45,894 nucleotides of DNA, from positions 1 to 45,894 of the IMG/VR virus record IMGVR_UViG_3300025669_001766; one strand, written 5' to 3'. Below are positions 1-45,894 of this stretch, one piece after another. Source of the stretch: a virus. The notes under the pieces were generated by a model. It saw only the letters and a program-made list of their open reading frames with translations, made no database searches and was not told where the DNA came from. How positions within the stretch are numbered: the first letter of the stretch is position 1; each line of letters starts with the position of its first letter. A program made the position numbers and the translations under genes.

Positions 1-137
1 AAAAGATAATCAAAAACAAATAATTTATAGTAAAAAACCCGAAGTTGTTGAAAAAAGAAAGATTAGACTAAAGAAATACAGAAAAGATAATCGAGAAAAA
101 ATAAGTAAATATTATAAAAAGTATAGGCAAAAGAAAA
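1..137. repeat. Left copy of terminal direct repeat
   Basis: These 137 bases match the last 138 bases of the window (45757-45894) except for one A missing in a run: 5 A here against 6 A in the right copy, at about position 12-16. A long perfect overlap at the ends of an assembled contig usually means a circular map or terminal redundancy. Only the right copy keeps the HNH reading frame open, so this copy probably carries a homopolymer error. Confidence 0.95.
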
Positions 138-364
138 GCTACAAAGATAAAAATAGGGAGTTGAATAAAAAAGACAGGATTAAGCATAAAAAGCATTATG
201 ATGCAAGAAAGTTAGCGCAGCTAATCCCTATCCAAAAAAATAAACTATGTGAGGTATGTAATCAAAGACTTACAAAAGAAAGACACCACAAAGATTATAA
301 CAAACCATTAGAGATCATGTTTGTTTGTATTGTCTGTCATAAAAGATTGCATTGTAAAGATTAG
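138..364 (+). CDS. HNH endonuclease, C-terminal catalytic part (continues from 45600)
   Basis: This is the distal part of the junction-spanning gene. It carries a compact treble-clef HNH domain: CEVC, then HHKDYNKP, then CIVCHKRLH. The CxxC and CxxC pairs bind zinc, and the HH of RHHKDY supplies the catalytic His. The same CxxC-HH.DYNKPL-CxxCH arrangement is found in the gene at 1118, so the two are paralogues. HNH proteins of this kind in viral genomes are usually free-standing homing endonucleases. Read without the junction, only a TTG at 161 would be available as a start, which is artificial. Confidence 0.85.
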
Positions 365-596
365 AAGATATTTATTTATCAAAGCAAAATATCTGTTAGA
401 TAAAACTCAAATAATCTCCGAAACTGATTATTCAATTTCATTTTTAGTAGGAGATTTTCATGTTACACTTAAATATCAGAATCATCGGTTGATCGCATTA
501 TGCGAATGCAAGGCAGGAAGTTTAAATCAACCATGTGCGCATATATTATGTGCGATTACAAAATTAACAAATAAACAAAATGAAAAAAATATGTAA
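321..596 (+). CDS. Small SWIM zinc-finger protein
   Basis: The protein has up to 91 residues. Near the C-terminus, CECKAGSLNQPCAHILCA fits the SWIM zinc-finger signature CxCx(n)CxH. A beta-rich segment (ISFLVGDFHVTLKY) precedes it, as is usual for SWIM modules. SWIM domains bind DNA or protein partners and are common in archaeal proteins. The start is uncertain: TTG at 321 or 330 would overlap the HNH gene, and there is no ATG before the conserved part. A second, longer SWIM protein lies at 2728-3141. Confidence 0.65.
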   Translation: MFVLSVIKDCIVKIRRYLFIKAKYLLDKTQIISETDYSISFLVGDFHVTLKYQNHRLIALCECKAGSLNQPCAHILCAITKLTNKQNEKNM

Positions 597-667
597 AAAT
601 TGTAAGAAAGAATTTGAAGCAGAAAGCAGATAAGAAATTCATAGTTGCTATTGAAGTAACTGATTAA
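580..667 (+). pseudogene. Broken mini zinc-ribbon reading frame
   Basis: The ATG at 580 encodes 17 residues starting MKKICKNCKKEFEAE, with a CxxC knuckle, and stops at 633. The next frame is open from 626 to 667 and ends ADKKFIVAIEVTD just before the gene at 671. Joined by one shift the two would make a protein of about 28 residues. It may be a decayed or mis-sequenced zinc-ribbon peptide, or simply a leader-like peptide. Confidence 0.25.
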
Positions 668-670
668 AAC

Positions 671-868
671 ATGAAAACAATAAAAGAATTAGAAGATGAA
701 TTGAAAGTATTAAACTCAGATAGTCATGTTAATTGGGTATTTTGTATTGCACATAATAAATCAAAACTACAAGCACTAAAAGATGTGTTAGGGTTGATTG
801 ATGATTTAGAGAAAAGCCATGGTAAACATTGGTTTATTAAAGAACTAAAAAAGAGGATATCAGGATGA
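671..868 (+). CDS. Small hypothetical protein, tandem paralogue A
   Basis: This 65-residue protein of unknown function is probably all-helical. It shares the head MKTIK.LE.E, the centre LKDVLGLIDD and the tail IKELKKRI.G with the next gene, so the two arose by tandem duplication. The stop overlaps the next start (ATGA at 865), which implies translational coupling. No known domain was recognised. Confidence 0.75.
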   Translation: MKTIKELEDELKVLNSDSHVNWVFCIAHNKSKLQALKDVLGLIDDLEKSHGKHWFIKELKKRISG

Positions 869-1116
869 AAACAATAAAACAATTAGAAGCTGAAATTAAA
901 GAAGATACAGATATAATAGCAAAAAGCTTTATTTATGAACATATAACTATACTAAAAGATGTGTTGGGGTTGATTGATGATAAATTATGTATCTGCCCTT
1001 CCTTTAGAGAATGGGAACAAAGACAACCAGCTCATTATATTGACTTAACAACTGAATTAGAGAGATTTGTCTATTGGATTAAGGAAGAACTAAAAAAGAG
1101 GATATTAGGTAATTAA
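865..1116 (+). CDS. Small hypothetical protein, tandem paralogue B
   Basis: This 83-residue protein is homologous to the preceding one at both ends (MKTIKQLEAE, LKDVLGLIDD, ELKKRILG). It carries an extra insert of about 20 residues after LGLIDD, containing CICPSFREWEQRQP. Its function is unknown. It overlaps its neighbour by 4 nt and is followed directly by an HNH gene. Confidence 0.75.
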   Translation: MKTIKQLEAEIKEDTDIIAKSFIYEHITILKDVLGLIDDKLCICPSFREWEQRQPAHYIDLTTELERFVYWIKEELKKRILGN

Positions 1117-1117
1117 A

Positions 1118-1531
1118 ATGGTATTTAATCATAAAGTTTGGTATCAAAAAAATAAAAACAGATTAAAGAAGAGGGTTAAAGAAAGGAGAGATGAGAACTT
1201 AGAAGAAGAAAGAGAAAAAGATAGAATTTATTCTTATAAATATTATGAGAAAAATAAAGAAAGAATAAAAGAAAAGAAAAGAGCAAATCCTAAAAGAAAT
1301 TTAAAGAATATTAAAACTTATAAAAAGAAGAATATATTAAAAGTTAGAGCAAGAGATAATGCTTGTAAACAAATTAAAATTCCAAAAAATCAAATTTGTG
1401 AAATTTGTAATATTAATTTAGCAACTCAAAAACATCATTCAGATTATAATAAACCTTTAGATGTTTTATTTGTTTGTATAAGTTGTCATTCTAAATTAGA
1501 TAGAAAACCATTGAGGATAAATGGAAATTAA
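1118..1531 (+). CDS. HNH endonuclease with basic helical arm
   Basis: The protein has 137 residues. The first 85 or so are Lys/Arg/Glu-rich and predicted helical (YYEKNKERIKEKKR). The HNH domain follows: CEIC, then HHSDYNKP, then CISCHSKL. It is the closest paralogue of the junction-spanning HNH protein. It probably nicks or cuts DNA as a free-standing homing-type nuclease. Its end overlaps the next gene by 11 nt. Confidence 0.85.
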   Translation: MVFNHKVWYQKNKNRLKKRVKERRDENLEEEREKDRIYSYKYYEKNKERIKEKKRANPKRNLKNIKTYKKKNILKVRARDNACKQIKIPKNQICEICNINLATQKHHSDYNKPLDVLFVCISCHSKLDRKPLRINGN

Positions 1532-1814
1532 AGAAATAATATGCCCAATTTGTAGGAAGAATTTAATGTATTTAAAACATGATTATCTTCCTGGCTTTGC
1601 ACAAAAAATTCCGTCTAAATGGGTTTGCTCAAATTGTGTAGTCACTTATCAATATGGTTGGTTTGAGAGATTCACTCAATATGAATTTTTAGTTTTAAGA
1701 AGTGGTGCAACTGCGAAGCAATTTAATAAATGGTTAAATAATTTAGAAAGAGATAAGAAATTCAAAAATAAACTTTCAATAATAATAAAAAATGGTAGAA
1801 AAATTATCAAATAA
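1521..1814 (+). CDS. Zinc-ribbon protein of unknown function
   Basis: This 97-residue protein has two Cys pairs (CPIC near residue 8 and CSNC near residue 36) that form a probable zinc ribbon. A conserved-looking aromatic segment (YQYGWFERF) follows, then a basic C-terminus. The start overlaps the upstream HNH gene. No catalytic motif was recognised. Confidence 0.7.
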   Translation: MEIKEIICPICRKNLMYLKHDYLPGFAQKIPSKWVCSNCVVTYQYGWFERFTQYEFLVLRSGATAKQFNKWLNNLERDKKFKNKLSIIIKNGRKIIK

Positions 1815-1992
1815 ACAAAAAAGAGTATTGAAAGAAATGGTAGAATTTACCTGTGAGGGGTGTCATAAAAAGTTTGATGAAAATCAATTACAAATTCATA
1901 GAAAAAAAAGAAGGGTTGATGGTGGGAAATATATTCCATCAAATTGTCAAATATTATGTGAAGAGTGTCATAAAATGAGGGACTTCATATAA
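1792..1992 (+). CDS. Minimal HNH-like endonuclease
   Basis: This 66-residue protein contains CEGC, then LQIHRKKRRVDGGKY, then NCQILCEECHKMRD. The CxxC, the central H followed by GG.Y.P.N and the CxxCH fit a minimal HNH fold of the HNH/McrA type. It lacks the Lys-rich arm of the other HNH genes. It overlaps both neighbours (23 nt upstream; TAATG at 1992). It may be a stand-alone nickase or only a zinc-binding DNA protein. Confidence 0.65.
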   Translation: MVEKLSNKQKRVLKEMVEFTCEGCHKKFDENQLQIHRKKRRVDGGKYIPSNCQILCEECHKMRDFI

Positions 1993-2201
1993 TGTTATTT
2001 TCAAAATGTCCAGATTGTGGTAAATGGAAATTATTAACAAAACATAGTAAAACAGGAAGTCATAAACCACCATACGTTTATCTTTGTCGAGATTGCCACG
2101 ACAAAAGAGAGGGAACTAAACAAAAAAGAAAGAATTTAAGATTCCAAAAAGGAAGTGGAGGAAAATATGCCAAAGGAACAAGAAGAAAAAAAAGAAAATG
2201 A
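1992..2201 (+). CDS. Basic zinc-ribbon protein
   Basis: The protein has 69 residues with CPDC near the N-terminus and CRDCH in the middle, then a very basic tail (GTKQKRKNLR, GTRRKKRK). It probably binds nucleic acid. It may be a derivative of the HNH family that has lost the catalytic segment. The stop overlaps the next small frame (ATGA at 2198). Confidence 0.6.
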   Translation: MLFSKCPDCGKWKLLTKHSKTGSHKPPYVYLCRDCHDKREGTKQKRKNLRFQKGSGGKYAKGTRRKKRK

Positions 2202-2290
2202 ATGAACCAAAACAAACTTATGAAGAACCAAAACATTTAAATAATCTCATTTATTGCTTAATTAATGGTAAACAAGATATATTTTACTGA
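2198..2290 (+). CDS. Possible 30-residue peptide
   Basis: An ATG in an ATGA overlap with the preceding gene opens a 30-residue frame (MNEPKQTYEEPKHLNNLIYC and ten more residues). It ends inside the next gene. The coupling-type overlap favours a real gene, but the length and lack of motifs make it uncertain. Confidence 0.35.
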   Translation: MNEPKQTYEEPKHLNNLIYCLINGKQDIFY

Positions 2291-2753
2291 TGAAGATAAA
2301 AGAAAATCTAAATGTGAGGAAGCAAGAAGATATAGAAAAAGACATCCAGAAAGAGTAAAAGAATATCAAAAGAAATATAGCAAGACTAAGGGTGCAAAAA
2401 AGATTTATAAAAATTGGAGAGATAAGAACCCAGATTATGATAAAGAATATAGAAAGAAAAACAAAGAGAAAATAGCACAACAGAAGAAAGAATATAGTTT
2501 AAAAAATAGGAAAAAAATTAATAAATATTCAAATGATTATCAAAAACAACAAAGAGATGTTTTAAGAAAACTTATAGCACAAAAGTGTGAAGATTGTGGT
2601 GGAGATAAAAAATTATGTATTCATCACAAAGATAGAAATCATCAAAACAATAACCCAAAAAACTTAAGGATTTTGTGCAGAAGTTGTCATGCGAATGAAC
2701 ATCTTAAAGATAAAATAAGGAACAAAAATGGACAATTCAATAGAAAAATTTGA
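2265..2753 (+). CDS. HNH endonuclease with long basic helical arm
   Basis: The protein has 162 residues. About 105 N-terminal residues form repeated basic helical units (YRKRHPERVKEYQKKY, YRKKNKEKIAQQKKEY). The HNH domain follows: CEDCGGDKKLCIHHKDRN, then NPKNLRILCRSCHANEH. The IHHKDRN...N..N...LC..CH pattern is the classical HNH signature. It overlaps the SWIM gene downstream by 26 nt. Confidence 0.87.
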   Translation: MVNKIYFTDEDKRKSKCEEARRYRKRHPERVKEYQKKYSKTKGAKKIYKNWRDKNPDYDKEYRKKNKEKIAQQKKEYSLKNRKKINKYSNDYQKQQRDVLRKLIAQKCEDCGGDKKLCIHHKDRNHQNNNPKNLRILCRSCHANEHLKDKIRNKNGQFNRKI

Positions 2754-3141
2754 GGAGCCGTCAGAACTGACGCCTAATAATGTGTGTTATTATTCTACAA
2801 CATTTAAGGGATTAAAAATCTTAGATGAAACTGGGGTTTGGAGGACTTATTCAATTAGGCTGAAAGCAAGAAGATTTCTAAGAGAAAATTGTATTAGTTA
2901 TTCTAAAGAGAAAAAATGTTATCAATGTGGCCCAATTAAAGGTTACAACAAAACTACCTATGATATGAGTGCATTAAAAGATAAAAGTTTTGAATGTTCA
3001 TGTCAATTTCATCAGACGGTAGTCAAACAACAAAAGATACCAGGACTTGTATGTTCTCATGTATGTGCGCTCAAAATGATGTTAAAGATGTGGAATCATA
3101 ATCGTAGGAGAGATAAAGAACTTTATCCAGAAAATTACTAA
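2728..3141 (+). CDS. SWIM zinc-finger protein
   Basis: The protein has 137 residues. The C-terminal part (about residues 90-112) reads FECSCQFHQTVV then GLVCSHVCALKM, a clear CxCx(n)CxH SWIM motif. The N-terminal half contains RLKARRFLRENCISYSKEKK, which resembles the small RHH-like segment often found before SWIM fingers. It probably binds DNA and may have a recombination or regulatory role. It is the second SWIM gene in this operon. Confidence 0.75.
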   Translation: MDNSIEKFEEPSELTPNNVCYYSTTFKGLKILDETGVWRTYSIRLKARRFLRENCISYSKEKKCYQCGPIKGYNKTTYDMSALKDKSFECSCQFHQTVVKQQKIPGLVCSHVCALKMMLKMWNHNRRRDKELYPENY

Positions 3142-3144
3142 AGG

Positions 3145-3297
3145 ATGAAAAAAATAATAATAATAAATGCAACAGGGAATTACCTTATAGAAATCCCTTT
3201 CTTTGGAAAAATTAAGTGGAAAAAGTTACCAACTTCTAAAATAAAAGGTTGTAAGGTTGATTTAGTAATGGTTGATGAATTAGTAAAATCTAAATAG
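3145..3297 (+). CDS. Small hypothetical protein
   Basis: This 50-residue frame begins MKKIIIINATGNYLIEIPFF and ends VMVDELVKSK. It starts 3 nt after the SWIM gene stop with a weak AAGG upstream. The beta-rich composition suggests a small folded domain. The function is unknown. Confidence 0.5.
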   Translation: MKKIIIINATGNYLIEIPFFGKIKWKKLPTSKIKGCKVDLVMVDELVKSK

Positions 3298-3308
3298 TAT
3301 AGTTTCTT

Positions 3309-3318
3309 AATTATATTG
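3309..3318 (+). promoter_or_regulatory. Candidate TATA box for the gene at 3349
   Basis: The AATTATATTG element has its centre about 35 nt before the ATG at 3349. Initiation 25 nt downstream would leave only a short leader. This argues against the TTG at 3316, which lies inside the element. Confidence 0.4.
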
Positions 3319-3348
3319 AATATCCATCGTTGGACCCAACATATTAAA

Positions 3349-3942
3349 ATGGTAAAAATAGGCGAAATTGAAAAACTGGGTGAGGAAGCTCAAAAAATTG
3401 CAATAAAACTTAAAGTTGAAGGAGTTTCTCACTCAGCAATCGCCGCAAGGCTAAACGAAGAATTTAATGCAGATATAACAGAAGACCAAGTAGCAGGATA
3501 TTCTAAAAGAAATAGATCTAAAACATTTAAAGTAATGAAAGAAGAACCAAACTTCGATTTCAAAATGGCTAAATATACTTTTAATACTATTGACCAATTA
3601 AAATTTTTAAATCATAATATGTGGGAATTCTTTTTAGAGATTAAGAAGAATCCAGAATTAAAAGATAAGATAATCAAATGCACTAAATGTGGTAGAAGAT
3701 TAGTTCTTCAATATCAAAGTTATGGATTATTAATTAAAGCTGCAGACCATATCCTTAAACAGATAGAACATCAAAATAAGTTAATGGGAAGACTTAATGA
3801 TAAAGGAATTACAATTAATTATAATATGGTTGATATGAGTAAAAAAATACAAAATGTAATGCCTAATCTTGTTCACGATTTAGAAAGAAGTGGGGATATT
3901 AAAATTCTTAAAAAGAAAAAATATAAAGAGAAGTATAATTAG
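3349..3942 (+). CDS. Helix-turn-helix protein, possible small terminase subunit
   Basis: With the ATG at 3349 the protein has 197 residues. An N-terminal HTH is suggested by GVSHSAIAARLNEEF...ITEDQVAGYSKR (about residues 25-60). A CTKCGRR zinc-knuckle-like element lies mid-protein. A helical segment, GLLIKAADHILKQIEHQNKL, resembles the oligomerisation helices of small terminase subunits. It is the last rightward gene before the convergent leftward block and far from the large terminase at 23842. The terminase assignment is inference; a viral transcription regulator is the alternative. Confidence 0.45.
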   Translation: MVKIGEIEKLGEEAQKIAIKLKVEGVSHSAIAARLNEEFNADITEDQVAGYSKRNRSKTFKVMKEEPNFDFKMAKYTFNTIDQLKFLNHNMWEFFLEIKKNPELKDKIIKCTKCGRRLVLQYQSYGLLIKAADHILKQIEHQNKLMGRLNDKGITINYNMVDMSKKIQNVMPNLVHDLERSGDIKILKKKKYKEKYN

Positions 3943-4212
3943 AGTTCTTCTAAAACTTCTGAATTTGAGTAGTTATTTTCATAACTTTCCTCAATTCCTA
4001 CATCTGTTCCGAAACTATCTTGAAAAACACCACATACTACTAATAAAATAGATTATTGACTTAATCATTTGACCATTTCTGAAATGTTTACAATATAAAT
4101 AAAAACTATAATCATTATAAGGGTAACAACCTAAACTCATAGCTGTCCAAAATGAACCAATAAACATTAAGAATAATGTTCCACCAACAAAATACCAAGC
4201 AAACTTACTCAT
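3939..4212 (-). pseudogene. Small membrane protein interrupted by a frameshift
   Basis: From the ATG at 4212 the frame encodes a hydrophobic protein (WYFVGGTLFLMFIGSFW, then KSIIYF) that stops at 4015. The adjacent frame continues the second membrane segment as LLVVCGVFQDSFGTDVG and ends SNSEVLEEL at 3939, overlapping the convergent gene by 4 nt. Removing one base from the A4 run at 4045-4048 joins the two into about 90 residues with two membrane segments and an acidic tail. Either the gene is frameshifted or the sequence has an extra base. The function is unknown. Confidence 0.55.
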
Positions 4213-4570
4213 CAAAACCTACCTTTTTTATCTCTTTTCCTATCCTTAAAGCACTATGTAATTTATTTAGAGCTAATTTCTTCATACGATAATCTTTATC
4301 ATTAGCATATCTTTCTCGCATTTTAGCTTTAATCTTTTCACTATTCTTTAAATAATATTCTAAATGATGTTTCAAAATCTTCTTTTTATTTTCTTCGTAA
4401 TGTTTAACCCTATAATCTCTCATAGCTTTCTTACCTTGTTCAGAAGATCTATACTCTTTTTTATGCTGTTTAACATTATCTTTATTCTCCTCATAATACT
4501 TTTTACGATAAGCCTTACTTTGTTCTTTATGTTCTTTACGATATTTCTTATCATATTCTTTTTTGTCCAT
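4205..4570 (-). CDS. Lys/Tyr-rich repeat protein (HNH arm without nuclease domain)
   Basis: This 121-residue protein consists of basic helical repeats such as YRKEHKEQSKAYRKKYYEEN and KHYEENKKKILKHHLEYY. These match the arms of the HNH proteins at 45600, 1118 and 2265. No Cys pair and no HH motif follow; it ends KEIKKVGFDE. It may be an HNH gene that lost its catalytic end, or a stand-alone DNA-binding protein. It overlaps the next leftward gene by 8 nt. Confidence 0.6.
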   Translation of the reverse strand: MDKKEYDKKYRKEHKEQSKAYRKKYYEENKDNVKQHKKEYRSSEQGKKAMRDYRVKHYEENKKKILKHHLEYYLKNSEKIKAKMRERYANDKDYRMKKLALNKLHSALRIGKEIKKVGFDE

Positions 4571-4594
4571 AGTATTATTAGTGGTAGAGTGTAT

Positions 4595-5497
4595 TTAAAT
4601 CTTTTGAGTGTCCAAGAGCATACGTCCTCTGCTTGAGATGGTTATCATTCCTTTTCTGATTAAATCACTCTCTATATCTAATTTTATATAATCCTCAGAA
4701 CGTCGTAAGACAAGAGCAATATTTCTTACTCCTGCTTTCTCAACCTTTCTTAAATAAGCTATATAATTCTCTTGGTCTTCGGATAAACCACTTTCCCAAT
4801 TAATCTTCATCATGTTTAAGACCTTAATTAGATTATCTTTATTTCTATTTCCATACATATCCATATATTTAATCAATTTTTTTAAGATTCTGATGTTTAA
4901 TGTGTATCTCATTAAAATGGTTAAGCAATCTTCGTTTAATCCCATCTTGTTTAATATCTTTTTAGTCATCACCTCATTTGGCTCATCGAATTCAATTCTC
5001 ATTAATCTATCGAGTAATGGTTTAGGTAACCCTTCAGGTTCGGTTGTCGTACATATGAAAATTGCATTTATTTTTTTCTTTCCTCCATCTATATATAATT
5101 CTCCATACTCAATAACTGGATAAATTAACTCTGCAACGTTGTCTCTCATTCCGTGAATTTCATCAATACATACAATCGCATTCTCTGGAAGATTACTCAA
5201 AATTTCTAAAACCTTTAACTTACTTTGATTACCTGCCATATAAACATAAGGTCTTTCAGTTTCACAAGCGATCATCATAGAAGAATAAGTCTTACCTGTT
5301 CCGGCGTAGCCAGTAAATAAAAGATTATGTATTTCTCCCTCTTTAATTCGCGTTAAAACCAACTTTACAAACTCTTCTTGCTTAGCTGAATAAACTACAT
5401 CTTCAAAATGAGGGTTATTAAGGATTTCTCCAATATTACCACTACTTTCAATGTCATCAACGAAGTCCAGTTTATGCCCTTTATAGTCTATTATCAT
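4595..5497 (-). CDS. RuvB-like AAA+ ATPase
   Basis: The protein has 300 residues. Walker A is GYAGTGKT (about residue 65) and Walker B is IVCIDEIHG. A sensor-1-like FICTTTEPEGLPKPLLDR contains the arginine typical of AAA+ finger regions. The C-terminus (LIRKGMITISSRGRML) resembles the winged helix of RuvB, which also ends in a GRG-type loop. RuvB drives Holliday-junction branch migration in bacteria and is not a standard archaeal protein. Clamp-loader-like or helicase-loader roles are also possible. The start overlaps the upstream methyltransferase by 4 nt. A RusA-type resolvase is encoded at 18960. Confidence 0.7.
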   Translation of the reverse strand: MIIDYKGHKLDFVDDIESSGNIGEILNNPHFEDVVYSAKQEEFVKLVLTRIKEGEIHNLLFTGYAGTGKTYSSMMIACETERPYVYMAGNQSKLKVLEILSNLPENAIVCIDEIHGMRDNVAELIYPVIEYGELYIDGGKKKINAIFICTTTEPEGLPKPLLDRLMRIEFDEPNEVMTKKILNKMGLNEDCLTILMRYTLNIRILKKLIKYMDMYGNRNKDNLIKVLNMMKINWESGLSEDQENYIAYLRKVEKAGVRNIALVLRRSEDYIKLDIESDLIRKGMITISSRGRMLLDTQKI

Positions 5498-6036
5498 CTT
5501 TCTAATTTAACAAAGTTTAATGTTTTTGGTAAATTTAACCCCCAAGTAAACCAAGCAGTAGCAAACCAAGATCCTGAGCCTTTACCTGAAGGAGTTTCAA
5601 AATTAATTCTTTTATCAAAGAAAATAACTTGAATCCCATATTTTTTAAATAAATTTTGCCTCTTAGCAGTTTCAAAAGTGGTTAAAGGAAGAAGCAAAGC
5701 AAAAGGTTTTCCAATCTTATAACATCTCTCTAAAAATTCTTGTTTTAATGAAAAAGGAGGATTTGTTATAATACAATCAAACTCATTATATTCTGGATTC
5801 CAATTTAAAAAATCATACTCTTTATCATAAATTATGTCTGTTGCTATCACTTCAAATCCCTTTAATTCTAATTCTTCTTTAAGATTCTTCTTACCACAGG
5901 CACATTCCCAAATAGTCCAATCTTTATTTAAAAAAGGAATTAAGGGCTTTAAAGCTAAAGGAGGTGTTTGAAAATCGTTTGAATTTCCTTGCTTCATTGG
6001 TGGTTGATTCGATTTCCTCATTTTTTGTTTTATCAC
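5494..6036 (-). CDS. DNA adenine-type methyltransferase
   Basis: The protein has 180 residues. The ECACGKKNL segment is a variant of SAM motif I (E.CAG.G.L), VIATDI follows as the ribose-binding acidic position, and CIITNPPFS is the NPPF catalytic motif of N6-adenine methyltransferases. An aromatic C-terminal GSGSWFATAWFTWG is common in phage methyltransferases of this small type. The start could be MIKQKM or the internal MRKSNQ at about 6021. It probably marks viral DNA against host restriction. It is translationally coupled to the AAA+ gene. Confidence 0.8.
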   Translation of the reverse strand: MIKQKMRKSNQPPMKQGNSNDFQTPPLALKPLIPFLNKDWTIWECACGKKNLKEELELKGFEVIATDIIYDKEYDFLNWNPEYNEFDCIITNPPFSLKQEFLERCYKIGKPFALLLPLTTFETAKRQNLFKKYGIQVIFFDKRINFETPSGKGSGSWFATAWFTWGLNLPKTLNFVKLER

Positions 6037-6086
6037 ATTTATTACTTTACTACTATACTACTTGGCAAAAAGCCAAAAAAAAATAA

Positions 6087-6290
6087 TTATAAATCTGCGT
6101 TATTACAACACTCTATCTGTGCTACATCTATACAAGCAAAAACATCTGCGATCCTTAACTTAACATAGTTATGTAACTTTTCCCTTAATTCTTCTAAGGC
6201 AATACAACTATCGCAATTTTCACAATGAGTGATTAGTTTATCTTTTTGAGAACCCATCTTAATTCCGATATCTGGACAAAACTTCATCAT
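6087..6290 (-). CDS. Small Cys-rich protein
   Basis: The protein has about 67 residues with CENCDSC in the middle and an IECCNNADL tail. The Cys spacing suggests zinc binding. ATG codons at 6290 and 6287 and a GTG at 6293 are alternative starts. It overlaps the end of the upstream gene by about 30 nt. No family was recognised. Confidence 0.55.
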   Translation of the reverse strand: MMKFCPDIGIKMGSQKDKLITHCENCDSCIALEELREKLHNYVKLRIADVFACIDVAQIECCNNADL

Positions 6291-6555
6291 CACAATCTAC
6301 AAGTAGTTTAATTGATTCTCTATTATGAATTTTATTACCAACATTTTTAACTTGTTCATAGTTTTGATCTTCTTCCATAGACTCAACATAAATACACCAA
6401 TCATCAATAAATCCCTTACAAACAACAAATTTTAATTGTTTTTTATCATCTCCCCAACCATAGAGATTTATTTGTTCATCAGTAGTTATTCCTTGACCTA
6501 AAATTTTATCTCCTTGACCCTCTAACATTTCTTTTGTTATTTTTATTTTAGTCAT
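6259..6555 (-). CDS. Small hypothetical acidic protein
   Basis: With the ATG at 6555 the protein has 98 residues and begins MTKIKITKEMLEGQGDKIL. It is acidic and contains LKFVVCKGFIDDWCIYVES. It overlaps the upstream zinc protein by 8 nt, which favours this ATG over the earlier TTG. The function is unknown. Confidence 0.6.
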   Translation of the reverse strand: MTKIKITKEMLEGQGDKILGQGITTDEQINLYGWGDDKKQLKFVVCKGFIDDWCIYVESMEEDQNYEQVKNVGNKIHNRESIKLLVDCDDEVLSRYRN

Positions 6556-6739
6556 TTTTATGTTTTGGACAATCACAATTAACACCTACACATAAGTGTT
6601 CTTCTTTACAATCTATTGGACAACCTTTTTCTTGTTCTAAAAAGCAATCTTCACATACATCTAAATCATCAATCTTATCCATAGCAACATAATCAGAGTC
6701 AAACTCTATTTCACATATTGTACATCTAAACATACTCAT
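6548..6739 (-). CDS. Small zinc-finger protein with Cys-rich tail
   Basis: The protein has 63 residues. FRCTICEIEF and VCEDCFLE give two CxxC knuckles, and the tail has CPIDCKEEHLCVGVNCDCPKH. It may bind two metal ions. The start overlaps the preceding stop (ATGA at 6739). The function is unknown. Confidence 0.65.
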   Translation of the reverse strand: MSMFRCTICEIEFDSDYVAMDKIDDLDVCEDCFLEQEKGCPIDCKEEHLCVGVNCDCPKHKND

Positions 6740-6882
6740 TTTAGATCTAAACTTGCAACAATAACATTTATGTCTTGATTTGCAACCTTTTTAAATTGCT
6801 CCTTAATGCCGACAGGCAAAGAGCTACTATCAGTTAAAACCTTAAATTCTTCTAAATACATTAATTCGTTTAATTGTTCCAT
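6736..6882 (-). CDS. Small hypothetical protein, first gene of leftward operon
   Basis: This 48-residue frame begins MEQLNELMYLEEFKVLTDSS and ends NVIVASLDLK. GGAGG lies 5 nt before the ATG at 6882, a strong ribosome-binding site that decides this start over an in-frame ATG at 6897. It overlaps the next gene by ATGA. No domain was recognised. Confidence 0.65.
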   Translation of the reverse strand: MEQLNELMYLEEFKVLTDSSSLPVGIKEQFKKVANQDINVIVASLDLK

Positions 6883-6912
6883 TTTACCTCCTTTCATTTG
6901 GCTTGTGCCTTG

Positions 6913-6920
6913 AATATAAA
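6913..6920 (-). promoter_or_regulatory. TATA box of the leftward operon
   Basis: Read on the minus strand this is TTTATATT, about 31-38 nt before the ATG at 6882. Initiation 25 nt downstream leaves a short leader that includes the GGAGG site. It fits an archaeal TATA box. Confidence 0.55.
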
Positions 6921-6955
6921 AGAAAAAAGGAAAAAAAATAAAAATAAATTATCCT
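6921..6955 (-). terminator. T-rich terminator after the acidic gene at 6956
   Basis: On the minus strand the stretch after the 6956 stop reads as runs of T broken by single A or C (TTTATTTTTATTTTTTTTCC, then TTTTTTC). Oligo-T tracts without a hairpin are the normal archaeal intrinsic terminator. Confidence 0.5.
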
Positions 6956-7138
6956 TTATTCTGTGTCCGAAGTTTCTTCATCAGAAGTTTCAGCAGGTTT
7001 TTCTTCTTCTTTAGGTTCTTCGGCTGTTTGAGTTTCGTCTTTTTCTTCAGCCATTGTAAGTTTTAAATCTTCTTCAAATACCTCTCTTAATTCATCTAAT
7101 ACTTCATCATATTCATAATAGTTTAATTCTTTATCCAT
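6956..7138 (-). CDS. Small highly acidic protein
   Basis: The protein has 60 residues. The N-terminal half (YYEYDEVLDELREVFEEDLK) is probably helical. The second half is a low-complexity Glu/Thr/Pro tail (AEEPKEEEKPAETSDEETSD). It may be a DNA mimic or an early inhibitor of a host protein; this is speculation from charge alone. It is the first gene leftward of the intergenic control region, with a TATA-like element 25 nt upstream of its ATG. Confidence 0.6.
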   Translation of the reverse strand: MDKELNYYEYDEVLDELREVFEEDLKLTMAEEKDETQTAEEPKEEEKPAETSDEETSDTE

Positions 7139-7150
7139 TTTGAGTTAGGC

Positions 7151-7164
7151 GACGCAGTCATAAA
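7151..7164. repeat. Direct repeat copy 1, overlapping leftward TATA-like element
   Basis: GACGCAGTCATAAA here matches GACGAAGTCATAAA at 7431-7444 in 13 of 14 bases. On the minus strand the right end reads GGTTTATGA. It is centred about 25 nt before the ATG at 7138, so it may be the TATA element of a leaderless leftward transcript. Confidence 0.45.
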
Positions 7165-7430
7165 CCACGCCACTCTATTGTTAAGCAGTAATAAGCAACC
7201 TTTTGCTACCAACTTATTTGTATGTGTGCTAATCAATTCCTTACTACAAGCTAATAAGAAGAAGAATAACCCACTTATAAACCTTTTTATCCTAATCTTT
7301 ATTATTAGTTACTATTACATTACAACACTAAAGATACTTATTTCATTACTCTATAAAGACAATACTCCATAACTTAACACTAACCAATACTATACCCTAA
7401 TTTTTATTAGAGGATATTCTGTAATCATAA

Positions 7431-7444
7431 GACGAAGTCATAAA
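7431..7444. repeat. Direct repeat copy 2 in the control region
   Basis: This is the second copy (GACGAAGTCATAAA) of the sequence at 7151-7164, about 280 bp away. No gene lies 25 nt leftward of this copy, so it may be a protein-binding site rather than a promoter. Confidence 0.4.
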
Positions 7445-7468
7445 GCAATAACAATAGAACAATAACAA

Positions 7469-7502
7469 ATCATTATTAATATATTATATAATTATTAATG
7501 AT
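7469..7502. repeat. AT-rich imperfect palindrome
   Basis: Arms ATCATTA and TAATGAT flank a core made only of A and T (TATATTATATAA). It could be an easily melted element or a cruciform at the origin. Confidence 0.5.
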
Positions 7503-7515
7503 AACATAGCTTACA

Positions 7516-7569
7516 AATATACTTCTATTTCCTTAGTGTATGAATATACTTCTATTACCTTAGTGTATG
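7516..7569. repeat. 27-bp tandem direct repeat (iteron-like)
   Basis: Two adjacent 27-bp units share AATATACTTCTATT, then CCTTAGTGTATG, and differ at one position (T or A). They lie directly after the AT palindrome. Tandem units of this size commonly bind a replication initiator or regulator. Confidence 0.75.
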
Positions 7570-7613
7570 GGTTATTTATAGATAATTACCTATTCATAGG
7601 TATAAACTACCCA
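7568..7613. repeat. Nested hairpin in the control region
   Basis: The inner stem is TACCTA-TTCA-TAGGTA at 7587-7602. The outer stem pairs TGGGT (7568-7572) with ACCCA (7609-7613). It adjoins the tandem repeat. It could be a cruciform or an RNA structure. Confidence 0.45.
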
Positions 7614-7749
7614 CAATAAGCATAGTGCGAACAATAGACACATAAAATATAGAGTATTATAGGGTAGGGCTTGTAATCTTATGTTTTATAGTATCCTTAT
7701 CTAAGGAGTCTTATAATATGGATGTAATTTTTAAGTAATTAGTAGTAAA

Positions 7750-7793
7750 TGGTAAATTAGGGTAATATTTACCATAAAATGTAAGTATTTACC
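7750..7793. promoter_or_regulatory. Operator-like GGTAAAT repeats upstream of the 7829 promoter
   Basis: TGGTAAAT (7750-7757) and ATTTACCA (7767-7774) form an inverted repeat with a 9-nt spacer. A third site, ATTTACC, lies at 7787-7793, just before the TATA box. The downstream operon encodes AbrB-like and RHH-like proteins, so autoregulation at these sites is a reasonable inference. Confidence 0.5.
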
Positions 7794-7799
7794 TAAAGG

Positions 7800-7807
7800 T
7801 TTATATA
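7800..7807 (+). promoter_or_regulatory. TATA box for the leaderless rightward operon
   Basis: TTTATATA is centred 25 nt before the ATG at 7829. Transcription would start at or next to the start codon, giving a leaderless mRNA. No Shine-Dalgarno motif precedes this ATG. Confidence 0.65.
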
Positions 7808-7828
7808 GTTGGAATAATATAGAATATA

Positions 7829-8185
7829 ATGGTTTTAGATATTACAAGTAAATTATGCAAAGAATTAAGTGATATTTTAGGTAGAGATGTTGAAAGGGTA
7901 ATTAATAAAGATAATGAATTAAGGATAATATTTAAGAATGATTTTAATAAAGAATTAGATAATTTAATTTTTAAATATGCTGGTTGTATTTCTCATAGTA
8001 ATAAAGAAGCAAGAGAAGCATCAGAAACTTTACTTAATATAATCCAAAGAGATTTAGATAGTTTAAAAATATCCCATGAAAAATTTTTGCGCAATAGAAA
8101 TAGAGAGATAGACGTTTATTTATGGAAAATGAATATCCCTAACGAGATTAGAGATAAAGTTGAGGAGATAATGAATGGCAACTAA
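7829..8185 (+). CDS. Hypothetical protein, first gene of the regulator/chaperonin operon
   Basis: This 118-residue protein is predicted largely helical after a short beta hairpin (VERVINKDNELRIIFKNDF). It has no Cys pairs or recognised motif. It is preceded by a TATA box at leaderless spacing and overlaps the AbrB-like gene by 11 nt. Confidence 0.7.
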   Translation: MVLDITSKLCKELSDILGRDVERVINKDNELRIIFKNDFNKELDNLIFKYAGCISHSNKEAREASETLLNIIQRDLDSLKISHEKFLRNRNREIDVYLWKMNIPNEIRDKVEEIMNGN

Positions 8186-8471
8186 TCTAACTAAGAAAGT
8201 AGTAAAGGTAAAAAAATTACAGAAAGTAGGAGAAAATAGTCTTAGTGTAATAGTCCCCTTAAAATGGATCGAGGAAATGGGTTGGAATCAAAATACAAAA
8301 TTAGTCCTGGAATTTTTACCTCATAGGAAAATGATGATATTAAGTGAAGATGTAATAGGGACAATAGGTGGAGAAAAGGTTCATATTACTGATGAAGTTC
8401 CAGACCCAAATGACCCAAATTTAAGTATAATTAATAATGGTAAAAAAGACAATAGTTTTAACCCAGTCTGA
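8175..8471 (+). CDS. AbrB/SpoVT-type DNA-binding regulator
   Basis: The protein has 98 residues. KLQKVGENSLSVIVPLKWIE, EMGWNQNTKLVLEF and RKMMILS reproduce the swapped-hairpin AbrB pattern (strand, S...VPLKW, aromatic-rich helix, strand, ..I.). Such proteins are dimeric transcription factors or antitoxins. The C-terminal 45 residues are an unrecognised acidic extension. It is a candidate binder of the GGTAAAT sites upstream. Confidence 0.75.
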   Translation: MATNLTKKVVKVKKLQKVGENSLSVIVPLKWIEEMGWNQNTKLVLEFLPHRKMMILSEDVIGTIGGEKVHITDEVPDPNDPNLSIINNGKKDNSFNPV

Positions 8472-8598
8472 TATAGATTATGTTTGGGAATATGCAAAAA
8501 GATTAAAATCTAAAGGCGCGAAAAGAGGGGATTTTTCAAAAGGACTTAGATATATAATAAACGAACACAAAAATGGAAAGAACAATAGAACAAATTAA
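8437..8598 (+). CDS. Small ribbon-helix-helix-like protein
   Basis: This 53-residue frame begins MVKKTIVLTQSDIDYVWEYA and contains KRGDFSKGLRYIINEH. A basic beta strand, a helix, and a G.FS.GLR.I second helix fit the RHH (CopG-like) fold. It overlaps the AbrB-like gene by 35 nt and the next frame by 26 nt. It is probably a second small regulator of this operon. Confidence 0.6.
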   Translation: MVKKTIVLTQSDIDYVWEYAKRLKSKGAKRGDFSKGLRYIINEHKNGKNNRTN

Positions 8599-8731
8599 GA
8601 GTGATTTAAGATATGAAAATGCTGAGGGAACTCATACCTTTCATATGTGTAAATGCAATCAAAGAGGATGTAGAGGGAATAAATGTCAAATATGCTTAGA
8701 GGAAGAACTAAATGGACGAAACAAAAAATAA
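8573..8731 (+). CDS. Small Cys-rich protein
   Basis: This 52-residue frame contains CKCNQRGCRGNKCQICLEEE, five Cys within 16 residues with a final CxxC. It probably binds zinc. It overlaps the chaperonin start by 20 nt. The function is unknown. Confidence 0.5.
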   Translation: MERTIEQIKSDLRYENAEGTHTFHMCKCNQRGCRGNKCQICLEEELNGRNKK

Positions 8732-10127
8732 CCACATACAATTAGCTATAAATTTTTGCGACCTAATTAGGAGTACATTAGGCCCAAGAGGTATGAATAA
8801 AGCAGTTGTGCAAGGAACTAACGCAATCTTTACTAATGATGGTTCTACTATTGTTAATTCTATTAATGCAAAAGACCCAATTATCCAGTTGTTTAAAGAT
8901 TTAGCAAAGTCTCAAGAAGAAGCTATTGGTGATGGAACAACTACTTCTGTTATATTAGCAGGACAATTACTTAATAATGCCTTACAATTAATGAATAAAG
9001 GGATACACCCAACCACCATAATAAACGGATATAGTTTAGCTAAAGTTGAGTCTATGAGATATTTAGACGAACATTGTGAAAAAGGTGATAAAGAGAAAAT
9101 AATCAAGACTGCTTTTGGAAGTAAAGTGAGTAAAGACATAATTACTCATTTGACTAAAGTTATACTTGGTATAAAAAATTATGAGGAATTAAAAACATAT
9201 AAGGTAATTAATGCAGACCCATTAGAAAGTAAAATATTTAAAGGACATGTTTTTGAGGGTTTTACTATAAACGATAGAACTCCTAAAAAAATTGAGGGAA
9301 AAATTGCATTACTTGATTATAGGACTAACGTAGATGCTACTGATTTTAAAGTAAGTCAAGTAGATGAATTGAAAAAAATTAATGAATATGATAGAACATA
9401 CAAAAAAGATATCATAGACAAATTAGCCGCATGCAATGTAAATTTACTTTTTTATACTGATACAAACCCAGAATTTGAAGCCTACTTAACCGAAAAAGGA
9501 ATTACTGGAATAGTAGTCTACAAGAGAGAAGAAATTGATGGAATTACTCAAGCTTTAGATTTAAAGGCTACTTCTGACCCAAATAACATATTCGTAAAAG
9601 AGGGAGTAGTAGAATATGAAAAACCGGAAACAATTTATGTAAAAGGACAAACAGAAACATTGATACTTAAAGGTTCTACTCAACAAGTGTTAGACGAGAT
9701 TGAAAGAGCAGTTCATGATGTTATTTCACTCTTTAAACATGATACACAAGTAGTAATTGGAGCTGGTGCAATTGAAATTGAATTAGCTAAACAAATTAAT
9801 CACTTTGCTAAGACTGTGGGAGGAAAAGAGCAATTAGCCATAGAAAAATATGCCGAAGCGCTTGAAAGTATCCCATTAATCTTGGCAGAGAATTGTGGAC
9901 ATGATGCTATTCAAATTTTAACTATTTTGAAAACAATACATGAAGAAAACAAAGATATAGGTGTTGATATGGTTAGTGGTGTTTCTGATGCAAGAGAAAG
10001 AGGTATTCTTGACCCAGTCTTAGTTAAAATCCACGCAATAAATTCTGCCACAAATGTAGCCAATCTTATTCTTAAAACAGATAAATTACTACTTGGTGAA
10101 AATGAAAGTTCTGATAACGGGGATTAG
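8712..10127 (+). CDS. Group II chaperonin (thermosome-like)
   Basis: The protein has 471 residues against about 540 for cellular thermosome subunits. Seen in order: TLGPRGM, TNDGSTI, GDGTTTSVILAG (nucleotide binding), VVIGAGAIEIELAK, AENCGHDA, and the C-terminal DPVLVKIHAINSATNVANLI. The N-terminal strand is short and the apical/intermediate region is reduced. Group II chaperonins are the archaeal/eukaryotic type, which supports an archaeal host. Phage chaperonins help fold capsid or other viral proteins; such a role here is inference. The Gly-Gly-Gly seen in many thermosomes near the last ATP site is GAG here. It overlaps the next gene by 26 nt. Confidence 0.93.
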   Translation: MDETKNNHIQLAINFCDLIRSTLGPRGMNKAVVQGTNAIFTNDGSTIVNSINAKDPIIQLFKDLAKSQEEAIGDGTTTSVILAGQLLNNALQLMNKGIHPTTIINGYSLAKVESMRYLDEHCEKGDKEKIIKTAFGSKVSKDIITHLTKVILGIKNYEELKTYKVINADPLESKIFKGHVFEGFTINDRTPKKIEGKIALLDYRTNVDATDFKVSQVDELKKINEYDRTYKKDIIDKLAACNVNLLFYTDTNPEFEAYLTEKGITGIVVYKREEIDGITQALDLKATSDPNNIFVKEGVVEYEKPETIYVKGQTETLILKGSTQQVLDEIERAVHDVISLFKHDTQVVIGAGAIEIELAKQINHFAKTVGGKEQLAIEKYAEALESIPLILAENCGHDAIQILTILKTIHEENKDIGVDMVSGVSDARERGILDPVLVKIHAINSATNVANLILKTDKLLLGENESSDNGD

Positions 10128-11046
10128 TGGCTTTGCTGGGTCCCACTTAGCTGAGTATGCTTTATCTAAAGGACATGAGGTTCATGGAACAACCCGATGG
10201 AGAAGCAAGTTAGAAAATCTGGAAGAAATTAAAGATGCTATTAAATTACATGAATGTGATATAAATGATGCTTTCGCTTTGAGAGATATAATCAAAAAGG
10301 TTAAACCAGATTATATATTTCATTTAGCTGCCCAATCCTATGTTCATTCATCATGGACAGAGCCATCTACTACTTTACGAACAAATATCATAGGTGAGTT
10401 AAATCTCTTTGAAGCAGTAAGGAGTATCCCTGGATATAATCCAAGAATACAAATTGCTGGTTCATCTGAAGAGTATGGGCATACTGATGTAGAACTGGTA
10501 GAAGACTCACCTCTACGCCCACTGTCACCCTATGGCGTGAGCAAGGTTGCCCAAGATTTACTGGCTTTTCAATATTTCAAAAGCTATGGTATGGATATTG
10601 TAATAACAAGAGGATTTAATCATACAGGCCCAAGACGTGGAGAAGTTTTCGTTTGTTCTACTTTTGCTAAACAAATAGCAGAAATAGAGAAAGATAAAAC
10701 TAAATTACCTATTATCTCTGTTGGAAATTTGGATGCAGAAAGAGATTTCACAGATGTAAGAGATATGGTAAAAGGTTACTGGTTAGCATTAGAAAAAGGG
10801 AAAGCTGGAGAAGCCTATAATATATGCTCTAATAAAACAATCCCTATAAAAAATATTCTCAGAAAATTGCTAACTATGAGCAAAAGGAACATAACAATAA
10901 AACAAGACCCAGAAAGAATGCGTCCAAGTGACTTGAAAGTTTTATTAGGAAATAATACTAAATTCTGTGAAAAGACTGGTTGGAAACCTACTATTCCTAT
11001 TAAACAAACATTAGAAGATTTATTAAATTATTGGAGAAATAAATGA
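10102..11046 (+). CDS. NAD(P)-dependent nucleotide-sugar dehydratase/epimerase, GDP-mannose 4,6-dehydratase-like
   Basis: With the ATG at 10102 the protein has 314 residues and begins with the Rossmann motif GISGFAGSHL. GSSEEYG carries the catalytic Ser and acidic residues of dehydratases, SPYGVSK is the YxxxK pair, and RGFNHTGPRR is typical of GDP-mannose 4,6-dehydratase. That enzyme makes GDP-4-keto-6-deoxymannose, the precursor of several deoxy and branched sugars. It opens the glycan cassette. RmlB-type or epimerase activity cannot be excluded. Confidence 0.85.
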   Translation: MKVLITGISGFAGSHLAEYALSKGHEVHGTTRWRSKLENLEEIKDAIKLHECDINDAFALRDIIKKVKPDYIFHLAAQSYVHSSWTEPSTTLRTNIIGELNLFEAVRSIPGYNPRIQIAGSSEEYGHTDVELVEDSPLRPLSPYGVSKVAQDLLAFQYFKSYGMDIVITRGFNHTGPRRGEVFVCSTFAKQIAEIEKDKTKLPIISVGNLDAERDFTDVRDMVKGYWLALEKGKAGEAYNICSNKTIPIKNILRKLLTMSKRNITIKQDPERMRPSDLKVLLGNNTKFCEKTGWKPTIPIKQTLEDLLNYWRNK

Positions 11047-11561
11047 AGTTTTCAGATGAAGTTGCAATTATCTTGAAAAAGCATACTAAGGTAGTATTTG
11101 GAATTACTGGTGGAGCAGTTATTAATATTCTTGATTCAATTCATAAATATGGACCAACGTTAATTCCCATGCACCACGAACAGGCATGTGCTATGGCGGC
11201 TGACGCTTATGCAAGATTAACAGGATTTGGATGTTGTATTGGAACAAGCGGCCCAGGAGCAACTAATTTAGTTACTGGAACTTGTTGTTCATGGTTTGAT
11301 TCTATTCCTGTTTTGACTATTGCTGGGCAAGTGCCATCCTCTCAATTAAAGAGAAAAAGCCATTTACCTTATGTTTCAGAAGTTAGACAAAATGGTTTTC
11401 AAGAAACTGATACAATTACATTATTTTCATCTATTGTAAAAAACTCAAGATATTTACAAAATTTAGATGATTTAGAAGAATCAATAAATATATGTATGGA
11501 GGACAGAAAAGGCCCAACCTTTTTAGAATTTTGCGATGATACCCAAAGAAAAATTTCCTGA
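11043..11561 (+). CDS. Acetolactate synthase-like ThDP enzyme, N-terminal (Pyr) part
   Basis: The 172 residues correspond to the first domain of acetolactate synthase/benzoylformate decarboxylase enzymes. VVFGITGGAVINILD is followed by PMHHEQACAMAADAYAR with the catalytic Glu (HEQ), GTSGPGATNLVTG, IPVLTIAGQVP and FQETDT. The frame stops just after GPTFLEFCDD, where a full-length enzyme would run on as a ..IPKE.. linker. The following frame starts at exactly that point, so the enzyme is naturally split or interrupted by one base. Confidence 0.85.
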   Translation: MKFSDEVAIILKKHTKVVFGITGGAVINILDSIHKYGPTLIPMHHEQACAMAADAYARLTGFGCCIGTSGPGATNLVTGTCCSWFDSIPVLTIAGQVPSSQLKRKSHLPYVSEVRQNGFQETDTITLFSSIVKNSRYLQNLDDLEESINICMEDRKGPTFLEFCDDTQRKIS

Positions 11562-12612
11562 TTTATTAGTTGAAGCTAAAAAGCCAATACTTATAGTTGG
11601 AAATGGATGTAGAAATAGAGAATTAATTGAGAAATTTAATATGCCTACTTTTCTTACTTGGGGCGCGATGGATGTTCTTCCAGATAATCACCCATTAAAT
11701 TTAAGAGATTTTGGGATTACTTCTAATCGCGCAGCAAACTTTATCCTAAAAGAAGCTGATTTAATTATTGCATTAGGAACAAGATTAGATACTCACGAAG
11801 TAATGGGAGATTGGAGAACAGGCAAATTAGTTTCTATTGATATTGATGAAAGTGAAATACACCCAGATGCAGATATGAAAATTTGTCTTGATGCAAATTC
11901 ATTAGAAGATTCTTTTGCGACATATTCATGGCCAGATTGGCTTAAAAAGTGTAAAGAAGTTTTAACATGGCATAAACAAGATACTATCCCTTACAGATTT
12001 ATTGATGAATTATCAAAGGAAGCAAAAGAGAATGCAGTAATAATTACTGATGCTGGACAAACTCTTACTTGGACTATGCAATCTTGGAAAGTAAAAGAGG
12101 GCCAAAGGCTATTTTCTGCATTTAATCACTCACCGATGGGTTATGCAGTTCCTGCAAGTATTGGGGCTGCTTTCGCAAGACCAAATGAACAAATAATTGC
12201 TATTACTGGGGATGGAGGGTTTCAAATGAATATACAAGAATTACAAACCATTAGAGGTTATTCTTTACCAATTAAGATTTTTGTTTTAGATAATAATGGT
12301 TATGGAATGATAAAACAAACTATTGCTGATTGGCCTAAATTCTTAGAAAAAGGAGTTGCATGCGAACCTTATATGGCTAAGTTACAAAATGTAGCAAAAT
12401 GTTACGGATTAAAATATGTTAATATAGAAAATACAAGTGATTTCTGGAAGATTCCGATTGCATTAGAAGAAACAGAACCTACATTAATTAGAGTAAGTAT
12501 TCCAGAATTTTCTAAGATTAAACCTAAATTAAAGTTTGGAGATGAGATGACAGACCTAACACCAAAACTAACTCAAGATGAAAAAACTAAAATTAAAGAA
12601 GCTTTACAATAA
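11536..12612 (+). CDS. Acetolactate synthase-like ThDP enzyme, central and C-terminal (PP) part
   Basis: The 358 residues begin MIPKEKFPDLLVEAKKPILI, the usual start of the central domain. The ThDP/Mg site is ITGDGGFQMNIQEL...LDNNGYGMI (GDG...NN). In deoxysugar clusters such enzymes (for example YerE of yersiniose synthesis) add a two-carbon unit from pyruvate to a keto-sugar. That role here is inferred from the neighbouring dehydratase. It overlaps the N-terminal part by 26 nt in a shifted frame. Confidence 0.85.
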   Translation: MIPKEKFPDLLVEAKKPILIVGNGCRNRELIEKFNMPTFLTWGAMDVLPDNHPLNLRDFGITSNRAANFILKEADLIIALGTRLDTHEVMGDWRTGKLVSIDIDESEIHPDADMKICLDANSLEDSFATYSWPDWLKKCKEVLTWHKQDTIPYRFIDELSKEAKENAVIITDAGQTLTWTMQSWKVKEGQRLFSAFNHSPMGYAVPASIGAAFARPNEQIIAITGDGGFQMNIQELQTIRGYSLPIKIFVLDNNGYGMIKQTIADWPKFLEKGVACEPYMAKLQNVAKCYGLKYVNIENTSDFWKIPIALEETEPTLIRVSIPEFSKIKPKLKFGDEMTDLTPKLTQDEKTKIKEALQ

Positions 12613-12623
12613 AGATTATTATA

Positions 12624-13574
12624 ATGGTAAAATTAAGTAAAAGGTCTAAACGTCTGACAGGTCAAATGATGTTTCAAATAAAAGCAAAAGCTACTGGAAA
12701 GGATTTATTACATTTTGAAATAGGTGACTCTTGTTTTAATTCTCCTAAACAAGTTAAGAAAGCTTGTGCTAAAGCATTAATTTATAACAAGACACATTAT
12801 ACTGACCCTCTTGGATTACCAGAATTAAGAAAGAAGATTGCAGAAAAACATAAGGTTAAAGTAGAAAACGTTGCAGTATGTCCTGCTAACTTTGGAATAT
12901 TCGCAGCTATGAGTATCTTATGTGATAAAGAAGTTGATTATCCAGAACCTGGATTTCCTACATACAAGGCGGTAGCAAGCTACTTAGGATTAAAGAAAAG
13001 CAAAAAAGCTAAAGTAAAGATTGCTAATTGGCCTAATAATCCTACTGGTGAAAATACAGGAACTATTGATGCTGATATTTTGATAAGAGATAATGCTTAT
13101 GACGAAATTGTTTATGATAGTGGATGGCGTCAATATTCTTATGAAGATGTGATAGATATTTATTCATTTTCTAAAACTCATGCAATGAGTGGATATAGAT
13201 TAGGATATATGATTGGGAGTAAGGAATTTATTGAGAAAGTTGGATTGCTTATTGAAACTACTTATTCTTGTTTGCCAGAGTTTATTCAGTATGCAGGGAT
13301 AGAAGCTTTGAAGATTTCTGGATATAAAATGAAAGAGTTAAGAAAAAGAAAAGAGATGATGTATGATATTTTACAATGGTATTATGTAATCAAGAAACCA
13401 AAAGGTGGGATTTATCTTTGGTGTCAATGTGATGAGGGAGATAAAGAGTTTGAGAGATTATTAAAAAAAGGAATAGTATGTTGTCCCGGAAGTGTATTTG
13501 GAAAGAAGAATTTTATTCGTTTCTGTTTCGCAAAGCCAATAAAAGATATTAAAAGATTAGGAGAATTACTATGA
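12624..13574 (+). CDS. PLP-dependent aminotransferase, class I/II
   Basis: The protein has 316 residues, shorter than the usual 380-400. FEIGDSCFNSP, YTDPLGLPELRKKIA, NWPNNPTGE, DNAYDEIVYD and YSFSKTHAMSGYRLGYM (Lys of SFSK binds PLP) are classical fold-type I aspartate aminotransferase motifs. The small domain is trimmed. In this context it may aminate a keto-sugar or make an amino acid substituent. The next gene overlaps it by 4 nt. Confidence 0.87.
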   Translation: MVKLSKRSKRLTGQMMFQIKAKATGKDLLHFEIGDSCFNSPKQVKKACAKALIYNKTHYTDPLGLPELRKKIAEKHKVKVENVAVCPANFGIFAAMSILCDKEVDYPEPGFPTYKAVASYLGLKKSKKAKVKIANWPNNPTGENTGTIDADILIRDNAYDEIVYDSGWRQYSYEDVIDIYSFSKTHAMSGYRLGYMIGSKEFIEKVGLLIETTYSCLPEFIQYAGIEALKISGYKMKELRKRKEMMYDILQWYYVIKKPKGGIYLWCQCDEGDKEFERLLKKGIVCCPGSVFGKKNFIRFCFAKPIKDIKRLGELL

Positions 13575-14224
13575 GAGTTACAATCGTTCATACAAGCAAA
13601 GATGATTTAACAAAATGTTTAGATAGTCTTAAACGATATTCTCCAGAACTACCAATAGATTTTTTGAAAGTTGAAAACCCTTCTGAAACAACAGACCCAT
13701 TAATTGAATACAATAAATATTTTGAAACTATGAAAGATGATATTATTATTTGGCATCCAGATATGATTGCTAAACCTCATTGGTATGAAAGAGTTAAAGT
13801 ATATTGGAATTATTTTGATGTTATTGGATTAAAATTACTTTATCCAAATGGATTGATTCAGCATTTTGGTGGAGCAATTAGGCCAGACGGCGGAGGCTGT
13901 CATCCCGAACAATATCTTTTAAATATTGGATATACATATCCTCAAGATGTAGCTTATGTCACAGGGCCAGGAACAATTATAAAGAAGAAAGTCTTAAAAA
14001 AAATAGGTGGTTACGATTTACAATTCATAAAAGGATTTTATGGTGATGCTGATTGGTGTATGAGAGCAAGAGAAGCTGGATTTAAGGTTGGAGTAATTCC
14101 AGTAGAAGCAATACATGAAGAACAAGAGGGCGGAAGAAGTAAGGAAAGAACCACAGAATTACTAAAAAAACATCACCCAATATTCGTAGCAAAACATTTG
14201 GAGGAATTTAAAAAATACAAATGA
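13571..14224 (+). CDS. Family 2-like glycosyltransferase
   Basis: The protein has 217 residues. VTIVHTSKDDLTKCLDSL is the GT-A entry, IIIWHPDM stands at the position of the DxD metal site, and GPGTIIKKKVLKKIGGYD with GFYGDADWCMRAREAGFKVG is the acceptor-side pattern of GT2 enzymes (ED/D.DW..R). It transfers a sugar from a nucleotide donor. It has no membrane segment. It lies in the ATGA-coupled glycan operon. Confidence 0.82.
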   Translation: MRVTIVHTSKDDLTKCLDSLKRYSPELPIDFLKVENPSETTDPLIEYNKYFETMKDDIIIWHPDMIAKPHWYERVKVYWNYFDVIGLKLLYPNGLIQHFGGAIRPDGGGCHPEQYLLNIGYTYPQDVAYVTGPGTIIKKKVLKKIGGYDLQFIKGFYGDADWCMRAREAGFKVGVIPVEAIHEEQEGGRSKERTTELLKKHHPIFVAKHLEEFKKYK

Positions 14225-15054
14225 TAAGCAAACAATTTAATTATGCAGAAATGTTTTTAACATTAGGATGTAATTTGGGTTGTTCTTATTGTATAAATGA
14301 TGTTGATGGTGTAAAAAGAGATAGAGAAGAATTATCTGCAAAAAAATGGGCAAAGGCGATAAATAGATTTGATTGGAAAATTCCATTAACATTAGGTGGA
14401 GGAGAACCAACAATGCATAAAGAATTCTATAAATTACTTAACTTAATTAAGCCAGAAGTTAATTTAGAATTATTAACCAATCTTACCTTTGATCCAACAG
14501 AATTTATAATGAAAACTAAACCAAAAAGATTTACTAAAGGACATGGAGCATATAAATCAATTAGGGCTTCTTATCATCCAGAAAAACATAATCCTATTTC
14601 CTTAGTTAATAATGCTCAGATACTCCAAGACAATGGATTTAAGGTAGGGATATTTGGAATTAATCATCCAGCAAGTATGAAACCTAATATAGAGATGGCA
14701 GAATGGGCAAGAGATAAGGGAGTTTATTTTTTTATAAAAGATTTCTTAGGAGAAATTAAAGGACATAAATTTGGTTACTTAAAATACCCAGATGCAGTTG
14801 GGAAAAAAGAGGGAGAAAATGTTTTGTGTAGAACAAAAAATATAACAGTTGGACCAGATGGAGAGGTTTATAAATGTCATAGAGATTTATACCATGCAGA
14901 GAATTCTATTGGAAATATCCAAGATACTAATTTTAGTTTTAAATATAGATTTAGACAGTGTGGTGATTATGGGAAGTGTAATCCTTGTGACGTTAAAGCA
15001 AGAACTAATAGATTTTTAGAGATGGGCGATTCTAATGTGGAGATAACAAAATGA
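14221..15054 (+). CDS. Radical SAM enzyme, short, with Cys-rich C-terminus
   Basis: The protein has 277 residues. The CNLGCSYC motif near residue 18 is the CxxxCxxC ligand set of the radical SAM 4Fe-4S cluster, and TLGGGEPTMHKEF is the SAM-binding GGEP segment. The C-terminus has VLCRTKNITVGPDGEVYKCH and CGDYGKCNPC, resembling an auxiliary-cluster (SPASM-like) region. The substrate is unknown; the position suggests sugar or lipid-linked glycan chemistry. Confidence 0.85.
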   Translation: MISKQFNYAEMFLTLGCNLGCSYCINDVDGVKRDREELSAKKWAKAINRFDWKIPLTLGGGEPTMHKEFYKLLNLIKPEVNLELLTNLTFDPTEFIMKTKPKRFTKGHGAYKSIRASYHPEKHNPISLVNNAQILQDNGFKVGIFGINHPASMKPNIEMAEWARDKGVYFFIKDFLGEIKGHKFGYLKYPDAVGKKEGENVLCRTKNITVGPDGEVYKCHRDLYHAENSIGNIQDTNFSFKYRFRQCGDYGKCNPCDVKARTNRFLEMGDSNVEITK

Positions 15055-15725
15055 AATTATTAACAATATGCTCAACAAGAAAAAGACCAAAGTTAGCGAA
15101 GAAAATGTGTGACTCTTTTAATGAAACAAAAAGTGAGGGAACTGAAATAGTTTTCTATGTTTGGGAAGATGACCCTTTTGTAGAAGAATATAAAAGATTA
15201 TTAAAAGACGAAGATGTAATTTATGGAAAGGAAAGATATATGGGTGATATTTTAAATCACATCACAACAGAATATTATCCAGATGTTCAATATTATCAAA
15301 ATATAAACGATGATCACTTATATCTTGTGAAAGGTTGGGATAAATTAATGTTAGCTCCATTAGAAAAGAATAATGGTTGGGGTATATCATATTGTAAAGG
15401 TGTCAATGCAAAGCATAATCCTAATGCAGAAATAATGTCTGGAAAGATTGTAAAAGCGCTTGGTTATTATCTATGGCCAGAATTTAGACAATTTGGTTGT
15501 GAGCCTTATATGACTGCAATCGGAGAACATTTCAAATTCTTTTATTATATTAAAGGAGATATAATTGCTCATAATTGTATCAACATTGGAGCATTTGAAA
15601 AAGATGAAAACTGGCAATTTATTTATGGACAAGATGTTCCTCATGGGACGAGAGCATTTGAAAATTGGAAGAATACTAAAAGTGCAGAAGATTATAAAAA
15701 AATTGAGGATGCGATGAATGGATAG
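15051..15725 (+). CDS. Glycosyltransferase-like protein
   Basis: The protein has 224 residues. It begins LLTICSTRKRPKLAKKMCDS, the GT-A style start of family 2-like enzymes, and has YYQNINDDHLYLVKGWDKLM, where NDDH may be the DxD-type metal site. WDKLMLAPLEKNNGWGISYC follows. The family cannot be fixed by eye. It is coupled to its neighbours by short overlaps. Confidence 0.65.
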   Translation: MKLLTICSTRKRPKLAKKMCDSFNETKSEGTEIVFYVWEDDPFVEEYKRLLKDEDVIYGKERYMGDILNHITTEYYPDVQYYQNINDDHLYLVKGWDKLMLAPLEKNNGWGISYCKGVNAKHNPNAEIMSGKIVKALGYYLWPEFRQFGCEPYMTAIGEHFKFFYYIKGDIIAHNCINIGAFEKDENWQFIYGQDVPHGTRAFENWKNTKSAEDYKKIEDAMNG

Positions 15726-16131
15726 TAAATTAAAAAGTGCAACTAAGAGCATAATATGGAGAATAGTTGGAGTCCTAATCTTAGCAGCAGTTACTTGGTT
15801 TTATACAAAGTCTTGGATAACTGTTGGATTAGTAACAATAATTCATCATGTGACATTTCTATTTGTTTATTATTTCCATGAAAGGATTTGGTTAAAATTT
15901 AATTCTCCTTGTGGGCGTCAGAATTGTTTGCTATGTAATAGATTTCATGGAATGAAATTAAAACTATTGAAAATGTTTACTTATGAAACTATTTGTGGTA
16001 ATATACTATTGGGTATGATTACTTATTTTATCACAGGAAGCTGGATAGCAATGACTCAAATAACATTAACTTATATTGGAATTAAACATATCACTTATGT
16101 GATTAATGAATTTATATGGAAGACAAAATAA
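15718..16131 (+). CDS. DUF2061-type membrane protein
   Basis: The protein has 137 residues. KSIIWRIVGVLILAAVTWFY and the later ETICGNILLGMITYFITGSW are two copies of the DUF2061 pattern (S..K...WR..G...T....T). Each is followed by a helix ending in HVTFLFVYYFHERIW or HITYVINEFIW. About four membrane segments are predicted. A central CGRQNCLLC may bind metal. The function is unknown; it often occurs near sugar nucleotide genes. Confidence 0.75.
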   Translation: MDSKLKSATKSIIWRIVGVLILAAVTWFYTKSWITVGLVTIIHHVTFLFVYYFHERIWLKFNSPCGRQNCLLCNRFHGMKLKLLKMFTYETICGNILLGMITYFITGSWIAMTQITLTYIGIKHITYVINEFIWKTK

Positions 16132-16535
16132 TTTACGCTTATGTTGTAGCAGACCTAATTCATGTTGGGCATATTTTACACTTAGAAAACTGTAAGCAGT
16201 TTGGAGATAAATTGGTGGTAGGAGTTTTAACTGATGAGGCTTGTATGGAAAAAAAAGATAAACCAATTATTCCATTTGCTGAAAGAATGAAGATGGTTAG
16301 TTCGCTTAAATGTGTAGATGTTGTAATCCCTCAAAATGATTATTCTCCAACAATGAATATGAGAATTATCAAACCGGATTTCTTAATGGAAAGTTATTCT
16401 CACTCTGACGAAGATTTAGAAAAGACTTATGCTATTGCTAATGAATTAGATATTGAAGTAATTAAAATGCCTTATTATGATGCTCAAAGCACAACTAAAA
16501 TAAAGGAGAAAATATGCAAACAAAAAACAGAATAA
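16116..16535 (+). CDS. Cytidylyltransferase (TagD/RfaE C-terminal type)
   Basis: The protein has 139 residues. DLIHVGHILHLE is the HxGH nucleotidyltransferase motif, VVGVLTDE and RMKMVSSLKCVDVVIP are conserved in the family, and QSTTKIKEKI is the C-terminal STT.I signature. Such enzymes join CTP with a phosphorylated alcohol such as glycerol 3-phosphate. With the LicD-like gene at 17079 it may supply a CDP-activated group for transfer to a glycan. Confidence 0.85.
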   Translation: MEDKIIYAYVVADLIHVGHILHLENCKQFGDKLVVGVLTDEACMEKKDKPIIPFAERMKMVSSLKCVDVVIPQNDYSPTMNMRIIKPDFLMESYSHSDEDLEKTYAIANELDIEVIKMPYYDAQSTTKIKEKICKQKTE

Positions 16536-17101
16536 TTCAAGAAAAATATTATGCAGAAGAAAAAAGCAAAGATTGTCTTTATCTTACTCATAGAGAGAAA
16601 TGGAATTGGATGTATCAAGACCACGAAGCATTACTTGATATAATTGATAAATTTAATGTAAAGACAATTTTAGAATTAGGAACCTGGCAAGGATTTACCG
16701 CTGGACTAATGTTAAAGAAAGGAGTAAAAATTAAAGCAATAGATATTTGTGCTGGAATGGGAGTGGTTTATTCTCATGGTTCTCATAAACAAACTGATAA
16801 AGATAATTATGGAAAGTATGCAAGAGGGCCTAATTATGAATTAGAATTTCATGATACAAGAACCTATGAACCAAATGGACAAGAGTTTGATATGGTTTTT
16901 ATTGATGCAAATCATGATTATGAATTTGTAAAAGCTGATACAGAATTAGCAAGAAAGTTTAATCCTAAAGTAATAGCTTGGCATGATTATGGAAGTGAGC
17001 CAGGCGTTGGAAAATATATTGATGAATTAAAAAAGGAGGGTAAAGAGATTATTGGATTTGACCAATCTCTTATTGTATATGAAAACACAGATAATAATTG
17101 A
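16514..17101 (+). CDS. Class I SAM-dependent methyltransferase
   Basis: The protein has 195 residues. Motif I is ILELGTWQGFTAGLML, the acidic ribose-binding position is KAIDICAG, and FDMVFIDANHDYEFVKADTE resembles the Methyltransf_24 family, which includes sugar O-methyltransferases. AAAGGAG precedes the ATG. It overlaps the LicD-like gene by 23 nt. The target is probably a sugar. Confidence 0.75.
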   Translation: MQTKNRIIQEKYYAEEKSKDCLYLTHREKWNWMYQDHEALLDIIDKFNVKTILELGTWQGFTAGLMLKKGVKIKAIDICAGMGVVYSHGSHKQTDKDNYGKYARGPNYELEFHDTRTYEPNGQEFDMVFIDANHDYEFVKADTELARKFNPKVIAWHDYGSEPGVGKYIDELKKEGKEIIGFDQSLIVYENTDNN

Positions 17102-17645
17102 AGAATTTGATGATTTATGTAAGGAATTAAACATAACTTATTGTTTCACACTTGGAACTGCATTAGGAATTTATAGAGATGGAGAAACTATCCCTGGAGA
17201 TAATGATATTGATTTGATGGTTTTTTGTGGTAAGATGAAATTACAAGAATTACAAAAAAGATTATGTGCGATGGATTATTCTTTTACTGCTATGAATATT
17301 GGTTGGGGTAATGAGATGAATATGCATTTTTGGAAAGAGGGTATTTTACTTGATGCTCATTTTCAATGTTTGGATGCAGAAGATAAGTTCTTTGAAAAAT
17401 TTAATGAAGTAGAATATCATGGAAGAAAATATAATTTACCTTATCCGACTGGAGAATATCTTGAAATGGAATATAATGAAATTAATGTAAATAAAAATAA
17501 TTGGAAAAAGAAAGATTCTGGAAAGAGCAGGCCCTTAGTTGGGCAAAATGGGAAAAAAGCACTTGCAATAAATCCCGATAACTATTTTAAAAATAAATAC
17601 CAATGGGGGCAAGCAGGAGATATAGAATGGGACAAAAACCACTAA
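17079..17645 (+). CDS. LicD-family phosphotransferase
   Basis: From the ATG at 17079 the protein has 188 residues. TLGTALGIYRDGETIPGDND followed by IDLMVF is the LicD/nucleotidyltransferase-fold signature (G..LG..R....IP.D.DID). LicD proteins transfer phosphocholine or a related group from a CDP-donor to a sugar. The CDP-donor maker may be the gene at 16116. The C-terminal part lacks any membrane segment. It overlaps the radical SAM gene by 19 nt. Confidence 0.8.
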   Translation: MKTQIIIEEFDDLCKELNITYCFTLGTALGIYRDGETIPGDNDIDLMVFCGKMKLQELQKRLCAMDYSFTAMNIGWGNEMNMHFWKEGILLDAHFQCLDAEDKFFEKFNEVEYHGRKYNLPYPTGEYLEMEYNEINVNKNNWKKKDSGKSRPLVGQNGKKALAINPDNYFKNKYQWGQAGDIEWDKNH

Positions 17646-18736
17646 AACATAAAATAGATTTAGATCACAGAATGAACGATACTAAGTTACTTTGGCATAT
17701 GGATAGAGTAAAAGCTTGGTTAGATAGGGGAGAGAGAATTGCACCTATTCATATTGATATGGGAATTGCTAAGTTTTGTAATATTCGATGTGTTTATTGT
17801 TATGGTGAAAACCAAGAACAATGTATGAAATTTATCCAAAAAGATGCCTTACTTAATTTAGTTAGTAATGCTAAAAAGATCGGGATTAAATCTATTGGGT
17901 TTATTGGAGATGGGGAACCTACTTGTAATCCTAATATGCACGAAGCATTGGAGGCAGCTACTTGTGATATGGCAATTTCTACTAATGGTGTTTTACTTGA
18001 TACTGATGAGAAAAGAGAGAACGTTTTAAAAAATTGTAAATGGATGAGATTTAATATTTCTGCAGGAACAAGAGAGGGTTATAAAAAAATCCATAGCAGA
18101 GATTATTTTGATAAGGTTGTTGAAAACATTAAAGCAATGGTTAGATTAAAAAAAGAGAAAGGCTACGAATGTGAAGTAGGATTACAGAGTGTTTATGTTC
18201 CTGGAATGATGGATAATGATATGATTGAGCTTTCTAAATTAGCTGTTGAATCAGAAGTAGATTATCTTTTAATTAAACAATGTTCTTTACCAGACGGAAA
18301 TCTTAAGGTTGGACAAATTGAATTTGATGTTAATGATTATGATAAAGATAGTGTTCAGAAAATTCTAAGAGATTGTGAAGATATGTCTAACGACAAAACT
18401 AAGATAATTCCTAAGTGGGCCTTAATGGAACAAAAAGGGATAAGACCATACGACGGATGTTTAGGAATTCCTTTCTTAGTTCAGATTTCTGGAAATGGAG
18501 ATGTTTATCCTTGTGGGCAAATGTTTCAGAAAGAAAAATATAAAGAATACTTTATGGGTAATTTACATGATATGCCTTTTGGAGAAATAGTAAAGAGTGA
18601 AAGATATTGGGAAGTAGTCGAAAAGATGAAAAAGTTTAATGTTCATAAGGATTGCACTGGTGCTTGTCGTCAAGACAAAGTAAATGAGTTTCTATTTAAT
18701 TATGATAATCGTCCTCGAGGTATTAATTTCATATGA
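17627..18736 (+). CDS. Radical SAM enzyme with SPASM-like C-terminus
   Basis: With the ATG at 17627 the protein has 369 residues. CNIRCVYCYG (about residue 50) is the CxxxCxxC cluster motif and SIGFIGDGEPTCNP is the GGEP-equivalent. The C-terminus has CLGIPFLVQISGNGDVYPCG and, further on, CTGACR, which fit auxiliary Fe-S ligands. SPASM proteins modify peptides or sugars. The substrate here is unknown. It is the second radical SAM enzyme in the cassette. Confidence 0.87.
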   Translation: MGQKPLKHKIDLDHRMNDTKLLWHMDRVKAWLDRGERIAPIHIDMGIAKFCNIRCVYCYGENQEQCMKFIQKDALLNLVSNAKKIGIKSIGFIGDGEPTCNPNMHEALEAATCDMAISTNGVLLDTDEKRENVLKNCKWMRFNISAGTREGYKKIHSRDYFDKVVENIKAMVRLKKEKGYECEVGLQSVYVPGMMDNDMIELSKLAVESEVDYLLIKQCSLPDGNLKVGQIEFDVNDYDKDSVQKILRDCEDMSNDKTKIIPKWALMEQKGIRPYDGCLGIPFLVQISGNGDVYPCGQMFQKEKYKEYFMGNLHDMPFGEIVKSERYWEVVEKMKKFNVHKDCTGACRQDKVNEFLFNYDNRPRGINFI

Positions 18737-18963
18737 AATTTAAAAAATTTACTACATTAATAGATGAAGCTAATAAAAGAGAAATTAAAAATATAATTTT
18801 AACTTACAGAGAATTTGATACCCTATGTAGAAATACACGATTCTCGCATTGTCTTCTTGAAAAAAAGAAGCCCATTGAATATTGGATTTTTGGAAAGAGA
18901 ATAATCTTTGATGAGGACATAGAATATCAAGGATTACTTACTAAATCGAGGATTAAAATATGA
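18733..18963 (+). CDS. Small hypothetical protein
   Basis: This 76-residue basic protein starts MKFKKFTTLIDEANKREIKN. It has alternating strand-like segments (YWIFGKRIIFDEDIEYQG). It is flanked by 4-nt overlaps with the radical SAM gene and the RusA gene. No family was recognised. Confidence 0.65.
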   Translation: MKFKKFTTLIDEANKREIKNIILTYREFDTLCRNTRFSHCLLEKKKPIEYWIFGKRIIFDEDIEYQGLLTKSRIKI

Positions 18964-19340
18964 TAATCACATTACCTTTCAAAACACCGACGGTAAATCA
19001 TCTTTATTTTAATTGGAAAGGAAGAACTATAAAAACTAAGGAAGCTAAAGAATTAAAAAAAGAGATTTTAGAATTAGTTGGTGGTAGCTGGAATGAAATA
19101 CAATCACGACAAATAAAAGATAAAACATTAAAAGTTGTAGTAGAAGTTTATGAAGATTGGCTTTGTAAAGATGGAAGTGTTAAAAAGAAAGATGTAGCAA
19201 ATAGAGAAAAGTTTATAATAGATAGTGTGTTTGATAGTTTAGGAATAGATGATAAGTATATTTACGAATTAATAATAAGAAAGGTTCAAAGCGAAAAAGA
19301 ACAAGCGATAATAAAAATTGAGGTATACAATGAAATTTAA
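18960..19340 (+). CDS. RusA-type Holliday junction resolvase
   Basis: The protein has 126 residues. It begins LPFKTPTVNHLYFNW, the P..VN..Y core of RusA, and contains KDVANREKFIIDSVF then GIDDKYI, matching the D..N..K...D.l...DD.y.. catalytic acidic pattern. RusA resolves branched DNA before packaging. It sits oddly inside the glycan cassette. The RuvB-like ATPase at 4595 could be a functional partner. Confidence 0.82.
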   Translation: MIITLPFKTPTVNHLYFNWKGRTIKTKEAKELKKEILELVGGSWNEIQSRQIKDKTLKVVVEVYEDWLCKDGSVKKKDVANREKFIIDSVFDSLGIDDKYIYELIIRKVQSEKEQAIIKIEVYNEI

Positions 19341-19707
19341 AAAAGGAAATATCCCACATAATAAAGGAAAGAAATGTTCTTGGGTAACTGAAAAAAATCT
19401 AAAAGATAATCCTATGAAAAATAGCAAAAGTGTAGAGAAAATGCGAAAAAAGAAATTAGGGAAAGGTAAGGGTTGGATTTCATCTGGTTATAAATGTTTA
19501 AGTATAAATGGGATAAGATATTTTGAACACCATTCTGTATGGTTGAAAGCAAATCAATTACACAGAATTCCAATGGGTTGTGTGATACATCATCTTGATG
19601 GAAATAAATTAAATAATAGTCTTGGAAATCTTCAATTAATGCCAAATAAAGAGCATATGGAATTTCATGCACTTATTCAAGGAAATATGATAGGAGCTAA
19701 TAAATGA
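19330..19707 (+). CDS. HNH homing endonuclease
   Basis: With the ATG at 19330 the protein has 125 residues. The N-terminal KKGNIPHNKGKK and MKNSKSVEKMRKKKLGKGKG resemble NUMOD3-like DNA-binding elements. HHSVWLKAN, then VIHHLDGNKLNNSLGNLQLM and KEHMEFH, is the HNH signature of the phage type without zinc knuckles. It overlaps the RusA gene by 11 nt and the next gene by 4 nt. Confidence 0.87.
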   Translation: MKFKKGNIPHNKGKKCSWVTEKNLKDNPMKNSKSVEKMRKKKLGKGKGWISSGYKCLSINGIRYFEHHSVWLKANQLHRIPMGCVIHHLDGNKLNNSLGNLQLMPNKEHMEFHALIQGNMIGANK

Positions 19708-20780
19708 AAATAATTTTTAAGGGTGACTGCTTTTCTCCCACAGGAATCGCAACTGCAAATAGAGAAATGGTTAAGGCGTTAGCCAAAAGAGATGATGTTG
19801 AAATTCAAGTAGCTGATGTATGGAATTCTAAGTATGATTGTAATAAAGGATTAGAATATTTGAACAAAGCTATTGATGGAAATTCTAAAGATATTAAAAC
19901 TATTTTTGCTGCTTACCCTCAAACTTGGCAAGGTGGCTATGGAGAATTAATTGGACACCCAATTCATGAGGGGACTAAGATATTTCCACAATGGATTCCA
20001 TTAATTAATCAATGCGAAAAGATATTTGTTTGTTCTGAAAGTAATAAAAATTTGTATAAATGGAATGACATTACAATTCCAATAACTGTTATTCATTATG
20101 GAACTAATCCAGAAATTTATAAACCGGCACAGCTAAGGAACAGCTCTGGCACAGCTAAATTTACATTCCTTTCAGTTAATTCTTGGAGTGGTGAAGTTGG
20201 AGATAGAAAAGGAACTGATTTACTTTTAAGAGCATTTGATGAAGAATTTAAAGAGGGCGAAGCAAAATTAATTTTAAAGATTGGAACTTTCTGGCAAGAT
20301 AAAAGAGATTACAAACAATTAGCAAAAAACATTTTAGGACATGAAAATAAAGATATAATAATTGATACAGAATATAAAAGTGAAGAAGATTTAGTTAAGT
20401 ATTATCAAGAAGCAGATTGTTTTGTAGCACCCACAAAAGGAGAGGGATTTGGATTAACAATCTTAAACGCTATGGCTTGCGGATTACCAGTAGTTGTGAC
20501 TAAAGATGTTAATTCTGGACATATGGATTTCTGTAAAGATAGAGATTCAGTTGTTTGGATTGATGCGACAGAAGTTGAACAAGGAGATCCTCGATTTTAT
20601 TGCCCTGGAAATATGTTAGCTAAACCAGACTTTGAAGATATTAAAAAACAAATGAGATTTGCTTTTGAAAAGAAAGATGAATTAAAAGCAAGAGGCTTAG
20701 AGGTTAGTAAAGAAATTAGAGAGCATTGGACTTGGTCTGTAACGGCCGAGAAGATTGTTAAATTTTTACAAAATGACTAA
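19704..20780 (+). CDS. Family 4-like glycosyltransferase
   Basis: The protein has 358 residues with a GT-B fold. The N-terminus is KGDCFSPTGIATANREMVKA. The C-terminal donor site is FVAPTKGEGFGLTILNAMAC. The usual E-x7-E signature is E-x7-N here, a possible change in donor handling. GDRKGTDLLLRAFDEEF is the family's start of the second domain. It probably acts at the cytoplasmic membrane on a glycan chain. Confidence 0.87.
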   Translation: MKIIFKGDCFSPTGIATANREMVKALAKRDDVEIQVADVWNSKYDCNKGLEYLNKAIDGNSKDIKTIFAAYPQTWQGGYGELIGHPIHEGTKIFPQWIPLINQCEKIFVCSESNKNLYKWNDITIPITVIHYGTNPEIYKPAQLRNSSGTAKFTFLSVNSWSGEVGDRKGTDLLLRAFDEEFKEGEAKLILKIGTFWQDKRDYKQLAKNILGHENKDIIIDTEYKSEEDLVKYYQEADCFVAPTKGEGFGLTILNAMACGLPVVVTKDVNSGHMDFCKDRDSVVWIDATEVEQGDPRFYCPGNMLAKPDFEDIKKQMRFAFEKKDELKARGLEVSKEIREHWTWSVTAEKIVKFLQND

Positions 20781-21126
20781 ATCAAAAGGAAAAATCAAAA
20801 ACAGAAAGAAGATTAAACTTAGTGAAACACACAAGGAGAGCATTAAAAAATCTATGAAAGGCAAACATAAAGGTAAAGATAACCCTGCTTGGAAAGGTGG
20901 AAAGAGTAGAAAATACTCACAGACATTAAAAAAGACATTACCTCAAGTTTGTGTGGTTTGTGGTTCTAATGAAAATTTAGAAATACATCATAAAGACAGA
21001 AATCCAGAAAATAATGAATTATCTAATTTGGAAATTCTTTGTAGGTATCATCACAAGATAGAACATATTGCACATCTAATCCCATTTCAATATAAAAAAG
21101 GAGAGAATAACCACACAAGAAAATGA
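20773..21126 (+). CDS. HNH endonuclease with NUMOD3-like arm
   Basis: With the ATG at 20773 the protein has 117 residues. LSETHKESIKKSMKGKHKGK then DNPAWKGGKSRKYS is a NUMOD3-like DNA-binding motif. CVVCGSNENLEIHHKDRN with CRYHHK is a zinc-type HNH. It overlaps the glycosyltransferase by 8 nt. Confidence 0.87.
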   Translation: MTKSKGKIKNRKKIKLSETHKESIKKSMKGKHKGKDNPAWKGGKSRKYSQTLKKTLPQVCVVCGSNENLEIHHKDRNPENNELSNLEILCRYHHKIEHIAHLIPFQYKKGENNHTRK

Positions 21127-21407
21127 AATCAAATGAATTAAGAAAACATTTTGTATCATCAAGCAAATATCACTCCTATAAATGTAAGATATGTAAAAAA
21201 ACATTTAAATCTATAAATGATATTAAAGAACACTTCATATTAGAACATATGGAAGCTACAATTAAACTTAGAAAACCTCAGAAACTTTATCCCTATTATT
21301 TCTTTAGTGATGAGGAGAAAGTTATTGATGGAAAAGAATATATTAAACATGCTAAAATTTGGTATAATAAATCTAAAAAAGAAAAAATAGTGGAATATCT
21401 AAAATGA
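21123..21407 (+). CDS. C2H2-like zinc-finger protein
   Basis: The protein has 94 residues. YKCKICKKTFKSINDIKEHF then ILEH forms one C2H2 finger (CxxC...HxxxxH). The rest is basic and aromatic, ending KIWYNKSKKEKIVEYLK. It probably binds nucleic acid. It has ATGA overlaps on both sides. Confidence 0.75.
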   Translation: MKSNELRKHFVSSSKYHSYKCKICKKTFKSINDIKEHFILEHMEATIKLRKPQKLYPYYFFSDEEKVIDGKEYIKHAKIWYNKSKKEKIVEYLK

Positions 21408-22102
21408 ATCCAGAAGAATTAAAGGAGATGAATGAAATTGATTGGTGGCATCAAATGGAATTAGACGGAGTCATGACTCCTGGCAGAGATTATACTCAAC
21501 CAAAGTTACAAACAATACAATTACCAAATAATTTGAAGGGAAAAAGTGTGATAGATGTAGGAGCCTGGGATGGCTTCTTCTCTTTTGAATGTGAAAGACG
21601 AGGTGCTAAAGATGTTTTAGCGATTGATACAATTACTTGGAAAGAAGGCCCACTTTGGGCAGCAGATAAAGGTAGAGAGATAATGCATACTGGAAAAAAA
21701 GGTTTTAATTTTGCTCAAACAATCCTTAATTCAGCAGTTCAAAGTATGGAAATAGAAGTTATGGACTTAGCAAAAGCACAACCTAAACAATTTGATTTAG
21801 TTCTTTGCTTAGGAATTATGTATCACATGAAAGACCCTTTTGGGATGTGTAAAGTTATGTATGATATTACTGCAGAGGGGGGGATGTGTATTATTGAAAC
21901 TCATATGGATTGTATGAATATTAGAGATAAGGCTGTAATGGCTTTTTATTCTGATAAACAATGTAACAACGATCCTGGAACTTGGTGTGGGCCTAACCCT
22001 AAGTGTGTTGCAGAAATGCTAAAGGCTGCAGGATTTAAAGAAGTTAAAATGGTTTTTGCCAATGAGCAAATTCACAGGGGGGTATTTCACGCATTCAAAT
22101 GA
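21404..22102 (+). CDS. SAM-dependent methyltransferase, CmoB/DUF1698-like
   Basis: The protein has 232 residues. IDWWHQMELDGVMTPGRDYT then LKGKSVIDVGAWDGFFSFEC (motif I VGAWDGFF) and FDLVLCLGIMYHMKDP are typical of the CmoB-like group, which includes proteins in glycan clusters. CNNDPGTWCGPNPKCVAEML carries extra Cys. It is probably a sugar or carboxyl methyltransferase; tRNA wobble modification is less likely given the context. Confidence 0.78.
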   Translation: MNPEELKEMNEIDWWHQMELDGVMTPGRDYTQPKLQTIQLPNNLKGKSVIDVGAWDGFFSFECERRGAKDVLAIDTITWKEGPLWAADKGREIMHTGKKGFNFAQTILNSAVQSMEIEVMDLAKAQPKQFDLVLCLGIMYHMKDPFGMCKVMYDITAEGGMCIIETHMDCMNIRDKAVMAFYSDKQCNNDPGTWCGPNPKCVAEMLKAAGFKEVKMVFANEQIHRGVFHAFK

Positions 22103-22218
22103 TGACTTGTTTTCTCTGTTCTAAAGGAATTTTTCATGGCGAAGAAATCCCAATTAGAGTGGATGGAGAAGAAAAGGTAATCTGTAAGGAGTGTGATGAT
22201 GAAGAAGCATGGGAATAG
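22099..22218 (+). CDS. Mini zinc-ribbon protein
   Basis: This 39-residue frame, MMTCFLCSKGIFHGEEIPIR and so on, ends VICKECDDEEAWE. Two CxxC pairs about 28 residues apart form a complete zinc ribbon. It starts in an overlap with the methyltransferase stop and ends 10 nt into the next gene. The function is unknown. Confidence 0.6.
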   Translation: MMTCFLCSKGIFHGEEIPIRVDGEEKVICKECDDEEAWE

Positions 22219-23450
22219 AAGATAAGAAAATAACTGTAATGACATTTGGAGATAATCCTAAGATGTCTACTGGCTATGGTTGTGTCTGGGATAATTTACT
22301 TCGTAGATGGGCTAAGATGAAACCTAAATGGGATTTCATGCATGTTGGTTGGCAGAACACTGATAGACCACATAAACGTGCTGAGGGTTACTATATGCTA
22401 CCAAGAGGTAGAGATAATCATGGGTTTGATATGGTTCTACCAAACTTGATGAAATATAAACCTGAGATATTAATTACCCTTTGTGATGTTGGAAAACAAA
22501 GTGGATTTATTGCAGGAATTAAAGAAGCAAAACAAAGAGGATGGAAAGGAAAATGGTTAGCTTATACTCCTATTGATTGTCACCAGTGGGCGGTTCATTG
22601 GACTGAGATATTTGCTACACCAGATATTAATATCGCCATGGCTAAGTTTGGAGAAATAATGATGAAGAATAATGATGTTCCTAATGTAAAATATATTCCT
22701 CATGGTGTGGATACAAAGGCTTATTTTCCAAGTGCAGATAGGGGAGAAAGAAGAAAGGCATTTGGAATAAACGAAAAGTTTGTTGTAGGGTTTGTTGGAA
22801 GAAATCAAACAAGAAAGATGATCCCCCATATGATGAGAGGATTTGCTAATTTTGCTAAAGGTAAAGATGATGTTACTTTGCTAATGCATACTGATGCTCA
22901 TCCCCCAGGTGGAGAGGGTAGAGGTTCTGTGATAGACGCTCTTGTTTGGAAATTTGAAAAAGAAAGTGGTGGAGATTTATTTGCTTCTAAAAAGATAATG
23001 ATGACTCAAGGAGATATGGATATTCTTACAAGACAAGCAATACAACCAGACAATATGAATGATGTTTATAATTTATTTGATTTGTTTCTTTACTCTACTG
23101 GTGGAGAGGGATTTGGCTTACCAGCGATTGAATCTCAAGCAAGTGGATTACCTATTCTTATGAGTAATAATACTACTGGCCCAGAATTAGTTGAAGAAAG
23201 TGGAGAGTTAATTGATACATTGAAAGATAATCATGGAAGACCTATTGGTTATATTGGAACTAATGGTGTTGAAAATCTTATACCTGATGATGTTCATATA
23301 ACTCAATTACTTGAAAAGTATTATACAGATTGGAAAGGAGATAGAGAAACTCTGAAAGAGATGTCTGAGAAAAGTAGAAAGTTTGCACTAACTTATGATT
23401 GGGATATTGTAGCTAAGCTTTGGCTTGACTTGTTCGAGGAGAATATCTAA
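22209..23450 (+). CDS. Family 4-like glycosyltransferase
   Basis: The protein has 413 residues with a GT-B fold. MTFGDNPKMSTGYGCVWDNL is the entry, YIPHGVDTKAYFP and VGFVGRNQTRKM begin the donor domain, and GGEGFGLPAIESQASGLPIL carries a canonical E-x7-E. It is the last gene of the glycan cassette before the terminase block. It overlaps the HNH gene by one base (TAATG). Confidence 0.88.
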   Translation: MGIEDKKITVMTFGDNPKMSTGYGCVWDNLLRRWAKMKPKWDFMHVGWQNTDRPHKRAEGYYMLPRGRDNHGFDMVLPNLMKYKPEILITLCDVGKQSGFIAGIKEAKQRGWKGKWLAYTPIDCHQWAVHWTEIFATPDINIAMAKFGEIMMKNNDVPNVKYIPHGVDTKAYFPSADRGERRKAFGINEKFVVGFVGRNQTRKMIPHMMRGFANFAKGKDDVTLLMHTDAHPPGGEGRGSVIDALVWKFEKESGGDLFASKKIMMTQGDMDILTRQAIQPDNMNDVYNLFDLFLYSTGGEGFGLPAIESQASGLPILMSNNTTGPELVEESGELIDTLKDNHGRPIGYIGTNGVENLIPDDVHITQLLEKYYTDWKGDRETLKEMSEKSRKFALTYDWDIVAKLWLDLFEENI

Positions 23451-23845
23451 TGGGAAGAAAATGTCCTTGGATGGCAGAGAGAAATAGAAAATATAGAACC
23501 TTTAAAGAGAAAATAAAGAAAAATTGTAATTTCTGTAATATAGAATTTTTTGTTAGGCCATCTAATAAAGACGCTAAATTCTGTTGTAGAAAATGCAAGG
23601 ATGTTTCTCAAATAGTTAAAAATTCACATAGTCATAATCAGAAAGTGTATAAGGAATTAAGTAAATTATTTCCTCAAGAATGTATGCTTTGTGGAACAGA
23701 TGACAAGTTACTTGTTCATCATAAGGATGGAAATAAATTTAATAATTCATTATGTAATTTATCTATTCTTTGTAGGGGTTGCCATAACAGGGTTCATCTG
23801 AGGAAATCTGGAAAGTTAGTAATAATTTCCACACCCCATTCATGA
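23450..23845 (+). CDS. HNH endonuclease
   Basis: The protein has 131 residues. An N-terminal zinc finger (CNFCNIEFFVRPSNKDAKFC, then C..C) precedes the HNH domain (CMLCGTDDKLLVHHKDGNKF then LSILCRGCHNRVH). An endonuclease next to terminase is a known phage arrangement (HNH assisting TerL at cos sites), but here it resembles the other homing-type HNH copies. It overlaps terL by ATGA. Confidence 0.87.
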   Translation: MGRKCPWMAERNRKYRTFKEKIKKNCNFCNIEFFVRPSNKDAKFCCRKCKDVSQIVKNSHSHNQKVYKELSKLFPQECMLCGTDDKLLVHHKDGNKFNNSLCNLSILCRGCHNRVHLRKSGKLVIISTPHS

Positions 23846-25257
23846 GAACAATACAACAGATATTAAAGGGAACAGATTATGAAAATAATCAAGTAGAATA
23901 CTTCTGGGCTAAATGTTATGTTGATTTTGCTTTCTTCGCAGAACATCTTTTTGAATTTGATATGTCAGATTATCATCGAGAATGGTATACTCTAATGGAG
24001 AAGTATCCTCGTCTTTGTTTAATGGCTTTTCGAGGTTCTGGGAAAACTAATTTAGTTGCAGCATATTTTATTTGGAAAGCAGTCTTTGGAGAAAATTTAT
24101 CTTTTCTTATTCTTTCACAAGATTTTGAAGATAGTAAAAAGGTTTTAAAAATTATAAAAAATATGTTTGCAGATAATGAAATGCTTGCTCAATTTATACC
24201 CCGAGATAGAAACGTATCTTGGAAAGCAACAGAATTAACAATTAATAATAGATGTATATTTTATTGTAAAACTTATGGAGAGGGTGTAAGAGGATTAAGA
24301 ATTGATTTTCTTCTTTGTGATGAGGGAGGACAATACGAAGATAAGTCTATTTTCTGGACTGCGGTTTCTGCAGTTGTTCAATTAAATCGTGGAAAGATAT
24401 TTGTGATCGGAACACCAAAATCTCCAATAGATTTACTACATGAATTAAAAGAAAATGAAGAATATTACTTTGATGAATATCCAGTAGTTAAAGACGGAAA
24501 ACCATTATGGCCACAAAAATATACAATGTTAGAACATGATACAGAAACTCAAAGAAGTATCCCAGCAATAAAAAAAGAGATAGGAGAACTACCTTTCCAA
24601 CAAGAGTTTATGTTAAAACCAATCAGCGACGCTAATTCACTTTATCCAATAGAATATTTAAATGAAGCACTTGCTAATACAGAAAAGTTTTTACCATTCG
24701 GAAGAAAGAATGAACAATATTATGTAGGGTATGATATTGCTGGTGGAAATCTAAAAGGAGATTATGTTGTGATGACTGTCTTGGGAGTAACTAAAGAAAA
24801 GAAAAGACTTGTGAAAGGATTAAGATTTAGAAATACGTTTGAAGAACAACTTAGAATCTTTAGAGATTTATACAATGATTTTAAACCAGCAAGAGTTGTA
24901 GTTGATGCAACAACAATCGGAGAAAAACAAGCTAAGGATATTGAACAAGAATTTGGTGGGGTAGAAATGCTGAAAGTAACCTATGAAATAAAACATAAAA
25001 TCTTAATGGATTTAAGGAGAGAATTTGAAAGATATAATATGGTTCTCCCAAACAACAGGGACGATGATGCTTATGCTTTTACTCAACAATTAGTCACAGA
25101 ATTAAGTGAAGTTTCTATGCATGTAGATTTGAGAGCTGGACAAACAACCAGAAACAAATTATCTTTTGGAAAATATGATGACTGTGTTAATAGTTTAGCT
25201 TTCGCAAATCGAGCTTCTCAAGACCCTTATGGTGCAGTTTCTTTTAGAGGGGTTTAA
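23842..25257 (+). CDS. terL: Terminase large subunit
   Basis: The protein has 471 residues. The ATPase domain has LMAFRGSGKTNLVAAYF (Walker A) and IDFLLCDEGGQYEDKS (Walker B with catalytic acid), then KIFVIGTPKSP as the coupling motif. The nuclease domain has YYVGYDIAGGNLKGDYVVM, VVVDATTIGEKQA and KYDDCVNSLAFA, giving the three acidic sites of the RNase H-like fold. It pumps and cuts viral DNA at the portal. It starts in an ATGA overlap with the HNH gene. Confidence 0.95.
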   Translation: MRTIQQILKGTDYENNQVEYFWAKCYVDFAFFAEHLFEFDMSDYHREWYTLMEKYPRLCLMAFRGSGKTNLVAAYFIWKAVFGENLSFLILSQDFEDSKKVLKIIKNMFADNEMLAQFIPRDRNVSWKATELTINNRCIFYCKTYGEGVRGLRIDFLLCDEGGQYEDKSIFWTAVSAVVQLNRGKIFVIGTPKSPIDLLHELKENEEYYFDEYPVVKDGKPLWPQKYTMLEHDTETQRSIPAIKKEIGELPFQQEFMLKPISDANSLYPIEYLNEALANTEKFLPFGRKNEQYYVGYDIAGGNLKGDYVVMTVLGVTKEKKRLVKGLRFRNTFEEQLRIFRDLYNDFKPARVVVDATTIGEKQAKDIEQEFGGVEMLKVTYEIKHKILMDLRREFERYNMVLPNNRDDDAYAFTQQLVTELSEVSMHVDLRAGQTTRNKLSFGKYDDCVNSLAFANRASQDPYGAVSFRGV

Positions 25258-25531
25258 GAAAATATTTATTCCCTTTCCTTTGGATTTCATTAAGAATATT
25301 CAATGTAACAAATCCTTTAGTCGCTTCCAGGGAGCCATCATGATAATTTAATATAATTGATTTATAGAATTTCTCTACTAAATCACATTTCTTTAGTTTA
25401 TTTTTCTTACAGAATTCGTCCATTGAGTCTTTAATCATACTGCTTATGATAAGATTCTCTTGTTTTTTGTCATAAGTATACTCTTTTCCTTTAGTTTTAC
25501 GCTTTATCATTGTTTTATAGAAAACGAACAT
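25244..25531 (-). CDS. Leftward RHH-like protein between terminase and portal
   Basis: The protein has 95 residues. ISSMIKDSMDEFCKKNKLKK and CDLVEKFYKSIIL look like strand/helix/helix of a ribbon-helix-helix or other small DNA-binding fold. It is the only leftward gene in the structural block. It overlaps the terL end by 14 nt. A TATA-like element (25549-25558) fits leaderless start at 25531; an ATG at 25510 is an alternative. It is a candidate late-gene repressor. Confidence 0.6.
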   Translation of the reverse strand: MFVFYKTMIKRKTKGKEYTYDKKQENLIISSMIKDSMDEFCKKNKLKKCDLVEKFYKSIILNYHDGSLEATKGFVTLNILNEIQRKGNKYFLKPL

Positions 25532-25532
25532 A
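25512..25532. repeat. 21-bp repeat copy 1 upstream of portal (operator or duplicated gene start)
   Basis: GTTTTATAGAAAACGAACAT and one more base match 27187-27207 in 20 of 21 positions. It contains the inverted repeat GTTTT-ATAG-AAAAC. A TTAAAC box follows at the same distance in both copies (25539 and 27214). On the minus strand it encodes the first residues, MFVFYKT, of the leftward gene. Confidence 0.65.
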
Positions 25533-25564
25533 AACTACTTAAACCTTGTTATATTAAATAAGTG

Positions 25565-27187
25565 ATGGAAAATAAACCTAAATTAACTAAAACTGCAAGT
25601 ATTAGAGGCTTGGATGTTAGTTATGTGCCGCATGCAGATTCATCGGGTATCTTTAAAGAAATATTTTCTCAAGAAAAATCTGTTAATGTTCAAACTCTTT
25701 ATGATGTGCTTAAGGCTTCTCCAGAAGCTTTTGCTTGTATTATGGCTAAGGTTGAAGACATCTTGGCTGATTACTGGAAGTTTGCTTCGCCATCTAATTC
25801 TAAAAAATTAAGTAAAGCTGCATTGGATAAGGTGCATGAATTTGAAATAAAATCTAAATTTTATCAAGTCTTTACTGATGCTTGTTTTGATTATTTCGCA
25901 ACTGGTAATGGTTATATCCTTAAACTTTCTGTAGATAAAGAAAAATTAAAAAGTATTCTTGAAAATTTAACTCACTATATGGCAAGAAAGTTAGGGGTTA
26001 CTGGAATAAGTAAAGCAGACCAATTCAAAATATTAAAACAAGAGGGTGGGATTCCAAATGATTTACAATTATTAAAATCCTCTACAATAAAAATCAATTA
26101 TGATAAGACTGGAGATATAGCCTCATACACTCAAGAAGTAAAAGGAGAAAAGAGAGTCTATCAACCAGAAGATATAATTCATTTAGGGGGAGTAAGAATT
26201 GGTGGAGGGCCTTATGCTTTTTCAGAATTAGAGCCTTTACTTTCAGATATTGGAACATTAATATTTGCTAAAGAATTTGCTGGAAACTATTTTGAAAATG
26301 ATGGGGTTCCTTATTTTATTTTCAAGATGATTGAAGAATCTCCAAACGGTAGAAACTATAAATTACTAAAAAAAGAATTAAGAGATTTAAAAAAGAAAGG
26401 AGAGAAATATCGTTCTATGGTTTTAACTGGAAATGTAGATCCAATTCAAGTTAATAAATTTAATAAGGATATGGAATTCGCGAAGCTGGTAGAACACTTC
26501 ACACAAATAATCTTTATGGGATTAGGAGTCCCAGCAACAAGAGTTAATTATGCATTAGCAAACAAAGACGCAACTGCAAAACAAGCAGGAGTTATAGAAT
26601 CTGGTTATTATAAAAAAATTGCTTTTATTCAGAAAGGAATGGAAACTACTTTGAACAAAGAATTATGGAGTCACTTCGAGGTTCGTATGAAATTTAATAG
26701 AGCTTATAAGATTGATGAAATGAGAGAGGCACAAATAATTCAAATCCTAACACAAGGACAAATGATTACTGTAGAAGAAGCAAGAGAAAGAATGGGTATG
26801 GAACCAGAAATTCCTAAAGGGACAATGCCAAATTCATTGGGAGATGAAAACGCTATTAATTTTGAGAAAGACCAAAAAGAACAAGCAAAAATTGATGATA
26901 AGCCAAAAGATAAAGTTGATAATAAACTTAAATCTGTAATGTTGAGGAAAGGATTAACAGATAGTATTTCAGTATCTTATACAGATTTCATTTCTATTGT
27001 TGAAAACAAGTTAGGTCCTGGAAATTTCACAAAAGGTAAGGTTCTTTATGTTGAAACCATGAATGAATTTATACTATTTTTTGGGGATGAAAGCTGGAAA
27101 TATAAAACAAGAATTGATAAAAACTCTATAGATGTAGAGCAATTTAGGGTAGAAAAGCTGCAAACGTTCATAAAATTGAAGATATAG
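25565..27187 (+). CDS. Portal protein
   Basis: With the ATG at 25565 the protein has 540 residues. SPEAFACIMAKVEDILADYW, then ACFDYFATGNGYILKL, YQPEDIIHLGGVRIGGGPYA and FTQIIFMGLGVPATRVNY match the HK97/SPP1-type portal core. The last 85 residues or so (after LKSVMLRKGLTDS) are an extension not typical of portals. The portal forms the dodecameric DNA gate and binds TerL. A TTAAACC element 23 nt upstream may drive a leaderless transcript. Confidence 0.9.
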   Translation: MENKPKLTKTASIRGLDVSYVPHADSSGIFKEIFSQEKSVNVQTLYDVLKASPEAFACIMAKVEDILADYWKFASPSNSKKLSKAALDKVHEFEIKSKFYQVFTDACFDYFATGNGYILKLSVDKEKLKSILENLTHYMARKLGVTGISKADQFKILKQEGGIPNDLQLLKSSTIKINYDKTGDIASYTQEVKGEKRVYQPEDIIHLGGVRIGGGPYAFSELEPLLSDIGTLIFAKEFAGNYFENDGVPYFIFKMIEESPNGRNYKLLKKELRDLKKKGEKYRSMVLTGNVDPIQVNKFNKDMEFAKLVEHFTQIIFMGLGVPATRVNYALANKDATAKQAGVIESGYYKKIAFIQKGMETTLNKELWSHFEVRMKFNRAYKIDEMREAQIIQILTQGQMITVEEARERMGMEPEIPKGTMPNSLGDENAINFEKDQKEQAKIDDKPKDKVDNKLKSVMLRKGLTDSISVSYTDFISIVENKLGPGNFTKGKVLYVETMNEFILFFGDESWKYKTRIDKNSIDVEQFRVEKLQTFIKLKI

Positions 27188-27207
27188 TTTTATAGAAAAC
27201 AAACATA
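27187..27207. repeat. 21-bp repeat copy 2 upstream of the protease
   Basis: This is the second copy of the 25512-25532 sequence. On the minus strand it opens a 12-codon frame with the same MFVFYKT start that ends at once (27169). It may be a remnant of a duplicated leftward gene start, or an operator shared by the portal and protease genes. Confidence 0.6.
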
Positions 27208-27265
27208 GTTCTTTTAAACTATTAACGCTTAAAAGTTTTAAGCTTTGCTAAGAAGTTTTAATCAA

Positions 27266-27709
27266 ATGAGTAAAAAATTTACGTTTATATGTAATGCAGC
27301 AGATTGTTATGAAGATACCATGGTTCTAAAAGGTAGTAAAAAAGAAGTTTCTCAAAGATTTATTTCTGTAATTGTTAGTGGATTAGAAACAGATAAGCAA
27401 GACGAAATGATGAGTCAAGAGGGAATAGATGATATGATTCTTCAATATAAATCTGCAACAATACCTTTCTTTTCAGACCACGGAGTAAATGCTCAAGGAG
27501 AACCTGGGAATTATACATGGAAAGGAATAATGGGTGTTTGGACTGATGCTGTTCAAGAGGGAAAACATCTAAAAGCAACACTTAGATTAAATGAAGCTCA
27601 CCCAGACGCAGACTTATTTTTTAAATATATTCAAAATAAAATGCCTGTTGGATTTTCAATCGGTGGAAACCCAGTAAGCGAACCAGAGATGGTGGAGTTA
27701 CCAGAATGA
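27266..27709 (+). CDS. Prohead protease, catalytic part (S78-like)
   Basis: With the ATG at 27266 the protein has 147 residues. FISVIVSGLETDKQDEMMSQ is the typical opening strand, IPFFSDHGVN carries the catalytic His, and MPVGFSIGGNPV carries the catalytic Ser of HK97-type proheads. The frame stops after EMVELPE, before the last strand of the fold, which is encoded in the next frame. It processes scaffold and capsid during maturation. Confidence 0.82.
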   Translation: MSKKFTFICNAADCYEDTMVLKGSKKEVSQRFISVIVSGLETDKQDEMMSQEGIDDMILQYKSATIPFFSDHGVNAQGEPGNYTWKGIMGVWTDAVQEGKHLKATLRLNEAHPDADLFFKYIQNKMPVGFSIGGNPVSEPEMVELPE

Positions 27710-28242
27710 TAAAAAAGAAAGTAGGAAAGAAATGGGGAAAGATAAAATTATTAGAAACTTCTGCAGTTGGAATACCTGCTTATGATTACGCAATTAACAA
27801 ATCATTTAAATCCTTGATTAAAGCTTTGAGGGAAACCGCAGAGCCGATAAAGGGGGAATTAAATTTGGAGAAAAGTCCTATGGAAGAAGAAGAAGCTACT
27901 GAGACACCTGTCGAAGAAGCTACTGAATCTACTGATGAAGTATCAGAACCAGAGGAAGCAACTGCTGAGGCTGAACCTACTGCTGAAACTGCTGAAACTC
28001 CTGAAGAAGCTCCGGCTGAACCAGAAGAAGTAAAAGGTATGAGCAAAGAAGACATGATGGAAGTTATGACTAAGGGTTTCCAAGCTGCATTAAAAGCATC
28101 TGCAACACCAAGAGGTCTAATCGAAAGTGAAGACTCAAAAGTGGATAAGATGAAAGAAGTGTTAGCGAAGAAATCTATTGGCGAAATGGCTATGATGAAT
28201 GGTTTATTCAAAGCACCAAGTATGTATGGAGACTTAAAATAA
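27706..28242 (+). CDS. Protease C-terminal strand plus scaffold domain
   Basis: The protein has 178 residues. KWGKIKLLETSAVGIPAYDY corresponds to the L.E.S.V..PA..A end of S78 proteases. A Glu/Pro/Thr/Ala-rich stretch (EEATAEAEPTAETAETPEEA) and a helical C-terminus (KEDMMEVMTKGFQAALKAS) follow, as in HK97 scaffold (delta) domains. It overlaps the protease by ATGA. One extra A before the ATG would fuse the two. Confidence 0.75.
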   Translation: MIKKKVGKKWGKIKLLETSAVGIPAYDYAINKSFKSLIKALRETAEPIKGELNLEKSPMEEEEATETPVEEATESTDEVSEPEEATAEAEPTAETAETPEEAPAEPEEVKGMSKEDMMEVMTKGFQAALKASATPRGLIESEDSKVDKMKEVLAKKSIGEMAMMNGLFKAPSMYGDLK

Positions 28243-29207
28243 TGGCAGATATTATGAAGGCCTTGAACGAGGCTACAAATTCTGACGGATTATACTTAGT
28301 CCCAGACGAGTTTAGCAATAGACTTTTGGCATTAGTGCAAGCAAAAACAACTGTTATGGCTGATTGTGATATCAGACAAATGGCTGGGCTTACACAATAT
28401 ATCCCTAAAGTTACTGCTGGAACAACTGCATATTGGTTAGGCGAAATGGAAGACATTACCGCTGCTAACTCAAAGTTTGGACGAATTACTCTTACTGCAA
28501 AGAAAGTTGCAGCATTGACAGAGGCATCTTCTGAGGTTTTAGAAGATAATAATGTTGGTGTGGCAGACCACTTAGTAGAGCAAATGGCTACTGATATAGC
28601 ATTATCAATAGACGCTGAAATGCTTACTGGTGGTGGAACTAACTTTACAGGTTTAAGAGATACAGCTTCTATGGCGAACGCTGTTGATGCCGCTGGAAAC
28701 ACGGAATTAACACACGCTGATGGAACTGGAAGCGTTTTGACTGGTTCGACAATTACTATAGCTGCAACTCAAAAGGCAGTCTATGAGATACTTAAAGATA
28801 ACCACGATCAACCCGACATTTCATACTGGAACCCAAAAACAATGGGACAAGTTGCAGCCTTAACTGACTCAACTACAAGACCAGTATTGAACCAAGAAAC
28901 ATGGGGAAGCCCATTGTTAAAAGAAGGCGTTGTTGGTATACTTTACGGGACAAAGGCTAAACTGACATCTCAGTTACCTACAAACTTATCATACGGAACA
29001 GCTGCTGCGCAGTCTGCTTCTTGTGCTGATGCTGTTGTAGGATTGAGTAAACAGTTTGCTATTTGTGGACAGAGGAGAGGTTTTATCTGGAAGACAGATT
29101 ATGACATCGACACTGATAAATACAAATATCAAACTACTACAAGATTAGCTTTTGCCATCAAATATGCTAACGCATATTGTATGATTCGAGCAATAAGTGA
29201 TAGTTAG
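28242..29207 (+). CDS. Major capsid protein, HK97 fold
   Basis: The protein has 321 residues. YLVPDEFSNRLLALVQAKTT, FGRITLTAKKVAALTEASSE, VADHLVEQMATDIALSIDAE and MLTGGGTNFTGL reproduce the N-arm, E-loop and spine pattern of Phage_capsid (HK97 gp5-like) proteins. The end is IKYANAYCMIRA. It is shortly after the scaffold gene and is followed by a T-rich terminator. Confidence 0.93.
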   Translation: MADIMKALNEATNSDGLYLVPDEFSNRLLALVQAKTTVMADCDIRQMAGLTQYIPKVTAGTTAYWLGEMEDITAANSKFGRITLTAKKVAALTEASSEVLEDNNVGVADHLVEQMATDIALSIDAEMLTGGGTNFTGLRDTASMANAVDAAGNTELTHADGTGSVLTGSTITIAATQKAVYEILKDNHDQPDISYWNPKTMGQVAALTDSTTRPVLNQETWGSPLLKEGVVGILYGTKAKLTSQLPTNLSYGTAAAQSASCADAVVGLSKQFAICGQRRGFIWKTDYDIDTDKYKYQTTTRLAFAIKYANAYCMIRAISDS

Positions 29208-29221
29208 TAAAGCTTAATCAA

Positions 29222-29246
29222 TTTTTATTTTTTTTATTTTTTTTAA
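29222..29246 (+). terminator. T-rich terminator after the capsid gene
   Basis: Three runs of T separated by single A bases follow the capsid stop with no hairpin. This is the usual archaeal terminator form. The TTTTAATT/TTTAAAT that ends it may also serve as TATA box for the gene at 29269. Confidence 0.6.
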
Positions 29247-29268
29247 TTTAAATCATCGAAGATGAAAT

Positions 29269-30069
29269 ATGACAACAATAACAAGCTTAGATTTATGGAA
29301 AAGTTTAGGGAAAAATTCCTATACTAAAGTTAGAACAGAGGCAGTTGGAACTGGAGATGGTTCTACAACAGCATTTTCTTTAGAATTTGATAATGTAATA
29401 ACAGGCTCAACAACTCTTTATGCAGATGGTGTTGAAATTACAACTTCTTATACAATAGATTTAGATGATGGAGATATAAGTTCATTAACATTAGCTTCTG
29501 ATAGTTCTTTAACTGCAGATTATAATTATGCCGATTTACCAGATTCACATATTCAAGATGTTTTAAATCAAGCAGATGAATTTTTAACAAGTTCTACGGG
29601 TAGAGTATTTGCTACAACAACTACTACAGAATATTTAGATGTAGAAAATGGAACACAAGATGAATATTTTTTAAAGCATTGGCCCATTTCTACAATTAGT
29701 TCTTTACAAATAAATACAGAAGATGTTACAGATACACCATCTTGGAGTTCTTCAACACAAGGATTAGGAAATGATTTCATAGCAAACGATGAAGATTTAC
29801 TTGCTGGTAAATTTAGAGTTATAGATAATTTTCCGAACAAAGGAAAGGATATAATCAAGGTGACTTATGTTCATGGATATACTACAGTTCCTTATCGTGC
29901 AAAAGAATTAGCAACATTATTAGCTCAAGGAGTTTTAGTTCGTTCTACCGTTTATCAAACATTATATCAAGGGAGAGATGATTCATCTCCTATCAATCTC
30001 GACGTAGTTGAGAAAAGAGTAGCAACTTTAACTAATGAGTTGAAGTCTATGAATATAGAAAAACCGTAG
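29269..30069 (+). CDS. Head-tail connector (neck) protein with beta insert
   Basis: The protein has 266 residues. SHIQDVLNQADEFLTSSTGR, then EYLDVENGTQDEYFLKHWPI and YVHGYTTVPYRAKELATLLA resemble head-tail adaptors of the gp6/gp15 type. The first 85 residues (EAVGTGDGSTTAFSLEFDNV and onward) are a beta-rich domain with a DG..T..F pattern common in phage structural proteins. It probably sits under the portal. Confidence 0.7.
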   Translation: MTTITSLDLWKSLGKNSYTKVRTEAVGTGDGSTTAFSLEFDNVITGSTTLYADGVEITTSYTIDLDDGDISSLTLASDSSLTADYNYADLPDSHIQDVLNQADEFLTSSTGRVFATTTTTEYLDVENGTQDEYFLKHWPISTISSLQINTEDVTDTPSWSSSTQGLGNDFIANDEDLLAGKFRVIDNFPNKGKDIIKVTYVHGYTTVPYRAKELATLLAQGVLVRSTVYQTLYQGRDDSSPINLDVVEKRVATLTNELKSMNIEKP

Positions 30070-30076
30070 GTTTAAA

Positions 30077-30505
30077 ATGACGATAACAAATAGCACATTA
30101 TTTAGTGCTTCGTATGACGAAGTCGAAACATTCTTAAAGACAATTAGTGATCCAAAAAAAAGATATAAAGTTAATTGGGTTCATGCATCTATGCCTCAAC
30201 TTAATGGAAGAAACTTTGAGGGTTATCCTTTTATGACATTAAAAATTAGAGTAAATGAGGATGTTAAATCTTTTGATAATTCAACCTCTCAAAAAAACTT
30301 TAGAGCAATTGTTACAATCTATTCTGACCAACCAACACATATAGAAACAATTTGTGATAGTATTTTTTCTAATCTAAAAACTTCAACTGATTTAACATTT
30401 GGAGTTAGGACACTTAGTTCATCTCCTATTAACTGGACATTAGACCAAAAAGGTAAGAAAGTTTTATTTAGAGAAATCACATTAAATTTAGTGAGTAGAA
30501 TATGA
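30077..30505 (+). CDS. Putative tail terminator/completion protein
   Basis: This 142-residue protein lies between the neck adaptor and the HK97 gp10-like gene, the usual place of tail completion proteins. FRAIVTIYSDQPTHIETICD and LFREITLNLV give the alternating strand/helix pattern of that family. Assignment is mainly by position. Confidence 0.5.
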   Translation: MTITNSTLFSASYDEVETFLKTISDPKKRYKVNWVHASMPQLNGRNFEGYPFMTLKIRVNEDVKSFDNSTSQKNFRAIVTIYSDQPTHIETICDSIFSNLKTSTDLTFGVRTLSSSPINWTLDQKGKKVLFREITLNLVSRI

Positions 30506-30915
30506 TACAATTTAATAAAAGTGCAATGAAAGATGTTTTAAGAATACAACAAAAGTTAGTTAGAGCTGCAGAAGATATTAAAATAGATAGTGAGGAAAAG
30601 ATAAAAGAGGTAGGAACATTAGGATTTAATTTTGCATTTAATTTAGCTCCACATTACAGAGGTAATTTAAGAAATGCTATGAGATTAGAGTTCCCAGGAC
30701 AAGATACTTTTGTAATAATTTCATCTCAACCACAAGGAGATGGTGCATTCCCAACACATATATTATTTGATTTAGGGTTATATCCAAATCCAAGATTAGC
30801 AAGTAGTTTAGGTTTTATGAAACAAACTGCAGTATTCTTACAAGGAGAATTTGCTGAAAGATTAGAATTAGAAATTCATCGTTCTATCGAAAAGATAGGA
30901 GGAAATGTAAGGTAA
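30502..30915 (+). CDS. HK97 gp10-like neck protein
   Basis: The protein has 137 residues. IKEVGTLGFNFAFNLAPHYR then GNLRNAMRLE matches the A...AP..TG.LR.SI pattern of the HK97 gp10 family of tail-joining proteins. The second half has FAERLELEIHRSIEKI as an end helix. ATGA overlap with the preceding gene. Confidence 0.7.
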   Translation: MIQFNKSAMKDVLRIQQKLVRAAEDIKIDSEEKIKEVGTLGFNFAFNLAPHYRGNLRNAMRLEFPGQDTFVIISSQPQGDGAFPTHILFDLGLYPNPRLASSLGFMKQTAVFLQGEFAERLELEIHRSIEKIGGNVR

Positions 30916-30937
30916 ATGATAGGAGGAAAATATAAAT

Positions 30938-31510
30938 ATGGCAGCATTAAATATGAACACAAAGGCATGGTATGATAAAGCATTTATTAGTATTGCTAAG
31001 CAAGCTGGAACAGAAAACCAACTAAGGGCTAAGACTACAAGTCTTAACATCACTGGTGGAAACTTTGACGTTGAAAGTATTGAAACTTTTGGTGGAAAGG
31101 TTAAAAGACTTGGAACAAGAGAAGATTTTGAAATATCTTTTGAGGGTATTCCAACATCACTTCAAGATTTTGATTGGATGTTTCATGGTGGTTCGGCAGG
31201 CGATGTAAGTATTACTACAAGTTCAATTTCAGATTTTAGAATAGCAATTCTATGGACTGATGAAAGTGGAATTACTGACGCAACTCAAGCTATTGCTACT
31301 GCAAGTGAGGCTTATAGAGAGTATTACGCAGAAGCTAATCTTGTATCTTTAGAAAAATCAATGGACGCAGGAGAACATCTAAAAGCAGATATGACTTTTA
31401 AGTGTCCTTTTGAAGATTCAGATGGCTCTCAAAATTTTAAATTTGAAGTATGTAATACCGCAAGCACATTAGGCTCAGCAAGTGCATACACTTCAACTAA
31501 TAAATTTTAA
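30938..31510 (+). CDS. Major tail (tube) protein
   Basis: The protein has 190 residues. A strong AGGAGG precedes the ATG by 11 nt. It is beta-rich with FDVESIETFGGKVKRLGTRE and EDFEISFEGIPT, and a C-terminal LEKSMDAGEHLKADMTFKCP typical of tube subunits (a test for A..HL...TF). No sheath gene is adjacent, which points to a flexible non-contractile tail. Confidence 0.7.
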   Translation: MAALNMNTKAWYDKAFISIAKQAGTENQLRAKTTSLNITGGNFDVESIETFGGKVKRLGTREDFEISFEGIPTSLQDFDWMFHGGSAGDVSITTSSISDFRIAILWTDESGITDATQAIATASEAYREYYAEANLVSLEKSMDAGEHLKADMTFKCPFEDSDGSQNFKFEVCNTASTLGSASAYTSTNKF

Positions 31511-31519
31511 GGTGATAGA

Positions 31520-31801
31520 TTGGATGAATTTGTAAACGACATACGTGAAAAGAGAACAACAAACTTCTCTGTTACAAGAATTCCAGTCTGGGCTTTGAAA
31601 GAATTTAAGAAGCTTTGTAAAGAAGAATATGGAGATATTTATTATTTGGGAATAATTCAACTTATGAAAACTAAAAAGATTTATGAGGAGATTATCCCGC
31701 TTTTCCATTCTTTACAAAAGACTACAGAGAACTTACAGAAACAAATAGATGAACTAAAGAACCCAGAGCAACATAAAGAAATTAAAACATTCGGAGAATA
31801 A
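31520..31801 (+). CDS. Small helical/coiled-coil protein
   Basis: The protein has 93 residues from a TTG preceded by AAGGTGAT. FSVTRIPVWALKEFKKLCKE suggests an RHH-like or adaptor element. The end (FHSLQKTTENLQKQIDELKN) is a coiled coil. It lies between the tail tube and the tail chaperones. The function is unknown. Confidence 0.6.
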   Translation: MDEFVNDIREKRTTNFSVTRIPVWALKEFKKLCKEEYGDIYYLGIIQLMKTKKIYEEIIPLFHSLQKTTENLQKQIDELKNPEQHKEIKTFGE

Positions 31802-31803
31802 AA

Positions 31804-32094
31804 ATGTCAAAACTATCAACACTATTAGGAAAGTCCAAGACTTTTAAGATTGGTGAATTAGATTTGGAATTAAAGCCGCTTAGATTTGAGCATATGGATT
31901 TGCTTGCGAAGTTAGATAATCCAGAACAAAGAATCAAAGCTATGCAAGAGATTATAAAAATAACTCTTAAAGAAGCTGTTCCAGATGCAACTGATGAAGA
32001 AATCAATAATTTAGGTTTATCCTATCTTATGGAAATTTCAGAAGCAATCGGAGAAGTTAATGGATTAAAAGATGTTACACCAAAAACAGATTAA
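31804..32094 (+). CDS. Tail assembly chaperone 1
   Basis: The protein has 96 residues. KTFKIGELDLELKPLRFEHM then DLLAKLD and IIKITLKEAVPDATDEEINN is the usual pattern of gpG-like tail chaperones. It lies two genes before the tape measure. Its end overlaps the next frame by 23 nt, as in gpG/gpT pairs. Confidence 0.7.
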   Translation: MSKLSTLLGKSKTFKIGELDLELKPLRFEHMDLLAKLDNPEQRIKAMQEIIKITLKEAVPDATDEEINNLGLSYLMEISEAIGEVNGLKDVTPKTD

Positions 32095-32269
32095 GGATTT
32101 AATGAATCAAGGCAACTTAGACAAAAACATAGTTAGAACTATTTTTGATTTTATGTATTTTATGCACCAACCACTTTCAGAAATTATGGAAATGCCTATT
32201 CCTTTATCCTCAGAATTAATGGATTGTTTGGATGCACAAAAAAAAGCGGAGGCTAAATCGTATAAATAA
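32072..32269 (+). CDS. Tail assembly chaperone 2 (gpT-like, possible frameshift product)
   Basis: The protein has 65 residues from ATG 32072, with another in-frame ATG at 32102. DKNIVRTIFDFMYFMHQPLS resembles the second chaperone. It is in the +1 frame relative to chaperone 1. Overlap at CCAAAAACAG could allow a +1 or -2 shift and make a fused product. It may instead be translated alone. Confidence 0.6.
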   Translation: MLHQKQIKDLMNQGNLDKNIVRTIFDFMYFMHQPLSEIMEMPIPLSSELMDCLDAQKKAEAKSYK

Positions 32270-32811
32270 TGGTAAAAAGAGATATTAAAGGAAGATTTGT
32301 AAAAGGAAGTAAACCTATCGCAGGTTTTAAGAAAGGGCAAAAAATGAGATTAGGAAGTAAACAATCAAAAGAAGCAAAGAGAAAAATAAGTTTAGCAAAT
32401 TTAGGGAACCATAAAAAACGTGGAAAGAAATTAACAAGAAAGCAAAGAGAAAATATTAGTCTCGGACATAGGGGGCAGATAAAATCTCCTAAAGCTTATT
32501 CTTTTGGTAAGGGAAAAGATAACCCTAATTGGAAAGGAGGAGTTACTCCCCTAAATAAATTATTAAGAAGAACAAGTAAATGGAAAATCTGGAGAGAATT
32601 AGTTTTCTTGAGAGATAATTTCACTTGCCAAAATCCTCACTGCGAATTTTGTAATAATAAAATTGGAGGGATTATGTTACATCCCCATCACATTAAACAA
32701 TTAGCATTTTATCCAGAATTAGTTTTTAGAGTTGATAATGGAATAACTTATTGTGCTGAATTTCATCTTAAATCTGGTTTGCATAAAAAGATTATGCAAA
32801 AGGAGTGTTAA
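32269..32811 (+). CDS. HNH endonuclease with NUMOD3-like arm, inserted before tape measure
   Basis: The protein has 180 residues. SKEAKRKISLANLGNHKKRG, LTRKQRENISLGHRGQIKSP and GKDNPNWKGG are repeated NUMOD3-type elements. The HNH is FTCQNPHCEFCNNKIGG, then LHPHHIKQLAFYPEL, then NGITYCAEFH. It starts one base before the stop of the chaperone (TAATGG). It sits exactly between chaperone and tape measure genes, a typical homing spot. Confidence 0.85.
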   Translation: MVKRDIKGRFVKGSKPIAGFKKGQKMRLGSKQSKEAKRKISLANLGNHKKRGKKLTRKQRENISLGHRGQIKSPKAYSFGKGKDNPNWKGGVTPLNKLLRRTSKWKIWRELVFLRDNFTCQNPHCEFCNNKIGGIMLHPHHIKQLAFYPELVFRVDNGITYCAEFHLKSGLHKKIMQKEC

Positions 32812-32812
32812 A

Positions 32813-34369
32813 ATTGCGACCGAGGAGATAAGGATTGTAGGAACAGCTAATATGACTGAATTAGAGAAAGGCTTAAACATAGCTGGAATGAGTTTAGGAA
32901 AATTCAATAAACATATGAAAACTAACTTCTTAGCATTTGGTAAGAATCAACAAATTACAAGTAAATTAACTGGGCAAATGCAAACCTATGGTCAAGCAAT
33001 AAATCAAGCAGCAATAAAAGGTAGAAGATTTAAGATGGAGTGGTTAGGAATTATGTTTGCAGGGATGGCTTTAGATAGAGCATTTGGGGGTTTAGTAAGA
33101 ACCCAATTAAAATTATTTGGGGTAACAGAAATGATGAGTAGTGCTTGGACCATTGTTATGCTTCCAGTTATGGAAAAAATTTTACCAATGTTATATAATT
33201 TAATAGACGTTTTTATGAATTTACCAGAATCGGTAAAATTAGCAATAGGAACATTTATTTTATTTGGTGCACTCTTTGGGAAAATTCTTTTAATTGTTGG
33301 ACAAGTAATGTTAGCAATAACTTCTTTAGCAGTAGTTGGACCAATTTTTCTGATAGCAGTTGCAGCCGTAAGTCTATTTATTCCTTTAATGGCGATTTTG
33401 ATAGGATATTTTACTAATTTAGAAAAAAATACAAAGGGTGCAAGAACAGAATTAACTAAGATGGGGGTTGATGGAGATATTTTACTTGAGATAGTAAAGA
33501 AAGCTAAGAAAGCTTTTTTCTGGGTTATTGAATTCTTTGGTAAATTAAAGGTTAAAGTTATGGAATGGTTTAGTTCCTTATGGGAGGGATTTAAAAAAAG
33601 GCTTCCAGCAATGTTAGAGGGAATTTTAAATTTATTAAAACAAGTTTGGACAGGATTTAAAAAAAGGCTTCCAGCAATGTTAGAGGTAATTATTAAGTTA
33701 TTCAATAAAGTTTGGAGTTGGTTAGTTGATAATATCCCAAGATTTATTAAAATGGGTGGAGATTTATTACTCTCTTTAGTTGATGGAATTTTAAATAATA
33801 TTGATAAAATTATAGATGCAATTACTTTTTTAATTGATAAAATAGTTACATGGATTTCAGATAATCTTTCAAAGGTAATAAAAGCCGGGTTAGATATTAT
33901 TTTAGCAATAGCAAAAGGGATAATAAAAAATATAGATAAAATAATTATTGCCATATTTGATGTGATAAAAGAAATAATAAAATGGGTTAGCACACATGGA
34001 GAAGAGATAGGGAAGATAGGATTAGAATTAGCTTGGGGGATAATCAAAGGATTATGGGAGGGCCTAAAGGGAGTAGGTAAGGATATTCTTGGTTGGCTTA
34101 CTGGGGGAAGTAAACCAAAAAAATCTTCTGGATTAAGAATGTTCCAAACTGGGGGATTAGTAACTGAAAACGGTCCAGCAATATTGCATCGTGGAGAGAG
34201 AGTAGTTCCTAAAGGAAGAAGTGGAACAGGTGGAGAAGTAACCTTTTCACCAACAATTAATTTAAACGCTTCAATAAATAATGATATGGATGTAAGATTA
34301 TTAGCAGAAAAATTAAATGGATATTGGGCTAAGGATTTTGAGCGTCTCATGCAGAGAGGGAGTTACTAA
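32813..34369 (+). CDS. Tape measure protein
   Basis: About 518 residues if it starts at the ATT at 32813, which has AAAGGAG 8 nt upstream. A GTG at 32753 lies inside the HNH gene, and the first ATG (32852) would remove IRIVGTAN. Hydrophobic helices (VMLPVMEKILPMLYNLIDVF; IGTFILFGALFGKILLIVGQ), amphipathic repeats with Trp, and the C-terminal GGLVTENGPAILHRGERVVP are typical tape measure features. Length sets tail length. A 22-residue unit, WxGFKKRLPAMLE, is repeated. Confidence 0.88.
   Translation: MATEEIRIVGTANMTELEKGLNIAGMSLGKFNKHMKTNFLAFGKNQQITSKLTGQMQTYGQAINQAAIKGRRFKMEWLGIMFAGMALDRAFGGLVRTQLKLFGVTEMMSSAWTIVMLPVMEKILPMLYNLIDVFMNLPESVKLAIGTFILFGALFGKILLIVGQVMLAITSLAVVGPIFLIAVAAVSLFIPLMAILIGYFTNLEKNTKGARTELTKMGVDGDILLEIVKKAKKAFFWVIEFFGKLKVKVMEWFSSLWEGFKKRLPAMLEGILNLLKQVWTGFKKRLPAMLEVIIKLFNKVWSWLVDNIPRFIKMGGDLLLSLVDGILNNIDKIIDAITFLIDKIVTWISDNLSKVIKAGLDIILAIAKGIIKNIDKIIIAIFDVIKEIIKWVSTHGEEIGKIGLELAWGIIKGLWEGLKGVGKDILGWLTGGSKPKKSSGLRMFQTGGLVTENGPAILHRGERVVPKGRSGTGGEVTFSPTINLNASINNDMDVRLLAEKLNGYWAKDFERLMQRGSY
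33587..33686 (+). repeat. 34-bp direct repeat with 66-bp period inside the tape measure gene
   Basis: GGATTTAAAAAAAGGCTTCC and the next 14 bases occur at 33587-33620 and again identically at 33653-33686. Each encodes GFKKRLPAMLE. The 22-residue period suggests a recent in-frame duplication. Confidence 0.9.
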
Positions 34370-34403
34370 TGGTAAATAAATTAATAATGGAGGTTAAAAA
34401 CTA

Positions 34404-34904
34404 ATGGCAATTTCAGTAAATATGACACTTCCAACAAATTCGAGTTGGTATTCTAATGGTGGTTCTCAAACAATCGCTTTGGCAGGTGTTAATACAATTA
34501 CTATGAACACAAAAAAATCTTTAATAAAAATTCAAATTCAACAAAGTGCAGCAACAATCGCAGCTAATCCAGGAGATAAAGGTAAAAATTATGTAAAAGA
34601 TTTAAAAGTAATTGAAGATACAATCAAAGTAAATGGATGGTTAATTGATACAACAGCTTCATCTGCGTGGGAACAGGCTTGGCAATTAAGAGGAATGTCT
34701 GCGGCAGGTGGCCCAGTAAATAGTTTAATCATAGATAATTTAACGTTTAGTTCTGCAACTCAAGAAGCATTTTTAGAAGAAGTAAATTTTGTTATGCACC
34801 CATTAAGAGCGCAAAGTTTAGATATAGCAGATACGTCAAGTGGTTCGATGAATGTAGCAAGAGCAGAAATAGAATTAACATTTTATTTGGGGGACGAAAG
34901 ATGA
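34404..34904 (+). CDS. Putative tail protein of unknown role
   Basis: The protein has 166 residues after GGAGG. It is beta-rich (VKDLKVIEDTIKVNGWLIDT) and ends IELTFYLGDER. KDLKVIEDTIKVNGWL resembles the domains of distal tail or tail-tube-like proteins. Position after the tape measure supports a distal tail role. Confidence 0.55.
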   Translation: MAISVNMTLPTNSSWYSNGGSQTIALAGVNTITMNTKKSLIKIQIQQSAATIAANPGDKGKNYVKDLKVIEDTIKVNGWLIDTTASSAWEQAWQLRGMSAAGGPVNSLIIDNLTFSSATQEAFLEEVNFVMHPLRAQSLDIADTSSGSMNVARAEIELTFYLGDER

Positions 34905-34929
34905 TTAAATTAAATTATAGGAGGTTAAA

Positions 34930-35376
34930 ATGGAAAAAGCAAGTTTAAGTGGAACATTTCACGTAGCTGTTTTGGGTGAAGATGGTATTGAAAAATATCA
35001 TAACATAGTTCCAAACACAATCATGAATGCTGGTAAAGCAGTAGTTTCTGGTTTAATGCTAACAGATATTGGTGGGACAGCATTTGATAACATAGCAATC
35101 GGAACAGACGCAACTGCGCCAAATATAACAGACACTTCAATGTATGCAGAAGTTTATAGAAATTCTGGGACAGGTTCTCAAGAAACAACTACCGTAACTG
35201 ATGATACTGCAAGACTTACTACAAGTATAGCAATTACTTCAAGTGTTACACTTCAAGAAGCTGGTATATTTAATAGTTCTTCTGCAGGAGATATGTTAGC
35301 TCGAGCAACTTATAGTGCAACAACTGCAAGTTCTGGAGATACTGTAAATATTGGCTATGATGTTAAAGTAGCTTAA
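34930..35376 (+). CDS. Putative tail fibre or adhesin subunit
   Basis: The protein has 148 residues after AGGAGG. The pattern DNIAIGTDATAPNITDTSMY, then VYRNSGTG and LQEAGIFNSSSAGDMLARAT is common to phage tail fibre-like proteins (aiG.g...p...dt.L...; EaGlF...). It is probably an accessory distal tail protein. Confidence 0.6.
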   Translation: MEKASLSGTFHVAVLGEDGIEKYHNIVPNTIMNAGKAVVSGLMLTDIGGTAFDNIAIGTDATAPNITDTSMYAEVYRNSGTGSQETTTVTDDTARLTTSIAITSSVTLQEAGIFNSSSAGDMLARATYSATTASSGDTVNIGYDVKVA

Positions 35377-35442
35377 TTCCATTTAAAAGATGGTATTAAA
35401 TTTATACTTAAATGAAATATTAGTGGCTACTAAGGAGATTAA
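35377..35442 (+). promoter_or_regulatory. Promoter and ribosome-binding site for the giant tail gene
   Basis: TTTATACTTAAA (35401-35412) is a TATA-like element, and TAAGGAG at 35431-35437 precedes the ATG at 35443. A short CCAT/ATGG stem lies just before. Together they suggest separate transcription of the adhesion genes. Confidence 0.4.
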
Positions 35443-38400
35443 ATGGCATTAGTAAAAGGGACAAATTTTGGATTTGTATTGGCTGCACCTGTAAATGACC
35501 CAGCAGCAACTGCTTCTTCTACTGAGAATAATATTAGAGCTAATAAAGACACATCTCCATCTGGCGCGTCAAAGATTACTGAGATTGGTTGGTGGTGTGA
35601 CAATGCAACAGAAGAAGCTAATTTTGAAGTAGGAATTTATACTCATAGTGTAGGAGATGATGAACCTTTAAATTTATTAGCTGGAGCATCACAAACTAAT
35701 GCTAAGGGAACAACTGCTGGTTGGAAAAAGGTTACAGGATTAAATATTTCAATATCACCATCCACAATTTATTGGATTGCTGTTCAACTTGATGATACTG
35801 CAACAACTACAAATAATGATAGAACTCCAGGTCAGGTTTCTCCAACATCTTTTAAAGTTGGAGAAACCACCTTAGCTAACCCTTGGCCCAGTAGTAGCTC
35901 AGGAAGTAATTACCCAATAGGAATTTATGCAGTAGTTGAAATAGCAGGAGAAACACATAATCTTTCAGAAACAGATACAACCACATTATCAGATTCTGTT
36001 TCAATTAATGCAGTAGCTGGACCCGAAACACATCCTATTTCTGAAAGTGATATAACAACTTTAAGTGATACTGTTTCAATTAATGCAGTAGCTGGACCAG
36101 AAACTCATAATATTTCAGAAAGTGATACAACGACATTATCTGATTCTGTTTCTATAAGCCTCCCAGGTAAAGCCTCTGGCTTAGCAAATAAAAATACGAT
36201 GTGGGTAAATAACTCTGGAACTTGGGTAGAGTTTAACCACTATGAATTCTTCGAAGTAAAGAAAAAACAAAACCAAATGTCAGAATTTGAAGTAAAGATA
36301 TTTGATATAACCACCCCACAAAAAGCTTATTTTAAAGAACAAGCAGAAGTATTATTCTTTGCTGGAACCACAATGATTTTGAAAGGAAGAATTCAAACTA
36401 TTGAATATGGCTCTACTTTTGAAGTAATTGCCAAAGGCTTTGGAATGGAAGCTAAACTTTTAGATAAACAATTTATTAAGGCGGGTGATAATCGTGTTCA
36501 ATATACAAATGAAAGTGCTGAAACTATTGCAGAGGAAATCAATGACTCAATACTTACAACTGCTTCTGATGGAATTTGGCCATTAGGGGGAGATTTTGGG
36601 AGTGTATCATTAAGATTTGAGTATGCAAATCGTCTTAATGCTTTAGGAAAATTATCTGAAACTATTGATTATTATTGGTGGGTGTCTCAAACATCTTCTG
36701 ATAATTATTCTGCAAATTATATTCATTTAGATGACGATCAAGGATTAACTGCTTCGCAAAAAACATATAATCTAACAAGTAGTGCTATTGAAACATCTCA
36801 AGAAAAAGATATAACTAACTTAGTTAATTATGTGTATGCGCTTGGTTATGGTGATGGAATAAATCAATTATCTACTTCAATGTATGCAGCATCAACTCAA
36901 AGTTCTTTCTTAGATCTAAATATTACTTCAACAGATACCTCTATTCTTTGTGCTGATGGTTCTGTATTTGATGCAACTGGTTCTGCAAGAATAGCTAAAG
37001 AGATAGTAACTTATGCTGGGATTTCTTCTAATACTTTAACTGGATGTTCGAGAGGTGTAGGCACTACTGCGAAAGCTCATAATAGAAATTGTTATATTGA
37101 ACAAAGTTATACTACAACCTCTGCTCAAACTGGTTCTTCAATTAAAACTTATGGTTTAATGGATTATACTTTAATTGATAAAACAATAATAGATACAGAA
37201 ACATTAGAAGTAATTGCGAGTGGTTATCTTTCAGATAGAAAAACTCCAATTCTTAGAATTAAAATTATCCCAGACGAACCATTAGCTGACGCAAGTTTAA
37301 ACATTGGAGATAATGTAACAGTAACAGATAGTGAATCAGATATTGATAGTGATTATAGAATAGTAGGACAAACTTATCGTAGTGATTATGGATTTCTTTC
37401 TTTAACTACAGAAGTAAGTAATCGTTCTTTAGAATTTATAGAACAAATGAATAAAAGTAAACAAGATACAGAAAATCAAGCTAAATATATGCAAGGTGCA
37501 ACTAATATTATTTCATTACAGGAAACTGAAAATTTAGATAATGCTCATCCACTTAATATGACTTTTTATATTCCAGATGAAGCAGTAAAAATTAATATGG
37601 TTAAACTTAATTTTAATCAAAAAGGGTGGCGTTCATACGGTGACTACCAAATTCAAGAAGAAGATTTAAATGACCCTAAAACTATTGTTTCTATTGGAGC
37701 GATTGATTCTGAAACTTATAAAAATTTAAGCTCTTCTGGAACTCCAACTTCTGCAACTACCTCAACACTTACAGATACAAATTCTTCTTGGGATACAAAT
37801 TCTTATCAAAATTTTGTTATGAGATGTGACGACCAATTAAGAGTAATAGAGTCTAATAGTGGAACAGTAGCTTATCTTACTACCCCCTGGGCAGATATTC
37901 CAACAACTAATAGTTTTTATCAAATTATTGAACCTTATACAACTTCTCAAACAGATGTAGATTTAACAAATGAAATTGATTCAATCGGTGTAGGTGAATG
38001 GGCAAACATTAAATTTGAAAATGCTGGAGGATTAGAAAGTTATGATAAACCAGATTCTTCACTTGATACAGATTTATGGTCTACGACAAATGCTGGAACA
38101 GGAGGACGAGTGACAGCTTCAACACTTCAAGAAACTGCAACATTTATTGAGGGAGATTTAATGATTAGTGCGGCTACTGATTCTGCAACTTATAATATTG
38201 GGTGTTCTACAAGTAGTTTACCAGAATTAACTGACATGGCAGAAATATCTTTTAGAATTCAAAGAGGAGCACAAATTCCAACAGATGATTCAGATGGTGC
38301 ATTAAGTTTCACAACAGGGGCTAAATCTTATGGTAATCTTTCTGAGGGAATAGACTATAACGTTTCTGGAGATACACTTTATCTTTTTGCTGATAGAGAA

Positions 38401-39687
38401 TATAATTTTAGTTCAATGAATATAGGTGCTGGAACAACTGTTGTTTTAGATAGTTCTGAAACAGAAGGTTCTGTTTTAGATATTTTTTGCACTGGGAGTG
38501 CAACTCTTGCTGGAACAATTAATATTAATGGGGCAAATAATCCTTGGACTTATGGAGACCAAGTAAAAACAACTTATAAAGGGATAGTTGGCCCAGGTGT
38601 TGCTAATGGTGGTAGTGGTGGTAGTGGTGGAGGTCAAGGAAATGGTTTTGGTGGTGGGGGTAGTGGTGGTTGGGCTCAAGCATATTATTCAACAAATAAT
38701 TATAATGGTTCTCGGGGTTCTGGAGGGGTTGGAGGTCAAAATCCTGTTGGTGGGTCTGGGAATTATAGTTATGGAGCTTTTGGAATTAATGGGAATGTAG
38801 GTGTTGAAAGTGGCGGTGGAAGTGGTGGGATAGCAAGTGTTGGTCCAAGCCAAGTAGCATATTGGGCTTCAAGTGGGGATGGAGCATCTTCTTTTGGAGG
38901 GACTGGTGGTGATGGAAGTAGAGGTTATGGAGGAAGTGACCACGCATTAGGTGGATCAGGTGGTGGTGGTGGTGGTGGAAGAGCAGGAAAACAAGGGTGT
39001 CACTTTTATTTACATGCTGACGAAATAATTTTTTCTGGAACAATTAACACATCTGGTTTTAGTGGGACTAACGGAGGAAATGGTGGGAAGGGCTATGGAC
39101 ATTATGATGGTTCAAGTCGGGGTTTTCTTGCCAGAGGAGGCTGTGGTGGGGGTGGAGGCGGAGGCGGAAATGCTGGAAATATCAAATTATATTATATTAC
39201 AAGTTATGATGGAACAGGAAAAACTACCATTATGACTGCCGGATCTAATGGGGGAGGAGGGACAATAGGGACATCTGAATATTATAATATTTCTGGAGGA
39301 GATTCTACTAATGGTTCGGCAGGAACCGCAGGTTCAGCAGGAAGTTTTACTTCACAAGTTCAAGTTTCTGGAGGATTCCCAGATACAAGCCCAAAAATGT
39401 ATGTGTTTGGTGAAACCTATGATGAAACAGATGGAATAGGAGATGATGATTCAAAATGGTCAATTAAAAAACAAGCTAACGATGATTGGATATTATATAA
39501 TGATGAGGTTTCAACTTCAACTATTTCTCCAGGTGATAATGTAATTGGAGTTTCTATTGATGGAACATTAACTACAAGTGCAGCAGTAAATTATAATTGG
39601 AAATTATATGACTTACAATTAGGAGGTAGAGCAAGAATGAGGATAGAAGCTAACGCTTATATGCAAACATTCATAAAATCAACATGA
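35443..39687 (+). CDS. Giant tail hub/adhesion protein with Gly-rich domain
   Basis: The protein has 1414 residues. (1) Residues 1-165 form a beta domain (NFEVGIYTHSVGDDEP). (2) Three 25-residue repeats SESDTTTLSDSVSINAVAGP lie at about 169-240. (3) Residues about 245-680 are a hub-like domain (MSEFEVKIFDITTPQKAYFK; FEVIAKGFGMEAKLLDKQFI). (4) Residues about 1054-1245 are extremely Gly-rich (GGSGGSGGGQGNGFGGGG), like receptor-binding Gly domains of gp38-type adhesins. (5) A short C-terminal beta domain follows. It probably combines baseplate hub and receptor binding, an unusual fusion. Confidence 0.75.
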   Translation: MALVKGTNFGFVLAAPVNDPAATASSTENNIRANKDTSPSGASKITEIGWWCDNATEEANFEVGIYTHSVGDDEPLNLLAGASQTNAKGTTAGWKKVTGLNISISPSTIYWIAVQLDDTATTTNNDRTPGQVSPTSFKVGETTLANPWPSSSSGSNYPIGIYAVVEIAGETHNLSETDTTTLSDSVSINAVAGPETHPISESDITTLSDTVSINAVAGPETHNISESDTTTLSDSVSISLPGKASGLANKNTMWVNNSGTWVEFNHYEFFEVKKKQNQMSEFEVKIFDITTPQKAYFKEQAEVLFFAGTTMILKGRIQTIEYGSTFEVIAKGFGMEAKLLDKQFIKAGDNRVQYTNESAETIAEEINDSILTTASDGIWPLGGDFGSVSLRFEYANRLNALGKLSETIDYYWWVSQTSSDNYSANYIHLDDDQGLTASQKTYNLTSSAIETSQEKDITNLVNYVYALGYGDGINQLSTSMYAASTQSSFLDLNITSTDTSILCADGSVFDATGSARIAKEIVTYAGISSNTLTGCSRGVGTTAKAHNRNCYIEQSYTTTSAQTGSSIKTYGLMDYTLIDKTIIDTETLEVIASGYLSDRKTPILRIKIIPDEPLADASLNIGDNVTVTDSESDIDSDYRIVGQTYRSDYGFLSLTTEVSNRSLEFIEQMNKSKQDTENQAKYMQGATNIISLQETENLDNAHPLNMTFYIPDEAVKINMVKLNFNQKGWRSYGDYQIQEEDLNDPKTIVSIGAIDSETYKNLSSSGTPTSATTSTLTDTNSSWDTNSYQNFVMRCDDQLRVIESNSGTVAYLTTPWADIPTTNSFYQIIEPYTTSQTDVDLTNEIDSIGVGEWANIKFENAGGLESYDKPDSSLDTDLWSTTNAGTGGRVTASTLQETATFIEGDLMISAATDSATYNIGCSTSSLPELTDMAEISFRIQRGAQIPTDDSDGALSFTTGAKSYGNLSEGIDYNVSGDTLYLFADREYNFSSMNIGAGTTVVLDSSETEGSVLDIFCTGSATLAGTININGANNPWTYGDQVKTTYKGIVGPGVANGGSGGSGGGQGNGFGGGGSGGWAQAYYSTNNYNGSRGSGGVGGQNPVGGSGNYSYGAFGINGNVGVESGGGSGGIASVGPSQVAYWASSGDGASSFGGTGGDGSRGYGGSDHALGGSGGGGGGGRAGKQGCHFYLHADEIIFSGTINTSGFSGTNGGNGGKGYGHYDGSSRGFLARGGCGGGGGGGGNAGNIKLYYITSYDGTGKTTIMTAGSNGGGGTIGTSEYYNISGGDSTNGSAGTAGSAGSFTSQVQVSGGFPDTSPKMYVFGETYDETDGIGDDDSKWSIKKQANDDWILYNDEVSTSTISPGDNVIGVSIDGTLTTSAAVNYNWKLYDLQLGGRARMRIEANAYMQTFIKST
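35950..36160 (+). repeat. Three 75-bp tandem repeats in the giant tail gene
   Basis: Units start near 35950, 36025 and 36100 and encode THNLSETDTTTLSDSVSINA-type repeats of 25 residues. They are about 80% identical in DNA. Such Ser/Thr-rich stalk repeats can change in number. Confidence 0.85.
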
Positions 39688-40124
39688 TAAAATTTATATT
39701 AAATCTATTTAAAAAAGAAAAGATGATAGAAAGAAAGAAGATAGATAAGAGTAAGGTTAAAGATATTTTTAATCCTAAGAGTAAAACAATAAACCTCACA
39801 CCGATTCAAGTTTATGTAATTGATGAGAAATATTCTTTAGGCAATTTTGAGAGTTTGAAAGCTTTTTTGAAAAAGGATTTTACTAACTTAAAAATTTATT
39901 TATCTGAACAAGCTGATTGTGATGATTTTGCTATTCAGCTTTGGAGTAGGTTCAAAAAGATTAATCCTAACTTTGCATTTGGCTTTGCTATTTCTAATTC
40001 TCACGCGTTTAATGTTTTTATCGACGACAAAGAAAAGATTTGGATAATTGAACCTCAAACTGACGAAGTCTTTGAATACAAAAACATTAAATCTAAATAT
40101 AAATTAAAGATGGTGATAATATGA
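39684..40124 (+). CDS. Papain/transglutaminase-like protein (MOA C-terminal-like)
   Basis: The protein has 146 residues. SEQADCDDFAIQLWSRFKKI contains a putative catalytic Cys (ADCDDFA), NSHAFNVFIDDKEKIW the His, and IIEPQTDEVFE the acidic residue. This order fits a papain-like fold such as the C-terminal domain of the lectin MOA (Agglutinin_C), known as a calcium-dependent Cys protease. Viral copies near tail genes might process tail proteins or open the host envelope. It overlaps the giant gene by ATGA. Confidence 0.6.
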   Translation: MIKFILNLFKKEKMIERKKIDKSKVKDIFNPKSKTINLTPIQVYVIDEKYSLGNFESLKAFLKKDFTNLKIYLSEQADCDDFAIQLWSRFKKINPNFAFGFAISNSHAFNVFIDDKEKIWIIEPQTDEVFEYKNIKSKYKLKMVII

Positions 40125-40318
40125 ATGGAAATGGATTAGACATAACAGAAGAACAATTTATAAAAATGAGTTCAAAAGAAAGAGATCTAATGATGTTTAG
40201 AAATGTAACTCATATTAGAAAACAATTTAAAGATTATTCATTTCATAGAAAAATAAATTATGTTTGGTTATCTGTTTTAACAATCACAATAATAGGAAGA
40301 AGATTTATACCTTTATAA
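40121..40318 (+). CDS. Small protein with C-terminal membrane segment
   Basis: The protein has 65 residues. The first 45 are soluble and charged, and INYVWLSVLTITIIGRRFIP is one membrane segment. With the next gene it may form a holin-like or tail-membrane pair. ATGA and TAATG overlaps on both sides. Confidence 0.6.
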   Translation: MNGNGLDITEEQFIKMSSKERDLMMFRNVTHIRKQFKDYSFHRKINYVWLSVLTITIIGRRFIPL

Positions 40319-40476
40319 TGGAAAAAATGAATTGGAAGATTTGGTGGAAGAAAGTAGGATTAACTGCGTTAGCAGTTTTAATTGCTGGAGGCATTAGTGT
40401 CTGGCAAAATAATCCTTACTGGTTAGCTCTTTTACCAATCTTAAAAGGTATTGAGAATTACTTTAAGCATAAATAA
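40318..40476 (+). CDS. Small membrane protein, holin-like
   Basis: The protein has 52 residues from the ATG at 40318. WWKKVGLTALAVLIAGGISV and PYWLALLPILKGIENYF form one or two membrane helices with a basic tail (YFKHK). Small proteins of this shape near tail genes are often holins, but no direct proof exists here. Confidence 0.6.
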   Translation: MEKMNWKIWWKKVGLTALAVLIAGGISVWQNNPYWLALLPILKGIENYFKHK

Positions 40477-40613
40477 TGACTACAAACCCAACTGATATGA
40501 AACAAGACGAACATGACGATAGTAGTGGAACACTTCGTGGATTACTTTATGGAAAAACTACAAGTGGTGAGGCTATTCCAATCGTTGTAAAAAATGATGG
40601 GAGCTTTAAATGA
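40476..40613 (+). CDS. Small tail-fibre N-terminal-like protein
   Basis: The protein has 45 residues (MTTNPTDMKQDEHDDSSGTL and so on) and closely matches the first 45 residues of the next protein (MTTNPVDMIQDEHDDTSGAK). It is probably a duplicated attachment module of the fibre. It overlaps the fibre gene by ATGA at 40610. Confidence 0.7.
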   Translation: MTTNPTDMKQDEHDDSSGTLRGLLYGKTTSGEAIPIVVKNDGSFK

Positions 40614-42307
40614 CAACTAATCCAGTAGATATGATTCAAGATGAACATGATGATACTTCTGGTGCTAAAAGAATTCTTTTATATGGAACTACAACAAATT
40701 CAACAACTACACCAATTTTACTTAATGATGATGGGACAATAAAAATAGAAGAAATCTTAACTCATGAAGAATTATCTGATATGCCAGATGTGACAGGCAC
40801 TAATTCAGACCACGACTCAAGATATTACACAGAAACAGAAATAGATAATAGAGTTTTATCAGATTTATCAGATGTAACTACTTCTTCAATCGCAGATAAT
40901 GAATTACTTGCTTATGATACTTCTTCAAGTAATTGGATAAATCAAACGCCGACTGAGGCAGGATTAGATAATATTTATTTAAAATTAGATGGAAGCAATG
41001 CTAATACTAATATTGATATTGGAACTTATGATTTAACAACAGCAGGGGATGCAACGATAGGAGACTTAACTCTTAAGAGTAAAATAACATTAACTGGTGC
41101 TAATAGAGACTATTTGGGGACTATGACTGCTCAAAATACAGACCCTTGGAATTTAGACATAGTAGGGGATGGAACTGATTTCACAACTCTAAGTGTAAGC
41201 CAAACAGTTTATATATATGAGCCAGGAGGTGAAGGTCAAGCATATACCTATCCAATGTCAGTTAATACTATTACAGATAGCACTCATATGAATGTTAATG
41301 ACTCATTCGGATTTTTTAGATGGCCAGGACCAACAGCTGTTAATGGTTATATTGAAGGGGATTATTTTAATTGGTATGATAGCTTAGGAAATGCTTTAAT
41401 TAATATAAATACAAATGGTTATTTTCGTTTAGATAGTCCAAGCACAATATATTTTGGAACAAGTGCAATAGATAATAGTCAATTCTTATATAGCACAAGA
41501 AAGTTTGTAGTAGAACAAAGTAATAAAGATAGTTATGGTGCATTAAGATTTACAAATTATAATGATAGTGTTAGTGTTTCTCCAGGATTAAGTGGTGCAA
41601 AAGGTATATTTGGACTTACTTCTTCAAATACTAATCACTATACAATAGGTAGTTGGTGTATGGGGTATAATCCATCTTATCCAGAAAAATCAGCAGGGCA
41701 AGTAATTGGTATTGGTGGAATAAAGTTTTTACCAGATAGCACCCAAACAGCAAGTGCTAATTCAATAAAATTTTGGCAAACAAATGCAAATTTAGTAGGA
41801 CAAGATTTTAATATTGAAGCAATGCAAGGTGCAGGAACAGACAAGGTTGGTGGAACAATTAATATCAAAGGTGGTAAAGCAACAGGAAATGCAGCAGGGG
41901 GTAGTTTAACCTTTCAGACATCAACAGCAGGATCAAGTGGAACATCACTTCAATCTTGGGCAACAAGATTAACAATAAGTCCTGATGGACTTCAAATAAA
42001 TGATGCTACAAGTTTCACAGGAACAGGAAGAATTGAAGGATTAAAATTAAATGGAGTAACTAAAACAGCAAATTATACTATGACTGCAACTGATGATGTT
42101 GTTTTGTGTAACACAAATTCTTTTACAATCACTTTACCAAATGCAGTATTGAGTCAAGTTTATACTATTAAAAATATAGCTTCGGTAACAACAATTACAA
42201 TAGCAACCACAGATGCAGCAACAATAGATGGAGATGCTACTTGGGATATATATGGAAAAGAAACAATAAGAGTAATAAATGATGGAACTGATTGGTGGAT
42301 TGTCTAA
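40610..42307 (+). CDS. Tail fibre protein
   Basis: The protein has 565 residues. An N-terminal attachment module (shared with the gene before) leads into LSDMPDVTGTNSDHDSRYYT then VLSDLSDVTTSS, a fibre-type linker. A long beta-rich Ser/Thr/Gly/Asn body follows. The C-terminus (SFTITLPNAVLSQVYTIKNI and IRVINDGTDWWIV) is a widespread phage fibre end. It probably binds the host surface. Confidence 0.8.
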   Translation: MTTNPVDMIQDEHDDTSGAKRILLYGTTTNSTTTPILLNDDGTIKIEEILTHEELSDMPDVTGTNSDHDSRYYTETEIDNRVLSDLSDVTTSSIADNELLAYDTSSSNWINQTPTEAGLDNIYLKLDGSNANTNIDIGTYDLTTAGDATIGDLTLKSKITLTGANRDYLGTMTAQNTDPWNLDIVGDGTDFTTLSVSQTVYIYEPGGEGQAYTYPMSVNTITDSTHMNVNDSFGFFRWPGPTAVNGYIEGDYFNWYDSLGNALININTNGYFRLDSPSTIYFGTSAIDNSQFLYSTRKFVVEQSNKDSYGALRFTNYNDSVSVSPGLSGAKGIFGLTSSNTNHYTIGSWCMGYNPSYPEKSAGQVIGIGGIKFLPDSTQTASANSIKFWQTNANLVGQDFNIEAMQGAGTDKVGGTINIKGGKATGNAAGGSLTFQTSTAGSSGTSLQSWATRLTISPDGLQINDATSFTGTGRIEGLKLNGVTKTANYTMTATDDVVLCNTNSFTITLPNAVLSQVYTIKNIASVTTITIATTDAATIDGDATWDIYGKETIRVINDGTDWWIV

Positions 42308-42315
42308 TGGAAAAA

Positions 42316-42325
42316 TACTTAAAAT
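42316..42325 (+). promoter_or_regulatory. Possible TATA box for the gene at 42345
   Basis: The TACTTAAAAT element is centred about 24 nt before the ATG at 42345, a leaderless spacing. The same stretch lies in a 13-codon frame (42307-42348) that is therefore not annotated as a gene. Confidence 0.35.
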
Positions 42326-42344
42326 CTAAAAGACTCAATATAAG

Positions 42345-42917
42345 ATGACAGAACTAAGAAGAATACACGGATTGTATAATGATACCCAAAGTGCGACACC
42401 TCGAATAGATGCTTCTACGCATGCGTTTGAAACTATTGAGTATCCTCATCATGAAATTCATGCAGGTTCTCACTATTATGTTCAAGGCTATCTGACATTA
42501 GCAGACACTGAGACCTATTATATTAAAATGGAAACAACAAATTCAACTAAGTGGACACATTTCATTTTTGATATTAAATCAACAGGAATTTTAACAACCA
42601 CTTTAAAAGAAGATTGTATTGGTGGCATGACTGGTGGAACATCTATGCCTCCTCTAAATAATAATAGAAATTCAGCAAATCCAAGCACAGCGATCTTAAC
42701 TTCAGGAGTTACAGATTGCACATCATCTGGACAACTACTGGAAAGTGATAAGTGGGGTGCTGAGGGATTTAAAGAGAATATTGGTGGTGGTGGTTCAAGA
42801 GAGGACGAGTGGGTTTTAAAACAAAACTCAACATATCTAAGAATGTTTAGCTCATCTGCAGCAGATAACATAGTTCAATTTAAAGGAACATGGTATGAAC
42901 ATACCGATAAAAACTAA
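42345..42917 (+). CDS. Putative virion surface or fibre protein
   Basis: The protein has 190 residues. ADTETYYIKMETTNSTKWTH, then FIFDIKSTG and EWVLKQNSTYLRMFSSSAAD, then WYEH, resemble a family of phage structural beta-sandwich proteins found with fibre genes. No signal peptide. It lies directly after the tail fibre. Confidence 0.6.
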   Translation: MTELRRIHGLYNDTQSATPRIDASTHAFETIEYPHHEIHAGSHYYVQGYLTLADTETYYIKMETTNSTKWTHFIFDIKSTGILTTTLKEDCIGGMTGGTSMPPLNNNRNSANPSTAILTSGVTDCTSSGQLLESDKWGAEGFKENIGGGGSREDEWVLKQNSTYLRMFSSSAADNIVQFKGTWYEHTDKN

Positions 42918-42927
42918 GGGGGTTAAA

Positions 42928-43128
42928 ATGATAGAAAAAGTAGGAAATGATTACAATATTGTAACTTATAAAGAAGCAATAGACAAAGATGGAAAAGTAA
43001 TAGAGGTAGTAGATACTACAATATCAAAAACTATGGAAGATATAGATTATCAAATAGAAGCAGCAACTAAGATATTAGCATATTGGACTAAGTTGAAATC
43101 AGATGCAGAAAAATCAGAAAGTATTTAA
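42928..43128 (+). CDS. Small hypothetical protein
   Basis: The protein has 66 residues from the ATG at 42928, chosen because AAGGGGGTT precedes it. A beta segment (YNIVTYKEAIDKDGKVIEVV) is followed by a helix (MEDIDYQIEAATKILAYW). It may be a chaperone for the fibre or a virion decoration; nothing decisive is visible. Confidence 0.6.
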   Translation: MIEKVGNDYNIVTYKEAIDKDGKVIEVVDTTISKTMEDIDYQIEAATKILAYWTKLKSDAEKSESI

Positions 43129-43130
43129 AG

Positions 43131-43352
43131 ATGAAATCACAGGGTAAACTTGAGAATAGATTACTCTTAATGAAACCAGTGGAAAATGGCATTGGTAAAT
43201 TTATTCCTTATTGTAATTATCAACACCATAAGGGAGTAGTTATTCACAATAATTACAAGCTGTGTGAAAGAAGAAAATGCACTCACTACTTGAGATTGTA
43301 TATCGTTTACAAAGATTTAAATAATCAAAAGAATTCAAAGAATAATGGATAA
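43131..43352 (+). CDS. Small Cys/His-containing hypothetical protein
   Basis: The protein has 73 residues with PYCNYQHHKGVVIHNNYKLC and ERRKCTHYLRLY. Three Cys and several His could bind one metal ion. The function is unknown. Confidence 0.55.
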   Translation: MKSQGKLENRLLLMKPVENGIGKFIPYCNYQHHKGVVIHNNYKLCERRKCTHYLRLYIVYKDLNNQKNSKNNG

Positions 43353-43494
43353 ACAAAAAGTTATAGAATTGAAATCTCAAGTCTATGATTGTTTGAAAAC
43401 GATTGAAGTGGCGCAAGCCAAATTACAACAATTAAACCAAGCCATCAGACAAGAAGAAGCAATTCCTGACGAGAAACCAAAAGAAGAAAAATAA
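43345..43494 (+). CDS. Small coiled-coil protein
   Basis: The protein has 49 residues. VIELKSQVYDCLKTIEVAQA then KLQQLNQAI is a regular heptad coil, and the end is acidic (EAIPDEKPKEEK). Similar small coils occur beside phage tail/lysis genes. It overlaps the preceding gene by 8 nt. Confidence 0.6.
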   Translation: MDKQKVIELKSQVYDCLKTIEVAQAKLQQLNQAIRQEEAIPDEKPKEEK

Positions 43495-43504
43495 GTATAA
43501 TAAT

Positions 43505-43513
43505 CTTTAAATA
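43505..43513 (+). promoter_or_regulatory. TATA box for the gene at 43577
   Basis: CTTTAAATA is followed by a leader of about 40 nt that carries AAGGAGG at 43562-43568. This is a promoter with a leadered transcript, unlike the leaderless ones at 7800 and 44201. Confidence 0.5.
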
Positions 43514-43576
43514 CTACTAATCTTTTTGAACAAAATGAAACATCATTCTAAATTAAATTTTAAGGAGGTTAAACAA

Positions 43577-44038
43577 ATGGAAAAAAACATGAGTGCATTA
43601 GCTGTTGTTCTTGTCGTATTATGCTTGGTTTTGGGATACACTACTGGGTATGTTATGGCACCTGAAAAGGTTGAAACAATAACTAATGAAGTCATCAAAG
43701 AAGTTCCTACTATTGTGACTGAAACTATTACTCAAGAAATTGAAGTAATATCAACAGATACACAGCCTCTTTTAGATACTGCAATCGCAGATTTTCTGGA
43801 AGAAGTAGAAGATGATAAGAGCTTGCAGAAATGTAAAACAGTTAGATATGATGAAGATCAAATCAAAGTGAAAGATATTGATGAAGAATATTCTATCAGT
43901 TACGGCGACGACAGTTATACAGTAGCTTTTGTTGTTGAATTGAAATATCTTGACAAGGACGTAGAAGATAAATGTTATAAAGAATATGATGTTACTGCTT
44001 ACTACGAAGATGATGAAGATGTTGAAATAAGCTATTGA
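43577..44038 (+). CDS. Membrane-anchored or secreted acidic protein
   Basis: From the ATG at 43577, 9 nt after AAGGAGG, the protein has 153 residues. SALAVVLVVLCLVLGYTTGY is an N-terminal signal or anchor. A Thr/Val/Glu-rich stalk (EVPTIVTETITQEIEV) leads into an acidic domain with two Cys (LQKCKTVRYDEDQI; EDKCYKEYDVTAYY) that may form a disulfide. It may sit on the cell surface, for example in superinfection exclusion; this is inference. It is the last gene before a terminator. Confidence 0.7.
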   Translation: MEKNMSALAVVLVVLCLVLGYTTGYVMAPEKVETITNEVIKEVPTIVTETITQEIEVISTDTQPLLDTAIADFLEEVEDDKSLQKCKTVRYDEDQIKVKDIDEEYSISYGDDSYTVAFVVELKYLDKDVEDKCYKEYDVTAYYEDDEDVEISY

Positions 44039-44053
44039 AATTTCAATAGCTTA
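44028..44053. terminator. 26-bp perfect palindrome followed by T-rich tracts
   Basis: The arm TAAGCTATTGAAA is followed directly by its exact complement, overlapping the stop of the 43577 gene. Runs of T (TTTTTAAATTCTTTTTTCTT) come about 15 nt later. It is the most complete inverted repeat in the window and probably ends the late transcript. Confidence 0.7.
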
Positions 44054-44109
44054 AGTAAACAGTTAAATTTTTAAATTCTTTTTTCTTTATTTTTTAGTGG
44101 CTTTGTTCG

Positions 44110-44127
44110 TGCAGAATTCTGCCACAC
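44110..44127. repeat. Short palindrome GCAGAATTCTGC
   Basis: A 12-bp perfect palindrome, GCAGAATTCTGC, lies in the gene-free stretch after the late terminator. It may be a protein-binding site; no further support. Confidence 0.35.
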
Positions 44128-44200
44128 TTTTATTCTAATTCGCAGGAACTTCTTAGCATTATCTATAAACTTTTAGGCGTTTAGCCATTCAAAACAACAA

Positions 44201-44210
44201 TATTTAAAAA
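44201..44210 (+). promoter_or_regulatory. TATA box for the gene at 44232
   Basis: TATTTAAAAA is centred about 26 nt before the ATG at 44232. The spacing predicts a leaderless transcript. Confidence 0.55.
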
Positions 44211-44231
44211 CCATAATTCTTTGAAAAACTA

Positions 44232-44381
44232 ATGCACGAACAAAAATTCTCATTAAGTAAATCTAAGACACCAAAGAGTTATAGAGGTATAGCAGGGAGA
44301 AATCCTAAAGCCCGTGCTTCTCATCAAAAAGCGAGTAAGGCTTGTTCTGGAAATTTAATTAATGTTAAAATGTTTAATTGA
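44232..44381 (+). CDS. Small basic hypothetical protein
   Basis: This 49-residue frame starts MHEQKFSLSKSKTPKSYRGI and is basic (about pI above 10), with AGRNPKARASHQKASKACSG. The TATA box at leaderless spacing supports it. The function is unknown; a nucleic-acid-binding peptide is possible. Confidence 0.5.
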   Translation: MHEQKFSLSKSKTPKSYRGIAGRNPKARASHQKASKACSGNLINVKMFN

Positions 44382-44589
44382 AGAATTCATACTTCACAAG
44401 ACAAATTGAGAATTCATAAATCAAGAGAACATAAATACCAATAACAAAACTATTCAAAAATCGAGTGCTATCGGCTCTGGTTTTATTACCTAAACAGGTG
44501 TAGATTTTATGTTATGTTGTTTAAAAGAGTTAGTGTGGTATGCCTAACACGTGAAGAATTCACACCATTAGTGAGAAATCCAATATATA
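44382..44589. other. Non-coding stretch with TGAAgaaTTCA repeats
   Basis: No gene was found. TGAA-GAA-TTCA inverted repeats lie at 44379-44389 and 44552-44562, with a related AGAATTCATA at about 44409. A small ACCT-AAAC-AGGT hairpin is near 44490. It may hold a regulatory site or a small RNA, but no tRNA or known RNA fold was recognised. Confidence 0.4.
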
Positions 44590-44799
44590 ATGGAAATAAA
44601 TAATATTAATAAGGGCAAGTGTAAGGGCTGTTCTGAGATTAGAATCTTAAACAAAGATGATTTATGTATATTTTGCACTACTACTTACTCTGGCCCTGGA
44701 ATAGAAGTAAAAGAAAAGAAAATCTCAGATAATCATGGTAGAGAGATAAGATCAAAATCCGGTGACTTTAAGCAAGAAAACGCTTGGATGCAAAAATAA
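44590..44799 (+). CDS. Small zinc-ribbon protein
   Basis: The protein has 69 residues. KGKCKGCSEIRILNKDDLCI then FC provides two CxxC pairs of a zinc ribbon, followed by a charged tail. The function is unknown. It is the first gene of the rightward small-gene region. Confidence 0.65.
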   Translation: MEINNINKGKCKGCSEIRILNKDDLCIFCTTTYSGPGIEVKEKKISDNHGREIRSKSGDFKQENAWMQK

Positions 44800-44844
44800 C
44801 TGGGGATAATTTTGTCATTTTAGAGTAAATAATAAATATCGTAA

Positions 44845-44854
44845 CATTTATAAA
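44845..44854 (+). promoter_or_regulatory. TATA box for the operon starting at 44884
   Basis: CATTTATAAA is centred about 34 nt before the ATG at 44884. It is the probable promoter of the long rightward operon that runs through the junction to 3942. Confidence 0.55.
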
Positions 44855-44883
44855 CAAACATTACTAATAAATATAAGTAAACA

Positions 44884-45114
44884 ATGGTATTAAAAACATT
44901 AAAAGATTTTGATTGGGGTTTTCTTAACGTTGATAAAAATGGGAAAATCATAATTGGAGAAAAGACAGAGTATTCTGAAAAAGCAGTAAAATATTTAGAT
45001 TTAAAACAAGAAGCTATTAAGTGGTTGAAAGAATATTATCATCCAGATAAGACAACACTTCCAATAAGTGCTTGGTTAGATTTCTTTAATATAACTGAGG
45101 AAGATTTAAAATGA
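44884..45114 (+). CDS. Small hypothetical protein
   Basis: The protein has 76 residues. DWGFLNVDKNGKIIIGEKTE is a beta hairpin and KAVKYLDLKQEAIKWLKEYY a helix. No family was recognised. The stop overlaps the next start (ATGA). Confidence 0.65.
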   Translation: MVLKTLKDFDWGFLNVDKNGKIIIGEKTEYSEKAVKYLDLKQEAIKWLKEYYHPDKTTLPISAWLDFFNITEEDLK

Positions 45115-45254
45115 ATATTCAAAAATTTGTAGAAAAAGTGCTTGGAGTAAAATTAACTAATTGGCAAATAAAATTTATTAACAAATATAAGGAGGTAAAA
45201 ATAAATAATGGAAAATCAAAAAGGAGAAGTTCAAGCAATTTCTCAACAAAATAA
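45111..45254 (+). CDS. Small hypothetical protein
   Basis: The protein has 47 residues (FVEKVLGVKLTNWQIKFINK, then a basic tail). The LT.WQ..FI pattern resembles the opening of some terminase or helicase proteins, so it could be a fragment. It overlaps the next gene by 47 nt. Confidence 0.45.
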   Translation: MNIQKFVEKVLGVKLTNWQIKFINKYKEVKINNGKSKRRSSSNFSTK

Positions 45255-45603
45255 TGCTGTTCAGATAGATGATGTTTGGTATGATTTAGGTCCAAAAGTA
45301 AAAATGAATTATATTAAAAAAGGGCCTTGTGAATACTCAACAGAAGAAACCGACGGTGATGCTAATGATTTAGTTGTATTTTGTGGTAAGCCAAAAGGCG
45401 ATAGCCCAAATTCTAACGGAACAGTAAATAACCCAAAAGGATTAGATAATACAAGTAATGATATGACTAAAATGGCTGCCTTAAAGTTTGCAGGAAATGT
45501 TTATATGGGAACTGGACAAGAGTCAGACGCAAAGGTCTTAACAGAAAGTGCATTAAATTTTTTGGAGAAGGGAGTATGGATAAGCACGGAGAAAGTTCAA
45601 TGA
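45208..45603 (+). CDS. Hypothetical protein, possibly OB-fold-like
   Basis: The protein has 131 residues after AAGGAGG. AVQIDDVWYDLGPKVKMNYI then KKGPCEYS is a five-strand-like pattern seen in phage proteins with OB-like folds, and the middle is low-complexity (SPNSNGTVNNPKGLDN). A single-stranded DNA-binding role is possible but unproven. It is followed by the junction HNH gene. Confidence 0.55.
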   Translation: MENQKGEVQAISQQNNAVQIDDVWYDLGPKVKMNYIKKGPCEYSTEETDGDANDLVVFCGKPKGDSPNSNGTVNNPKGLDNTSNDMTKMAALKFAGNVYMGTGQESDAKVLTESALNFLEKGVWISTEKVQ

Positions 45604-45894
45604 AGTGGCGAGAGGATAGAGAGAAAAGAAAAGCCTATGGTAGAGATTATTATAAAAAAAATAAGTCTAAACTTCAAAAATCTTCAAAAGGAGATTATCA
45701 AAAAAATAGAGATAAATTATTAGCTAAGAATAAAAAAAATTATCAAGACAATAAAGAAAAGATAATCAAAAAACAAATAATTTATAGTAAAAAACCCGAA
45801 GTTGTTGAAAAAAGAAAGATTAGACTAAAGAAATACAGAAAAGATAATCGAGAAAAAATAAGTAAATATTATAAAAAGTATAGGCAAAAGAAAA
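45600..45894 (+). CDS. HNH endonuclease, N-terminal part (gene crosses the contig junction)
   Basis: The ATG at 45600 overlaps the stop of the preceding gene (ATGA). The frame is open to the window end and continues at 138-364, giving about 173 residues in total. This N-terminal part is very rich in Lys, Arg, Tyr and Asn, with recurring patterns such as YYKKNKSKL, DNKEKI and KYRKDNREKISKYYKKY. It is probably a basic helical DNA-binding arm. The same kind of arm precedes the HNH domains at 1118 and 2265. An in-frame ATG at 45576 is a less likely start because it overlaps the upstream gene further. Confidence 0.8.
   Translation, partial: MKWREDREKRKAYGRDYYKKNKSKLQKSSKGDYQKNRDKLLAKNKKNYQDNKEKIIKKQIIYSKKPEVVEKRKIRLKKYRKDNREKISKYYKKYRQKK
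45757..45894. repeat. Right copy of terminal direct repeat
   Basis: This is the second copy of the end repeat, with one more A than the left copy. The HNH frame that starts at 45600 runs open through the whole copy and continues into position 138 of the window. That supports joining the ends here. Confidence 0.95.

Follow-up and report, generated by a model that had tools for sequence, protein, structure and literature searches.

What is made by the long run of carbohydrate-type genes that lies between the chaperonin and terminase genes of this tailed virus, and on which surface, viral or cellular, would the product be placed? Virus-encoded glycans are mostly described as the work of one or a few glycosyltransferases (GTs) in phages, or, in giant viruses and large cyanophages, of more extensive gene sets. 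The window, that is, the whole stretch of 45,894 nucleotides analysed here, carries a direct repeat of 137/138 bp at both ends, and a 99.99%-identical contig from a different metagenome runs from the window end into the window start; the virus genome is therefore complete, at ~45.76 kb, and closes on itself. Its 'linear' label in IMG/VR probably stems from the single base by which the repeat copies differ. The locus is bounded on the left by a thermosome-like group II chaperonin gene (8712..10127; PF00118, E=2e-95; TIGR02339), the same neighbour as in relatives, and on the right by the terminase large subunit gene (23842..25257; PF03237, PF17289), and contains 15 carbohydrate-type enzyme ORFs. 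All of its genes are co-oriented (+ strand) and continue into the terminase and head genes. Between chaperonin and terminase, 20/22 junctions overlap or abut and the remaining two gaps measure 11 and 106 nt, in agreement with a sequence-only reading that had described genes joined by short overlaps. The share of nearly 30% of the genome given there holds for the locus span (29%) and not for the carbohydrate enzymes alone (11.65 kb, 25.5%). Every domain it named is backed by a profile, PHROG or Foldseek result, and the proposed 13-kb glycan-building cassette is real, as an overlapping, co-oriented gene set whose position many related contigs share. This is very probably a virus-encoded glycan-synthesis locus.

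The first gene encodes an SDR resembling GDP-keto-sugar reductases and dehydratases of the RMD/GMD type (10102..11046; PF16363, E=5e-83; best solved relative 2pk3, an RMD, E=2e-80), whose likelier start, judged by where homologues begin, is the ATG at 10102 and not the TTG upstream at 10093. It has full-length homology to GDP-6-deoxy-4-keto-mannose enzymes, the YxxxK motif and, as RMD does, a GSSEEYG motif; it could be a reductase relying on the host's dehydratase. Beyond a split ThDP enzyme (11043..12612) lie a class I/II aminotransferase (12624..13574; PF00155, E=2e-24), a GT2-like glycosyltransferase with homologues at the same place in relatives and a weak, below-cut-off profile match (13571..14224; PF13641, E=1e-3), a first radical SAM/SPASM enzyme (14221..15054; PF04055, E=2e-11; PF13186) and a glycosyltransferase without a Pfam match, assigned to the GT-A fold by Foldseek matches of a moderate-confidence model (15051..15725; PHROG_14945, E=1.5e-19). 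A DUF2061 protein (15718..16131; PF09834, E=7e-12) is the one product of the locus that a hydrophobic-segment check marks clearly as a membrane protein, and shows that one membrane step is possible. Next come a cytidylyltransferase-like nucleotidyltransferase related to PCYT2, a Fom1 domain and TagD (16116..16535; PF01467, E=7e-15), a methyltransferase of the Methyltransf_24 family (16514..17101; PF13578, E=8e-8) and a LicD-family phosphotransferase whose annotated start is uncertain (17052..17645). The last has the LicD profile (PF04991, E=2e-9), the LicD fold (model pLDDT 87; FKRP as the top Foldseek match) and a GDxDxDL motif, and is accompanied by the cytidylyltransferase in 5/6 LicD-bearing interiors. 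A second radical SAM/SPASM enzyme (17603..18736, start likely later than 17603; PF04055, E=6e-18; PF13186, E=3e-8) completes this series.

The remainder is not purely glycan-related. A hypothetical gene, a RusA-like resolvase and an HNH endonuclease occupy 18733..19707 (PF05866, PF13392), and an HNH endonuclease and a zinc-finger gene lie at 20755..21407. With these genes interspersed, we rejected the idea that the entire stretch serves one function, so that the glycan genes proposed from the sequence stand and their exclusive occupancy does not. Around them are a core glycosyltransferase, GT4a (19704..20780; PF00534, E=7e-20), a Methyltransf_9 methyltransferase that is frequent between the two core enzymes (21404..22102; PF08003, E=8e-11) and a second core glycosyltransferase, GT4b (22209..23450; PF00534, E=4e-8), directly upstream of terminase, with an HNH gene (23450-23845) between the two in the window.

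Dozens of related IMG/VR contigs have the locus at the same position. Among MCP-recruited contigs, GT4a is present in 29/29 that cover its place and GT4b stands directly upstream of terminase in 34/34 that have a terminase; this pair beside terminase is the clade core. The SDR is present in most relatives, whereas GT4a and GT4b are always present where covered. Terminase and GT4b trees follow the virus backbone, placing the window with contig G003; trees of the second radical SAM enzyme and the GT-A enzyme instead group by ThDP type, that is, by cassette type, and each set of trees rejects the topology of the other. The genes tested are under purifying selection (dN/dS 0.09-0.29). The interior is thus very likely an exchangeable module within a conserved frame. 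The same comparison disposes of an assembly chimera with host DNA, the refuting outcome that the sequence-only reading had named. Accessory content is unusually large for 46 kb, and two near-identical contigs begin at window positions 18761 and 19740, leaving 10102-18760 uncovered; yet contig G006, from another metagenome, has a chaperonin-to-terminase gene order identical to that of the window, divergent relatives keep the order across both flanks, dozens of contigs have this frame and GC is even over the whole window, so the probability of a chimera is negligible.

The sequence-only reading listed a ThDP enzyme; the enzyme is there, encoded by two overlapping ORFs, a PYR-domain half (11043..11561; PF02776) and a half with the central and PP domains (11536..12612; PF00205, PF02775), which together have decarboxylase-type domains and a GDG...N motif. 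We regard the split as a genuine fission rather than a frameshift or sequencing error, because G006 shares it, purifying selection acts on each of the two halves and the conserved CDDxQR end of the first ORF is still in frame. The best solved relatives are AHAS and JanthE, against which a fused homologue scores about equally (AHAS 6lpi, 240 bits; JanthE, 227 bits), so that branching of a ketone is a predicted activity only. Cassette interiors contain either an AHAS/YerE-like ThDP enzyme with the aminotransferase (four) or a split transketolase (three others), never both, in counts that are small and include mutually related contigs. The two ThDP ligases are unrelated, and each cassette uses one of them. 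Branching of deoxy-keto sugars has been linked both to YerE-like enzymes and to transketolases encoded by split genes (PMC12247030). ThDP matches in the phage collection, on 2-4 kb fragments and at chromosomal acetolactate synthase loci, were left out because they look like host DNA.

The ThDP enzyme, aminotransferase and transketolase could also be metabolic helpers, boosting amino-acid or pentose metabolism of the infected host and merely adjoining the glycan genes, as the closeness of the first to AHAS and of the second to amino-acid enzymes would allow. We consider this improbable. The ThDP types alternate inside the same GT/radical SAM module, and trees of the partner genes track them; the Pfam-scanned ORFs yielded no AHAS regulatory subunit, and in other virus lineages, too, the transketolase-type module is accompanied by radical SAM and GT-A genes. 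A C-branched sugar product, for its part, has a little less than an even chance.

The acceptor of the glycan is weighed from gene content and position. The sequence-only reading had suggested an unusual sugar on a host or virion glycan, for receptor masking or exclusion. On the host side, the cassette would remodel an S-layer glycan or N-glycan of the cell surface, drawing on a lipid carrier, flippase and oligosaccharyltransferase of the host. The enzyme content does resemble that of clusters for capsule or O-antigen, envelope work is where LicD and DUF2061 would fit, temperate phages alter host serotypes (PMC12619734), and a host could provide lipid carriers and an oligosaccharyltransferase. 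Three families that would mark such a system are nevertheless absent from the nine records searched: STT3/AglB (PF02516; present in four archaeal controls), the GtrA flippase (PF04138; 7/14 controls) and phage integrase (PF00589; all controls). Their absence from these records speaks against an archaeal N-glycosylation (agl) cluster, which we rejected for want of STT3, and against a serotype-conversion gtrABC operon, rejected for want of GtrA and integrase, and leaves masking or exclusion on a host glycan less supported than had been proposed. Further, no clear membrane segments were found in the GTs by the hydrophobic-segment check, and the genes are continuous with packaging and head genes rather than early genes. 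Decoration of the virion fits these observations better; the virion is the probable target, and the host surface an unlikely one.

Hydroxymethyl bases usually derive from a thymidylate-synthase-family protein. PF00303 was absent in ten records, one of them this complete genome, while 9/14 control genomes have it, and DNA glycosylation was rejected on the absence of this family. Hypermodification of viral DNA by the GTs and tailoring enzymes, to resist restriction or CRISPR, is thus highly improbable, even with restriction- and DNA-repair-type genes nearby and with virus GTs able to act on DNA in this way (Pyle et al. 2024, as cited in PMC12619734); LicD, a cytidylyltransferase and nucleotide-sugar enzymes would be unexpected for bases.

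The archaeal host suggested from the sequence is plausible because of the group II chaperonin. The chaperonin had no match in INPHARED phage records, and a capsid-profile scan of GTDB contigs gave weak bacterial matches only and no provirus.

The likeliest products of the module are an unusual sugar, perhaps C-branched, and a CDP-activated head group, both attached to virion proteins; we infer the chemistry, acceptor and host of this pathway as follows. The RMD/GMD-like SDR would handle a GDP-4-keto-6-deoxy sugar, and the split AHAS/YerE-like ThDP enzyme would join a 2-keto-acid-derived unit to the keto carbon to give a branched sugar, with the aminotransferase perhaps supplying the keto acid or aminating the product; in sister viruses, the split transketolase would perform the equivalent branching step. 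Radical SAM enzymes and methyltransferases could then tailor the product, the cytidylyltransferase activate a head group and LicD transfer it as a phospho-substituent. The variable part of the glycan would come from the GT2- and GT-A-type enzymes and its conserved part from the core GT4a and GT4b, with a virion protein as acceptor, glycosylated late in infection and in the cytoplasm. A swap of the interior would alter the outer glycan and so might protect virions from glycan-specific recognition or change adsorption, comparable to the switching of capsule or O-antigen loci in bacteria. As a whole, this explanation, with its fixed frame, exchangeable interior, sugar chemistry and virion target, has about even chances.

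The locus means that a 46-kb virus devotes a quarter of its genome to synthesis, as a clade-fixed feature with a swappable middle. It offers uncharacterised radical SAM and ThDP enzymes, the latter predicted to branch sugars, and, if the product is on the virion, a genetic handle on why prokaryotic viruses diversify their surface chemistry. Different versions of the kit at the same spot in relatives suggest a trade in complete sugar-coat recipes among viruses, much like that in capsule types among bacteria. More tentatively, this lineage of probably archaeal tailed viruses may keep a dedicated glycotype locus, in which two core GTs and an exchangeable interior make C-branched, phospho-substituted sugars via either ThDP ligase, and may trade whole virion-coat chemistries, like capsule types, with other virus families that share the radical SAM/transketolase core.

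Several known systems share parts of this design. In mycobacteriophage Che8 and relatives, proteins of the capsid and tail carry modifications made by phage GTs (Freeman et al. 2023, cited in PMC12619734, PMC11256854). The likeness lies in the virion target, here predicted, with GT4a and GT4b adjoining terminase, that is, beside the structural module, clade-wide; those papers describe a few GTs and no exchangeable interior, whereas the present locus has one, together with nucleotide-sugar, ThDP, radical SAM and LicD pathways. The bacterial phages TJE1, phiPsal1 and S-CBS4 have GT4b homologues (24-29% identity) close to genes for terminase, portal or capsid, in some cases together with epimerase, nucleotidyltransferase or methyltransferase genes, but these sets comprise two to five genes, with no ThDP, radical SAM or LicD gene annotated and no chaperonin match. 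Large cyanophages (S-SKS1, Bellamy, ACG-2014f), which carry polysaccharide and nucleotide-sugar genes, share GMD-like SDR genes (35-43% identity), but have genomes of 170-225 kb and bacterial hosts. Among the papers searched, no archaeal-virus cassette of such a kind was found. Bacterial capsule and O-antigen loci likewise combine conserved flanks with an interior that recombines as a unit; the present locus differs in being viral and in having no recognised flippase or polymerase gene. The yersiniose, caryophyllose and miharamycin pathways pair a decarboxylase-type ThDP ligase or a split transketolase with keto-sugar SDRs, as here, but belong to bacterial LPS and antibiotic clusters (PMC12247030), whereas here the genes are viral, the ThDP gene is fissioned and the activity is predicted. 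New here are the clade-core GT4 pair, the exchange of the interior as a module and the two alternative ThDP ligases.

The window spans an entire viral genome, although its record is classed as linear, because its ends share a 137/138-bp repeat (1-137 and 45757-45894, with a one-base homopolymer difference between copies) and a contig 99.99% identical to it (IMGVR_UViG_3300005915_000091) spans the end-to-start junction. Terminase, portal, HK97-type capsid, tape measure and tail genes occupy 23.8-42 kb, and an opposite-strand AAA protein (4595-5497, minus strand) with RuvB-like P-loop and RuvB C-terminal domains matches phage clamp-loader families. Between the chaperonin (8712-10127) and the terminase (23842-25257), 15 carbohydrate-type open reading frames and several unrelated small genes lie on one strand, with 20/22 junctions abutting or overlapping, confirming the large, mostly overlapping glycan-type gene set of the sequence-only reading.

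That reading asked for the gene order to be sought in other viral contigs; relatives recruited with terminase, short-chain dehydrogenase (SDR), GT4b and chaperonin queries have a common frame: chaperonin, often an SDR, a variable interior, the glycosyltransferase GT4a (19704-20780 in the window), often a methyltransferase, the glycosyltransferase GT4b (22209-23450), terminase, portal and capsid. Since these queries favour locus-bearing contigs, a second recruitment used the capsid protein alone and yielded 35 contigs (capsid identity at least 49%), one of which, L086, lacks the terminase-side region. GT4b lies directly upstream of the terminase in 34/34 of those that include terminase and GT4a is present in 29/29 of those reaching far enough, counts that are not all independent, as some contigs are near-identical to one another or to the window. 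Neither gene was found in the fetched stretch of six remoter capsid relatives (31-41% identity). The chaperonin, which belongs to group II and consistently flanks the locus on its left, has 471 aa versus ~545 aa in archaeal thermosome subunits, and had no match among INPHARED phage records. In two relatives (G010, 16043-18304; G011, 17212-19476) the terminase frame of ~753 aa is broken by an HNH-matching insert, as would be expected of an intein or an element of that kind. In three others (G004, ~20901-23952; G005 and G006, portal genes), the portal, tail and lectin-like genes adjoining the terminase are inverted and tail genes are duplicated elsewhere, a pattern suggestive of an invertible tail/fibre segment.

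The interior is exchanged en bloc. Type A interiors have in common a GT2, radical SAM 1 (14221-15054 in the window), a GT-A gene and radical SAM 2 (17603-18736), usually with LicD and a cytidylyltransferase, and carry either an AHAS-type ThDP enzyme plus aminotransferase (window, G006, G012, G015) or a split transketolase recognised by Pfam (G003, G005, G010); no record examined has both ThDP types. Four interiors (G004, G014, G016, G018) instead hold a different radical SAM, a GT4, a second SDR and a nucleotidyltransferase, and the interior is nearly absent in G013 and G017. With groups fixed from the gene-content table before tree building, the terminase tree unites the window and G003 (support 100/100), and grouping by ThDP type is rejected for this gene (p-AU 5e-47). 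For radical SAM 2 the reverse holds: its tree follows ThDP type without exception (support 100/100), and a window plus G003 grouping is rejected (p-AU 3e-6). The GT4b tree agrees with terminase and the GT-A tree with radical SAM 2; the radical SAM 1 tree does not track ThDP type. Four HNH-type endonuclease genes (2265-2753, 19318-19707, 20755-21126, 23450-23845), three of them in or adjoining the cassette, could drive this exchange. The G004 cassette contains (11082-11568, oriented contig) a homologue of window 5494-6036, a DNA methyltransferase whose reading frame is split into two pieces. Relatives of radical SAM 2 were found in 36 IMG/VR contigs. Some of these measure 55-115 kb and, over the portion read, show neither the terminase nor the capsid of the clade; split transketolase, radical SAM 1 and a GT-A gene often accompany radical SAM 2 there (L151, L160, L163, L167, L176, L179), so that the core module seems common to several virus lineages.

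The AHAS-type enzyme, whose PDB relatives are AHAS and JanthE (YerE-like), is encoded in the window by a PYR-domain frame (11043-11561, plus strand) and a central plus PP-domain frame (11536-12612, plus strand). This is a gene fission: G006, 72-74% identical, has the same split, the first frame retains the conserved CDDxQR end, the second begins at an overlapping ATG and dN/dS is ~0.23 for each half, which together rule out sequencing error as its source. The enzyme is a single frame in G012 and G015 (550 and 563 aa). YerE-like and split-transketolase classes have been linked to deoxy-keto-sugar branching (PMC12247030). Given this link, the mutual replacement of two unrelated ThDP ligases and the SDR of GDP-keto-sugar kind (10102-11046 in the window) heading many loci, the central proposal is that the ThDP enzymes may branch a keto-sugar; the class I aminotransferase, which resembles amino-acid enzymes, may supply the 2-keto acid. 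Structure models were used to check two doubtful domain calls. The LicD model (pLDDT 87) has FKRP, a CDP-ribitol-using LicD relative, as its top solved match, and the only moderate model of the 15051 protein (pLDDT 64.5) matches GT-A glycosyltransferases. LicD and the cytidylyltransferase co-occur: 5/6 LicD-bearing interiors have both and G015 has neither.

The group II chaperonin suggests an archaeal host; no provirus or spacer revealing the host was found. IMG numbers 3300005915 and 3300023257 are presumably Antarctic saline-lake metagenomes. A lectin-fold or LamG/jelly-roll-like protein lies between the GT4 genes in G003 (9784-10554), G013 (4510-5316), G014 (13287-13994) and G015 (15943-16554), with another in G004 (20901-21839, minus strand; all in oriented contigs), in or beside the cassette. 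Their C-terminal motif, G-E/K-F/Y-x-K/R-S/T-K/R, is kept despite differing bodies, and no such protein with the motif was found in the window. They are candidate acceptors or companions; a role as virion anchor or sorting tag is also possible. The glycan-type gene set behind the proposal of an unusual sugar for masking or exclusion stands, but its host side fares less well, and a virion glycan is somewhat the likelier target: the locus lies in one gene run with packaging and head genes, its glycosyltransferases have no clear membrane segments, and STT3, GtrA and integrase families were absent from the nine records searched. A virion target would also fit the finding of some bacterial phages with a homologue of the window's GT4b near their head genes.
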